Below are positions 1 to 43,233 of a DNA stretch of 43,233 nt, in pieces (the stretch's first letter is position 1; every line of letters begins with the position of its first letter). A program made the translations under genes and the position numbers. The stretch covers positions 1 through 43,233 of the forward strand of contig JAGLOY010000038.1 in assembly GCA_023138735.1 (NCBI GenBank). The letters run 5' to 3'. The notes under the pieces are model-generated. The model worked only from the letters and a program-made list of their open reading frames with translations. It was not told where the DNA came from and searched no databases. Origin of the DNA: Candidatus Aegiribacteria sp. GTDB lineage: Bacteria; Fermentibacterota; Fermentibacteria; Fermentibacterales; JCC-6.

Positions 1-1092
1 CAGCTGCTTTTCCTCGATATTGGGATAAAAATCCGTTGGTGTGGCGAATCTTCCGTGATAGATGTCAGCCATGTAATCGCTTCCATCAACACAGACGAAC
101 CTGTTATCACTCCACATCCCGGTGGGTGCATTGTATGCTGTCAGTTCCGGTCCGTCTCCGATCATGAGAACGAATGAAGGGGGAATGATCCAGTTATCGT
201 AGGCGTCCTGTATGTAATCCCTTATCTCGGTATATGTCCAGGTTCCTGCGGCCACTACTGCCGGAAGGTAACCCTGTTCCCACTTGGCTGTTACAAAATC
301 CGCAATGAGCGTGTCTACGAAATCGTCTCCCGCGATGATCAGAAGATCAGCGGCATCGATATCCCTGGCTTCTCTGATGGTTCGCGCATATGTGGGACCT
401 GATGCATTTGCATAGGAAGTCCTCCGAGGTTCTCCCAGAATGCCGGCGTTCACAAGAACCTGGTTGTAGGTAGGCTCGAAGTATCTGGAGTAGAGCCTCT
501 CGTCAACACTGACGGCTCCTCCGAATTCAATCCTTACTCTTATATAGCAGGATACTGAAAGCTCATTGGTTGACGAGTCCCACACAATGGGATTAATCGC
601 GAAACGTCCTACCGTGACTCCGCGGAGAATTCCGTCGACCTTGCATTGGGCTGTTTCTACAGGATAGATTCCAGCCTGATAGGCGGATGGTTCGTAGGTG
701 AAAGGTGGCATATCCTCGTTATCGAACGGAATGGGCTGCATCGGGTACGGTGTGAACTCTCCTATTTCAATCGTTTTCATCGATTCAACAGTGAAAGATA
801 CCGATGGATCGGAAGGCAGCGCTGCAAGGAAAGACACTTTCGGAAGCTGCGGGTACCCGGGTTCAAGAGCCGACATTGTTGTGCCGGGTATGTTAAGAAT
901 GGTGAAATTCAGGCCGTTTTCGAAGATCTCTGTCAGGCCAATACCTGGAATCACAACATCGATAACCATACCGGAAGGTGTAGATTCAATAACAGTGACC
1001 GTTGCATGATCTACAGCATCTAACCCGAAATCGATCCAATCCGCGAACAAAGTACCGCAGAGGATCAGAAGAATCAAAACAGTCGTTTTCAT
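1..1092 (-). CDS. Gingipain-like C25 family cysteine protease, N-terminal part (partial)
   Basis: The reading frame is open from an ATG at 1092 to the window edge (364 codons), so only the N-terminal part is present. It starts with a signal peptide (MKTTVLILLILCGTLFA). A propeptide-like beta-rich region follows (about residues 20-220, with EPGYPQLPKVSFLAALP typical of gingipain propeptides). The start of a caspase-like fold comes next (ADLLIIAGDDFVD, then FVLMIGDGPELTAY and DIYHGRFATPT, the DxxxGRxxxxT motif of C25 peptidases). The catalytic His and Cys would lie beyond the window edge. The protein is probably exported and may be anchored by a C-terminal sorting domain, as is usual for such proteins in FCB-type bacteria. 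The upstream gene at 1306 is divergent. The family call is confident; activity cannot be judged. Confidence 0.85.
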   Translation of the reverse strand, partial: MKTTVLILLILCGTLFADWIDFGLDAVDHATVTVIESTPSGMVIDVVIPGIGLTEIFENGLNFTILNIPGTTMSALEPGYPQLPKVSFLAALPSDPSVSFTVESMKTIEIGEFTPYPMQPIPFDNEDMPPFTYEPSAYQAGIYPVETAQCKVDGILRGVTVGRFAINPIVWDSSTNELSVSCYIRVRIEFGGAVSVDERLYSRYFEPTYNQVLVNAGILGEPRRTSYANASGPTYARTIREARDIDAADLLIIAGDDFVDTLIADFVTAKWEQGYLPAVVAAGTWTYTEIRDYIQDAYDNWIIPPSFVLMIGDGPELTAYNAPTGMWSDNRFVCVDGSDYMADIYHGRFATPTDFYPNIEEKQL

Positions 1093-1305
1093 AATGCTTC
1101 CATTTCATATTGTGAGTGAACAACAACATTCTTAATTCAAATAAATCAATCCAATATATTTTCATACAGTATTTGAACTTCAATGTCCATACGATAATCC
1201 TGATGAAATTTGTGCGTTCATCCTGCGGGTTTTGAGATCTGTCGTATATTAACCCTGAATTCGCTGTACTTGCTGCTTTCTAAGTTTATTCGGAAAGGGT
1301 ATCCC

Positions 1306-3702
1306 ATGTATTTAATCGCTGCTGTACTGATAGCGCTGTCCGGTGCAGGCGGGATCGCATCAGAAGGTTATATGGAACCTGATCAGGTGCTGATTGACAT
1401 AGTTGATGTTCAGTGGGCTCCATGGACCAGCGTCTCTCCGGATTTTCAGAACTGGTTGTTCCGATTTCCCCGGGCAAATCCCTCCATTGCAGAGCTAGCG
1501 AAGGATGAGCTGAAACTGGCCGGGATGCGGTTCAGCCCGCAGACGTTTGCTCCAAGCCGGAGCAGACGATTCGCTGATCTGTCTCTCATGAGATATCCTG
1601 AACTTGAGACTGTGGAAATACTCTACCTTCCGGAGAACCCGAGAATACTCAGTACAAGCTGGTCACCTGACGGTGCCAGCGTTGTTTTTACCAACGAAAC
1701 GCCCGCAGGCGTGGAACTGTGGATAATCGATGCTGAGTCGGCTGAAGCCCGGAAGCTTACAGGTCCCGTTGTGAGCCTTACCGCCAACGAATGGCCGGAA
1801 TGGCTCTCGGACGGTACCGGCATTATATGCTGCATTATCCCGGAAGATCACGGAGAACCCCCTGCCCCGAATCCTGTTCCTTCGGGTCCCGTTATCCAGG
1901 AAGCAACCGGTGCTGCAGCACCGGCGAGAACCTATCAGGACCTTCTGGAAAATCCTTACCATGAGGATCTCTTCGGATATTTCCTCACTTCGCAGCTCTC
2001 GGTTGTCCGAATGGATGGGAGTATCGAAAAAGTTGGTGATCCCGGAATCATCTGGTATTACTCCCCTTCACCTGATGCCGAGTACATTCTGGTTTCACAG
2101 CTGAGAAGGCCCTTCTCCTACATGGTGACCGCCGGAAGATTCGCGGAGATTATTGAAGTCTGGGACCTTGAGGGGAACACCGTTTACGCAGTTGCAGATT
2201 TCCCGGTAAGGGATGCAATTCCGATAGCTACTGGAAGTACATTCGAAGGCCCCAGAAGCATAACCTGGAGGAGCGATGTGAATGCCACTCTATGCTGGGC
2301 TTCGGCGCTTGACGGAGGAGATGCGGGAGCTGAAGCAGAACTCAGAGACAGGATTTATATGCTTGAAGCCCCGTTCGACACCGAACCGGAAGAACTTCTC
2401 GACCTGACCAGCAGATTCGGCGGCATACAGTGGGGAAACGATTCGCTTGCCATCATTTCCGAATGGTGGTGGCCCACAAGGAATCAGAAAGTCTGGAGAA
2501 TCAGACCTGGAGAGCCGGGCTCCGAAGCCGAGTTGCTTGTTGACCGTTCGTGGGAGGACAGGTACAGTGATCCCGGGATTTCGAGAACCCGCCTCAACAG
2601 CAGTGGAAAAAGCGTACTTGTCACATCCCCCGATGGCGGCTCCATCTATCTTGCGGGTGATGGCGCATCGCCCGAAGGAGACAGGCCGTTCCTGGACAGG
2701 CTGGATCTTTCCACGCTGGAGGTTGTAAGACTTTTTCAATCGCAGCCTCCCTTTTTCGAGCGCCCATCAAGGTTCATAGATGATGAGTGCACCAGATTCC
2801 TTTTTCTCAGAGAATCGGTTGAAGATTACCCCAACTACTATGTCAGAGATCTATCGAGCAATACCGAAATACAGGTGACCTTCAACACGAATCCGATAAC
2901 GGTCCTCGACGGGATGCATAAGGAACTGATAACCTACAAACGTGAGGATGGCCTTGATCTTTCCGCGACGCTCTATCTGCCCCCAGGTTACGATACGGAA
3001 GAGGGTCCGCTTCCCATGGTTATGTGGGCCTATCCCCAGAATTACCGTTCCGCCTCCGCTGCAGGCCAGATATCGGGTTCACCCTACAGGTTCGATTACA
3101 TCGGCTGGTGGTCACCTCTTATATGGCTTACCCAGGGCTATGCTGTTCTTGATGATCCAACCATGCCCATTTTAGGTGAGGGAGATGAACAGCCCAACGA
3201 TACCTTCGTAGAGCAGCTTGTCATGAGCGCTCAGGCTGCCGTTGACGAAGTAGTGAGGCGGGGAGTGGCAGATCCTGACAGGATTGCCATCGGAGGACAT
3301 TCTTACGGTGCTTTCATGACGGCGAACCTTCTTGCCCATTCGGATCTCTTCGCGGCGGGACTGGCAAGAACCGGAGCATACAACAGAACACTGACTCCCT
3401 TCGGCTTTCAATCGGAGGACAGATCGCTGTGGGAAGCCAAGGATGTATACATCGAAATGTCGCCATTCATGAACGCTGACCTGGTCGACGAACCGATACT
3501 CCTTATTCATGGAGACGCGGACAGCAATTCAGGAACCTTCCCGATGCAGAGCGAACGGTTCTTTGCTGCACTGAAGGGATTGGGAGGAATTGCCAGGCTC
3601 GTCATGCTGCCGCTTGAAAGCCACAGCTACAAAGCGCGGGAATCAATACTCCATGTACTCTGGGAAACCCAGGAATGGCTGCAGACTTATGTGAAGGGAT
3701 GA
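1306..3702 (+). CDS. Secreted S9 family prolyl oligopeptidase/acylaminoacyl-peptidase-like
   Basis: This 798-residue alpha/beta-hydrolase peptidase would cleave short peptides after Pro or remove N-terminal di- or acyl-peptides. The N-terminus (MYLIAAVLIALSGAGGIASEG) is a signal peptide, so it probably acts in the periplasm or outside. Residues of about 100-540 form a beta-propeller (TSWSPDGASVVFTNE-type repeats). The C-terminal catalytic domain has the nucleophile Ser666 in GGHSYGAFM, Asp737 in HGDADSNSG and His773 in ESHSYKA. I chose the ATG at 1306 because GGAAAGGG lies just upstream and the signal peptide begins there. A longer in-frame version from a TTG at 1210 has no such support. The protein resembles large bacterial DPP-like S9 enzymes with an extended propeller. 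The exact substrate is unknown. Confidence 0.9.
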   Translation: MYLIAAVLIALSGAGGIASEGYMEPDQVLIDIVDVQWAPWTSVSPDFQNWLFRFPRANPSIAELAKDELKLAGMRFSPQTFAPSRSRRFADLSLMRYPELETVEILYLPENPRILSTSWSPDGASVVFTNETPAGVELWIIDAESAEARKLTGPVVSLTANEWPEWLSDGTGIICCIIPEDHGEPPAPNPVPSGPVIQEATGAAAPARTYQDLLENPYHEDLFGYFLTSQLSVVRMDGSIEKVGDPGIIWYYSPSPDAEYILVSQLRRPFSYMVTAGRFAEIIEVWDLEGNTVYAVADFPVRDAIPIATGSTFEGPRSITWRSDVNATLCWASALDGGDAGAEAELRDRIYMLEAPFDTEPEELLDLTSRFGGIQWGNDSLAIISEWWWPTRNQKVWRIRPGEPGSEAELLVDRSWEDRYSDPGISRTRLNSSGKSVLVTSPDGGSIYLAGDGASPEGDRPFLDRLDLSTLEVVRLFQSQPPFFERPSRFIDDECTRFLFLRESVEDYPNYYVRDLSSNTEIQVTFNTNPITVLDGMHKELITYKREDGLDLSATLYLPPGYDTEEGPLPMVMWAYPQNYRSASAAGQISGSPYRFDYIGWWSPLIWLTQGYAVLDDPTMPILGEGDEQPNDTFVEQLVMSAQAAVDEVVRRGVADPDRIAIGGHSYGAFMTANLLAHSDLFAAGLARTGAYNRTLTPFGFQSEDRSLWEAKDVYIEMSPFMNADLVDEPILLIHGDADSNSGTFPMQSERFFAALKGLGGIARLVMLPLESHSYKARESILHVLWETQEWLQTYVKG

Positions 3703-3801
3703 TGCACACTGATCAGCGCAACGATACTGATAGCAGATCTATCCATGTTGCTCTCCAACGTGAAGGTTCAATACGACTGCACGTTCAGCATGTGGGACTG
3801 G

Positions 3802-4716
3802 CTACCAGAACAGGGTTTTCACAGCTCCGAAAGTAGAAGATTCGAGCGCGCTGGCCAGGTCGATCACCCATATATCCTCGTTTGCGCTTCTATCCGAGTT
3901 GAAGGCTATCATCGTGCTGCCAGGAGACCATCTGGGGAACCAGTCGCTTCCCGCATCGTCCGTTATCTGAACCGCTGTTCCACCACCAGGCGGAATTGTC
4001 CAGATCGCTTCACTGACACCTCTATTGGAAGCAAACGCGATCGAAGTGTTATCCGGTGCCCAGGAAGGGCGTGTATCAACAGCCGGGTCTGTTGTTACCT
4101 GGTTTACTGTCCCTGTACCAACGGTTACAGTCCAGATGTCGTAATTGCCTCCTCTATCAGATTCGAATGCGATCATGCCGCCACCTGGTGACCAGGAGGG
4201 ATGCACGTCTCCATCAGGACCTGCAGTTATCTGGGCGGCAGAGCCCCCGGAAGCAGGAACTGTCCAGATATCGTAAGTACCGCTCCTCTTCGAATCAAAG
4301 GCTATGGTCAGGCCATCTGCAGACCAGCATGGGTTGTAGTCCTCACCGGTATCCGTTGTCAGCTGCACTGGTGTTCCACCTGCTACCGGAATCGTCCAGA
4401 TATCGAAATTTCCGCTGCGGCTGGAATGGAAGACTATCGTCGTCCCGTCCGGAGACCAGAAGGGATTTGCATCGGTGGAATCACTGAAAGTTATCTGCGT
4501 TGCGGATCCACCTGTAGCGGGAATCGTCCAGATATCGAAATTCCCGCTTCGGTTTGATGCGAAGGCAATTGAATTTCCATCAGGTGACCAGCACGGTTCA
4601 CCATCGGCTGAGGTTCCAGTCGTCACCTGCCATAGGAGATCTGCAGCGGTTGCTGATGAAGCCAGCATATATATCGAAATTAGTACGGTTGATGAGAGGA
4701 AGGTCAAACGATTCAT
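3802..4716 (-). CDS. TolB-like PD40 beta-propeller protein, exported
   Basis: This 304-residue protein has a signal peptide (MNRLTFLSSTVLISIYMLASSATAA) followed almost entirely by six PD40/WD40-like repeats of about 42-44 residues. Each repeat has the pattern WSPDG-xx-IAFxSxRSGNxDIWTIP-x-GG-xxxQIT. Six repeats make one closed six-bladed propeller with no other domain. The repeats are similar enough that the DNA contains near-identical stretches (for example around 4391-4412 and 4517-4538). TolB proteins bind Pal and colicins, but this one has no TolB N-terminal domain. I therefore read it as a secreted or periplasmic binding propeller rather than true TolB. The C-terminus (ALESSTFGAVKTLFW) carries no sorting motif I recognise. 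Confidence 0.85.
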   Translation of the reverse strand: MNRLTFLSSTVLISIYMLASSATAADLLWQVTTGTSADGEPCWSPDGNSIAFASNRSGNFDIWTIPATGGSATQITFSDSTDANPFWSPDGTTIVFHSSRSGNFDIWTIPVAGGTPVQLTTDTGEDYNPCWSADGLTIAFDSKRSGTYDIWTVPASGGSAAQITAGPDGDVHPSWSPGGGMIAFESDRGGNYDIWTVTVGTGTVNQVTTDPAVDTRPSWAPDNTSIAFASNRGVSEAIWTIPPGGGTAVQITDDAGSDWFPRWSPGSTMIAFNSDRSANEDIWVIDLASALESSTFGAVKTLFW

Positions 4717-4774
4717 ATCTGTTTCCCTTCATGCATGTAATCAGTAACAAAAGAGCGTATCAAGCCTTCCGGAT

Positions 4775-4876
4775 TCAGTTGCGCGGATTGGCCTTTCTCT
4801 TTTCAGCTCGTTTTTCCTTGAGTGTTTTCGAGGGTTTAGTCTTGCTTTCTTTTTTCCTATCCCTGCTTTTACTCAT
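4775..4876 (-). CDS. Very basic 33-residue microprotein
   Basis: A short ORF reads MSKSRDRKKESKTKPSKT followed by LKEKRAEKRKANPRN. It starts at an ATG preceded by GGAGG nine bases upstream, which is better than most starts in the window. More than a third of its residues are Lys or Arg, and there is no hydrophobic segment. Short Lys-rich proteins with a KTLKEKR core occur in several bacterial groups as uncharacterised proteins (from memory, not checked). It lies just upstream of the TolB-like gene on the same strand, 58 bases before that start, so the two may be co-transcribed. Function is unknown; binding of RNA or ribosomes would be a guess from charge only. Confidence 0.6.
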   Translation of the reverse strand: MSKSRDRKKESKTKPSKTLKEKRAEKRKANPRN

Positions 4877-5135
4877 GCGCCAAAACCTCCAACCTATACA
4901 ATTTCGCCCCGAACAATGAAGTATTTATCAGTTCTATATAATATGCTCAATTCTTGAGCTGATGGCTTTCCCTTGAGACCTGAAAAGTAATTATTCCGGC
5001 TGTTCTCCGGATTATGTTCGCTGTGCTCATCAACACTTCGCAGTATTGACAGGAATGGAATACCCTCAGTATTCTTGACTTCGGAGGGTATCATTCGCGT
5101 GATTAACAGGTTTTCATTATTCGAGGGGGGAATTT

Positions 5136-5738
5136 ATGAGGTTTGTAAAACTTACAGTAGCTGTGTTGTTCGTTGTTTTTTCTTTGATGGTTATTTCGGG
5201 CAGCTCGAAGGGTCCAGATGGAAAGTACAACACAGATTATGTCGAAATTGAATCCTCCATTCTTTTTACATTAGGGGAAAACCGCGCGGGGATTTATGAA
5301 TGTAATGCCACTCTAGAGAATGTTGAAGAACTGGCAGCACTATACGGGGAAGTTGAGATCGAAGAGGTTGATCGGATGACGGAAGGTATGTCAAATCCGA
5401 TTCTTGAATTAACCTTTGAGGATGATACATCAAAAACCCTGGTTCTGGAGTTGATTGAGACAGATCATTCAATCTGGAGAATCTGGAGAATAGGAGTATT
5501 TTCAGATAGATTCATGACCGAAGAAGGAGTTGGCATAGGTTCTACTTACGAAGATATTGAGAACAATTATCTGATTGATGGAGTATTCTGGGGAGAGACT
5601 GGAGATCCTTGTGTTGTTGTAGGAGCACCTCACATGTCATTTATACTGGAACAGGGAGACTGGTGGCAGATGGGAGAAGTAGTTGGAGAAATTCCAGGGG
5701 AAACAGAGATAATCAGTATATTAGTGGTGGGAAATTAA
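5136..5738 (+). CDS. Exported hypothetical protein
   Basis: This 200-residue protein has an N-terminal signal peptide (MRFVKLTVAVLFVVFSLMVISGSS) and an acidic mature part. The ATG follows a strong GAGGGGGG ribosome binding site. A GIGSTYEDIENNYLIDG stretch (about residues 129-145) resembles the GxGSTxxDI/L turn found in several extracytoplasmic domains of unknown function. No catalytic motif or lipobox is visible. It is the first gene of a plus-strand run of exported proteins. The next gene starts directly at its stop (TAA then ATG), so the two are translationally linked. I do not recognise the family. Confidence 0.75.
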   Translation: MRFVKLTVAVLFVVFSLMVISGSSKGPDGKYNTDYVEIESSILFTLGENRAGIYECNATLENVEELAALYGEVEIEEVDRMTEGMSNPILELTFEDDTSKTLVLELIETDHSIWRIWRIGVFSDRFMTEEGVGIGSTYEDIENNYLIDGVFWGETGDPCVVVGAPHMSFILEQGDWWQMGEVVGEIPGETEIISILVVGN

Positions 5739-7196
5739 ATGAAAACCATTCTACTTGGCTCTGTTTTAACTGCAGTGCTCATGATCACTTCATGCCTGAA
5801 CGAAGAAAGCACGGAAAGCCTTCTGGATTCCATGCCGGCCGGGCACGATTTCTATCTCACATTCAATCCCGAGGAAGCAGATATTGAAGAACTGCTCTTG
5901 ATACTCTCTGATTCGCTGAACAGTGATGATATCCGGATCCGTGAAATCGAGGAAATACTTGGGTTTTTTCCTCTTGAATGGAGTGGGTGGGTGGATGCTC
6001 TTGCTCTACGCCATGGCAGTGATATCGGCCTTACTGTGGATCGCCATCGGGATGATATTGCTGTACTTAATCTCATTCTCCCTTCAGAGGATCCGGTTGA
6101 AGTAGAAAGGTTCTTCACCGGGATCAGTAACCGTATTGAAGAATTCGATTCCAGGCTGAGCTTCACGGAATCCGAAGGCTGCACTATTGTAACCATCTCC
6201 CAGTCTGCAGAAGAGCATTCCCTCTTTGTTCTGGATTCCGGAATCCGGAATTATGGAGATTATATCAGACTGCGAGGAAGCGCCGCCATTCATGACGCAG
6301 CGCTGATGCTTTATGCGAAACCGGACGATTTTCTTGATACAGAAGGCATAGGAAGTATCCTTTTCATCTGTACGGTAGACAATTCGATACTGAGGCTTAC
6401 GCTTGATATTTCCTTTGAGAGTGATGATGTGATGACATTCACTTCCATGCTGGCACCTTCTCCGAATTCGGGGGACATCTTCATTCCTTCCGATGTTACA
6501 GGAATGCTCAGAATCAGCCTGAATATGCAGAGTGTTAAAGATTTTCTTTACTCTCAGGGGATCGATCGTGAGTTCGAACCCGGGATAGAGGATTTTGGTT
6601 TTTCCTCCTTCGAGGAGTTTATTGATTCTTTCTCAGGTGACTTATACTTCGGGTTTGAGCTTACTGAATACTCCCATGCAGGTTTCCTGCAGTTTGGTAT
6701 CAGAGATCCGGAAGCGATTGATAGAATGCTCTATTTCATCTACACTGCCGTAGCCGGTTTCAGTGATCCGGGGATGACCACCTTCGATTTGGATAGTCAC
6801 AGATGTTACCGGGTAAGTGGAAATCCATCGATGGGAATCGATTCCATTGAATTCGGTATTATCAATGACATGGTGATCATCTCCGGTGATTTTACTCTCA
6901 AGGATATTGCAGGCGGTATCAGCTTCAGTGACCTCATCCGAAGGAACGGCCTTGGAATGGATAATGAGACCAGTGTTCTCCTTACTTCGGAAACTGAGCC
7001 ATTTTCAGTTAACCGGGATCTTCCCATGGAAATGAGGAAGACTGCCGATCTTTCCAGTATTACCCGTTTTGCCGCATCGGCTGATGTGGACGGTAATATT
7101 ATCTCGGTAACGGCTGCGCTGGAGTTTTCCGAGGGAGATCCGATTCAGCGCATCTTCCAGACCGTAGTTTCATCTGGTGGAGATTATACATTCTAA
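5739..7196 (+). CDS. Lipoprotein of unknown function
   Basis: This 485-residue protein begins with a lipoprotein signal (MKTILLGSVLTAVLMITSC), so Cys19 should be lipidated after signal peptidase II cleavage. The mature part is acidic and soluble. It has repeated stretches such as DSMPAGHDFYLTFNPEEAD and DVTGMLRISLNMQ that resemble the DUF3352-like pattern of proteins built from duplicated alpha/beta units (weak resemblance). It abuts the gene before it with no spacing. Codon use and base composition match the neighbours. No enzymatic motif was seen. Confidence 0.8.
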   Translation: MKTILLGSVLTAVLMITSCLNEESTESLLDSMPAGHDFYLTFNPEEADIEELLLILSDSLNSDDIRIREIEEILGFFPLEWSGWVDALALRHGSDIGLTVDRHRDDIAVLNLILPSEDPVEVERFFTGISNRIEEFDSRLSFTESEGCTIVTISQSAEEHSLFVLDSGIRNYGDYIRLRGSAAIHDAALMLYAKPDDFLDTEGIGSILFICTVDNSILRLTLDISFESDDVMTFTSMLAPSPNSGDIFIPSDVTGMLRISLNMQSVKDFLYSQGIDREFEPGIEDFGFSSFEEFIDSFSGDLYFGFELTEYSHAGFLQFGIRDPEAIDRMLYFIYTAVAGFSDPGMTTFDLDSHRCYRVSGNPSMGIDSIEFGIINDMVIISGDFTLKDIAGGISFSDLIRRNGLGMDNETSVLLTSETEPFSVNRDLPMEMRKTADLSSITRFAASADVDGNIISVTAALEFSEGDPIQRIFQTVVSSGGDYTF

Positions 7197-7219
7197 ATAC
7201 TTGAAAGGAGTGTTGTATA

Positions 7220-7471
7220 ATGGCTGTTTTCCGAACAGTTCTTATTGTGATGCTCGCTGCTTCCTATACATTTGCTGTCGAAGTTATCACTCCGGACAGC
7301 CATACATGTCAGGGAACTGTAAATGCATTCGCTGAGCTCATCCGTCCTCTTCAGTCCTCCACCGGAGTGATCAATGATGATCAGATCGATGTCGGTGATT
7401 TCTTTTCTGTATTGAATCTGCTGACGATGGAAGAGGGATACACTGATATCTATCGAATCCACCGGGCATGA
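7220..7471 (+). CDS. Small exported hypothetical protein
   Basis: This 83-residue protein has a signal peptide (MAVFRTVLIVMLAASYTFA) and a mature part of about 64 residues with one Cys (SHTCQG). A good GAAAGGAG site precedes the ATG. It sits 23 bases after the lipoprotein gene and before another exported protein, in the same run. I do not recognise it. Confidence 0.6.
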   Translation: MAVFRTVLIVMLAASYTFAVEVITPDSHTCQGTVNAFAELIRPLQSSTGVINDDQIDVGDFFSVLNLLTMEEGYTDIYRIHRA

Positions 7472-7550
7472 ATCGCCCCGGTATGAGTTGAAATTTTGTG
7501 CCGCATTCGGACTGCTGTTTGCTTGATAACCGGGATTCAAAGGAGGATAT

Positions 7551-8027
7551 ATGAAGTGCATATCTGTTTTATTACTCATTTTGTCAGTCATTGCTTTTGC
7601 TGTGCCGGAGAATGGATTTGAACCCAGGAGCACTCAACTGTTCCCATCTGTCCTGGTTCGGTATTCCACCCCGATCAAAGTCAGCGGCGTATTCGGTATT
7701 GTCTTTATGCAGCTTCATGGCAACAATTGCTATAGCGGATTTTTTACTCAGATCGAACCCGGTATCGCCGGCGGCAAGTTAAACGCTGGATACAGATTTG
7801 GTAAGCATCACTTCATGCCGCTTTACAATATTGGTCTTGCAGTCTCAATAATGCAGACCTGGGGCAGCCCTCTCCAGGATGTTGAAAGTGACCAGACTTA
7901 TGTAGGTCTGGAGCTTGTGGGAGCGTTCAGCATGCTTGGGTTGAATGGCGGCGTCTTCAAACACATAGCCGGTGATGATGAAGACAGTAACTGGATATAC
8001 AGCCTCGGTATAGGCGTAGGCATCTAA
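7551..8027 (+). CDS. Exported hypothetical protein, possible small outer-membrane barrel
   Basis: This 158-residue protein has a signal peptide (MKCISVLLLILSVIAFAVP). Its mature part is rich in Gly and aromatic residues arranged in short alternating strands (GIAGGKLNAGYRFGKHHF, TYVGLELVGAFSMLG), ending in IYSLGIGVGI. This pattern fits a small transmembrane beta-barrel with an aromatic/aliphatic C-terminal strand, but the evidence is compositional only. AAAGGAGG precedes the ATG. The protein at 8674 has a similar design, so the two may be distant paralogues. Confidence 0.7.
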   Translation: MKCISVLLLILSVIAFAVPENGFEPRSTQLFPSVLVRYSTPIKVSGVFGIVFMQLHGNNCYSGFFTQIEPGIAGGKLNAGYRFGKHHFMPLYNIGLAVSIMQTWGSPLQDVESDQTYVGLELVGAFSMLGLNGGVFKHIAGDDEDSNWIYSLGIGVGI

Positions 8028-8042
8028 GAAGGAGAGTTACTC

Positions 8043-8672
8043 ATGAGAAAGCTTGTTGTATTACCGATCACAATACTGGTTCTGTTCCTCGCCGCATGTG
8101 GTAATTCGGAGTCGCAGACGGAGGATGTCAGCTTGGATAACCCACCTGAACAGCCGATCGTAGAAACCGATCCGGTGGAGGAGCATTCAGAGGAATCTGT
8201 CCTGTACTATTCTTTCCTTGAGATAGATGACAGTGAACCGCTCACGGGTAGTGTGGTCATTCTCCGGGATATCCTGATTCTCGTGCCGACGTCGACAGGT
8301 ATGATCTGCGTTGCTGATCCCGCTGCTAATATCAGCGAGGCATTGCGGTCTATGATTAACGACCCGCGCAACGAATGGACGAGCGACGATCTGCAAATCA
8401 GTGAAGTCACGTTCGACAATGGGCACGCAGAGGTGGCTCTGCAGGGTGAGATATTCGGTGCAGGTGATATCGTGCTTATCGCTTCCAGCATACAGGTTCT
8501 ATTAACGGTGTTTACCGACAATTCAGTGCAGACTGCCACAGTCACACTGAATGGAGAATGCATCGGTAACCTCGGCATCAGCCACGAGAGTGAAGCCAGA
8601 CCAGCCGACTATGTGTATACCCGGGCGGAAATCGAAGCCTTCATGGTGAATAATGCCCAGGAATCGCAGTAA
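8043..8672 (+). CDS. Lipoprotein with a GerMN-like domain
   Basis: This 209-residue protein has a lipobox (VLFLAACGN; Cys19). After an acidic linker it carries a domain of about 110 residues. That domain has the layout of the GerMN (sporulation/germination) fold: ISEALRSMINDPRNEW, then a GHAEVALQGE strand, then SSIQVLLTVFTDNSVQTATVTLNGE. GerMN domains also occur in non-sporulating bacteria as envelope lipoproteins. The GAAGGAGAG site fits the ATG. It lies 15 bases after the previous gene and one base before the next ATG, so it belongs to the same operon. The domain call is by pattern and is moderate. Confidence 0.7.
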   Translation: MRKLVVLPITILVLFLAACGNSESQTEDVSLDNPPEQPIVETDPVEEHSEESVLYYSFLEIDDSEPLTGSVVILRDILILVPTSTGMICVADPAANISEALRSMINDPRNEWTSDDLQISEVTFDNGHAEVALQGEIFGAGDIVLIASSIQVLLTVFTDNSVQTATVTLNGECIGNLGISHESEARPADYVYTRAEIEAFMVNNAQESQ

Positions 8673-8673
8673 T

Positions 8674-9198
8674 ATGCGGTCAGATACTCTCATCCTCTGC
8701 ATGCTGCTGCTGTTGCTGATTATCGGTGTGACATCTGCTAATCCGCCGCCAATGCCCGATCCGACCCTGATCAACTGGTCTCTGGTGCAGACACTGGAGT
8801 TTGCTCTGCACAGGGAGACATCCGGTGAATCCAGCTGGAGCACAATCGTCTACGGTGGCCCGTTCCTAATGTACACATACGAACCGGCTGATGCACGAGG
8901 ACTCGGTGGTGGAGCGTATTTTGGTCTGGAGATACGCTATAGATTTCTGCAGGAGCCCAGAGGACCCTTCCTGGGATTTTATATCGGTGCTGGAGGTCAG
9001 CTTTATGAGGATGAATCGGACGATCTTGCATTTATAGCAGCGTTCTCATTTGGACCCAAAATTGGGTGGAGAATACCTCTGATGAGGGGCCGGACAGATA
9101 TTGACATAGAACCCTACACCTGCATCGGTTTTCAGGGTAGTGAAAGTGGTGCCGGATTGGGTGTCTACCTGGGATTGAAATTGGACTTTCTCATATAG
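8674..9198 (+). CDS. Exported hypothetical protein, outer-membrane beta-barrel-like
   Basis: This 174-residue protein has a signal peptide (MRSDTLILCMLLLLLIIGVTSA). Several Gly/aromatic beta-strands follow (GGGAYFGLEIRYRFLQ, GPFLGFYIGAGGQLY, GAGLGVYLGLKLDFLI), ending in a hydrophobic strand as small outer-membrane barrels do. I chose the ATG at 8674, which follows the upstream stop by one base (TAATATG). A start at 8653 would overlap the upstream gene and place a charged stretch before the signal peptide. It is the last gene of the plus-strand run and converges with the peptidase gene that ends at 9256. Confidence 0.7.
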   Translation: MRSDTLILCMLLLLLIIGVTSANPPPMPDPTLINWSLVQTLEFALHRETSGESSWSTIVYGGPFLMYTYEPADARGLGGGAYFGLEIRYRFLQEPRGPFLGFYIGAGGQLYEDESDDLAFIAAFSFGPKIGWRIPLMRGRTDIDIEPYTCIGFQGSESGAGLGVYLGLKLDFLI

Positions 9199-9255
9199 GG
9201 AACCACAATGCAACTGAGTGCAGATATCAGACCCGGTGACTTCAGGAATTAATGC

Positions 9256-11322
9256 CTATTCTTCTATAACAAGTCCAAGTATGAACGCATATTGTTCGGC
9301 GTAGTCACGCAGCCAGCTGAAACGTCCCGAAGCACCTCCATGACCGGTTCCCATGTTTACACGCAGAAGAACCGGATCGCTGCCGGTATTGAGGTTCCTT
9401 ATTCCGGCCACCCATTTTGAAGGCTCCCAGAAACCCACCTGATTATCGTTCACACCCGTGTATGCATAAATGGCCGGGTAATCGACGGCATCCAGGTTAT
9501 CAACAGGTGAGTAGGAGAGGATGTACAGATATTCCTCCTCACTTTCTGTTGGATTTCCCCATTCATCGTACTCGTTGGTAGTAAGCGGGATAGTCGGATC
9601 AAGCATCGTGGTCAGGGCGTCAACAAAGGGAACCCCGGCTACAACACCTCGCCAGATATCAGGCTGCAGGTTGATTATCGCTCCCATCAGCAGCCCTCCG
9701 GCGCTCTCACCCATGGCGAATACATTTTCAGGATCACAGTACCCCTCGGAAATGAGGTATTCGGTGCAGTCTATGAAATCGGTGAAGGAGTTCATCTTGT
9801 TAAGAACCCTTCCCTGGTTATACCACCAGCGCCCCATCTCACTTCCTCCTCGAACATGGGCAACAGCGTAGACAAAACCCCGGTCGAGGAGTGAGAGCCT
9901 TGTTGAGCTGAACATGGGGTTCATACTCGAGCCGTATGCTCCGTATCCGTAAATCAGCAGAGGATTTTTACCCTCTCTGAAAAGATCGGTCCTGTAGACC
10001 AGGCTTATCGGAATGAGTGAACCATCGTCAGCCGTGGCCATTATCCTGTGAGATTCGTATAGTGTCCTGTCAAAGTTTTCTCCAACTTCATCCATTTTTA
10101 AAACCCGCATTGTATCTGCGCCAATGTCGTATGCTACAGTAGACCAGGGTGTTGTCATGGATGTGTAGTACAGTCTGATGGAATCGGCCGAAGCATCGTA
10201 GTTTGTGGATGTATAGATAGTGGAGGCTTCCTCTCCCAGATTGGCGTAGTACCCGTAGCCTGATTCTCTATTGACAATGAAGATTTTTCTGAGGCCATCA
10301 GTTCTTACAGAAACAGCAATAAGATCATCGAAGATATCAATTCCTTCTATTAGAACACTATCGGAATACGGTACAATTGTTTCCCATTCGGGCATTGAGA
10401 ACGATTCTGCCGAAGCCTGCATGACTGAATAGTTTTCCCCCTGTGCGTTTGTAAGAATATAGAATGTGTTACCGATGGGTTCTATGTAGTATTCAAGTTC
10501 CTCTGTCCGGGGATGAATTATCTGGAAGGAATCTCTGGGAGTCGCAGCTGATAACACTCTGCATTCGGATTCAAGAGTGCTTGAGGTGGAAATTACTATC
10601 CAGCGATTGTCTGTGGAATTCCAGACCCATGGCCAGAATGTGGGATCGTCCTCCCTGTATACGCATGCTTCATCATCGCACCCAATTGTCCTGCGCATGA
10701 TCCTGTCCGTCCTTCCCGTAGGGTCATTCAACCCGTAGAAGACCATCCTGGAATCGGCTGCCCATGCGATGTCACCGGAGGCATTATGGATGTTATCCAG
10801 TCTCTGCCCCGTCTGAATGTCCTGGAAAACAAGCGTATTCCAATGCCCGCCTGTTGTATCGAATGCCCATGCAAGTATTGTATTATCAGGGCTGACGCTC
10901 ATTGCTTCTACCTGGAAGTATTCCCTGCCTGCTGCGTGAACATTCTCGTCAAGCAGTATCTCAGGCTCACCGTCGGGATGCCTTCTCCTCATGTTCACAC
11001 TGTAATCATCACCTTCGCGGTATTCGTGCCAGTACCAGTAACCGTTCCTGTAGTAGGGTACGGAACTGTCCTCTTCGGATATTCTTTCCCTCATTTCCAT
11101 AACCAGTGTGTCGATCAATGAGGTGTATTCAGCAAGCATGGAATCCGCATAGTCATTCTCGGCTTCCAGGTATTCGATTACCGCAGGGTTCTCAATATCC
11201 CGAAGCCAGTAGTAATTATCTATGCGGGTATGGCCGTGAGCCGTGATCTCATGTGGAACTATGTCCGCGATAGGGGGCTGCAGCGAAAGAAGTAAAAACG
11301 TTATGAGCTTTAGAGTTATCAT
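9256..11322 (-). CDS. ptrB: Oligopeptidase B-like S9A peptidase, predicted exported
   Basis: This 688-residue protein has almost the length of E. coli oligopeptidase B, which cleaves short peptides after Lys or Arg. The N-terminal part (HGHTRIDNYYWLRD, typical of S9A) leads into a propeller of about residues 60-400. The catalytic domain carries YGYGAYG, RGGSEMGRWWYNQG, the nucleophile Ser540 in GESAGGLLMG, Asp626 in GVNDNQVGFWEPSKW and His661 in GTGHGGASGR. Unlike cytoplasmic PtrB it begins with a hydrophobic stretch (MITLKLITFLLLSLQPPIA) that looks like a signal peptide, so it may be periplasmic. A good GGAGGCAG site precedes the ATG. Confidence 0.9.
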   Translation of the reverse strand: MITLKLITFLLLSLQPPIADIVPHEITAHGHTRIDNYYWLRDIENPAVIEYLEAENDYADSMLAEYTSLIDTLVMEMRERISEEDSSVPYYRNGYWYWHEYREGDDYSVNMRRRHPDGEPEILLDENVHAAGREYFQVEAMSVSPDNTILAWAFDTTGGHWNTLVFQDIQTGQRLDNIHNASGDIAWAADSRMVFYGLNDPTGRTDRIMRRTIGCDDEACVYREDDPTFWPWVWNSTDNRWIVISTSSTLESECRVLSAATPRDSFQIIHPRTEELEYYIEPIGNTFYILTNAQGENYSVMQASAESFSMPEWETIVPYSDSVLIEGIDIFDDLIAVSVRTDGLRKIFIVNRESGYGYYANLGEEASTIYTSTNYDASADSIRLYYTSMTTPWSTVAYDIGADTMRVLKMDEVGENFDRTLYESHRIMATADDGSLIPISLVYRTDLFREGKNPLLIYGYGAYGSSMNPMFSSTRLSLLDRGFVYAVAHVRGGSEMGRWWYNQGRVLNKMNSFTDFIDCTEYLISEGYCDPENVFAMGESAGGLLMGAIINLQPDIWRGVVAGVPFVDALTTMLDPTIPLTTNEYDEWGNPTESEEEYLYILSYSPVDNLDAVDYPAIYAYTGVNDNQVGFWEPSKWVAGIRNLNTGSDPVLLRVNMGTGHGGASGRFSWLRDYAEQYAFILGLVIEE

Positions 11323-11426
11323 GACTGCCTCCGGAAAGTTAGGCTTTACTGCAAATCGAATATGTTTAGGATTATACTACAATCTGAAAAATGCTAACTG
11401 GAACCGGGATCAGAAATACTCTGTTA

Positions 11427-13271
11427 TCACAGCTTCACAAACCTCACCGTAGCTGACCTGTCTTCAAGAATCCCCCTGATGATATAGGTTCCTGTGGGAG
11501 CTTCACCCCCGGATGAATCACGGCCGTCCCACACGAAAGTACTTCCATTCCGCTCAGTAAGCACACGCACAACCTTACCGGATAGATCATAAACAAAAAG
11601 CTCAACATCCTCAGCGTACGAAGAGGGAACTACAATGGATACTCCTCCAGAAGATGGATTGGGAACTGCGGTGATAACGAATTCTTCACCACCAGAGCCG
11701 CCTTCGATCCCCATGCTGCTCCAGTAGAAACGCACTTCATCAAGAACAGGTGTCCCGAAACGACTGTCAGTGGTCATACCCACCCTGTACTGAATGTACC
11801 TATGGGTACTGTCGATGTAACCGGCAAGACTCCCCGGTTCGAATATGGTATCGCACCAGGCTCCCATGTCCTCCCAATCGTTGGAACTCTTTATCTGGAA
11901 GAACAGATCAGTACCGGCAGGTTCCTCCGCCGTCCAGGCTATACTGTCCCACTCGGGGTAACCGACAACATCGAGTATGGAGGATTCCAGCCAACCGGAG
12001 GAATAACCGCTGATCTCATGCCAGGATACCTCAACACCATCGGTTGCTCCCGCCAGAATATCGACATAACCGTCATCGTTAAAATCGGCAACATCTACAT
12101 CCTCGAACCACCAGCCTGACTTCAGAAGGTATACTGCCCACTCCATGCCTGTTCCATCCATGTTCCTGTAAAGGAACAGCTGGTTGTCCTCCCAAACAGC
12201 TACAAGAATATCAACAAAACCGTCATCGGTTACGTCAGCCGCATGTACTCCTCGGGGCCATTCATATTCCGATGCAAGGATATGTTCTTCCCAGCTTGTG
12301 CCGGAACCGTTCAGATTCTCGAACCAGCTAACCTGCTTTTCATCCATGGTAGCGCAGACTACATCATAATCACCATCTCCATCGATATCTGCAGCGTGTA
12401 CTGACCGAACACCTGTCTCGTTACCTATTGAGTGTTCAATCCAGGTAAGCCCGAGTCCATCAGTATTCTCCCACCAGGATAATCCATCGTACCAATGGCA
12501 GGCACTCAAAATATCCATATCCCCGTCCTGGTCCAGGTCAACGGGGAACAGCTCCCAGCCACTACGGCTGCTGCTTGAAACTTCATGCTTCTCCCACACC
12601 GAATCAGGCGGTGTCGTGGAGCTCTCCCACCAGGCGATTTGGTAAGGACTTATTCTTGAGGGAGCAATTACTTCAAGTGTATCATCGTTATTAACATCTG
12701 CACAGCAGACAAAATTCGGGCTACCATACTGATCATCTACGTAGAACCTTGTCCAACTGTCTCCTACACCATCATCGTTACGCCACCATTCTATACCAGA
12801 ATTTGAGGAAGCACTGTTTGCTCCGGCAATATCCATATCACCATCCCCATCGAGGTCACCGGGGTACGCACATCTGTGTGAAGGATAATTATTACTGATT
12901 ACGTGAGTGTTCCAACCACCTCCGCTGCCGGCGTTTTCGAACCAGTTGACATCATAATTATGGGTAGACTGCGCCAGAACATCAACATCGCCGTCACCGT
13001 CCATGTCCGCTGGAAACGCATAATGGCACCCACCCATGGAGGCGTTGATCGTGTGGCTGATTGTGTAGATATCCAGGAATAGTTTACCGACTACGAGTGA
13101 CCATTGCAGATTTGACTGAGTATCAAAGTATACATTCCAGTAATTAACAACCGGGCCTGGAACACCCGGTCCTCCTATCCATGAATCCTGTTGGACGTAG
13201 TCTCCCAGAGTAATACCGGTGATGAGCAATACAGCCAATGCATGAATCGATATTCCTGTGAATTGCTTCAT
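11427..13271 (-). CDS. Secreted FG-GAP/VCBS repeat protein with C-terminal FlgD-like sorting module
   Basis: This 614-residue protein starts with a signal peptide (MKQFTGISIHALAVLLITGITLG). About seven FG-GAP/VCBS-like repeats follow, each with a Ca-binding loop of the DxDGDGDxD type (DMDGDGDVDVL, DLDGDGDMDIA, DIDGDGDYDVV, DFNDDGYVDIL). They predict an integrin-like propeller. The last ~85 residues (VPNPSSGG, then VYDLSGKVVRVL and GTYIIRG, ending ATVRFVKL) form the FlgD-Ig/type-9-like sorting module common in FCB-type candidate phyla. I chose the ATG at 13271 because GGAGGAG lies seven bases upstream. The in-frame ATG at 13349 would read through the REP-like repeat and has no binding site. 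Confidence 0.85.
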   Translation of the reverse strand: MKQFTGISIHALAVLLITGITLGDYVQQDSWIGGPGVPGPVVNYWNVYFDTQSNLQWSLVVGKLFLDIYTISHTINASMGGCHYAFPADMDGDGDVDVLAQSTHNYDVNWFENAGSGGGWNTHVISNNYPSHRCAYPGDLDGDGDMDIAGANSASSNSGIEWWRNDDGVGDSWTRFYVDDQYGSPNFVCCADVNNDDTLEVIAPSRISPYQIAWWESSTTPPDSVWEKHEVSSSSRSGWELFPVDLDQDGDMDILSACHWYDGLSWWENTDGLGLTWIEHSIGNETGVRSVHAADIDGDGDYDVVCATMDEKQVSWFENLNGSGTSWEEHILASEYEWPRGVHAADVTDDGFVDILVAVWEDNQLFLYRNMDGTGMEWAVYLLKSGWWFEDVDVADFNDDGYVDILAGATDGVEVSWHEISGYSSGWLESSILDVVGYPEWDSIAWTAEEPAGTDLFFQIKSSNDWEDMGAWCDTIFEPGSLAGYIDSTHRYIQYRVGMTTDSRFGTPVLDEVRFYWSSMGIEGGSGGEEFVITAVPNPSSGGVSIVVPSSYAEDVELFVYDLSGKVVRVLTERNGSTFVWDGRDSSGGEAPTGTYIIRGILEDRSATVRFVKL

Positions 13272-13294
13272 GGTGCCGACTCCTCCAAGCTGAT

Positions 13295-13406
13295 TAAATA
13301 GGGACGGAGGGTATTTAATTGATATCATGAAATAATATGACTTAATCATAGATCATAAATACATATTATTCACGCAATAAGAATAATTACCCTCCGTCCC
13401 TGTTTA
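13295..13406. repeat. REP/REPIN-like inverted repeat (AGGGACGGAGGGTA arms)
   Basis: A 14-bp arm AGGGACGGAGGGTA (13300-13313) is repeated in perfect inverted orientation as TACCCTCCGTCCCT (13388-13401). With one or two mismatches the match extends to about 23 bp on each side (13295-13317 and 13384-13406). The 70-bp interior is very AT-rich and has no ORF. AGGGACGGAGG-type sequences are, from memory, typical of REP elements moved by IS200-like REP-associated tyrosine transposases. No transposase is present here, so this would be a non-autonomous copy. Confidence 0.6.
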
Positions 13407-13614
13407 TTTCTAAGTTCAGTTTATCATGAAAGTGAGATGTTGTCAAGCAGTATTATCGATGATTAAATTGATCGAATGAAGAGAAGATCGGGTTCCAGGT
13501 CCTCAACCATTTCGTCCAATAGTGTCGTGAATATCGCTCCATCGGTTTTCAAATCAACTTTTTTGCGTTATGTTCTACAGGTATAACCCTCAACTGATGA
13601 GTGAACGGAGTATT

Positions 13615-14421
13615 TTGGAAAAACGGATAGTTGTTTCCTCGGATTGCAGAAAACTTGGCAAAACACTCCTTGCCGAACGTCTCATTAAAGAATTGACCTC
13701 AACCGGGATGACGGTTGCTTGTGTTAAACTGTCTCAAGGGGGGCACGGTCCTGCCGGAACCACATCCGGAGAGGGTCCACCCGGAACCGATACTCACCGT
13801 TTCAGTGTTGCCGGTGCTTCCGAAGTTATTTTTTTCAGGTATTCAACAGACAGCGAACTCGCGGACTCTGTTGGTGGATTTGTATTCCCGGCGGATATTG
13901 TGATCTTCGAGAGTAATTCGATTCTTAAGCTGCTGGATCCTGATTATCACATTCACATCCGTTCAAATTCCGGGCAGAAACAATCTGCGGAAGGACTGGA
14001 CTGCAAAGCAGACCTGACGACAGACGGCCCGGTATCCGCAGAAGATGCAGACAAGATCGCCAGACTGGTGCCGGGATTAATGCGGATCGGCGATTATTCT
14101 CCCGTAACAATCGGCGGCAAGCACTGGCTGAACCTTCATGGAATGCCACTCTTTGGCGAAGGGAGGATGGATCTCCTGAAGACTGTCCATGAGACAGGTT
14201 CCATTCTGCAGGCTGCAAAGAGAACCGGTATCCAGTACAAACGCGCCTGGGTACTGCTTCATGATGCTGAACAGCGTCTTGGTGCAAAACTGCTCCTCAG
14301 CGACAGAGGGGGAGCCGGAGGCGGAGGAACCAGTATCACTCCACTTGCTAAGGCTCTGCTGAACATTTGGGAAAAGTCTGAGAAGGATTTCAATAGAATG
14401 CTGGACAGGCTGGAGGTATGA
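13615..14421 (+). CDS. MobB-like P-loop domain fused to ModE-type winged-helix regulator
   Basis: This protein of about 268 residues opens the cofactor operon. The N-terminal half (about 165 residues) is a P-loop domain with SSDCRKLGKTLLAERLIKEL. It resembles MobB, which helps attach GMP to molybdopterin, but the first Gly of the Walker A motif is replaced. The C-terminal ~90 residues match the ModE DNA-binding domain (GRMDLLKTVHETGSILQAAK, then GIQYKRAWVLLHDAEQ and the RGGAGGGGTSITP wing). No molybdate-binding MOP/TOBE domain follows. It could couple cofactor or metal status to transcription. I prefer a TTG start at 13615, which has GGAG five bases upstream; ATGs at 13570 and 13597 lack a binding site. 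The stop overlaps the moeA ATG. Confidence 0.7.
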   Translation: MEKRIVVSSDCRKLGKTLLAERLIKELTSTGMTVACVKLSQGGHGPAGTTSGEGPPGTDTHRFSVAGASEVIFFRYSTDSELADSVGGFVFPADIVIFESNSILKLLDPDYHIHIRSNSGQKQSAEGLDCKADLTTDGPVSAEDADKIARLVPGLMRIGDYSPVTIGGKHWLNLHGMPLFGEGRMDLLKTVHETGSILQAAKRTGIQYKRAWVLLHDAEQRLGAKLLLSDRGGAGGGGTSITPLAKALLNIWEKSEKDFNRMLDRLEV

Positions 14422-15632
14422 TGATACCGCTTGAGGAAGCACTTAAACTGGTGCTCGATAATTCGGGAGAACCGGAGGTGGAAGAAGTCTCCATTGATGA
14501 GGCTGTCGGTCATGTACTGGCTTCCAATGTCTATTCGGATATCGATATGCCGCCTTTCAACCGATCGGCTATGGATGGATTTGCCATTTCAGGGGATGAT
14601 TTGAGGCACGAACTTCTAGAAGAAGTCACTGCTGGTGACGCCAGAGAGATCAGAATTAAACCGGGTATTGCATGCCCAATAATGACCGGGGCGTTAATAC
14701 CTGAAGGAGCAGACAGGATAGTGATCGTCGAGGAATCCGTCGTTGAGAATTCCATTCTGCACCTCGAAAAAGTGCCGCACGAAGGAGCGAACATCTGCTG
14801 GAAAGCTGAAGACATTAAAAAGGGGCAGCTTGTACTGGAACACGGAACGAGACTTTCCCAGCAGCATATGGGAATAGCGGCCATGGCTGGAAGGGGTGTA
14901 CTGCCTGTTTTTAGAAAACCCCGTATTGCCGTAGTAACTACCGGAACTGAAATAGTTTCCCCTACCTGGATACCATCACCGGGTCAGGTAAGAAATGCGA
15001 ACATGCCGCTGATTACTTCTCAGCTTTCACTGAGCGGTTTTCCGGTTGCATTGTCTGTTCATTCCGCTGATGATCCCGATTCCCTCAGGGCATCTATCGG
15101 GCAATTTCTGAGTTGCAGCGATATCCTCATAGTAGCTGGAGGAGTTTCGAAAGGCACGAAGGATTTCGTTCCATCAGTCCTTGAATCCCTCGGCGTGAAG
15201 CTGCATTTCAGGATGGTCGCACAGAAGCCTGGCAAACCATTAACATTCGGCAGCAGTACTGCAGGTATTCCGATCTTCGGACTCCCGGGCAACCCTGTGT
15301 CCGTAATGGTGTCGGTCGAGGAGTACGTACTCCCGCTCCTCCGGAAAAGATCCGGCTTCAAGGGATGCCACAAGCGGACATATCATGGTGAGATAACCTC
15401 TGATTACCGGAAGAAACCCGGCAGGCTGCATTTCCTCAGGGTAATCGCTTACAGGGAAGGCGATTCCTGGAGGCTTCATCATCCTGATTCTTCGGGTTCG
15501 GGGGATCTGATGAGTACTGTAAATGTTAATGCCCTCGCAATAGTCAGTGAAGATCAACTGAGTATTCAGGACGGAGAAATCCTTCCTTTTCACTTTTTCA
15601 GTTCCACTGCAGGCGAGCTTGCGTTCTCATGA
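14418..15632 (+). CDS. moeA: Molybdopterin molybdenumtransferase MoeA
   Basis: MoeA inserts molybdate or tungstate into adenylylated molybdopterin in the cytoplasm. This 404-residue protein has the normal MoeA length and domain order: the domain I/II start (DIDMPPFNRSAMDGFAI), the MogA-like domain III (RIAVVTTGTEIV, then ILIVAGGVSKGTKDFVP and IFGLPGNPVSVMVSVEEYV), and the C-terminal beta-barrel domain IV (RLHFLRV, HPDSSGSGDLMS). It overlaps the upstream stop by four bases (ATGA), with GGAGG right before it, and its own stop overlaps moaA. A second ATG three bases on is an equally possible start. In this window the metal is more likely tungsten. Confidence 0.95.
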   Translation: MMIPLEEALKLVLDNSGEPEVEEVSIDEAVGHVLASNVYSDIDMPPFNRSAMDGFAISGDDLRHELLEEVTAGDAREIRIKPGIACPIMTGALIPEGADRIVIVEESVVENSILHLEKVPHEGANICWKAEDIKKGQLVLEHGTRLSQQHMGIAAMAGRGVLPVFRKPRIAVVTTGTEIVSPTWIPSPGQVRNANMPLITSQLSLSGFPVALSVHSADDPDSLRASIGQFLSCSDILIVAGGVSKGTKDFVPSVLESLGVKLHFRMVAQKPGKPLTFGSSTAGIPIFGLPGNPVSVMVSVEEYVLPLLRKRSGFKGCHKRTYHGEITSDYRKKPGRLHFLRVIAYREGDSWRLHHPDSSGSGDLMSTVNVNALAIVSEDQLSIQDGEILPFHFFSSTAGELAFS

Positions 15633-16573
15633 GGGATTCAAAGGGGCGTGAAATCAACTACCTCAGGCTTTCAGTCACGGACAGGTGCAATATCAGATGC
15701 ATTTACTGTATGCCTGAATCAGGCGTTCCCCTTGTTTCTCATAATGATATTCTTTCTGTGGATGAGACTATCCGTCTTTCAGGGATAATCGTGAAGGCAG
15801 CTGATATCAGAAAAGTAAGAATAACCGGGGGAGAGCCGCTTGTAAGAAAAGGCGTCCTGGATATTGTGCGCGGCATCTCTTCTGGACATCCCGGTGAGCT
15901 TGTGCTTACAACAAACGGGCTCCTGCTTCGCGGTATGGCGAAGCAACTTGACGCTGCCGGAATCGAGAGGGTGAACATCAGCCTGGACAGCCTGAGGAAT
16001 GACAGGATACGCCTTATCTCCAGAAGGGATATACGTCTTGAAGATATTGAAGATGCTGTTGCAGCAGCTTTCGACGCAGGTCTTGACCCAGTCAAGGTAA
16101 ACTGCGTAGTCATGCGGGATATCAACGATGATGAGATAGAGGATTTCATAAAGTGGAGCAGGGAGACAGGCGTTACAGTCCGTTTCATTGAGCATATGCC
16201 GTCAAGGCTTTCAGGAGATACATTCGTCTCAAGGGATGAGATAATTAAGAAGGCTTCTGCTGGTGGTGAAGTCGTCAGACAGAAAGATGACGGCACAGCA
16301 GGTATTTATTCCGTTGGTGACAGCGGACAGACTTTCGGTATAATCGCGCCATTTTCCGATCCCATGTGCAGCTTCTGCAGCAGAATCAGGCTGTCAGCCC
16401 TGGGCACACTGCACTCCTGTCTTGCGCAGGAGGAGGGAGTATCACTTAAAGAGCTGCTGCGGAATGATGCAGGTGATGATGTTATTTCGGATATTGTGAG
16501 GGGAGCGGTAATGAATAAACCTGATTCCCATGGCGGATGTGTCCACGCGAAGATGTGGAAGATTGGCGGTTAG
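15629..16573 (+). CDS. moaA: GTP 3',8-cyclase MoaA (radical SAM)
   Basis: MoaA makes 3',8-cyclo-7,8-dihydro-GTP, the first step of molybdopterin synthesis, using S-adenosylmethionine and two [4Fe-4S] clusters. The radical SAM cluster ligands are Cys20, Cys24 and Cys27 in TDRCNIRCIYCMPE. The GGEP motif is at VRITGGEPLVRKG. The second cluster ligands are Cys247, Cys250 and Cys264 (CSFCSRIRLSALGTLHSC). The C-terminal Gly-Gly needed for activity is present (KMWKIGG). Length, 314 residues, is normal. It starts inside the end of moeA (ATGA overlap) and is followed by moaC, its next step in the pathway. Confidence 0.96.
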   Translation: MRDSKGREINYLRLSVTDRCNIRCIYCMPESGVPLVSHNDILSVDETIRLSGIIVKAADIRKVRITGGEPLVRKGVLDIVRGISSGHPGELVLTTNGLLLRGMAKQLDAAGIERVNISLDSLRNDRIRLISRRDIRLEDIEDAVAAAFDAGLDPVKVNCVVMRDINDDEIEDFIKWSRETGVTVRFIEHMPSRLSGDTFVSRDEIIKKASAGGEVVRQKDDGTAGIYSVGDSGQTFGIIAPFSDPMCSFCSRIRLSALGTLHSCLAQEEGVSLKELLRNDAGDDVISDIVRGAVMNKPDSHGGCVHAKMWKIGG

Positions 16574-16583
16574 TTTGAAGAAT

Positions 16584-17048
16584 ATGTCTCACATTGATGA
16601 AAAGGGGAATGCGAGGATGGTAGATGTTTCAACTAAGGAAGCCACCTCAAGAACGGCCACAGCCTCCGGGTGCATCGTACTGGGCAGCAACGCATCTGCC
16701 GCTATCGATGATGATTCGACCCCGAAGGGCGATGTCTTTTCAACTGCGAGAATTGGCGCTATAACCGCGGTGAAGAGAACCTGGGAGTTGATTCCTCTTT
16801 GTCATCCACTGAGAATCGGCGGAGTGGACATAGAATTCAGTAAGGATGGAAATACAATTAGCGTAACCTGCACTGTGAAGGGTGTGGAATCAACCGGTTT
16901 CGAGATGGAAGCCCTCACAGGTGTTACGACTGCTCTTCTTATTATATACGATATGACAAAAGCCCTGGACCGAGGCATGGAAATTGGAGAAGTAAGGCTG
17001 ATTCGGAAAAGCGGCGGGAAATCAGGAGAATACAAATGGCAAGGGTAA
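16584..17048 (+). CDS. moaC: Cyclic pyranopterin monophosphate synthase MoaC
   Basis: MoaC converts the MoaA product into cyclic pyranopterin monophosphate. This 154-residue protein has the whole family pattern: HIDEKGNARMVDVSTKEATSR at the start, GAITAVKRTWELIPLCHPL with the conserved LCHP, and FEMEALTGVTTALLIIYDM with KALDRGMEIGEVRLIRKSGGKSG at the end. I chose the ATG at 16584, eleven bases after the moaA stop. An upstream in-frame ATG (16530) lies inside moaA and adds residues foreign to the family. The 3' end overlaps the next gene by 13 bases. Confidence 0.95.
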   Translation: MSHIDEKGNARMVDVSTKEATSRTATASGCIVLGSNASAAIDDDSTPKGDVFSTARIGAITAVKRTWELIPLCHPLRIGGVDIEFSKDGNTISVTCTVKGVESTGFEMEALTGVTTALLIIYDMTKALDRGMEIGEVRLIRKSGGKSGEYKWQG

Positions 17049-18001
17049 GTGCGGTATGTCTATCAGAGAAAAGACAGACACTGAAAACAGAGCAGGACTC
17101 GGTGCAGCTGATTGAGAACTTCGGTATTGAAGGTGATGCACATGCCCGAAGCGGTCCCCGGCAGGTATCAATCCTCTCGGAGTTGTCCCTCGCGAAAATG
17201 GAAGCTAAAGGTGTTAGAACCTCACCAGGATGCTGCGGTGAGAATATAGATATCCACGGAACCGTCGAATTACACACACTTCTTCGGGGAGTACATCTGA
17301 AACTTGGCGAATCTGCTGTAGTAAGAGTCACAGAAATCGGGAAGGACAATACCGACGGTCATGCGGACAATGTTATCCAGAGCAACATTTTCCCGGTTGA
17401 AGGTGTTTTCACGGAAGTAATAACCGGAGGCGCGGTTAAACGGAACGATTCGGTTGAAGTACTCCGGAACAGCGGTTACACCGCGGGAGTACTGACTGTG
17501 AGTGATTCTGCTTCCAGAGGTGTCTACGAGGATCTGAGCGGCCCCGCTTTGATCAAATTACTCGAGAATAATGGTTTTCTTCCAGCAAGGTATGCCATTG
17601 TTCCCGATGAGCTGCCGCAAATAACAGCCAAGCTTACGAACTGGTGTGACGATGGTTTTCTGGACGTTCTGTTCACAACAGGTGGAACCGGATTTTCCGT
17701 CAGGGACATTACTCCTGAAGCAACCAGCGAGGTCTGTGACAGGCAAGTTCCCGGCATTCCGGAGATGATAAGGCAGAAGTCAGCTTTAATCGTTGAGTCG
17801 GCGTGGCTTTCAAGAGCCCGGGCAGGGATCAGAAAACGGACGCTGGTGATTAATCTTCCCGGAAGCAGAAAAGCTGCTGTAGAGTGCGCAGGTTTTGCGC
17901 TGCCGATACTAGTACACGCTCTGGAAATTCTCAGGGGAGATATCGATCATTGTGGTGGACAGGGGACTGGCTTGAATACCAGCCCCGTAATCAAAGCCTA
18001 G
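17036..18001 (+). CDS. MOSC domain-MogA/MoaB fusion protein
   Basis: This 321-residue fusion has an N-terminal MOSC domain (about residues 1-145; GIEGDAHARSGPRQVSIL, CCGENI, then PVEGVFTEVITGGAVK). The C-terminal part is a MogA/MoaB molybdopterin adenylyltransferase (about 148-310; AGVLTVSDSASRG, LFTTGGTGFSVRDITPEAT, then a NLPGS substrate loop). MogA adenylylates molybdopterin before MoeA adds the metal; the MOSC part is a sulfur- or cofactor-handling domain. In comparable small MOSC proteins the stretch before the PxEG motif usually contains cysteines. Here it reads EIGKDNTDGHADN and has none. The gene overlaps moaC and closes the operon. No moaE, and no moaD, lies in this operon. Confidence 0.88.
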   Translation: MARVSAVCLSEKRQTLKTEQDSVQLIENFGIEGDAHARSGPRQVSILSELSLAKMEAKGVRTSPGCCGENIDIHGTVELHTLLRGVHLKLGESAVVRVTEIGKDNTDGHADNVIQSNIFPVEGVFTEVITGGAVKRNDSVEVLRNSGYTAGVLTVSDSASRGVYEDLSGPALIKLLENNGFLPARYAIVPDELPQITAKLTNWCDDGFLDVLFTTGGTGFSVRDITPEATSEVCDRQVPGIPEMIRQKSALIVESAWLSRARAGIRKRTLVINLPGSRKAAVECAGFALPILVHALEILRGDIDHCGGQGTGLNTSPVIKA

Positions 18002-18292
18002 TTAAGGACTGAGTCTACGATCTGTTCCGGACATCGATCACCGTTACTTCACCCAGCTCTATCATATCATCAATACTTCTGACATCTTAGCGAAAAAATC
18101 GGGTTTTTCCATGACACTCCTTACAAACTAACATTCCAACGGATAAAGGAATGTAAGATTTGATGTCAATGATAAGCAATCAGATTCCTGAATAGAAGCC
18201 AAATATTGTCATAATAGAAATAAGTACTTGACAAATTGTAAAATAATCTTTATAAATTAATCACAGAATAACATAAAATGAAAGGAGCGATC
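18002..18292 (+). promoter_or_regulatory. Intergenic region with sigma70-type promoter (18228-18256) and inverted repeat
   Basis: This 291-bp AT-rich gap ends the cofactor operon and starts the next unit. A near-consensus promoter is visible: TTGACA at 18228-18233, a 17-bp spacer, and TATAAA at 18251-18256. It lies 37 bases before the ATG at 18293. Upstream, ACATTCC (18131-18137) pairs with GGAATGT ten bases later, a possible operator or weak hairpin. No GC-rich terminator with a T-run was found for the operon before it. Confidence 0.7.
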
Positions 18293-19300
18293 ATGAGCGA
18301 GGAACAGAGAGAGATACTTCAGATGGTGTCAGACGGCAAGATTAGTGCCGATGATGGCGCAAAACTTCTGGAGGCTCTTAAAACTGGAGAGCAGAAGAGA
18401 AGAGAGATGGAATCACCGGCCAGGAGGGTCAGGGAGAAGAAGCGTATAATCAGTGAGAAAAAAATAATGAATCATCTAGCCGGTATGGGCAATATGCGCG
18501 AAATAGGACGCATGGTCCGCGGTATGGTAAGGGATTCCGTATCGGGAATTAGCGATGACTTTGCTGAGATTGACGAGGAAATGTGTGAGGATGCAGGTCT
18601 TCTAGAAGGCCCGATTGAATTGGAGAGCGGTACTGAGCTTGTTCTTAAACGAAGACGAAGAGTTCACATGAACACTGGCGGTGATCTTACTCTGATAGGG
18701 GTAGTGGGATTTTCACTTGAAGCAGTCGGAGAGGACATACCGGATATTAAAGTTTATCGCGAAAATGGTACGGTCTATCTTAAATGGGATACTGGTGATT
18801 TGACACTCAACGTACCGGCTGCAGTAGATAACGTACGGGCAAGCATAATGGGGGGGAATATCAAGCTTAGCGGAATATCTGCTTCCGCGCAGATTAAAAC
18901 AAAGGGTGGAAATATCAACCTCTCTGAAACCTCAAGAGCCTTCAGCGCTAAAACAATGGGGGGAGATATAATGATAGCATTAACAGATAACTGGAGTGAA
19001 GATTCTGAAGTGGCAACTATGGGGGGCAACATCAACCTGGTACTCCACTCCTCTAACAAGGCCGAAATATCGGCAAAAACCATGGGTGGGAGGATTGCAG
19101 TTCAGGAAGGAATCGGTGAATTGACTGAATCTGGACATCCCGGTGCATCCAGAGTTAATATTGACCTCTCAGAGGGAGAAGAATGCCCCGATCTCAGCAT
19201 GAAGACCATGGGAGGCGATATCTCCGTAACCATGTCCGGTGCGGAACCGGCAGAGGAGAGGGACACTGAGAAGAAGCGCAGCAGAAAAAAGAAGAAATGA
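18293..19300 (+). CDS. Cytoplasmic DUF4097-type beta-helix protein with SHOCT-like N-terminus
   Basis: This 335-residue protein has no signal peptide. The N-terminus (EILQMVSDGKISADDGAKLLEALKTGE) is a short helical module of the SHOCT-like type. A basic helical linker follows. The C-terminal ~220 residues are a repetitive beta structure of the DUF4097/DUF4098 kind with MGG turns about every 20-25 residues (SIMGGNIKL, TKGGNINL, KTMGGDIMI, ATMGGNINL, KTMGGRIAV, KTMGGDISV). A very basic tail (KKRSRKKKK) ends it. The ATG at 18293 follows AAAGGAG by six bases. It is paired with the DUF2089 gene six bases downstream, a pairing seen in other bacteria. Function is unknown; regulation or envelope-stress sensing is inference. 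Confidence 0.8.
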   Translation: MSEEQREILQMVSDGKISADDGAKLLEALKTGEQKRREMESPARRVREKKRIISEKKIMNHLAGMGNMREIGRMVRGMVRDSVSGISDDFAEIDEEMCEDAGLLEGPIELESGTELVLKRRRRVHMNTGGDLTLIGVVGFSLEAVGEDIPDIKVYRENGTVYLKWDTGDLTLNVPAAVDNVRASIMGGNIKLSGISASAQIKTKGGNINLSETSRAFSAKTMGGDIMIALTDNWSEDSEVATMGGNINLVLHSSNKAEISAKTMGGRIAVQEGIGELTESGHPGASRVNIDLSEGEECPDLSMKTMGGDISVTMSGAEPAEERDTEKKRSRKKKK

Positions 19301-19306
19301 GATAAA

Positions 19307-19666
19307 ATGAGTGACAGCACCATTCCCCCGAAGTGCCCTGGTTGCGGAGACAGACTTATTGTTGTCAAGCTTCAGTGCAGTTCGTGTGGTACCGAAGTAA
19401 ACGGTGAGTTCGATTTATGCCCGGTTTGTACGCTCGAGGGTAAGAACAAGGAGCTTTTCGACTTATTCATGGAATCGAGGGGAAATCTCAAGGAAGTGCA
19501 GCGAAAGCTTGGCATATCATATCCAACCGTCAGGCAGAGAATTGATAACATGTTCAGTGAACTGAAAGGTGAGAAACCTCCATTGGATCCTGCTGAAATC
19601 CTGAAAAGGCTCAGCGATGGAGAAATTAATGTAGATACTGCATCAAAACTTATCGCCGGGGAATAG
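19307..19666 (+). CDS. DUF2089 family zinc-ribbon/helix-turn-helix regulator
   Basis: This 119-residue protein matches DUF2089. It has an N-terminal zinc ribbon (KCPGCGDRLIVVKLQCSSCG), a second Cys pair (LCPVC), and a helix-turn-helix region with the family signature MESRGNLKEVQRKLGISYPT. A C-terminal helical stretch (PAEILKRLSDGEINVDTASK) is very like the N-terminus of the neighbouring DUF4097-type protein, so both share a small helical module. It is probably a DNA-binding regulator acting on its own operon (inferred from the pairing). Confidence 0.85.
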   Translation: MSDSTIPPKCPGCGDRLIVVKLQCSSCGTEVNGEFDLCPVCTLEGKNKELFDLFMESRGNLKEVQRKLGISYPTVRQRIDNMFSELKGEKPPLDPAEILKRLSDGEINVDTASKLIAGE

Positions 19667-19857
19667 ACCGGCTGTATTCAAGAAGACCGGACTTTGCCTG
19701 TAGTGTTAACGGCGTCTTGTTTTGCAGCACTGAATGCATAATACTCTTCTGAAGATTGGATTATTATGCATAAGTTCAACACAGTTCCAGATAACATCCA
19801 TATTGCGGTAACTGCTCCTTCCAATTTCCCGGAACGATATCTCGAAAGCAAATCGCC

Positions 19858-22647
19858 ATGAGCGATGATTCAAAATCCAGAGAGGAACTGTTAGAGGAAC
19901 TTGCAGCACTCCGCAAGCAGATCTCCGACCAGACAACAATAGAGGTAATGCTCAAAGCGGAACGTGAACGTTGTCAGGAATATCTCGATCTTGCCGGTGT
20001 AATGTTTGTTGCCATCGACACAGTGGGTACGGTGATACTTGCCAACCGTAAGGCCTGCGAAGTACTCGAGTACGAGGAAAATGAGATCGTTGGTAAAAAC
20101 TGGTTCGATAACTTCCTGCCGCAACGTCTGCGTGAAAGGGGGAAGCAGGTCTTCGAGCAGCTCATATCCGGTGAGATCGAACCGATAGAGTACTTCGAAA
20201 ATCCGGTTCTACCCAAAAGCGGTGTTGAGCGTTTCATCGCATGGCATAGCTCGATCCTGCGGGATGATAAGGGCAATATCGTTGCAAGCCTTTCTTCAGG
20301 TGAGGATATCACCGAGCGCAAGCAGATGGAAAAATCGCTCAGGGAAAGCGAAGGGCGATTCAGGGCAATCATGGCATCAACGATTGATTTCATCTTCACT
20401 AAAGATAATGAGTTCAGGTACACTTATGTGAACCGGGCAATGGCAGATCTGTTTGGATGTAATCCAGAGGATCTTATAGGCAGGACTCCTGAAGAGTTGT
20501 TCGATCCGGAGTATGCAAAGGTTGTTTACGAAGTGGATAAGCTGGTTCTGAAAGGTGAGATTGTTGACCAGACCCGTGTACTGTCCATTGGAGGACAGGA
20601 ATATGACTTCCATACAGTTCAAGTTCCACTTGCAGATGCGGATGGAAAGGTGGAAGGCATCTGCGGCATCGTACGGGATATTACTGAAATGAAAAAAACG
20701 GAGGAAGCGCTTCGGGATAACAAAGAACGTTTTGAGAAAATAATTGCACAGTGCCCTATACCTATGGTTATCACTGATGCAGAAGGCGATATTGAGTATT
20801 TCAACGATAGATTCATCGAAGTTTTTGGCTATACGCTTGATGATGTATCTACCACTGAACAATGGTGGGCTCTTACTTATCCCGACGAGGATTATCGTCA
20901 ATTAGTAAGACGATCATGGGAATCCGCAATTGCAGTGGCTGCGGAAAAAGGGACTCAGATCGAAACACAGGAATGGGATTTCACCTGTAAAGATCGTTCG
21001 GTACGGCATGTTGAGTTTGATATGATGCCTTTGGGCGCAATCTCTGTCATTGCGATGAACGACATCACCGAACGCAAGAGGACTGAGGAGAAGCTGAGGC
21101 AGTCGTACGATTTCATGCAGACTGTTATTGATGGATTCCCTGAGGACCTGATGGTGATCAACCGTGATTACACCATTGCGCTGGCGAACAGCACTGTGCG
21201 ACTGAAGGCTGGAAACGATCCTGTGGTCTCCTGTATGAAGTGTCATCAGATTTCCCACCACAGCGAAACACCTTGTGAAAACGGGGTGCACCCGTGCCCT
21301 CTCCTGGCAGTCTTCGAAACCGAGAAGCTAATGGAGGTAGAGCATATTCACTACGATAAGCTGGGGAATGAAAAAATAGTTGAGGTTGTCGTTGCGCCGA
21401 TCTTCGACCAACATGGAGATGTGGTTCAAGTTATCGAATCCTGCCGTGATATCACTGAGCGCAGGAATGCAGAAGAGGAAAGGCTGTATCTTGAACGCCA
21501 GATTCAACACGCCCAGAAACTGGAGAGCCTCGGTGTGCTTGCAGGCGGTATAGCGCACGATTTTAACAACATTCTGATGGCGATTCTGGGAAATGCTGAT
21601 CTTGCACTGCAGGATCTCTCAACCGCAAATCCCGCGTATGCCAATGTGAAAGAGATAGAAATTGCTTCCCTACGTGCAGCAGACCTGGCAAGGCAGATGC
21701 TTGCGTATTCTGGTAAGGGAAAATTCCTTATCGAGAAGATCAGCCTGAATGAAGCTGTCGAAGAGATGACGCACATGCTGGAAGTATCGATCTCAAAGAA
21801 GGCCGTCATAAAGTATCACTATTCTGACAATCTGCCCTTGATCGATGCCGATGCTACACAGATCAGGCAGATAATCATGAACCTTGTTCTAAATGCGTCC
21901 GATGCAATTGAAAGAACGAGCGGGGTGATATCTATCACAACAGGGGCTATGGATTGTGATAATGCTTACCTGACAAGCGCTTACATTGACGAATCGCTTC
22001 CCGAAGGGCAGTATGTATACGTTGAAGTGACCGACACCGGTTCCGGGATGGACAGTGAAACCATGGAGAAGCTGTTCGACCCCTTCTATACGACGAAATT
22101 TACCGGGCGCGGTCTCGGTTTGTCGGCTGTCCTCGGGATAATCCGGGGTCACAGTGGCGCGATCAGGGTTTACAGTGAATTGGGCAAAGGATCGTCTATC
22201 AAAGTGCTGTTTCCCGCTTGCAGTGACCCTGCAGAAGCTCTGGAAACTGATCACAGGGAAAAAGGGATTCAGTGGACCTGCAGCGGTACCATTCTCCTTG
22301 TGGATGACGAAGACTCGATATTGTCTGTAGAAAGACAGATGCTCGAGCGTATTGGATTCGATATCCTGACCGCTTCAGATGGACGAGAAGCTTTGAGCCA
22401 TTTTCGCGAGCATTCAGATGTAATTGATCTGGTTATTCTTGACCTCACCATGCCTCATGTTGATGGCGAGGAAGCTTTCCGAGAACTTCGCCGCGTGCGA
22501 GATGATGTTCGTGTGCTCATAACAAGCGGTTACAACGAACAGGAAGTATGTCAACGTTTCTCAGACAAGTCTCTTGCAGGATTTCTGCAGAAACCATTTA
22601 CGTTCAGTGAACTTGAAGGCAAAATAAAAGAAATATTCGATAATTAA
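19858..22647 (+). CDS. Multi-PAS hybrid sensor histidine kinase with receiver domain
   Basis: This 929-residue protein has no membrane segment. A short coiled coil (SREELLEELAALRKQISDQ) leads into four PAS domains (about residues 40-155, 165-285, 295-410 and 420-540), separated by DITERK-type linkers. The fourth PAS has a Cys-rich insert (SCMKCHQ, PCENGVHPCPL) that could bind a metal or sense redox. The HisKA domain has His567 in GGIAHDFNNIL. The HATPase carries the N box (MNLVLNASDAI) and G boxes (DTGSGMD, GRGLGLSAVLGI). A C-terminal receiver has Asp862 (LVILDLTMPHVDG) and the final Lys in FLQKPF. It therefore autophosphorylates and relays internally. No separate response regulator is adjacent. 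Confidence 0.9.
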   Translation: MSDDSKSREELLEELAALRKQISDQTTIEVMLKAERERCQEYLDLAGVMFVAIDTVGTVILANRKACEVLEYEENEIVGKNWFDNFLPQRLRERGKQVFEQLISGEIEPIEYFENPVLPKSGVERFIAWHSSILRDDKGNIVASLSSGEDITERKQMEKSLRESEGRFRAIMASTIDFIFTKDNEFRYTYVNRAMADLFGCNPEDLIGRTPEELFDPEYAKVVYEVDKLVLKGEIVDQTRVLSIGGQEYDFHTVQVPLADADGKVEGICGIVRDITEMKKTEEALRDNKERFEKIIAQCPIPMVITDAEGDIEYFNDRFIEVFGYTLDDVSTTEQWWALTYPDEDYRQLVRRSWESAIAVAAEKGTQIETQEWDFTCKDRSVRHVEFDMMPLGAISVIAMNDITERKRTEEKLRQSYDFMQTVIDGFPEDLMVINRDYTIALANSTVRLKAGNDPVVSCMKCHQISHHSETPCENGVHPCPLLAVFETEKLMEVEHIHYDKLGNEKIVEVVVAPIFDQHGDVVQVIESCRDITERRNAEEERLYLERQIQHAQKLESLGVLAGGIAHDFNNILMAILGNADLALQDLSTANPAYANVKEIEIASLRAADLARQMLAYSGKGKFLIEKISLNEAVEEMTHMLEVSISKKAVIKYHYSDNLPLIDADATQIRQIIMNLVLNASDAIERTSGVISITTGAMDCDNAYLTSAYIDESLPEGQYVYVEVTDTGSGMDSETMEKLFDPFYTTKFTGRGLGLSAVLGIIRGHSGAIRVYSELGKGSSIKVLFPACSDPAEALETDHREKGIQWTCSGTILLVDDEDSILSVERQMLERIGFDILTASDGREALSHFREHSDVIDLVILDLTMPHVDGEEAFRELRRVRDDVRVLITSGYNEQEVCQRFSDKSLAGFLQKPFTFSELEGKIKEIFDN

Positions 22648-22778
22648 ACGGTCGTAACCAGGCCATCTGCATGACGAATCCCTATAAAAGTACTATATTT
22701 TATATATGGATATGTGAATCGAATCTTTCATTCGAACTTAGTGTTTCTGATAACCACGCGAAAGGAATTGTGAATAGC

Positions 22779-23267
22779 ATGAAAACAGCCTCCCTGTTAG
22801 CTTTAACACTGCTTATCGGTTTAGCCTCAGCAGGAATGGATGCTCTAGCTGATATCACTGAGAAGGTCACTGCTGCATTCGATCAGGAAACCGGTACTTT
22901 TGCTGAAGGCGCATATGGGACACTTCTGGAAGCTCATAACATGATCGGAGTTGCTCTGGAAGGTGAAATTACCGACGAAATTGAACTGAAAACACTTAGT
23001 GCTATGGATTGCATGGTAATGTACAATCTCGCCTGCCTTGAAGCTTTAGACGGAAATACAGATGAAGCTTTCACCTGGCTTGAAGGTTCGGTTGATGCCG
23101 GATACGGTGACCCTGAGTGGATGCTTGCTGATGAAGATCTTGCCGGTCTCAGAGAGGATGCCAGGTTCGGTGAGCTCGCAGATGCTGCCGCTGAAAACAT
23201 GGATGAAGATTGCAGCGGACCCTGCTCCAGTGGAGGTCCTTGCTGCGGAAGCGGTGAATGCGAGTAA
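22779..23267 (+). CDS. Exported TPR-like protein with Cys-rich tail
   Basis: This 162-residue protein begins with a signal peptide (MKTASLLALTLLIGLASAG). The middle (MYNLACLEALDGNTDEAFTWLEGSV, then GDPEWMLADEDLAGLREDARF) matches the terminal TPR-like repeat module often found at the end of repeat proteins (the NxAC...A..G....A...L..A pattern). The last ~20 residues are rich in Cys, Ser and Gly (DEDCSGPCSSGGPCCGSG), with six cysteines that could form disulfides or bind a metal. I chose the ATG at 22779. A GTG at 22770 is closer to AAAGGA and possible. Confidence 0.7.
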   Translation: MKTASLLALTLLIGLASAGMDALADITEKVTAAFDQETGTFAEGAYGTLLEAHNMIGVALEGEITDEIELKTLSAMDCMVMYNLACLEALDGNTDEAFTWLEGSVDAGYGDPEWMLADEDLAGLREDARFGELADAAAENMDEDCSGPCSSGGPCCGSGECE

Positions 23268-23286
23268 GGAGAACAACCCGGCTGGT

Positions 23287-23829
23287 TCAGACAATTACTC
23301 TGAGAGAGAGTATAACATGCGTCGGCGGATTACGGATATAATAAATTCGATAGAAGGAGCAGGTGGACAGCGCGTCCATCTGCTCTGATGTATGCAGCTG
23401 AAAACGAGTACCTCCCAGCTCCATATAGAAACTTGTTCCTGTTGGAAATTCCTTTGTCCATGTTCTGATCTCGCCCTCCAGTGTGCTGATGGATCCGCTA
23501 TGCAAATCCCGGCTTCGTACTTTTCCCAGATAGAGGAAGAAAACAAATATCAGCAGGAAAACCGCGCCAGTTCCGGCAAAGTAGGGCATTGCCTGCCTGA
23601 ATCCTGCAGATCCCGGCTCCGCTACTAAGAGTAATACGACTGACATGATAACCAGTGTTAGACCGATCGCAATGAAGGCTGCTCTGGTTCCGCAGCCATA
23701 GCTGATAGAATAGTTATGAAGAAGATCCTCCTGTTTCTCTGTAAGGAGGCCGTTCTCGTTTGCTTGCAGATCCTCTATTGAGAATGCGAATGCATTCCTT
23801 ATACTTTCATCAGACAAAAAATCCTCCAA
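23287..23829 (-). CDS. Two-transmembrane hypothetical protein
   Basis: This 180-residue protein has an N-terminal soluble segment (DESIRNAFAFSIEDLQANENGLL). Two membrane helices follow (about residues 50-69, AAFIAIGLTLVIMSVVLLLV, and 82-103, MPYFAGTGAVFLLIFVFFLYLG), then a C-terminal soluble beta-rich domain ending FYRIYYIRNPPTHVILSLRVIV. No catalytic motif is visible. The start is uncertain: TTG at 23829 gives this length, while a TTG at 23817 has GGAGG five bases upstream and may be the true start. It converges with the TPR-like gene. Confidence 0.6.
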   Translation of the reverse strand: MEDFLSDESIRNAFAFSIEDLQANENGLLTEKQEDLLHNYSISYGCGTRAAFIAIGLTLVIMSVVLLLVAEPGSAGFRQAMPYFAGTGAVFLLIFVFFLYLGKVRSRDLHSGSISTLEGEIRTWTKEFPTGTSFYMELGGTRFQLHTSEQMDALSTCSFYRIYYIRNPPTHVILSLRVIV

Positions 23830-23868
23830 CTGTATGAAGCAGGAGCTCTAGCAAAGGTAATCAGATAA

Positions 23869-24711
23869 TCACTCAGTAATGACCAAAGGAACTGGTTCGA
23901 CAAGTAGGGTAGGTATAATCTCACTGCTGAAATCCCTGATGTTCACCTCGTAATAGAATGTATCTTCAGCAAGTAATTCATTTCCATCGAATTCAACAAA
24001 CCACATTTGGGGATTGTCGGTCTGTGGACGCTCAAAAACGGTGCGCCCCTCGCCAAGAGGACCGTTCCAGAGAAGCGGCTGGCACAGCGAGAACTGTAAT
24101 GGTTCAAGCCCTGTGATATAGGTCCAGCCGTGAATCAGATATTGCACCTGGACTACGATCTCTTCTTCGTCACTGCAGGGAATCACCCACATATCCACAT
24201 AGAATCGGCGGGTTTCCGGTACAGCGCTCCGGAAATCATCCTCAGAATCGAACTGTGATCTGTATTCCTCGATTGGGCGTAATCCATGGCTGGAAACTGT
24301 TCCGTTTCCGCAATTGTACGTGTGCATGTTTAAGACGGAATCGGCCTGGTACTCCCCGAGCATGGCCCGGGATTCCATCTCAATTCCGTTAACCGTAAAG
24401 GATTCGAGTTCCCGTGTCAGCTCGGGAGATACTCCCAGATCGAGGCATATGAGTATATCACATCCGGAAACAGGCGGAATGAGAACAAGTCTTTCGTTGA
24501 CCGTGTAATCCCAGTCAACATAATTGGACATTGTTTCATTCTCAACAGAAACAGGCATGATTGTCGCATACCACGATTCAAGTACAGCAAGGTTTTCAGA
24601 TGATTCTTCGCAGACCTGCCCGGTGCCGTCCACTCTGTAAACCGGGCAGAGCCAGGAAGCATATGAAGAACCTGCAAGGTATACGATTACTAAAACAACT
24701 CGAAAATTCAT
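23869..24711 (-). CDS. Exported hypothetical protein
   Basis: This 280-residue protein has a signal peptide (MNFRVVLVIVYLAGSSYA) and an acidic, Trp/Tyr-rich mature part with scattered Cys residues (WLCPVY, GQVCEE, GCDILICLD, YNCGNG, VIPCSD), consistent with disulfides outside the cytoplasm. A GGGAGGG site lies before the ATG. It follows the remnant of a nitroreductase gene on the same strand and may sit at the far end of the tungsten-enzyme transcript. I do not recognise the family. Confidence 0.65.
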   Translation of the reverse strand: MNFRVVLVIVYLAGSSYASWLCPVYRVDGTGQVCEESSENLAVLESWYATIMPVSVENETMSNYVDWDYTVNERLVLIPPVSGCDILICLDLGVSPELTRELESFTVNGIEMESRAMLGEYQADSVLNMHTYNCGNGTVSSHGLRPIEEYRSQFDSEDDFRSAVPETRRFYVDMWVIPCSDEEEIVVQVQYLIHGWTYITGLEPLQFSLCQPLLWNGPLGEGRTVFERPQTDNPQMWFVEFDGNELLAEDTFYYEVNIRDFSSEIIPTLLVEPVPLVITE

Positions 24712-24760
24712 CTATACCCTCCCTGTTACATGTACTCAACAATATCTTCAATAGAAGGTG

Positions 24761-24865
24761 AGCTGATTCAATAATATTCTCAAGCTGTTCTGGTGATATC
24801 TTTTTTTCGGGATCGAACTTCTTGCATGCATGACGGAATTTCAGGGTATCCAGAACCGCATTCAT
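24761..24865 (-). pseudogene. Nitroreductase remnant, N-terminal ~35 residues only
   Basis: The first ~35 codons (MNAVLDTLKFRHACKKFDPE, then KKISPEQLENIIESA) match the N-terminus of NfsB-type nitroreductases, flavin enzymes of about 200 residues. After ESA, where the family continues with RLSPSSFG-like sequence, similarity stops at once. The frame runs on without meaning into the next gene. A normal ribosome binding site (GAGAGGA) precedes the ATG, 17 bases after the MoaD-like stop. The simplest reading is a gene that lost most of its length by deletion. Confidence 0.65.
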
Positions 24866-24882
24866 TATTTTCCTCTCGGAAA

Positions 24883-25116
24883 TTATCCGCCTGACATCAG
24901 GTGGATTATGTCTACAGTTGCTTCATCGGGAACTACCGATGAATCGTACTCATCCCTGGGTATGAGTTTTCCGTTGATTCGTACGATAAGAAGAGGAAAG
25001 ATGTAATTCTTTTCCTTAATGACATCACTTACAGTTTTACCCCGGGACCATTCTGTCTGTTCGCTGTTAACAACTATCATACTGTCAGCGGCGGGGACAA
25101 TTGTCCCCGCCTGCAA
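24883..25116 (-). CDS. MoaD/ThiS-like ubiquitin-fold sulfur carrier
   Basis: The core (MIVVNSEQTEWSRGKTVSDV to the end) has the beta-grasp layout of MoaD/ThiS and ends in the Gly-Gly (HLMSGG) that is activated by adenylylation and thiocarboxylated. In molybdopterin synthesis MoaD donates sulfur to cyclic pyranopterin; MoaD-like proteins also accompany AOR operons. It is the last intact gene of the split-AOR operon. The ThiF-like enzyme at 30400 is its likely activator. Start choice: TTG at 25116 has GGAGG seven bases upstream but adds 12 residues encoded by a palindrome. The ATG at 25080 fits the usual family N-terminus but has no binding site. Confidence 0.8.
   Translation of the reverse strand: MQAGTIVPAADSMIVVNSEQTEWSRGKTVSDVIKEKNYIFPLLIVRINGKLIPRDEYDSSVVPDEATVDIIHLMSGG
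25090..25111. repeat. 22-bp perfect palindrome at the MoaD-like gene start
   Basis: A perfect 22-bp palindrome has arms GGCGGGGAC and GTCCCCGCC around AATT. It lies between the stop of the NuoG-AOR fusion gene (25120) and the ATG at 25080. As RNA it would form a 9-bp GC-rich hairpin with an AAUU loop. No T-run follows on either strand, so it is not a classic terminator. It could stabilise or process the mRNA, set the level of the last gene, bind a protein, or be a REP-type sequence. Confidence 0.7.
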
Positions 25117-25119
25117 ATA

Positions 25120-27108
25120 TCAACCTCCGTGTTTTTTTACAAGTTCAATTACATCCGGGAAATCAATGCCGAGTTCCTGAAGTTTATCGAGCGTCGGAAC
25201 GCCATCGTTCGTCCAGCCCCTGCGTTTGTAGACCGCGTCCAGCAGTTGCTCGTACTGCGCTTCCCGGTATTTACGCATGGCCGTAACCTTCTCTTCAGAG
25301 GACATTCCGGAGGGATCGATCCCAACTTCCTCACTTAGCTGAGCGTCGTACCTGTCCTGTCGTGATTCGTACTCAGTAACAGTGACAGGTCCTGCAGATC
25401 TGTACGGTATTGCATCATGCTCACGTTTTCCGAAACCCATCTTCAGGTTGAATACTCGCTGGAAGTTGTAGACCTTCTCGGACATACTTATCAGGCTGTC
25501 CATGGTTTGAGGCTTCCCTGTTACTCCTTCGAAGAATTCGCAGTATCCCTGGACATGTCCCGGTACTTTTGCCGGTTCATCCGTTTCGGCATTATCCGCC
25601 GGCTCAACATCGTTCCAGGGAAGCTTGCAGAGTCCGCAGAGGCCAAACCATGTTCTCCACATGGGGAAGTAATGCAGGGCTTCAGCTTTGTCTGCAAAGG
25701 TCGGTATCTGTTTGTTCACCATGTCCATGAAGATGAGCCATGCTTCGTCATGCTGCGCACCTTTGAGGGCAATACCATAACCACCCTGCTGGGCAAGAGA
25801 TTCTTTGGTTACGTATTCGGAGTATTCCATTCCCTTGGCTTCCATACCGATATCAAACACGAAATCGGGATCGGCTCCAAAGTTCTCCACGAAGTACTTT
25901 TTCATGTAGCGGATACCCTTACCGGCGATGAGCCCGAAACCTTCTCCACGGCCGATCTGATGAAGGAGTTCAAGGGCAGCGTCCCTGGCTCCGAATGGAA
26001 TCTCGAGCCCTCCGGTCTTTTCCTTATCGAGAACACCGGCTTCGTAACACTCCATGACAAAGGATACTCCCGTTGCGAAGGAGATAGTGTCCAGTCCGTA
26101 TGTGTCACAGTAGAAGTTGTACTCGATCACGAAACGGGGATCGAAAATACCCATATTGGCTGAACCGCCCAGAGTTTCGTATTCAGGGCCATCAACAAGG
26201 ACTTTTTCTCCCTTATAGGGTCCGGTTGAAAGCTGGAAATCCTCGACGGCCTTTGCGCAGGCCATAGTACACCCAAGCCAGCATCCATCCGGCTTACCTT
26301 TTGTGAAGAATGTTCTTAGGACATCGGAGCTGATCTTCGGAGTATCTGCATGTTTTCCGTAGCGGTAGTTCATGACAGGGAGGAGATCGTAGGCATCCAT
26401 TATCTCGACAAGGTGGGCGGTTCCCACTCCACGCATGTCGCACTGTTCCTCATCGAACTTTATCATCTCCTCTGTTATTCTCATGCCTGCGCGGCGAACC
26501 ATATCGGCGTCAAAGGGCTGGTTAGGGTCGTCAACCATGGTTATTGCCCCGGTAGGACATATTTCGGCACAGGCTCCGCATCCGATACAGTGGGGCTGGT
26601 CGGAATCGTAGGGCATTCGAACCGCCCTTACCGCACCCCTGTTCGTGAAGTTAATGATGTTCTCCCAGATACCCTGTTCGCAAATTCTCATGCAGAGACC
26701 GCACAGAATGCAGGCGTTGGGATTCAGATCGACAGCAGGATGCTTATAGCGGGGTTTTTCGATCCGGACAAATTTAGCAAGATCCTTGATGATCTGTACA
26801 TTGGGCCATCTGGAAAGCATCATCTCCAGCGTGATTGTCCTGTTCCTGAGTACCTTATCCGAAGAGGTATACACTGTTACGGGCTTCCGAACCGGATAAT
26901 TACATGATGTAACCAGTTTTGCTCTTCTTCCGTCATCCACCTCTACAATGCAGAGCCTGCATGCAGCATATGGTTCTACAAGTTCACTGTGGCAGAGAGC
27001 CGGGATGAAAATGTTATTCTCCAATGCGGCTTCAAGAATGGTTGAATCCCTTTTAACCGGGATCGATCTGCCATCAATTGTGATTGTTATCATTTCTATT
27101 TCAGTCAT
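25120..27108 (-). CDS. NuoG-like iron-sulfur module fused to AOR domains 2-3 (tungsten oxidoreductase large part)
   Basis: This 662-residue fusion has an N-terminal [2Fe-2S] ferredoxin domain (Cys39, Cys50, Cys53, Cys69). Two [4Fe-4S] sites follow (Cys133/136/139/143 and Cys174/177/180/184); the NuoG His-Cys cluster is missing. From about residue 205 it becomes AOR domains 2-3: VGTAHLVEIMDAYDLLPVMN, the cluster cysteines 276, 280 and 284 with a later Cys at 491 or 494, DGPEYETLGG (Glu309/311), YGLDTISFATG and the active-site-type His453 in KGAQHDEAW. AOR domain 1 is absent and is encoded separately at 29437-30240. The first AOR cysteines are spaced CxxxCxxxC rather than the usual CxxCxxxC. 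It starts by TAATG overlap with the NuoF-like gene. It would carry electrons between the tungstopterin and the flavin subunit. Confidence 0.88.
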   Translation of the reverse strand: MTEIEMITITIDGRSIPVKRDSTILEAALENNIFIPALCHSELVEPYAACRLCIVEVDDGRRAKLVTSCNYPVRKPVTVYTSSDKVLRNRTITLEMMLSRWPNVQIIKDLAKFVRIEKPRYKHPAVDLNPNACILCGLCMRICEQGIWENIINFTNRGAVRAVRMPYDSDQPHCIGCGACAEICPTGAITMVDDPNQPFDADMVRRAGMRITEEMIKFDEEQCDMRGVGTAHLVEIMDAYDLLPVMNYRYGKHADTPKISSDVLRTFFTKGKPDGCWLGCTMACAKAVEDFQLSTGPYKGEKVLVDGPEYETLGGSANMGIFDPRFVIEYNFYCDTYGLDTISFATGVSFVMECYEAGVLDKEKTGGLEIPFGARDAALELLHQIGRGEGFGLIAGKGIRYMKKYFVENFGADPDFVFDIGMEAKGMEYSEYVTKESLAQQGGYGIALKGAQHDEAWLIFMDMVNKQIPTFADKAEALHYFPMWRTWFGLCGLCKLPWNDVEPADNAETDEPAKVPGHVQGYCEFFEGVTGKPQTMDSLISMSEKVYNFQRVFNLKMGFGKREHDAIPYRSAGPVTVTEYESRQDRYDAQLSEEVGIDPSGMSSEEKVTAMRKYREAQYEQLLDAVYKRRGWTNDGVPTLDKLQELGIDFPDVIELVKKHGG

Positions 27109-28976
27109 TAGAGTACCTCCACCGCATCGAAGTTACATACTTCCCTGCAGACTCCGCAGTGAATACACTTCTCCTGATCTATCATATGCTGTTCCTTCAG
27201 GCTGCCCTCGATTGCGTCCACCGGACAGTTTCTGGCGCAGATTGTACAGCCGGTACAGTTATCAGCGATAATCCTGTACTCAATAAGTGCCTTGCACTTG
27301 AGTGCAGAGCATTTACCCTCCCGGATATGGTCTTCGTATTCTTTCCTGAAATACCTGATTGTGCTGAGAACCGGATTAGCTGCTGTCTGACCCAGCGCGC
27401 ACAGGCTGCTTTCGGACATATTCTGTCCATATTCCTCGAGAAGCTCAATGTCACCCTGGCGACCATCCCCGTTGGTGATCCGATCCAGAATTGTCCCGAG
27501 GGCGACGAGTCCTTCCCTGCAGGGAGTGCACTTACCGCAGGATTCATCCTTCAGGAAATCAACGAAGTACTTTGCCACCTGGATCATGCATGTGGAGTCG
27601 TCCATGACAACCATTCCACCCGAGCCCATCATTGAGCCAACTTCAGTGAGAGTATCGAAATCCACGGGAAGGTCAAGTTTGTCAGCGGGGAGGACTCCTC
27701 CGGAAGGGCCTCCTGTCTGTACTCCCTTGAATTCTTTGCCATCGGGAATACCTCCACCGATATCGTAGATGATCTCACGGAGAGTTATTCCCATTGGTAC
27801 TTCAACGAGACCGATGTTGTTCACGTCTCCAACAAGAGAGAAAACCTTGGTCCCCGATGATCCATTCCAGGGATTCTCAGAGACATCGCCTGTTCCGATG
27901 GATGCGAACCATTGGGCTCCCTTTTCCATTATCAGTGGAATATTTGCCCAGGTCTCAACGTTATTCAGAACAGTTGGCCTATCTTTGTAGCCCCTTTCAA
28001 CAGAGCGGACGTATTTTGCTCGTGGTTCCCCCGGGTTGCCGGCCATGGAAGCCATCAGAGCTGAGGATTCACCGCACACGAAGGCTCCTGCTCCTCTGTG
28101 CACCACGATATCAAAATCGAATCCGGTATTGAAGATGTTCTTTCCAAGAAGGCCATACTCACGCGATTGGCTTATAGCGATGATCAAGCGTTGCATGGCA
28201 AGAGGATATTCCTTACGGATGTAGATGTATCCCCTGCTGGCTCCCACTGCATAGGCGCCGGTCAGCATTCCCTCTATTACACAGTGAGGATCTGCCTCTA
28301 TTATGCTTCTATCCATGAAAGCGCCCGGGTCTCCCTCATCGGCGTTGCATATCACCGATGGAGGATATCCGGTTTTCTCAACGGCCTGGGCACACGATTG
28401 CCATTTCACTCCAGCTGGGAAACCACCGCCTCCCCGGCCTCTAATGCCTGAACGAATGATCTCAGTGATCACTTCTTCAGGTTTCATCGTTGTAAGTAAT
28501 TTGTGCAGAGCCTGATATCCATCAAGTCTGAAGTAATCTTCGATTTTCTCCGGATTGATCATTCCTTTGTGCCGCAGAGCAAGAAGCTTCTGCTTTCCGA
28601 AGAACGGAATATTCTCCATCTTCGGAACAGCTACTCCGTTATGATGATAAAGAAGCCTTTGCACAGGCTCTCCGCCCAGCAGATGTTTCTCTATAATTTC
28701 CGGGATATCGCTGATTGTAAGCTCCTCGTAGAATATTCCCTCAGGCTGAACCACCATAATGGGACCCTGGGCGCAGAACCCGTTGCACCCGGTCGGCACC
28801 ACCAGGTACTTTTCCAGCAGATTACGTTTCTCAAGCTCCTCATTCAGAGCTTTGACAAGATTGAAGGATTTGTTTGCAACACACGCTGTTCCTGTGCATA
28901 CCATAAGTGCCGCACTGTAGTTTTCGTACTCTTCGAGGGCTTTCTGCTGCATCTGTTTCAACTGATCAATTGTCAT
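27108..28976 (-). CDS. NuoF/HydB-like NADH-binding flavin and iron-sulfur subunit
   Basis: This 622-residue subunit has four parts. The N-terminal thioredoxin-like [2Fe-2S] domain uses Cys27, Cys32, Cys64 and Cys68. The FMN/NADH-binding core has SGIRGRGGGGFPAGVKW (about 176-192), NADEGDPGAFMDR and GAGAFVCGESSALMAS. The N3-type [4Fe-4S] ligands are Cys480, 483, 486 and 526 (SCGKCTPCREG). A C-terminal two-cluster ferredoxin uses Cys574-584 and Cys604-614. This is the HydB layout of NAD-linked, often electron-bifurcating, complexes. It should exchange electrons with NAD(H). Its stop overlaps the next start. No hydrogenase H-cluster gene lies nearby, so its partner is the AOR module. Confidence 0.93.
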   Translation of the reverse strand: MTIDQLKQMQQKALEEYENYSAALMVCTGTACVANKSFNLVKALNEELEKRNLLEKYLVVPTGCNGFCAQGPIMVVQPEGIFYEELTISDIPEIIEKHLLGGEPVQRLLYHHNGVAVPKMENIPFFGKQKLLALRHKGMINPEKIEDYFRLDGYQALHKLLTTMKPEEVITEIIRSGIRGRGGGGFPAGVKWQSCAQAVEKTGYPPSVICNADEGDPGAFMDRSIIEADPHCVIEGMLTGAYAVGASRGYIYIRKEYPLAMQRLIIAISQSREYGLLGKNIFNTGFDFDIVVHRGAGAFVCGESSALMASMAGNPGEPRAKYVRSVERGYKDRPTVLNNVETWANIPLIMEKGAQWFASIGTGDVSENPWNGSSGTKVFSLVGDVNNIGLVEVPMGITLREIIYDIGGGIPDGKEFKGVQTGGPSGGVLPADKLDLPVDFDTLTEVGSMMGSGGMVVMDDSTCMIQVAKYFVDFLKDESCGKCTPCREGLVALGTILDRITNGDGRQGDIELLEEYGQNMSESSLCALGQTAANPVLSTIRYFRKEYEDHIREGKCSALKCKALIEYRIIADNCTGCTICARNCPVDAIEGSLKEQHMIDQEKCIHCGVCREVCNFDAVEVL

Positions 28977-28988
28977 TTCCGGCCCTCC

Positions 28989-29444
28989 TTAACTGAATCT
29001 TTTTATGATGCTGGGTACTTCGTTAGATTTGACTCCACCCATAACCTCATCACCAATGGTAACAACGGGAGCGAGTCCGCATGCGCCGACACATCTGACT
29101 TCGGTAAGTGTATATTTACCGTCCGGTGTCGTTTCTCCGCTTGAAATACCAAGAGTCCTTTCGAGGGCTGCAAGCACGTCCGCTGCCCCCTTTACGTAAC
29201 ATGCTGTTCCCATGCAGACCTGTATTTCCGTTTCGCCCCTCTGCTCAAGACTGAAAGCATTGTAGAAGGTGGCTATATGAAACAGTTTGCCCCTTGGTTT
29301 TTCGGTTCTGTCAGCAATCCTTTCAAGGGCTTCCTTCGGGATGTATCGGAACTCGTCCTGAACATCCTGCATCATCTCGATAACGAAATCGGGATCCGTG
29401 TTCCATTTCTCAATAATAGCGTCCACTATTTTCAAATTAATCAT
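28989..29444 (-). CDS. NuoE/HydC-like [2Fe-2S] subunit
   Basis: This 151-residue protein has the normal NuoE length. An N-terminal helical part (MMQDVQDEFRYIPKEALERI) is followed by a thioredoxin-like [2Fe-2S] domain with Cys77, Cys82, Cys118 and Cys122 (QVCMGTACYVKG and RCVGACGLAP). It passes electrons within the NuoEF pair. I chose the ATG at 29444, which has GGAGG six bases upstream and overlaps the end of the AOR N-domain gene by eight bases. That overlap implies translational coupling of the AOR half with the Nuo subunits. Confidence 0.93.
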   Translation of the reverse strand: MINLKIVDAIIEKWNTDPDFVIEMMQDVQDEFRYIPKEALERIADRTEKPRGKLFHIATFYNAFSLEQRGETEIQVCMGTACYVKGAADVLAALERTLGISSGETTPDGKYTLTEVRCVGACGLAPVVTIGDEVMGGVKSNEVPSIIKRFS

Positions 29445-30240
29445 TGGACACCTCCCCTGCATCCTGCTGAGAAATTGTCCATGCGGGTCTTGTCTGGGGA
29501 GCCTTCACTACAAGAGCTTTCAGCCCTTTGTTCCGGAAGACTGTGCCCGTTCCACCCCTTCCGGCCTGCTTCAGCCTCATGGCTCTTCTCCTCCAGTCCC
29601 ACCATGAGAAATTCAGGCATCCGATCCATGCATGTTCAGCACCGGCACCGGCTGAGACCGTTGAAATATGCCGCTTGTCATCATCATCTTTGGAGTACAT
29701 CTCGGCCAGCTCCTCCGCAGCCAGGTGTGAATTCACAGAAAGAAGCGGGGATTCAATCACCTGAACCCTACCGTTTATACCGTCGATGAAGATGATCAGA
29801 TCAACTTCAGATTTTCCGGTGAGAACAAGGCAGTCAAAACCGGAGAACTTCAGCAGGGGACCGAAATGCCCTCCAACATTGGAATCCACTACGGATCCCG
29901 TCGTGGGGGATATGGTTGTGACAATAGACTTGCCTGCACCCGAGAAAGAAGTTGTACCTCCGAGCGGTCCTGCAGCTATGCATATAGCATTCTCAGGACT
30001 GTCCCATTTTGTGAATGAGGTTACTTCCTGCCACAGCATCCAGAGATCGAATCCTTTTCCACCGGTGAAAACATCTTTCATTTTCTCCGTTACCGGTACG
30101 ATCCTGAAGGAAGGTTCTGAGATATCAATTCGGAGCATTTCCCCGGTGTACCCTTTTATGGAGGGTCTGGGGCTGTACTCGAACGTACCAAGAACCTTCT
30201 GTTTCTCAAGAATCTCACCGGCGTTGCGTGCGTTTGCCAT
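29437..30240 (-). CDS. Stand-alone AOR N-terminal domain (tungstopterin-binding half)
   Basis: This 267-residue protein equals domain 1 of aldehyde:ferredoxin oxidoreductase and stops where domain 2 would begin. It has YTGEMLRIDISEP at the start (about residues 31-43). It also has the pterin-binding motifs ICIAAGPLGGTTS (87-99), VGGHFGPLLKFSGFD (122-136) and AGRGGTGTVFRNKGLKALVV (226-245). In known AOR, about 600 residues, this domain and the two others bind one tungsten bis-pterin; here the rest is encoded at 25120-27108. I chose the ATG at 30240 because GGGAG lies seven bases upstream. It is the first gene of the operon, so both halves are made from one mRNA. Confidence 0.9.
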   Translation of the reverse strand: MANARNAGEILEKQKVLGTFEYSPRPSIKGYTGEMLRIDISEPSFRIVPVTEKMKDVFTGGKGFDLWMLWQEVTSFTKWDSPENAICIAAGPLGGTTSFSGAGKSIVTTISPTTGSVVDSNVGGHFGPLLKFSGFDCLVLTGKSEVDLIIFIDGINGRVQVIESPLLSVNSHLAAEELAEMYSKDDDDKRHISTVSAGAGAEHAWIGCLNFSWWDWRRRAMRLKQAGRGGTGTVFRNKGLKALVVKAPQTRPAWTISQQDAGEVSND

Positions 30241-30399
30241 AGAAAACTCCCTGCGATTGCGCCTGTAATAGTAAAAGAATCTGTTAAGAGTGATTATTAC
30301 CACAGAAATATACGCATGAAAGCTACAAACTGCAGGGGTCGGAAACAACCCTCCGAAAAGGGCTCTGGCAGATCTGGAAGTGATTGCTTAGAATCAAAT

Positions 30400-31008
30400 A
30401 TGATGGAAGTAGAAACCAACGCATTTCAGAACAATCCTCCCGGCCTTACGGTACTTCTAAACACCGCGTCAGTGGGTATTACCGGAGCCGGCGGGGTAGG
30501 ATCGAATGTTGCTGCTTCACTGGTTCGTGCCGGAATAGGCAGGCTTGTGATAGCCGATTTCGATTCTGTTGAACTGCCAAACCTTAACAGGCAATTTTTT
30601 TTCAGGGATCAGATAGGATATCCAAAGGTTGAGGCTCTGAAATACAATCTGAAGCTCATAAACCCCGATGCTGAAATCGAGATTCACACCAGGCTCATCG
30701 ATCCTGAAAATGCCTGTTCGATCTTTGCTGACTGTGATGTCCTTGTTGAAGCGGTCGACAGGGAGGAAACCAAAGTGATGCTCCTTGAATCCTGGCTTCG
30801 CGGATTACCCCGTAAACCTGTATTCTCCTGCTCCGGTATTGCAGGTTTCGGAAGGACCGATTCGATCAGAGTTGACAGGCGCCAGAACCTTACGATTGTT
30901 GGAGATCAGGAAAGTGATCTTTCCATGGGTACGCTTTCCTCAAGAGTAGCTGTTGTGGCCGCCATGATGGCCAACGAGATCATCGAATATTTCTTCTCAT
31001 CGAAGTAA
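30400..31008 (+). CDS. ThiF/MoeB/HesA-like adenylyltransferase
   Basis: ThiF/MoeB proteins adenylylate the C-terminal Gly-Gly of ThiS/MoaD. This protein of about 202 residues has the nucleotide-binding GAGGVGSNVAASLVRAGIG, DFDSVELPNLNRQFF (the Asp and Arg of the active site) and the crossover region (VLVEAVDREETK). It lacks the zinc CxxC pairs and the rhodanese domain of larger MoeB proteins, as in the short ThiF family-2 type. It is divergent from the split-AOR operon that ends in a MoaD-like gene, its likely partner. Starts at 30316, 30400 or 30403 are possible and none has a clear binding site. It ends next to the convergent phosphatase gene. Confidence 0.82.
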   Translation: MMEVETNAFQNNPPGLTVLLNTASVGITGAGGVGSNVAASLVRAGIGRLVIADFDSVELPNLNRQFFFRDQIGYPKVEALKYNLKLINPDAEIEIHTRLIDPENACSIFADCDVLVEAVDREETKVMLLESWLRGLPRKPVFSCSGIAGFGRTDSIRVDRRQNLTIVGDQESDLSMGTLSSRVAVVAAMMANEIIEYFFSSK

Positions 31009-33525
31009 CTACAACTTTTCAGTGCACCTGACCGCCAGTAGAGTGAAGTCATCTGAGAACTTTGAAGAACCATGAAATTCCTCAACGCTCTTTTCGATTA
31101 ATCGCAGAAGCTTTCCAGGATTCACCCCTCTGTTTTCAGATACTATGGAAATAATTCTGTCTTCCCCGTACTCCTCCTCTTCAGCATTCATGGCTTCACA
31201 TACTCCATCGGTATACATGAGAAGAGTATCACCGATCCTGAAGTCGATAATACCTTCGGTGTATTCCGCATTACGCACTACACCGAATAAAAGACCACCC
31301 TCACTCAGTCTTTCAACACTGCCATCACTCCTCATCAACAGCGGCGGGTTATGACCTGCGTTGACAAAGTTGATTCTGCCGGCGGCGGGATCCAGGGAGG
31401 CCATGAAAAATGTTATGAATAGCTCCGGTGGTGTATTATCGAATATGAGTGAATTTATCTTCTCGGCCGATTCTGCCAGAGTTACACCCATTTCCCTAGT
31501 TGTTCTAAGGGATGCCTGAAGATTGGCCATGAGAAGTGCAGCTCCTACTCCCTTACCTGCTACGTCACCCACGGCGACAATTACACGGCCGCCTGGAATA
31601 GTCATGACATCGTAGTAATCACCGGCTACTTCAAGACAGAACCGGATAAGGGCATCGATCTCAAGTCCTTTTACATTCGGAATTCTTTCCGGCAGAAAAC
31701 CCATCTGGATTTCCCTTGACATACGCATCTGTTCATCGAGTTTCTGCTTTATGATTCTCTCCCTGAGGAGCTGTATGTTTTCAGCCACCAGAGCTATCTG
31801 TGCTGAAAAGCTGCTTAGTAATTCAAGTTCTTCCGATGTGAAATCCTCTCCATTTGTTTTGCTGCTGATTACAAGGAATCCTACGAGACCTGATTTAACT
31901 GTAAGGGGAAGAATAACAGCACATTTACGCCTCAGGAACCATTCTTTCTGTTCATCATTCAGTGATATGTTTCCGCTTTCTATGGCTTCATCGAGGAGAA
32001 TGGAGTTTTCTCGGCTTACAAGCCTTTCTATTAACTCATCAGATAGATTGAAGGGTGTCGGTTCATCGTTCTCAGCCACGAATCCGTTTTCGTCGCTGAT
32101 CCTGAGCACAGGATAGATATTCTCAGCCGATAGACCTGCAGCCAGTTTATCCTGTAGATTCTTCCAGAAAGAGCTGTCATCTGTTCGCACCATACTTGAT
32201 GCAAGGAAATCCTTCAGGAGATTACGAAGTCTGCCTCGCTCCGGATAGAAGTATTTTTCAACCTTTGCTCTCAACCTGCGCTGAGTCGGCATGAATACCA
32301 GTGCAAGGCCAAGGCCGAGAACGAGCGTAGGTGTTTGACTGCTGATACCCACTGCCTCGAGAACGAACTCTCCAAAAAGGTAAAGCAGACCGAAAAATAT
32401 CAGAAGCAGAACAAAGTTGACCGCAATAAAGCGGGTACCTCTTTTGATCTTTCCTTCCACTGCTAGCAGTTTGTATTTCCGGAATGCATAGATGAAGGAA
32501 ATAGGTATGGGAAGAAGAAAAAGGAAGGTAATGTTGTAAATAAGCATTAAAGTCTGAATTGGGATCTGAATATTCGGGCCGTCGAATAAATACGTGAACC
32601 AGTTGAAGAGTATGAATATTGTGACACCTGTAACAGAGCCGAGAAGAACCAGTCTAGTCTGTCTTTTCTCTATGAAACTGTCGGATCGACGGTAATTTCT
32701 GATAAGCAGAATGAAGCCTGCCGCAATGTAAATTGTGCTGTAGAGAGTAACTGCCAGCACAGGGAAGAAAGGAAAAGAAGATATTCTGATATAACTGAGA
32801 ACCAGAAAAGGAAGAAAAATGGCTATGTTGAATGGAATACTGAATCTGTCATAGATCGTGTTCCTTTTGGGAAAAAGGAGATGTAATTTAAGCCAGAAAC
32901 AGGGTGATGACATACCAAGAATCGCAAAGCCTGCAACAAGCCATACTGGTGGTTGGAAAGCAGCATATGGATTGGCGATTATATCGCTTGAAAGAGCCAT
33001 CAGTACTGCGAGCGTGAAACAGAAAAGCGTAAGTGTTCTTACAGCTGATGAACTGTAATTCTTCGAGAACCCCCATATTCCAGTGAGAATTAGCCCAAGA
33101 ACTATCAAGGTCCTCAGGATGAACATAAGCCATATTTGGAATTTTAGAGGACCTGGAATAGTTCTCGTTACAATATCCGTAGTGTACATGACGTTTTCAT
33201 GCATGAACATGATCTCTATAGTTTTACCTGCAGGTGTATCCGTTGAGAATGTATTGAAGTAGTTCTCTTCAGTTGCGGGGCGACCCTCCACTGCAACCAG
33301 CAGATCTCCCTGTACAGGATACGGAGAATGGGGGAAATCATCGAGATCTATTTCCCAGAAGGGTGCATAGGATGTTACCGAAGCAAGTCTGATGAAGCTC
33401 CACATATCACCGATATGAGTGATTTTGTATATCTTTGTATACTCACGCGCAAGATGAAGAGCGCAGAATCCCGCAGCAAGAACCATGATGATGATTGTGA
33501 GTATCAGAACGAGCCGCTTGATCAA
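31009..33525 (-). CDS. Membrane-bound SpoIIE/RsbU-type PP2C phosphatase with GAF domain
   Basis: This 838-residue protein begins with a membrane anchor (IKRLVLILTIIIMVLAAGFCALH). A periplasmic PDZ-like segment follows (YPVQGDLLVAVEGRPATEENY). Then come about seven membrane helices (residues of about 135-400), a GAF domain (about 430-590) and a C-terminal SpoIIE-type PP2C domain. The phosphatase has the metal-binding Asp residues in AGDYYDV and VGDVAGKGVGAALLMANLQ, plus NAGHNPPLL and LLMYTDGVCEAMN. Such enzymes dephosphorylate anti-anti-sigma (STAS) proteins in stress-response partner switching. No STAS or anti-sigma gene lies nearby, so the target is unknown. Confidence 0.88.
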   Translation of the reverse strand: MIKRLVLILTIIIMVLAAGFCALHLAREYTKIYKITHIGDMWSFIRLASVTSYAPFWEIDLDDFPHSPYPVQGDLLVAVEGRPATEENYFNTFSTDTPAGKTIEIMFMHENVMYTTDIVTRTIPGPLKFQIWLMFILRTLIVLGLILTGIWGFSKNYSSSAVRTLTLFCFTLAVLMALSSDIIANPYAAFQPPVWLVAGFAILGMSSPCFWLKLHLLFPKRNTIYDRFSIPFNIAIFLPFLVLSYIRISSFPFFPVLAVTLYSTIYIAAGFILLIRNYRRSDSFIEKRQTRLVLLGSVTGVTIFILFNWFTYLFDGPNIQIPIQTLMLIYNITFLFLLPIPISFIYAFRKYKLLAVEGKIKRGTRFIAVNFVLLLIFFGLLYLFGEFVLEAVGISSQTPTLVLGLGLALVFMPTQRRLRAKVEKYFYPERGRLRNLLKDFLASSMVRTDDSSFWKNLQDKLAAGLSAENIYPVLRISDENGFVAENDEPTPFNLSDELIERLVSRENSILLDEAIESGNISLNDEQKEWFLRRKCAVILPLTVKSGLVGFLVISSKTNGEDFTSEELELLSSFSAQIALVAENIQLLRERIIKQKLDEQMRMSREIQMGFLPERIPNVKGLEIDALIRFCLEVAGDYYDVMTIPGGRVIVAVGDVAGKGVGAALLMANLQASLRTTREMGVTLAESAEKINSLIFDNTPPELFITFFMASLDPAAGRINFVNAGHNPPLLMRSDGSVERLSEGGLLFGVVRNAEYTEGIIDFRIGDTLLMYTDGVCEAMNAEEEEYGEDRIISIVSENRGVNPGKLLRLIEKSVEEFHGSSKFSDDFTLLAVRCTEKL

Positions 33526-33608
33526 CTTTCTCTCCGATTTTCAGAGACGGACAGTAGCTTTTTCGTTATTTGAAGATAAGTTATTTACAGACCCGGCGGT
33601 ATTGCAGA

Positions 33609-34388
33609 CTAATTGATTCCGTGACGGATGGAGATATCACCTGAGACCGTTGTTATATCAATCGTAAATTCCCCATTTCCGAATTCAGTTGAACTGCCTA
33701 CCAGATCATGATGTATCTCAGCACCGGGAATATCTATGTTACCGCTCATGGTTGATACCGATACACTGACAGTACTTTCAATGACCAGATCGATCAGTCC
33801 GCTGACTGTGGATATCTCTATATCGCCTTCAATATTATCGATTACTCCCCTGAGTGAACCATCCACGATGTTTACTACAGAAAGTCCCGGGACATCAATC
33901 AGATCTATTTCACCTTTGACAACGTTTACGGTCAGGTCTCCTGCAAATCCCTCAAGTACTGCTGATCCGTTAATAATTTCAACCAATGAAGTACCCATCC
34001 CGTTGCTCAATGATATGCAACCGTTGAAAGTCCGCATTACAAGGTTCAGATAGAGGGATTCGGGCAGTCTGACATGGAAATGTACTTCGTTGCCTTCCCA
34101 GTCATCACGATAAGTGACTTCGCAGAACAGGCCATTGATGTAATTACAGTCTACATTGATGGATTCAATTTCCTCAGTTTGATCGCCATCGATTGTGTAT
34201 TCTATCAGCACCTGATCCGAATTCCATTCCTCGATCGTTATATCCCCGTTTATGTTGGTGATAACTACATTCGAACCGGCATCCAGAACAGCTGAAAATG
34301 AATCTTCTCCCCTGACGATATCTCCAGCACTGACTGCTGCAGAAGTAAGGATGGAAATTATAGATATTAAAATATATAGCTTAAACAT
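33609..34388 (-). CDS. Exported DUF4097-type beta-helix protein
   Basis: This 259-residue protein has a signal peptide (MFKLYILISIISILTSAAVSA). Repeated beta-turns of the DUF4097 kind follow (VVITNINGDITIEEW, MRTFNGCISL, TVSGLIDLVIES, TMSGNIDIPG, TVSGDISIRHG). It is the exported counterpart of the cytoplasmic protein at 18293, without the helical N-terminus. GGAGGAG lies six bases before the ATG, and a promoter at 34428-34455 fits. Function is unknown. Confidence 0.8.
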   Translation of the reverse strand: MFKLYILISIISILTSAAVSAGDIVRGEDSFSAVLDAGSNVVITNINGDITIEEWNSDQVLIEYTIDGDQTEEIESINVDCNYINGLFCEVTYRDDWEGNEVHFHVRLPESLYLNLVMRTFNGCISLSNGMGTSLVEIINGSAVLEGFAGDLTVNVVKGEIDLIDVPGLSVVNIVDGSLRGVIDNIEGDIEISTVSGLIDLVIESTVSVSVSTMSGNIDIPGAEIHHDLVGSSTEFGNGEFTIDITTVSGDISIRHGIN

Positions 34389-34427
34389 GACAGCTCCTCC
34401 GCACGAGATTTGATTGTTGCCGTTTAA

Positions 34428-34455
34428 AACATACGTTCATTTCTAATTCTGTCAA
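34428..34455 (-). promoter_or_regulatory. Sigma70-type promoter for the exported DUF4097 gene
   Basis: On the minus strand TTGACA (34455-34450) is followed by a 16-bp spacer and TATGTT (34433-34428), 40 bases before the ATG at 34388. The region just beyond it (34456-34530) is extremely AT-rich, with TATATA runs. Confidence 0.55.
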
Positions 34456-34577
34456 TATATTGTATAATTAATATATGAAATATATATATATTGTAATAAT
34501 ATAATATTTGATATTAGATCATAAAAAATAAACAAGCTCTAGTTGTTTCGATGAAAACCTGTACGAGTTCGGAGTGG

Positions 34578-34606
34578 TTGTGATGGGTCGACATAACGGA
34601 TATATT
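34578..34606 (+). promoter_or_regulatory. Candidate promoter for tupABC
   Basis: TTGTGA (34578-34583), a 17-bp spacer and TATATT (34601-34606) lie 58 bases before the tupA ATG. The spacer and -10 contain ATAACGGATATAT. This loosely recalls half of a ModE operator, so a ModE-like protein such as the fusion at 13615 could act here. That link is speculative. Confidence 0.4.
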
Positions 34607-34664
34607 TGAGCTTCTTGCTATTGTAGCTCGAATACTGTTCAAGATAATAGAAAGAAGATTGATC

Positions 34665-35525
34665 ATGATACGACACATCTTCAGAGGAATACTGATTACC
34701 TCGGTTCTCATCGCGGCTTGCAGCGGACAATCAGAGCCATCAGCAGAATCCGTTCCCCCGCGACCGAGTGCCGGCAGATTGAGGGTAGCTACAACTACCA
34801 GCCTGTACGATACCGGCCTGTGGAGCTACCTTGAGCCGATGTTTGAAGATGAATATGGAATTGAACTCGATGTACTCTACGCGGGAACCGGCAAAGCTCT
34901 TGAATGGGGACGAAGAGGTGATGTTGATGTGATCACTGTCCATTCCAGAACCAGGGAAGAGCAATTCGTTGATGAGGGGTATGGTCTTGAGCGTGTCCCG
35001 TTCGCGTGCAACTATTTCCTTATTGTGGGGTCACCTGATGATCCTGCAGGTCTTGAAGGAATGTCCCCGGAGGAGGCTTTCACAACTCTAATGAACAGCG
35101 GTGAGGCTGTTTTTGTTTCGAGGGGTGACGATTCCGGTACTCATGGCAGGGAAAAAACCATCTGGGCTGCCGTCGGTTTCGATTACGAGGGTGTTCGAAC
35201 ATCTGGTGACTGGTACGTTGAGGGTGGAAGCGGAATGGGACCAACGCTTGTCATGGCGGACGAAATGAACGCATACACTCTATCGGATATGGGAACCTTT
35301 ATCGCTTACCAGAGTGATCTGGATCTGGTGCCTGTAGTGAACCAGGGTGATTTGCTTCTGAATGTCTATTCAGTACTCGAAGTTACATCAACCAGGAATC
35401 CCGAGATGGCAGAAAATCTCGTTGAATTCATTACTTCTGAAAGCGTGCAGGAGCTTATCGGAAACTACGGTGTTGATGAGTACGGCATACAGCTGTTCAC
35501 TCCCTGTGCCGGGCTGGACATGTAA
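34665..35525 (+). CDS. tupA: Tungstate ABC transporter substrate-binding lipoprotein TupA
   Basis: This 286-residue protein has a lipoprotein signal (MIRHIFRGILITSVLIAAC). The mature part carries the TupA signature TTTSLYDTGLW, then AGTGKALEWGRRGDVDVI and SRGDDSGTHGREKTIW. These residues place it with tungstate-specific TupA rather than molybdate ModA. It should capture tungstate outside the membrane for TupB/TupC. I chose the ATG at 34665 (AAAGAAG upstream) over a TTG six bases earlier. It begins the tupABC operon and fits with the tungsten enzyme encoded about 4 kb away. Confidence 0.93.
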   Translation: MIRHIFRGILITSVLIAACSGQSEPSAESVPPRPSAGRLRVATTTSLYDTGLWSYLEPMFEDEYGIELDVLYAGTGKALEWGRRGDVDVITVHSRTREEQFVDEGYGLERVPFACNYFLIVGSPDDPAGLEGMSPEEAFTTLMNSGEAVFVSRGDDSGTHGREKTIWAAVGFDYEGVRTSGDWYVEGGSGMGPTLVMADEMNAYTLSDMGTFIAYQSDLDLVPVVNQGDLLLNVYSVLEVTSTRNPEMAENLVEFITSESVQELIGNYGVDEYGIQLFTPCAGLDM

Positions 35526-35533
35526 GGCAGTTT

Positions 35534-36226
35534 ATGTCACAGTTACTGCAAGCTGTTCGTATTTCACTTGATATGATAATCTCAGGAGACCCTGTGGTGT
35601 ATTCTATCGCATTTCGAACCCTGCTGATATCGATCAGTGCCACGGCTCTGGCATCATTCATTTTCATCCCTCTCGCTTGCATGATTCATTTCAACCGATT
35701 CAGAGGAAAAAGATTTCTTCTCAGTATTATTCAGACATTTTACAGCATACCCACGGTGCTAGTGGGTATGCTTGTATTTCTGTTCATCTCCAGAGCAGGT
35801 CCTCTTGGAAGCCTTGGAATGCTGTTTTCACCAGGTGCAATAGTACTTGGCGAAGTTCTCCTGATAGCTCCCATTATTACAGGACTGACCATATCTGCTC
35901 TCGCAGGCTTGGGAAGGAATATCTCGGATACTGCTTTATCTCTCGGAGCAGGGCAGCTGCAGATGGTTCTCAAGGTACTGTCCGAGTCCAGATATATGGT
36001 ATTGACCGCGGTTCTCATGGGGTTCGGCAGGGCAGTATCGGAGATTGGCGTGGCAATCATTGTCGGGGGTAATATCTCCGGTTACACGAGGACTCTCACA
36101 ACGGCTATCGCGCTTGGAGTTGGAAAGGGAGAGACAGCAGCTTCAATTGCCCTGGGTATCATCCTTCTCGCTCTTGCCATGATCGTGAGCTTAACCGTAA
36201 ATATCCTTCAGCACAGCGAGAAGTGA
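35534..36226 (+). CDS. tupB: Tungstate ABC transporter permease TupB
   Basis: This 230-residue inner-membrane permease has five or six hydrophobic helices. Its ABC permease loop reads LGEVLLIAPIITGLTISALA, with the EAA-like stretch SDTALSLGAGQLQMVLKVLSES and a following GFGRAVSEIGVAIIVGGNI typical of TupB/ModB relatives. It lies eight bases after tupA, and its stop overlaps tupC (TGATG). It forms the membrane channel for tungstate import. Confidence 0.93.
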   Translation: MSQLLQAVRISLDMIISGDPVVYSIAFRTLLISISATALASFIFIPLACMIHFNRFRGKRFLLSIIQTFYSIPTVLVGMLVFLFISRAGPLGSLGMLFSPGAIVLGEVLLIAPIITGLTISALAGLGRNISDTALSLGAGQLQMVLKVLSESRYMVLTAVLMGFGRAVSEIGVAIIVGGNISGYTRTLTTAIALGVGKGETAASIALGIILLALAMIVSLTVNILQHSEK

Positions 36227-37275
36227 TGATACTTGAACTTGATAATATCGTTCAGAGGAAGAACGGACAGCAGATCCTCAGTGACGTGGATCTGTCTATT
36301 TCCATGGGCGCATTCTTTGTTCTTATGGGTCCGACCGGATGCGGTAAAACAACTCTTCTCAGGCTGACAGGCCTTCTTGATAAACCATCTTCAGGTTGTA
36401 TTAAATACAGAGGCGAACCAGTTCCCTATCGCGGCAAAGAGAGATTAAAACTCCGCCGGAGAATGGTCACTGTTTTTCAGAGACCTGTTCTGTTCAGAGG
36501 TAGTGTGAACTCAAATGTCGAGTGGGGATTAAGGATAAGAGGAATCCCCGAGGATGAGATCGGCAGGCAGGTTTCGAGGGTGCTTGGAATGGTGGGTCTG
36601 GAAGGATATGAGAATCGTGATTCCAGTACTCTTTCAGGCGGTGAGCTGCAGCGTGTCGCGCTGGCAAGAGCCCTCGTGATTGAACCGGAAATCCTGATAC
36701 TTGATGAACCGACTACATCGCTTGATCCGAACCTGAGGCTCAGCCTGCTCCGAAGACTGAAGGATCTTCATTCCCAGACCGGTATCACGTTTATCATGGC
36801 TACTCATGATTTTACAGATGCACTGTCTCTGGGTACGAGCGGTGCAGTAATGAGGAGCGGCAGGATAGAGCAGACTGGAACGATTGACGAGATCTTCTAC
36901 AGCCCATCGACTCCTTTCATGGCATCGTTTGTTGGAATGAAGAATGTTTTCCCTGCGGAATTCAGCCCAGATGGAGCTGTAGTGGAAGAACTTCTTGTCA
37001 GGCATACATCGAACAGGAGAGGGCACGGTTTTCTGGCAATACCGCCCGAAGCGATAGTTGTCTCGAGGGAGACCACAGTTACCAGCGAGCGGAATCATTT
37101 TACGGGAACGATAGTATCTGTTGAACGCGCAGGTCCGGTTTTCAGTATATCTGTGGATTGCGGTAATCTGATAATAGTATCATCCGTTACCAGAAGCGCT
37201 CTTTCCGAGCTGGGTCTGACAGAAGGTCGAGATGTATACATATCGTTCAAGGCAAGTGCCGTGCATGTTTTCTGA
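36226..37275 (+). CDS. tupC: Tungstate ABC transporter ATP-binding protein TupC
   Basis: This 349-residue ATPase has Walker A GPTGCGKTTLL, a Q-loop (VTVFQRPVLF), the ABC signature STLSGGELQRVALARAL, Walker B ILILDEPTTSLD and the switch His (MATHDFTDAL). A C-terminal TOBE-like domain (about 240-349; GTIVSVERAGPVFSISVDCG) may sense oxyanion. The start is the ATG overlapping the tupB stop; a GTG one codon earlier is possible. Confidence 0.93.
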   Translation: MILELDNIVQRKNGQQILSDVDLSISMGAFFVLMGPTGCGKTTLLRLTGLLDKPSSGCIKYRGEPVPYRGKERLKLRRRMVTVFQRPVLFRGSVNSNVEWGLRIRGIPEDEIGRQVSRVLGMVGLEGYENRDSSTLSGGELQRVALARALVIEPEILILDEPTTSLDPNLRLSLLRRLKDLHSQTGITFIMATHDFTDALSLGTSGAVMRSGRIEQTGTIDEIFYSPSTPFMASFVGMKNVFPAEFSPDGAVVEELLVRHTSNRRGHGFLAIPPEAIVVSRETTVTSERNHFTGTIVSVERAGPVFSISVDCGNLIIVSSVTRSALSELGLTEGRDVYISFKASAVHVF

Positions 37276-37287
37276 GAAAGGGATTTC

Positions 37288-37878
37288 ATGAAGTGCATTA
37301 ATATTACCGGAGATGACAATCTGATTGACATATTCATATCAACTTTCTGCAATTCGTTACAGAATAAGATCGTATGCGTTATCACAGAGGGCGAAGCCCG
37401 GAGATGCGAAGTATCATTCCCCGGTTCGCGAACAGCAATGAGGATAATGCACTCCATGCCTCCTGATATCTTCCTACTTCGCTCTGATATGCAGATCATA
37501 GCTCCCGTTGTTCACTGCAGCAGCGGTACAATCAGTGATGATCCGCTGCTTCTTGCCCGGTTCGATGTGAAGGAATCATCTATCTCTCCTGAAGATATCT
37601 TCGCAAAAGCGTTCAATCTGCTCCCGCAGAAAACTGCTGAGGAATGCGGAAGGTGCGGTATGGACTGCAGACGGCTTGCAGAGGCTATACTGAAGGGGGA
37701 GAAGAGGGAGGAGGACTGCTTCTTCGCCCCTGGTTCTGTTGAAGTGAAGTTGGGAGGGAGGCTTGTCGAACTGGGCAGTTTCCCGGCGGGTATCATCGAG
37801 GGGGCTGTTCGGGGTCTTGCATCTTCCCTTAAAGGGTACAACGAAAACGAGGATATTTCGATAACAATACGATCGTGA
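37288..37878 (+). CDS. MobB-related protein: iron-sulfur C-terminal domain, degenerate P-loop domain
   Basis: This 196-residue protein follows tupC by 12 bases. Its C-terminal ~85 residues match the Cys-cluster domain seen at the end of some MobB-type proteins: ECGRCGMDCRRLAEAILKGE with Cys120, 123 and 127, then EEDC (Cys144). These are followed by VEVKLGGRLVELGSFPAGII and GLASSLKGYNENEDISITI. This would bind an iron-sulfur cluster or metal. The N-terminal half has the strand pattern of a P-loop domain, but ITGDDNLIDIF replaces the GKT loop, so nucleotide binding is unlikely. Together with the P-loop protein at 13615 it could make up one split MobB function. AAGGG precedes the ATG by seven bases. 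Confidence 0.7.
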   Translation: MKCINITGDDNLIDIFISTFCNSLQNKIVCVITEGEARRCEVSFPGSRTAMRIMHSMPPDIFLLRSDMQIIAPVVHCSSGTISDDPLLLARFDVKESSISPEDIFAKAFNLLPQKTAEECGRCGMDCRRLAEAILKGEKREEDCFFAPGSVEVKLGGRLVELGSFPAGIIEGAVRGLASSLKGYNENEDISITIRS

Positions 37879-37887
37879 CTGCGTCCT

Positions 37888-37914
37888 GAGCAGGTGATCG
37901 TCACCTGCTCTTTT
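37888..37914 (+). terminator. Rho-independent terminator of the tup operon
   Basis: GAGCAGGTGA (37888-37897) pairs perfectly with TCACCTGCTC (37901-37910) around a 3-base loop, followed by TTTT. The flanking GTCCTGA and TCAGGAC can also pair, so the same DNA may form a hairpin for the minus-strand gene that ends at 37930. Confidence 0.85.
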
Positions 37915-37929
37915 CAGGACCGCTGAAGA

Positions 37930-38105
37930 TCAGTGGCACCCGCCGCAGTGGTGAATCACTTCTTCCTCTTCCTCAGAAGAGCAGTCATCACTTGCAGTGT
38001 CGCAAGTACATTCTTCATCACAATCAGTGCAGTCCTCGTATTCGCCGTCTACGGTTTACCCTTCAGGTTTTCCGGTTTCCGGTACTTGTTTTCCTTTTCG
38101 CACAT
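37930..38105 (-). CDS. Small Cys-rich protein with an apparent -1 frameshift
   Basis: An ATG at 38105 with AGGAG seven bases upstream opens MCEKENKYRKPENLKGKP, then meets TAG. Shifting back one base at that codon (38052) opens VDGEYEDCTDCDEECTCD and so on to EEVIHHCGGCH and a TGA at 37930. The joined product would have 58 residues, eight cysteines and a metal-binding-looking HHCGGCH tail. The join KGKP-VDGEYEDC reads naturally, so either a sequence error, a disabled gene or a programmed shift explains it; no classic slippery heptamer is visible. Small KPxxLKGKP-type Cys-rich proteins occur in other anaerobes (from memory). Confidence 0.5.
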
Positions 38106-38265
38106 TGGGTCTCTCCTTTCGAATTGCATTTATTGTCAGGATCATGTGTGTCGCGTCTGATAGAAAGCTGAGCGAGAAGCTTCATTGAGCTGTCAAGTTT
38201 CTCCCTGTTAAGACAGTAATGGGTGTACTATCCGTGCAGGTGTTATGAAACGTTACATGAAGGGA

Positions 38266-38961
38266 TTAAAGTCGGATAGTTACCTCTTCAGCCAGGTTCA
38301 TCTTCTTAATGATACTTGCCGTATCCTCAAGATAACCTTTGGGATAGGTGGGCATATCCCTGAACTCAGCAGAAAGTGTCTTTTTCGAATGAAAATTCTG
38401 GAGAACGTATCGTCTTACAATTCCGACCTCCTGAAGAAGCTCGATGACATCGTCACGATCAACTATACCTGGAACCATTGTAGTTCTGAATTCGTAATCC
38501 GGCTGAGTCATGATAATGTCTATGGATTCCCGGACATCTGAGAAAGCAGCCTGCCCTCCTGTAGCCTTCAAATACTTTGAGGGAGAGCTTTTAAGATCCA
38601 TTGCAACGTAATCCGCAAAACGAAGCACATCTTTCATACATTGAGGAAGGGTTCCGTTGGTATCAACTTTAACAAGGAGGTCTGTTCCGGTTTTAATGCT
38701 CTGAACCAGATCAACGATACCACTGTACAGAAGAGGTTCCCCTCCTGTAACGGTTACGGCTTCAATAAAGCCCTCCCGCGTAATCAGCTCTTTGATGACT
38801 TCCTCATGGGTAAGCCTGAATTCTTTATCCAGCATATCCGGTCTTACAAGTTCAGGATTATGGCAATAGGGACACTGAAGATTGCAGCCGGATATAAATA
38901 TTATTGATGATAACTTGCCTGGGTATTCTATCAGGCTTGTGCCTGTGAGGGATCGGATCAA
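38266..38961 (-). CDS. nrdG: Anaerobic ribonucleotide reductase activating enzyme NrdG (radical SAM)
   Basis: This 231-residue radical SAM enzyme makes the glycyl radical on NrdD. The cluster ligands are in ISGCNLQCPYCHNPELV (Cys26, Cys30, Cys33), with GGEPLLYSG as the SAM-binding GGE motif and MDLKSSPSKY further on. The N-terminal TSLIEYPGKLSSIIF is typical of the PflA-like NrdG type. The start is a TTG that overlaps the stop of the glycyl-radical ORF (TTGA), so it is translated in step with its substrate. Confidence 0.9.
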   Translation of the reverse strand: MIRSLTGTSLIEYPGKLSSIIFISGCNLQCPYCHNPELVRPDMLDKEFRLTHEEVIKELITREGFIEAVTVTGGEPLLYSGIVDLVQSIKTGTDLLVKVDTNGTLPQCMKDVLRFADYVAMDLKSSPSKYLKATGGQAAFSDVRESIDIIMTQPDYEFRTTMVPGIVDRDDVIELLQEVGIVRRYVLQNFHSKKTLSAEFRDMPTYPKGYLEDTASIIKKMNLAEEVTIRL

Positions 38962-39128
38962 CTATCAGCCTTTTCTTCATCTGTTTTCAGCGAAATGTAC
39001 TCCCGCTGAGAGAATTCCTCTCTCTTTCCCTTGTTCCAGCTCTGAACCGGTCTGTAGTATCCTACTATTCTTGAATAGACTTCTGTCTTAACAGCTTTTA
39101 TGCGTTTATCATCCTTGATCTCAGACAT
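38958..39128 (-). CDS. Stand-alone glycyl-radical domain of class III ribonucleotide reductase
   Basis: This 56-residue ORF (MSEIKDDKRIKAVK, then TEVYSRIVGYYRPVQSWNKG) is the C-terminal end of NrdD. RIVGYY contains the Gly that carries the radical. It starts at an ATG inside the end of the nrdD ORF (overlap of eight bases, +1 frame) and ends inside the TTG of nrdG. It could be a separate subunit made by coupled translation, like spare glycyl-radical proteins of the GrcA type. Alternatively, a +1 shift at GTC TGA could join it to NrdD. Confidence 0.8.
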   Translation of the reverse strand: MSEIKDDKRIKAVKTEVYSRIVGYYRPVQSWNKGKREEFSQREYISLKTDEEKADS

Positions 39129-41241
39129 TTGTCGAAACCTTTCCTATATTGAGGAAGAGACTTCCCTGAGCCTCTGAATCTATTTCATCAACTCTGATAT
39201 AACTGCCTTCGGGCAGTTGTTCATATTCACCTTCGTTTACCACCTCACCGAATTCAGCGAGTTCCTCGGCGGAGTGCGGGTAAGGGCAGAGGAATTGCTC
39301 TCCGGTAATATAACCGTGAACAGGACAGATCGAGAAAGTGGGAGTGAAACTGAAGTACGGCAGATGGAATCGTGTAACAATTGCTTTCGCCAGCTTTCGC
39401 ACCATTCTCCAGTCAGCAATCGCTTCACCAATAAATACATGAACAACAGTTCCGCCGGTGAACATTGTCTGAAGCGGGTCCTGGTGGTCGAGCAACCCGA
39501 AAATATCCCTCTGTTCAGTAACCGGCAGGTGAACTGAGTTGGTGTAGTATGGATCTGAGCTGCCCATGCAGTAAGTATCCGGGAATTCATCTTTATCCTT
39601 TTTTGCAAGGCTGTAGGAAGCTCCCTCCGCCGGAGATGCCTCAAGATTGTAAAGATTTCCAGTTTCCTCCTGGAATTCCGCAAGCTTTTTCCTCATGAAA
39701 TCCAGAATCCCGATCGACCATCTGCGTCCTTCCTCGGTGGCAATGCTTTCTCCAAGAAAGTTCATGCAGCATTCGTTCATTCCCAGAAGCCCGATGGTCG
39801 AAAAATGATTGCTCCAGTAGTGCCCAAGATCAGCCTTGATTGTTCTGAGATAGTGGCTTGTATACGGATAGAGACCCTGCTCGGTCAGCTTCTCGATCAG
39901 GTCTCGTTTCAGTTCAAGGGATTCCCTTGCGGATTCCATTACCTCAGCAAGACGGCCGAAGAACTCATCCTCATCCGCTGATGTGTATCCGATTTTTGGG
40001 AGATTGATGGTAACTACTCCTATGGATCCTGTAAGGGGGTTTGAACCGAAAAGGCCGCCCCCTCTGCTGCGAAGCTCTCTGTTATCAAGCCTGAGTCTGC
40101 AGCACATGCTCCTTGTATCGTCCGGGTTCATATCGGAATTGACAAAATTGCTGAAATAGGGCACGCCGTACTTACCCGTCATTTCCCACAACGGCTGAAG
40201 CTCATCGTTATCCCATTCGAAATCTTTTGTGAGATTGTATGTTGGAATAGGGAAAGTAAATATTCTTCCCTTTGAGTCTCCCTCCATCATCAGTTCGGCG
40301 AATGCCCGGTTGATCATATCCATTTCCAGTTGGAAATCTCCGTAGATGTTTTCTTTCGGCTTTCCACCGATAATCACTTTCTGATCACGGAAGGTTGAGG
40401 AAGGTTTGAGGTCCATTGTTATGTTGGTAAACGGAGCCTGGAACCCAACCCTTGTCGGGATATTGATATTGAAAAGGAATTCCTGGAAAGCCTGCTTGAC
40501 CTGTGGGTAGTTCAGTCCGTCATACCTGATGAAAGGAGCCAGAAGTGTGTCGAAACTGGAGAACGCCTGAGCTCCTGCAGCCTCTCCCTGCAGTGTATAG
40601 AAGAAATTTACAATCTGTCCAAGGGCGGTTCGAAGATGCACCGGAGGAGAGGATTCGGTCTTTCCCCTTGCTCCTCTGAAACCCTCCTTAAGCAAGGTCA
40701 TGAGATCCCAGCCGACGCAGTATGGACCGAGTATTCCCAGATCATGAATATGGAAATCGCCGTTGTTCTGGAACTCCCTAATCCTGGGGGTGTATATTTT
40801 GCTGAGCCAGTATTTTCTTGTTATGGAAGATGACATGTAGAAGTTCAGCCCTTGCAGGGAATAGTTCATGTTGGAATTTTCCTTGACTCTCCAGTCGACT
40901 TTGCCAAGGTAATCGGAGACGGTTTCCTCCATTCCGCTCAACAGATGATCTACATCTCGGGCTTCGTTCTTTTTCTCTCGGTATAGAATGAATGCCCTCG
41001 CTGCCGAAGTCAGTTTCCGCAGAACGAGTGTTTCTTCAATGAAATCCTGAATATGCTCGACGGTGGGAATTGAGCCGTTCTTGAAATAATTCATGTACAG
41101 GGTGGCTTCGACCTGATCCGCTATTTCACGGGCGTCAGCGTTTGTCAGCGAAGAATGCAGAGTTCGTTCGACAGCTTTTTCTATTTTCAACTTGGTGAAG
41201 TTTACAATCTTACCGTCACGCTTGCGAATCAGCCAGTCCAT
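39121..41241 (-). CDS. nrdD: Anaerobic ribonucleoside-triphosphate reductase NrdD lacking the glycyl-radical tail
   Basis: NrdD reduces ribonucleotides to deoxyribonucleotides under anaerobic conditions. This 706-residue protein has an N-terminal ATP cone (IRKRDGKIVNFTKLKIEKAV) and the class III core (FHIHDLGILGPYCVGWDLMTLL, PTRVGFQAPFTNITMDLKP, MCCRLRLDN). The zinc-site start is CPVHGYITGEQFLCP, but the final Cys pair is altered (CPYPHS). It ends at KVSTNV without the RVxGY glycyl-radical motif, which lies in the next ORF (38958-39128). NrdR boxes and a good promoter lie upstream. Confidence 0.92.
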   Translation of the reverse strand: MDWLIRKRDGKIVNFTKLKIEKAVERTLHSSLTNADAREIADQVEATLYMNYFKNGSIPTVEHIQDFIEETLVLRKLTSAARAFILYREKKNEARDVDHLLSGMEETVSDYLGKVDWRVKENSNMNYSLQGLNFYMSSSITRKYWLSKIYTPRIREFQNNGDFHIHDLGILGPYCVGWDLMTLLKEGFRGARGKTESSPPVHLRTALGQIVNFFYTLQGEAAGAQAFSSFDTLLAPFIRYDGLNYPQVKQAFQEFLFNINIPTRVGFQAPFTNITMDLKPSSTFRDQKVIIGGKPKENIYGDFQLEMDMINRAFAELMMEGDSKGRIFTFPIPTYNLTKDFEWDNDELQPLWEMTGKYGVPYFSNFVNSDMNPDDTRSMCCRLRLDNRELRSRGGGLFGSNPLTGSIGVVTINLPKIGYTSADEDEFFGRLAEVMESARESLELKRDLIEKLTEQGLYPYTSHYLRTIKADLGHYWSNHFSTIGLLGMNECCMNFLGESIATEEGRRWSIGILDFMRKKLAEFQEETGNLYNLEASPAEGASYSLAKKDKDEFPDTYCMGSSDPYYTNSVHLPVTEQRDIFGLLDHQDPLQTMFTGGTVVHVFIGEAIADWRMVRKLAKAIVTRFHLPYFSFTPTFSICPVHGYITGEQFLCPYPHSAEELAEFGEVVNEGEYEQLPEGSYIRVDEIDSEAQGSLFLNIGKVSTNV

Positions 41242-41353
41242 GATATACCCCGAAGTAGCAGAATCAGTTCTCCGAAAAGAACAATTCCTAATATTTTCAA
41301 GTTAGGAAACAGGTTTTCAGTGTGGTCGTCAGTATCTGGATTTCCACCTGTCG

Positions 41354-41382
41354 AGCATATTTTTTTGGCTTTCCCGTGTCAA
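41354..41382 (-). promoter_or_regulatory. Sigma70-type promoter of the nrdD locus
   Basis: On the minus strand TTGACA (41382-41377) is followed by exactly 17 bases and TATGCT (41359-41354), about 115 bases before the nrdD ATG. Confidence 0.7.
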
Positions 41383-41390
41383 GTGAAAAA

Positions 41391-41438
41391 ACACCATATC
41401 TGGTGTTAAGACAATAGTCCAATACCCATATATTGAGC
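41391..41438 (-). promoter_or_regulatory. Pair of NrdR boxes upstream of nrdD
   Basis: ACACCATATCTGGTGT (41391-41406) is a near-perfect 16-bp NrdR box (family consensus acaCwAtATaTwgtgt). A weaker second copy, TACCCATATATTGAGC (41423-41438), starts exactly 32 bp away. Paired boxes about three helical turns apart are the usual NrdR arrangement. They sit just upstream of the -35 at 41377-41382. NrdR itself is not encoded in this window. The rest of the 41439-41579 gap holds nothing else I can support. Confidence 0.75.
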
Positions 41439-41579
41439 TATATGCAAGACAGTAAGTAATCTGTAGATGCTGATCGAAAATTCATAGTCAAGAAGAAAAT
41501 ACACCTGGCTGATACCTGGTATTTCATAACATATTGCTGTGGAATGAGTAGATGCTGCCATCAATGGAAAGGTTCCCGA

Positions 41580-42461
41580 ATGAAACCGCGAATACTGGCC
41601 CTGATAGCTGTAGTTTTCTGGTCAACCGCTGCTTCTGCTTTCAAGATTACACTGCGCTGGCTGACACCATTTCAGCTGGTTCTGCTGGCTTCTGCAGTAT
41701 CAACCTCAGCACTTTGGTTAATGATACTGCTGCGGAGAAAATGCGGAATTCATCGGGAGTTATCCATGAGTACCGTTGCTTGCGCTGCAGCACGCGGACT
41801 CCTTAATCCCTTTCTTTACTACCTTATTCTCCTTGAGGCCTACAATGAGCTTCCCGCCCAGATTGCGATGGTGATCAATTATCTGTGGCCGGTTGCTCTT
41901 TTGTTTCTTTCAGTACCGCTTCTGAAGCAGCGTATAACTTTGAAAATGGCCGCTGCATCGGGAATCAGCTTCTGCGGAGTAGCAGTTCTCGCCATCGGCG
42001 GTAATCCGGTTGGCGGTCAGCTTTCATTGCCTGCTATGGGGTTGGCTCTTTTAAGTACTGTGATCTGGGCACTCTTCTGGATTCTGAATGTTCGTGCATC
42101 GGGAGATTCTGTAAGAAATCTTGCGGAATCGTTCTTCTTCGGCTTACTGTACCTTCTGATGTACGGAGTTATCAGCGGAGAGATCGCGGGTATCTTCTGT
42201 ATTGATATTCGCGGAGTTATCGGTTCCGTATACATCGGATTGTTCGAAATGGGGATTACCTTTGTAATCTGGCTCAAAGCGCTTGAGTTTTCAGAAACAA
42301 CATCCGAGGTCGGGAATCTTATTTACCTTACGCCGTTTATAGCACTTGTTTTCATCGGATCTTTTGTGGGCGAAAAAATTGGCCTCTGGACTATTGCCGG
42401 ACTTCTTCTGGTAATTGGAGGTATTGCTCTGCAGGAGATTGGTAAAAGGAGATATCAATAG
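41580..42461 (+). CDS. EamA/DMT-superfamily transporter
   Basis: This 293-residue protein has about ten hydrophobic helices in two EamA repeats. The first begins RILALIAVVFWSTAASAFKI and includes ARGLLNPFLYYLILLEAYNE; the second includes ALLSTVIWALFWILNVRA and ends FIGSFVGEKIGLWTIAGLLLVIGGIAL. EamA proteins export or import small metabolites such as amino acids; the substrate cannot be told. I chose the ATG at 41580, which has GGAAAGG upstream. An in-frame ATG at 41544 adds a short polar stretch. Confidence 0.88.
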   Translation: MKPRILALIAVVFWSTAASAFKITLRWLTPFQLVLLASAVSTSALWLMILLRRKCGIHRELSMSTVACAAARGLLNPFLYYLILLEAYNELPAQIAMVINYLWPVALLFLSVPLLKQRITLKMAAASGISFCGVAVLAIGGNPVGGQLSLPAMGLALLSTVIWALFWILNVRASGDSVRNLAESFFFGLLYLLMYGVISGEIAGIFCIDIRGVIGSVYIGLFEMGITFVIWLKALEFSETTSEVGNLIYLTPFIALVFIGSFVGEKIGLWTIAGLLLVIGGIALQEIGKRRYQ

Positions 42462-42504
42462 CACAATATTCAGTGCTTCACCATTCCAATATCAGCTTTA
42501 CCAC

Positions 42505-43233
42505 TCAGTCCGGAATTTTGTTCAAACCGCCTGCGATAGATACGTAGGTAATACCGCTTCCAAGCCATCTTTCCGCTGCAAGCCTGATATCCTCATCAGT
42601 CAGTTTCAGGATCTTCTGCATGGTTTCCCTGTCGTGGTCCAGCGGAAGGTTCATTGATGCATAGGTAAGCAGTATCTGAGTAATATTGCTGTACTTCATC
42701 ATTCCAAGTTTCTTCCGGCCCATCCACGAGGCCTGCTCCAGTCTGAGTTCATTTCTGCTCACGGTCTTTTCTGTGAGATCTTCAAGTTCCCGCTTCAGTT
42801 TCTGAAATGCCAGTGAGAAAGAGGAAGGGCTTGTGAGAAGCAGTGAGAGGATTCTGCCTCTATCCATGTGAGGGATATAGAGGCTGCTCACATGATACGA
42901 CAGACCTGTTTCACGTATATTCCTCCCCAGTCTTGAGCCGATTCCCTCGCCCAGTATTCCGCTTAATACCGCAATGGCATATGAATCTCTGTGGAGCATA
43001 GGGGGGGCGGGTGATCCGATAAGAACAGCTATCTGTTCCCTGCCCTCCAGGCTTATGTACTTTTTAGATGAATCGAGCTGATTGCTTACCTTATTTACTT
43101 CGAGCGGGGGACACTCGGGTTCTTTCCAGTTTGAGAAGTATTCTCTGATTGTTCTGAGCAAGCTGTCTTCCTGAAAACTGCCGACAGCAATGATGACTGT
43201 TCCTTCCGGTCTGCAGCACCTTCGATGGAAATC
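42505..43233 (-). CDS. M16 family peptidase, C-terminal part (partial)
   Basis: The frame is open from the window edge to a stop at 42505 (about 242 residues), so the start and the HxxEH zinc site would lie outside. The visible part has the inactive-half M16 pattern: CRPEGTVIIAVGSFQED, then SYAIAVLSGILGEGIGSRLGRNIRE with GLSYHVSS, and TDEDIRLAAERWLGS near the end. M16 peptidases cleave peptides and processed precursors. Subtype and location cannot be judged from this fragment. Confidence 0.85.
   Translation of the reverse strand, partial: DFHRRCCRPEGTVIIAVGSFQEDSLLRTIREYFSNWKEPECPPLEVNKVSNQLDSSKKYISLEGREQIAVLIGSPAPPMLHRDSYAIAVLSGILGEGIGSRLGRNIRETGLSYHVSSLYIPHMDRGRILSLLLTSPSSFSLAFQKLKRELEDLTEKTVSRNELRLEQASWMGRKKLGMMKYSNITQILLTYASMNLPLDHDRETMQKILKLTDEDIRLAAERWLGSGITYVSIAGGLNKIPD

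Follow-up and report, generated by a model that had tools for sequence, protein, structure and literature searches.

A split aldehyde oxidoreductase encoded around a NuoEF module: a probable electron-bifurcating tungsten enzyme with a two-chain catalytic subunit

ORGANIZATION OF THE LOCUS

The window, meaning the whole stretch of DNA analyzed here, is 43,233 nucleotides of Candidatus Aegiribacteria sp. (contig JAGLOY010000038.1). On its minus strand, five genes encode, in order, domain 1 of an aldehyde oxidoreductase (AOR), a NuoE protein, a HydB/BfuB-type NuoF, a fusion of the N-terminal part of NuoG (NuoG-N) with AOR domains 2-3, and the ThiS-like protein WorX (Table 1). AOR domain 1 is here called AORN, and domains 2-3 are called AORC. 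A sequence-only reading had proposed this gene order, with the AOR cut at the border of domains 1 and 2, and both points are confirmed by Pfam profile searches, which assigned the domains of the operon proteins, and by recurrence in the loci of a genome scan. The observation of a split AOR wrapped around a NuoEF module is real. The open reading frame coordinates also agree with the earlier description of overlaps at two of the four junctions. AORN and NuoE overlap by 26 bases from the first ATG of NuoE, or by 8 bases from a later ATG (MINLK), as read from the sequence, and NuoF overlaps the fusion gene by 1 base; the NuoE-NuoF and fusion-WorX junctions are gaps of 12 and 3 bases, respectively.

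Table 1. Genes of the split AOR locus and of its surroundings in the window
Feature	Coordinates	Strand	Evidence
AORN, separate 267-aa protein	29437..30240	-	AFOR_N, 1aor alignment, AlphaFold and Foldseek
NuoE/BfuC-like [2Fe-2S] subunit, 157 aa	28989..29462	-	2Fe-2S_thioredx, E 2e-46
NuoF/BfuB (HydB)-like FMN, NADH, Fe-S subunit, 622 aa	27108..28976	-	Pfam, PDB matches
Fusion of NuoG-N/BfuA-like ferredoxin domains (~residues 1-200) and AOR domains 2-3 (~201-662)	25120..27108	-	
WorX, ThiS-like	24883..25116	-	ThiS, E 3.3e-08; TIGR01683 above cut-off
ThiF-family adenylyltransferase, divergent neighbor	30316..31008	+	ThiF, E 2.4e-34
Pterin cofactor operon: ModE-domain protein, MoeA, MoaA, MoaC, MOSC-MoaB	13570..18001	+	
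TupA-, TupB-, and WtpC-like tungstate ABC transporter genes	34659..37275	+	Best/second-best NCBIfam models

TWO HALVES OF ONE CATALYTIC SUBUNIT

AORN matches positions 2-197 of the 199 in the AFOR_N profile (E 2.6e-43), and its alignment covers residues 3-210 of PDB entry 1aor. The fusion protein contains Fer2_4, 4Fe-4S dicluster, and AFOR_C domains, the last of which spans profile positions 9-385 of 385 (E 6.1e-90), and its AOR part aligns to 1aor from residue 241 onward. AORN and the fusion are complementary halves of this single PDB chain, and structure models agree: 1aor is the top Foldseek match of the AORN AlphaFold model (pLDDT 89.6), while the model of the fusion (pLDDT 82) is weak in its active-site loops. 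PDB matches of the fusion include 9mqx_A, 8c0z, 1aor, and 9mqx_D, and the chain nearest to NuoG-N is chain A of 9mqx.

Conservation extends to both halves. AORN residues N121 and R228 are unchanged in all 46 aligned AORN sequences; N93 of PfAOR and the Arg motif that corresponds to R228 presumably sit at the pterin. The same 46 sequences have Lys at the position aligned to PfAOR R76, which counts against the explanation that we favor. In the fusion, T230, E311, Y432, and H453 correspond to PfAOR T243, E313, Y427, and H448, which typify most aldehyde-oxidizing members of the WOR family according to PMC13328260. These four residues, along with 16 cluster cysteines, are invariant across 37 aligned sequences (the window plus 36 of the 53 scan loci). 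Reading of the window's fusion sequence found no Cys from residues 70 to 132, indicating that it has no A3-type cluster.

THE NADH MODULE

NuoF consists of an N-terminal 2Fe-2S thioredoxin-like domain, the Complex1_51K and NADH_4Fe-4S domains, and C-terminal 4Fe-4S domains. It has an FMN motif, an NADH loop, and extra cluster cysteines at both termini (23 Cys overall), and NuoE has four ligand-type Cys; which of these cysteines hold which cluster we infer. As described in PMC9304861, BfuBC of the Bfu family holds six Fe-S clusters, five in B and one in C, and the FMN motif, NADH loop, and extra N- and C-terminal clusters are tied to bifurcating BfuB, with those extra clusters absent from non-bifurcating homologues. 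The top PDB matches of NuoF are HydB (7q4v_B) and 9mqx_B from a bifurcating tungsten aldehyde oxidoreductase.

RECURRENCE AND EVOLUTION OF THE SPLIT

The scan identified at least 53 loci with the fused protein (L040 to L092), carrying approximately twelve phylum-level labels, and thus the split arrangement occurs in uncultured anaerobic bacteria of many groups. Because the same split is present in these other genomes, an assembly error or frameshift is ruled out as its source. AORN comes first in 42 of the 42 loci that reach far enough upstream, the other 11 of the 53 starting at a contig edge within the operon, and the remaining parts, where present, keep the same order. In 19 loci, AORN is fused to NuoE or NuoE-NuoF, which ties it to the NADH module. 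Moreover, the distances of AORN and AORC correlate across 30 operons (r 0.91), more closely than those of NuoF and AORC (r 0.64).

Unsplit AORs of the same clade (L026 to L035 and L093 to L119) have domains 2-3 that are 54-71% identical to those of the window; however, they are single chains without NuoE, NuoF, or NuoG-N. A 4Fe-4S protein lies immediately upstream in 8 of 37, although several contigs are too short there to judge. In 36 unsplit relatives, 10-15 residues link AORN to AORC, and split forms have the cassette at this place. The NuoG-N-AORC linker is only 3-4 residues in all 53 measured fusions (52 scan loci and L036). Relatives form a natural series that runs from unsplit AORs through split and part-fused forms to loci whose module has decayed and, finally, is gone. 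The NADH module has decayed in several lineages that keep the split, and in a Coatesbacteria locus (L065), NuoE and NuoF are gone from the operon.

Most simply, a NuoEFG (BfuABC) cassette lies in the short domain 1/2 linker of an ordinary AOR. We infer the direction, cassette insertion, but re-fusion also stands because the tree root is unsure. In a quick tree with very long outgroup branches, the root fell within the split group, where support was very low, and two Cloacimonadota split sequences lay beside the unsplit clade. An AU test did not reject the split sequences as one clade (p 0.554). In a plasmid collection, the best 5 of 250 matches were AORs at 24-26% identity that left the NuoG-N part uncovered.

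COFACTOR, TUNGSTATE, AND OTHER AOR GENES

Genes for cofactor supply accompany the operon. MoaA and MoaC score above NCBIfam cut-offs, while MoeA, MoaB, MOSC, and ModE were assigned by similarity, and 26 of the 53 loci with the split have a ThiF-like BLAST cluster nearby. The TupA-, TupB-, and WtpC-like proteins all score under the curated NCBIfam cut-offs, and the genome contains other molybdopterin-family genes (four PF00384 matches and one PF02738 match), so tungsten is not proven by this context. WtpA, above at least one cut-off, adjoins two scan loci (L042 and L078); the L042 WtpA had no match in the window's own genome.

The sequence-only reading had regarded a full-length AOR elsewhere in the genome that pairs with these subunits as a challenge to its proposal. 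Two further AORs exist, with frames of 626 and 657 residues, but both candidates for partner of the module are remote. Despite them, the AORN-NuoE/NuoF fusions of the 19 relatives argue that AORN belongs to the split complex.

A PROPOSED TWO-CHAIN BIFURCATING ENZYME

We propose that the product of the operon is probably a tungsten aldehyde oxidoreductase that bifurcates electrons and has a catalytic subunit of two chains. Recurrence of the arrangement in many bacterial groups suggests an active site assembled from two chains. AORN and domains 2-3 of the fusion would close one tungstopterin pocket upon assembly of NuoE, NuoF, and NuoG-N. Electrons would pass from aldehyde to W and on to the [4Fe-4S] cluster of the AOR part (C276/C280/C284/C494), then through two [4Fe-4S] clusters and a [2Fe-2S] cluster of NuoG-N, which would stand in for WorS, and then via the NuoE/NuoF clusters and FMN to NAD+ and ferredoxin together. 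The earlier suggestion of an NAD- and ferredoxin-linked tungsten AOR gains support from the 7q4v_B, 9mqx_B, and 9mqx_A matches and the conserved aldehyde-oxidation residues.

The nearest known system is the class IV WOR, or Wor-Bfu, enzyme (WorABC plus WorSL) of Acetomicrobium mobile and Eubacterium limosum (PDB 9mqx). In both systems a BfuABC-type module accompanies the catalytic domains of an AOR, and WorX is close by. The WorABC bifurcation module has homologues here in NuoE, NuoF, and NuoG-N; in the PDB, a 9mqx chain is the closest relative of NuoG-N, and another is among the closest of NuoF. However, the class IV enzyme has an undivided WorL and a separate Fe-S subunit, WorS, whereas in the window WorL is split between two proteins, with its C-terminal portion joined to WorA, and no small WorS-type Fe-S subunit is among the five operon genes. 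WorL/WorS had been cited as a precedent for a divided catalytic subunit, which is not supported: in the known enzyme, a single chain of 604 residues (9mqx_D) forms the catalytic subunit. Type 1 Bfu enzymes also carry a catalytic domain after the ferredoxin domains of BfuA, but in the members that the accessible part of PMC9304861 describes, it is an H-cluster, Nfn, Fdh, or F420 domain and not an AOR domain, and none shared with a second chain is mentioned there. Type 2 has BfuA without A3 and A5 and separate S and L subunits; the window likewise lacks an A3-type cluster, but its catalytic part is fused to BfuA.

Selection of the WOR family, as given in PMC13328260, relied on N-terminal IPR013983 and C-terminal IPR001203 within one protein. 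Here, AFOR_N and AFOR_C are on two proteins, and the four family residues are nevertheless all in place. The 2026 tungsten oxidoreductase classification required both domains per chain, so the split branch would lie outside it by construction. Among the open-licence papers matched by literature searches, no title concerned a split AOR, and none is described in the available text, supplements excluded, of PMC13328260, PMC9304861, PMC12096430, or PMC7311640; the terms "aldehyde" and "tungsten" are absent from PMC11406978 and PMC13082233.

The same two-chain tungsten enzyme might not bifurcate at all, being plainly NAD-linked or reducing NAD and ferredoxin without coupling. Direct transfer from aldehyde oxidation to both acceptors would be feasible (PMC9304861), and PMC12096430 states that an endergonic transfer step has yet to be demonstrated for WOR1. 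The extra NuoF clusters, absent from non-bifurcating homologues, and the HydB and 9mqx_B matches make this reading unlikely. There is a similarly slim chance that the enzyme works in reverse or on a different substrate, with NADH and ferredoxin powering the reduction of an acid or some other compound of low potential, like the Bam benzoyl-CoA reductases of the AOR family. Class II benzoyl-CoA reductase (BamBCDEFGHI), a complex that also has BamC and HdrA-like parts, does partner an AOR-family subunit, the 653-residue single chain BamB, with a BfuABC-like module, and AORN resembles BamB (4z3w) almost as closely as it does 1aor. Nevertheless, domains 2-3 match 4z3w weakly (E 5.9e-07), all four residues of aldehyde-oxidizing members are retained, and an HdrA-like BamDE gene was not found among the operon genes. 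That AORN and domains 2-3 are mere neighbors sharing no site, with the fusion acting without AORN or with one of the two other AORs, is highly improbable, given the place of AORN ahead of the fusion in every locus that could be judged, its fusions to NuoE/NuoF, and its invariant N121 and R228.

For the bifurcating two-chain enzyme, we tentatively posit that the split pocket is itself functional, an assembly-gated site that would prevent uncoupled aldehyde oxidation. The halves would sit on different arms of the NADH module, as in the natural AORN-NuoE-NuoF and NuoG-N-AORC chains, and the tungsten site might therefore be closable only after module assembly. NuoE and NuoF that have lost NADH, flavin, or cluster motifs in several lineages may then remain as scaffolding that keeps the two halves joined, and the Coatesbacteria enzyme may be an NAD-free two-chain form.

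Collectively, these observations point to a buried metal-pterin site built of two chains, the result of an entire electron-bifurcating cassette being set between two of the catalytic subunit's domains. With the natural series from unsplit AORs to loci that have lost the module, the contribution of a bifurcating module to a catalytic site becomes testable.

Operon architecture and the domain cut

A sequence-only reading had proposed five genes on one strand for a divided aldehyde oxidoreductase (AOR), and a Pfam profile search of the window's proteins recovered all of them. The AOR was also said to be cut at the domain 1/2 border, and this holds, because AFOR_N and AFOR_C are both almost complete, in two proteins. 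In comparisons with solved structures, the separate domain 1 protein (AORN) aligns to residues 3 to 210 of the AOR structure 1aor, and the fusion's AOR part (AORC) aligns from residue 241 on. Unsplit, one-chain relatives have 10 to 15 residues between the two AOR profile matches (36 proteins), and the gap from NuoG-N to AOR domains 2-3 is 3 to 4 residues in all 53 fusions measured (52 listed scan loci plus locus L036). The genes are ordered as they would be in an AOR carrying a NuoEFG cassette within its interdomain linker.

Features of the window considered here
Feature	Positions	Strand	Basis or remark
Nitroreductase-like ORF, 89 aa, directly 3' of WorX	24596-24865		Slightly below Pfam cut-off; perhaps a truncated gene
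ThiS (WorX)	24883-25113	minus	Pfam
Fusion: Fer2, 4Fe-4S dicluster, AFOR_C	25123-27108	minus	Pfam; AFOR_C 9-385 of 385
NuoF, additional cluster domains at both termini	27111-28976	minus	Pfam
NuoE-type thioredoxin-like ferredoxin	28992-29462	minus	Pfam
AORN	29440-30240	minus	Pfam AFOR_N, profile 2-197 of 199
ThiF	30316-31008		Divergent to operon
Pterin cofactor operon	13570-18001		MoaA, MoaC above NCBIfam cut-offs; MoeA, MOSC-MoaB, ModE-domain protein by similarity
TupA-, TupB-, WtpC-like genes	34659-37275		Below their NCBIfam cut-offs
Anaerobic ribonucleotide reductase, radical SAM protein	38266-41241		Usual for an anaerobe

Active site and predicted structures

Thr243, Glu313, Tyr427, and His448 of PfAOR are named for most aldehyde-oxidizing members (PMC13328260) and align with T230, E311, Y432, and H453 of the window's fusion. 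These four residues, cysteines 276, 280, 284, and 494 of the AOR part, and twelve NuoG-N cysteines are invariant in all 37 fusion proteins aligned (the window and 36 of the 53 listed loci). Likewise, AORN N121 and R228 do not vary across the 46 sequences aligned (the window and 45 of the 65 available, split and unsplit), all of which have lysine at the position of PfAOR Arg76.

The AORN model (pLDDT 89.6) gave nine PDB matches with E <0.001 in Foldseek, all of them AOR-family chains (TMq 0.63 to 0.69); the top matches of the fusion model were chain A of 9mqx, a bifurcating tungsten aldehyde oxidoreductase, and AOR chains. The fusion model (pLDDT 82) falls below 50 at residues 275 to 281, 449 to 461, and 511 to 514, stretches that contain C276, C280, and H453. 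This pattern would fit a pocket modeled without its other half; it could also be ordinary model weakness.

Recurrence and phylogeny

The fused 662-aa protein is almost full length and in one frame in 22 of the 146 genomes near the window's (its own counted in both numbers), and lies in pieces in some others. A scan taking one genome per species confirmed at least 544 relatives, and 80 loci were kept among the matches listed: at least 53 with the fused form (L040 to L092) and at least 27 unsplit (L093 to L119). As deposited, the labels of the split loci among these matches are Fermentibacteria (Aegiribacteria, Sabulitectum), Cloacimonadota, Armatimonadota, Eisenbacteria, Myxococcales/Deltaproteobacteria, Coatesbacteria, Aminicenantes, Acidobacteriota, Bdellovibrionales, KSB1, Muiribacteriota, Krumholzibacteriota, and CSSED10-310; the closest named relatives listed are Fermentibacteria MAGs (L040, L041; 93% identity to the window), so the window probably belongs to this phylum. 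Three unsplit relatives (L033, L034, and L035, in genomes G023, G022, and G021) occur in a family mostly with the split form, and G022 falls in one genus group with split genomes.

Eleven of the 53 listed split loci start at a contig edge within the operon, so domain 1 is not assessable there; it lies upstream in all 42 others. Among these 42, 17 have the window's layout of four separate genes (as do L048 and L054, where the contig edge cuts domain 1), 7 fuse domain 1 to NuoE (L067, L070, L071, L072, L077, L082, L085), and 12 fuse domain 1, NuoE, and NuoF (L069, L075, L076, L078, L079, L081, L083, L084, L086, L088, L089, L091). In L053, NuoE and NuoF are joined and degenerate and domain 1 is separate; L087 has only remnants of them beside domain 1, and the L065 operon is domain 1 and the fusion alone. 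L092 is a frameshifted assembly of a split operon: the Sabulitectum silens JCC-6 copy (L092, 3684-8981; L037, 3935-9232) is spread over several frames, likely through assembly errors. In one Krumholzibacteria MAG (L081, 6956-8980), the fusion's NuoG-N part is interrupted by an in-frame stop.

In a quick tree of the joined AOR halves (82 rows, including 40 split rows and far outgroups), 36 unsplit proteins form a single clade (SH-aLRT 99), and thus split and unsplit forms are two sides of one branch, far outgroups aside; a 37th row labeled unsplit, L039, is an outgroup paralogue. The root as drawn falls among the split rows and is very poorly supported. Constraining the 40 split rows to one clade raises the likelihood slightly, and the AU test does not reject this arrangement (p-AU 0.554). 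A single origin of the split form is allowed, and the tree gives no direction. Across 30 operons with all parts, the window's among them, pairwise distances of AORC correlate with those of AORN (r 0.91), NuoGN (r 0.91), and NuoF (r 0.64).

The NADH module and its decay

The HydB layout with extra clusters claimed for NuoF fits its closest structures, HydB (7q4v_B) and 9mqx_B, and its additional terminal cluster domains; it carries an FMN motif, an NADH loop, and 23 cysteines, and NuoE has four ligand-type cysteines. Clusters B2 to B5 are absent from nonbifurcating homologues (PMC9304861). Module features were scored in 39 split rows, the 40 tree rows minus L036, which is absent from the NuoF alignment. 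FMN motif, NADH loop, B1, and NuoE ligands are retained in 30, of which 25 have all eight features; the absent N-terminal cluster of L055 may be an artifact of where the protein was cut for analysis. Core features are lost in the other nine (L053, L056, L065, L069, L076, L086, L087, L089, L091), a pattern needing at least seven changes on the tree, in a count blind to loss versus gain. The NADH loop is the sole loss in L056 and may reflect sequence error. NuoG-N and AOR ligands are intact in the eight decayed forms aligned (all but L087). In six loci (L053, L069, L076, L086, L089, L091), NuoE/NuoF stays in the operon although it has lost motifs for NADH, flavin, or clusters; in five of these it is joined to AOR domain 1. 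Genome G144, taken as that of L065, has further NuoF homologues elsewhere, and therefore supply in trans may occur there.

Cofactor and metal-transport setting

The ThiS-like neighbor is called WorX in PMC13328260, where WorX and ThiF are tied to pterin processing. Of the 53 split loci among the matches listed, 26 have a ThiF-like gene nearby, as grouped by BLAST clustering. In the pterin operon, the last gene combines a MOSC-like part with MoaB, and the first ends in a ModE-like domain that follows an N-terminal part without an identified domain. The window's genome also carries matches to the molybdopterin-oxidoreductase and xanthine-oxidase families, so the pterin genes may serve more than the split AOR. 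WtpA adjoining L042 scores above both NCBIfam cut-offs and that adjoining L078 above one of two; WtpB and WtpC beside both loci score below cut-off.

Relation to class IV tungsten oxidoreductases

Judged from its sequence, the split enzyme most likely acts like class IV WOR (Wor-Bfu, WorABC plus WorSL), coupling aldehyde oxidation to NAD+ and ferredoxin. As published, however, class IV WOR has a one-chain catalytic subunit, WorL, and a separate Fe-S subunit, WorS, whereas the window's AOR domains lie in two chains and its five operon genes include no WorS. The published survey picked proteins carrying both AOR domains (PMC13328260), so by that method the split form would be absent from it. We propose that this is most likely a variant departing from published class IV WOR, a putative bifurcating tungsten oxidoreductase whose catalytic subunit consists of two chains.
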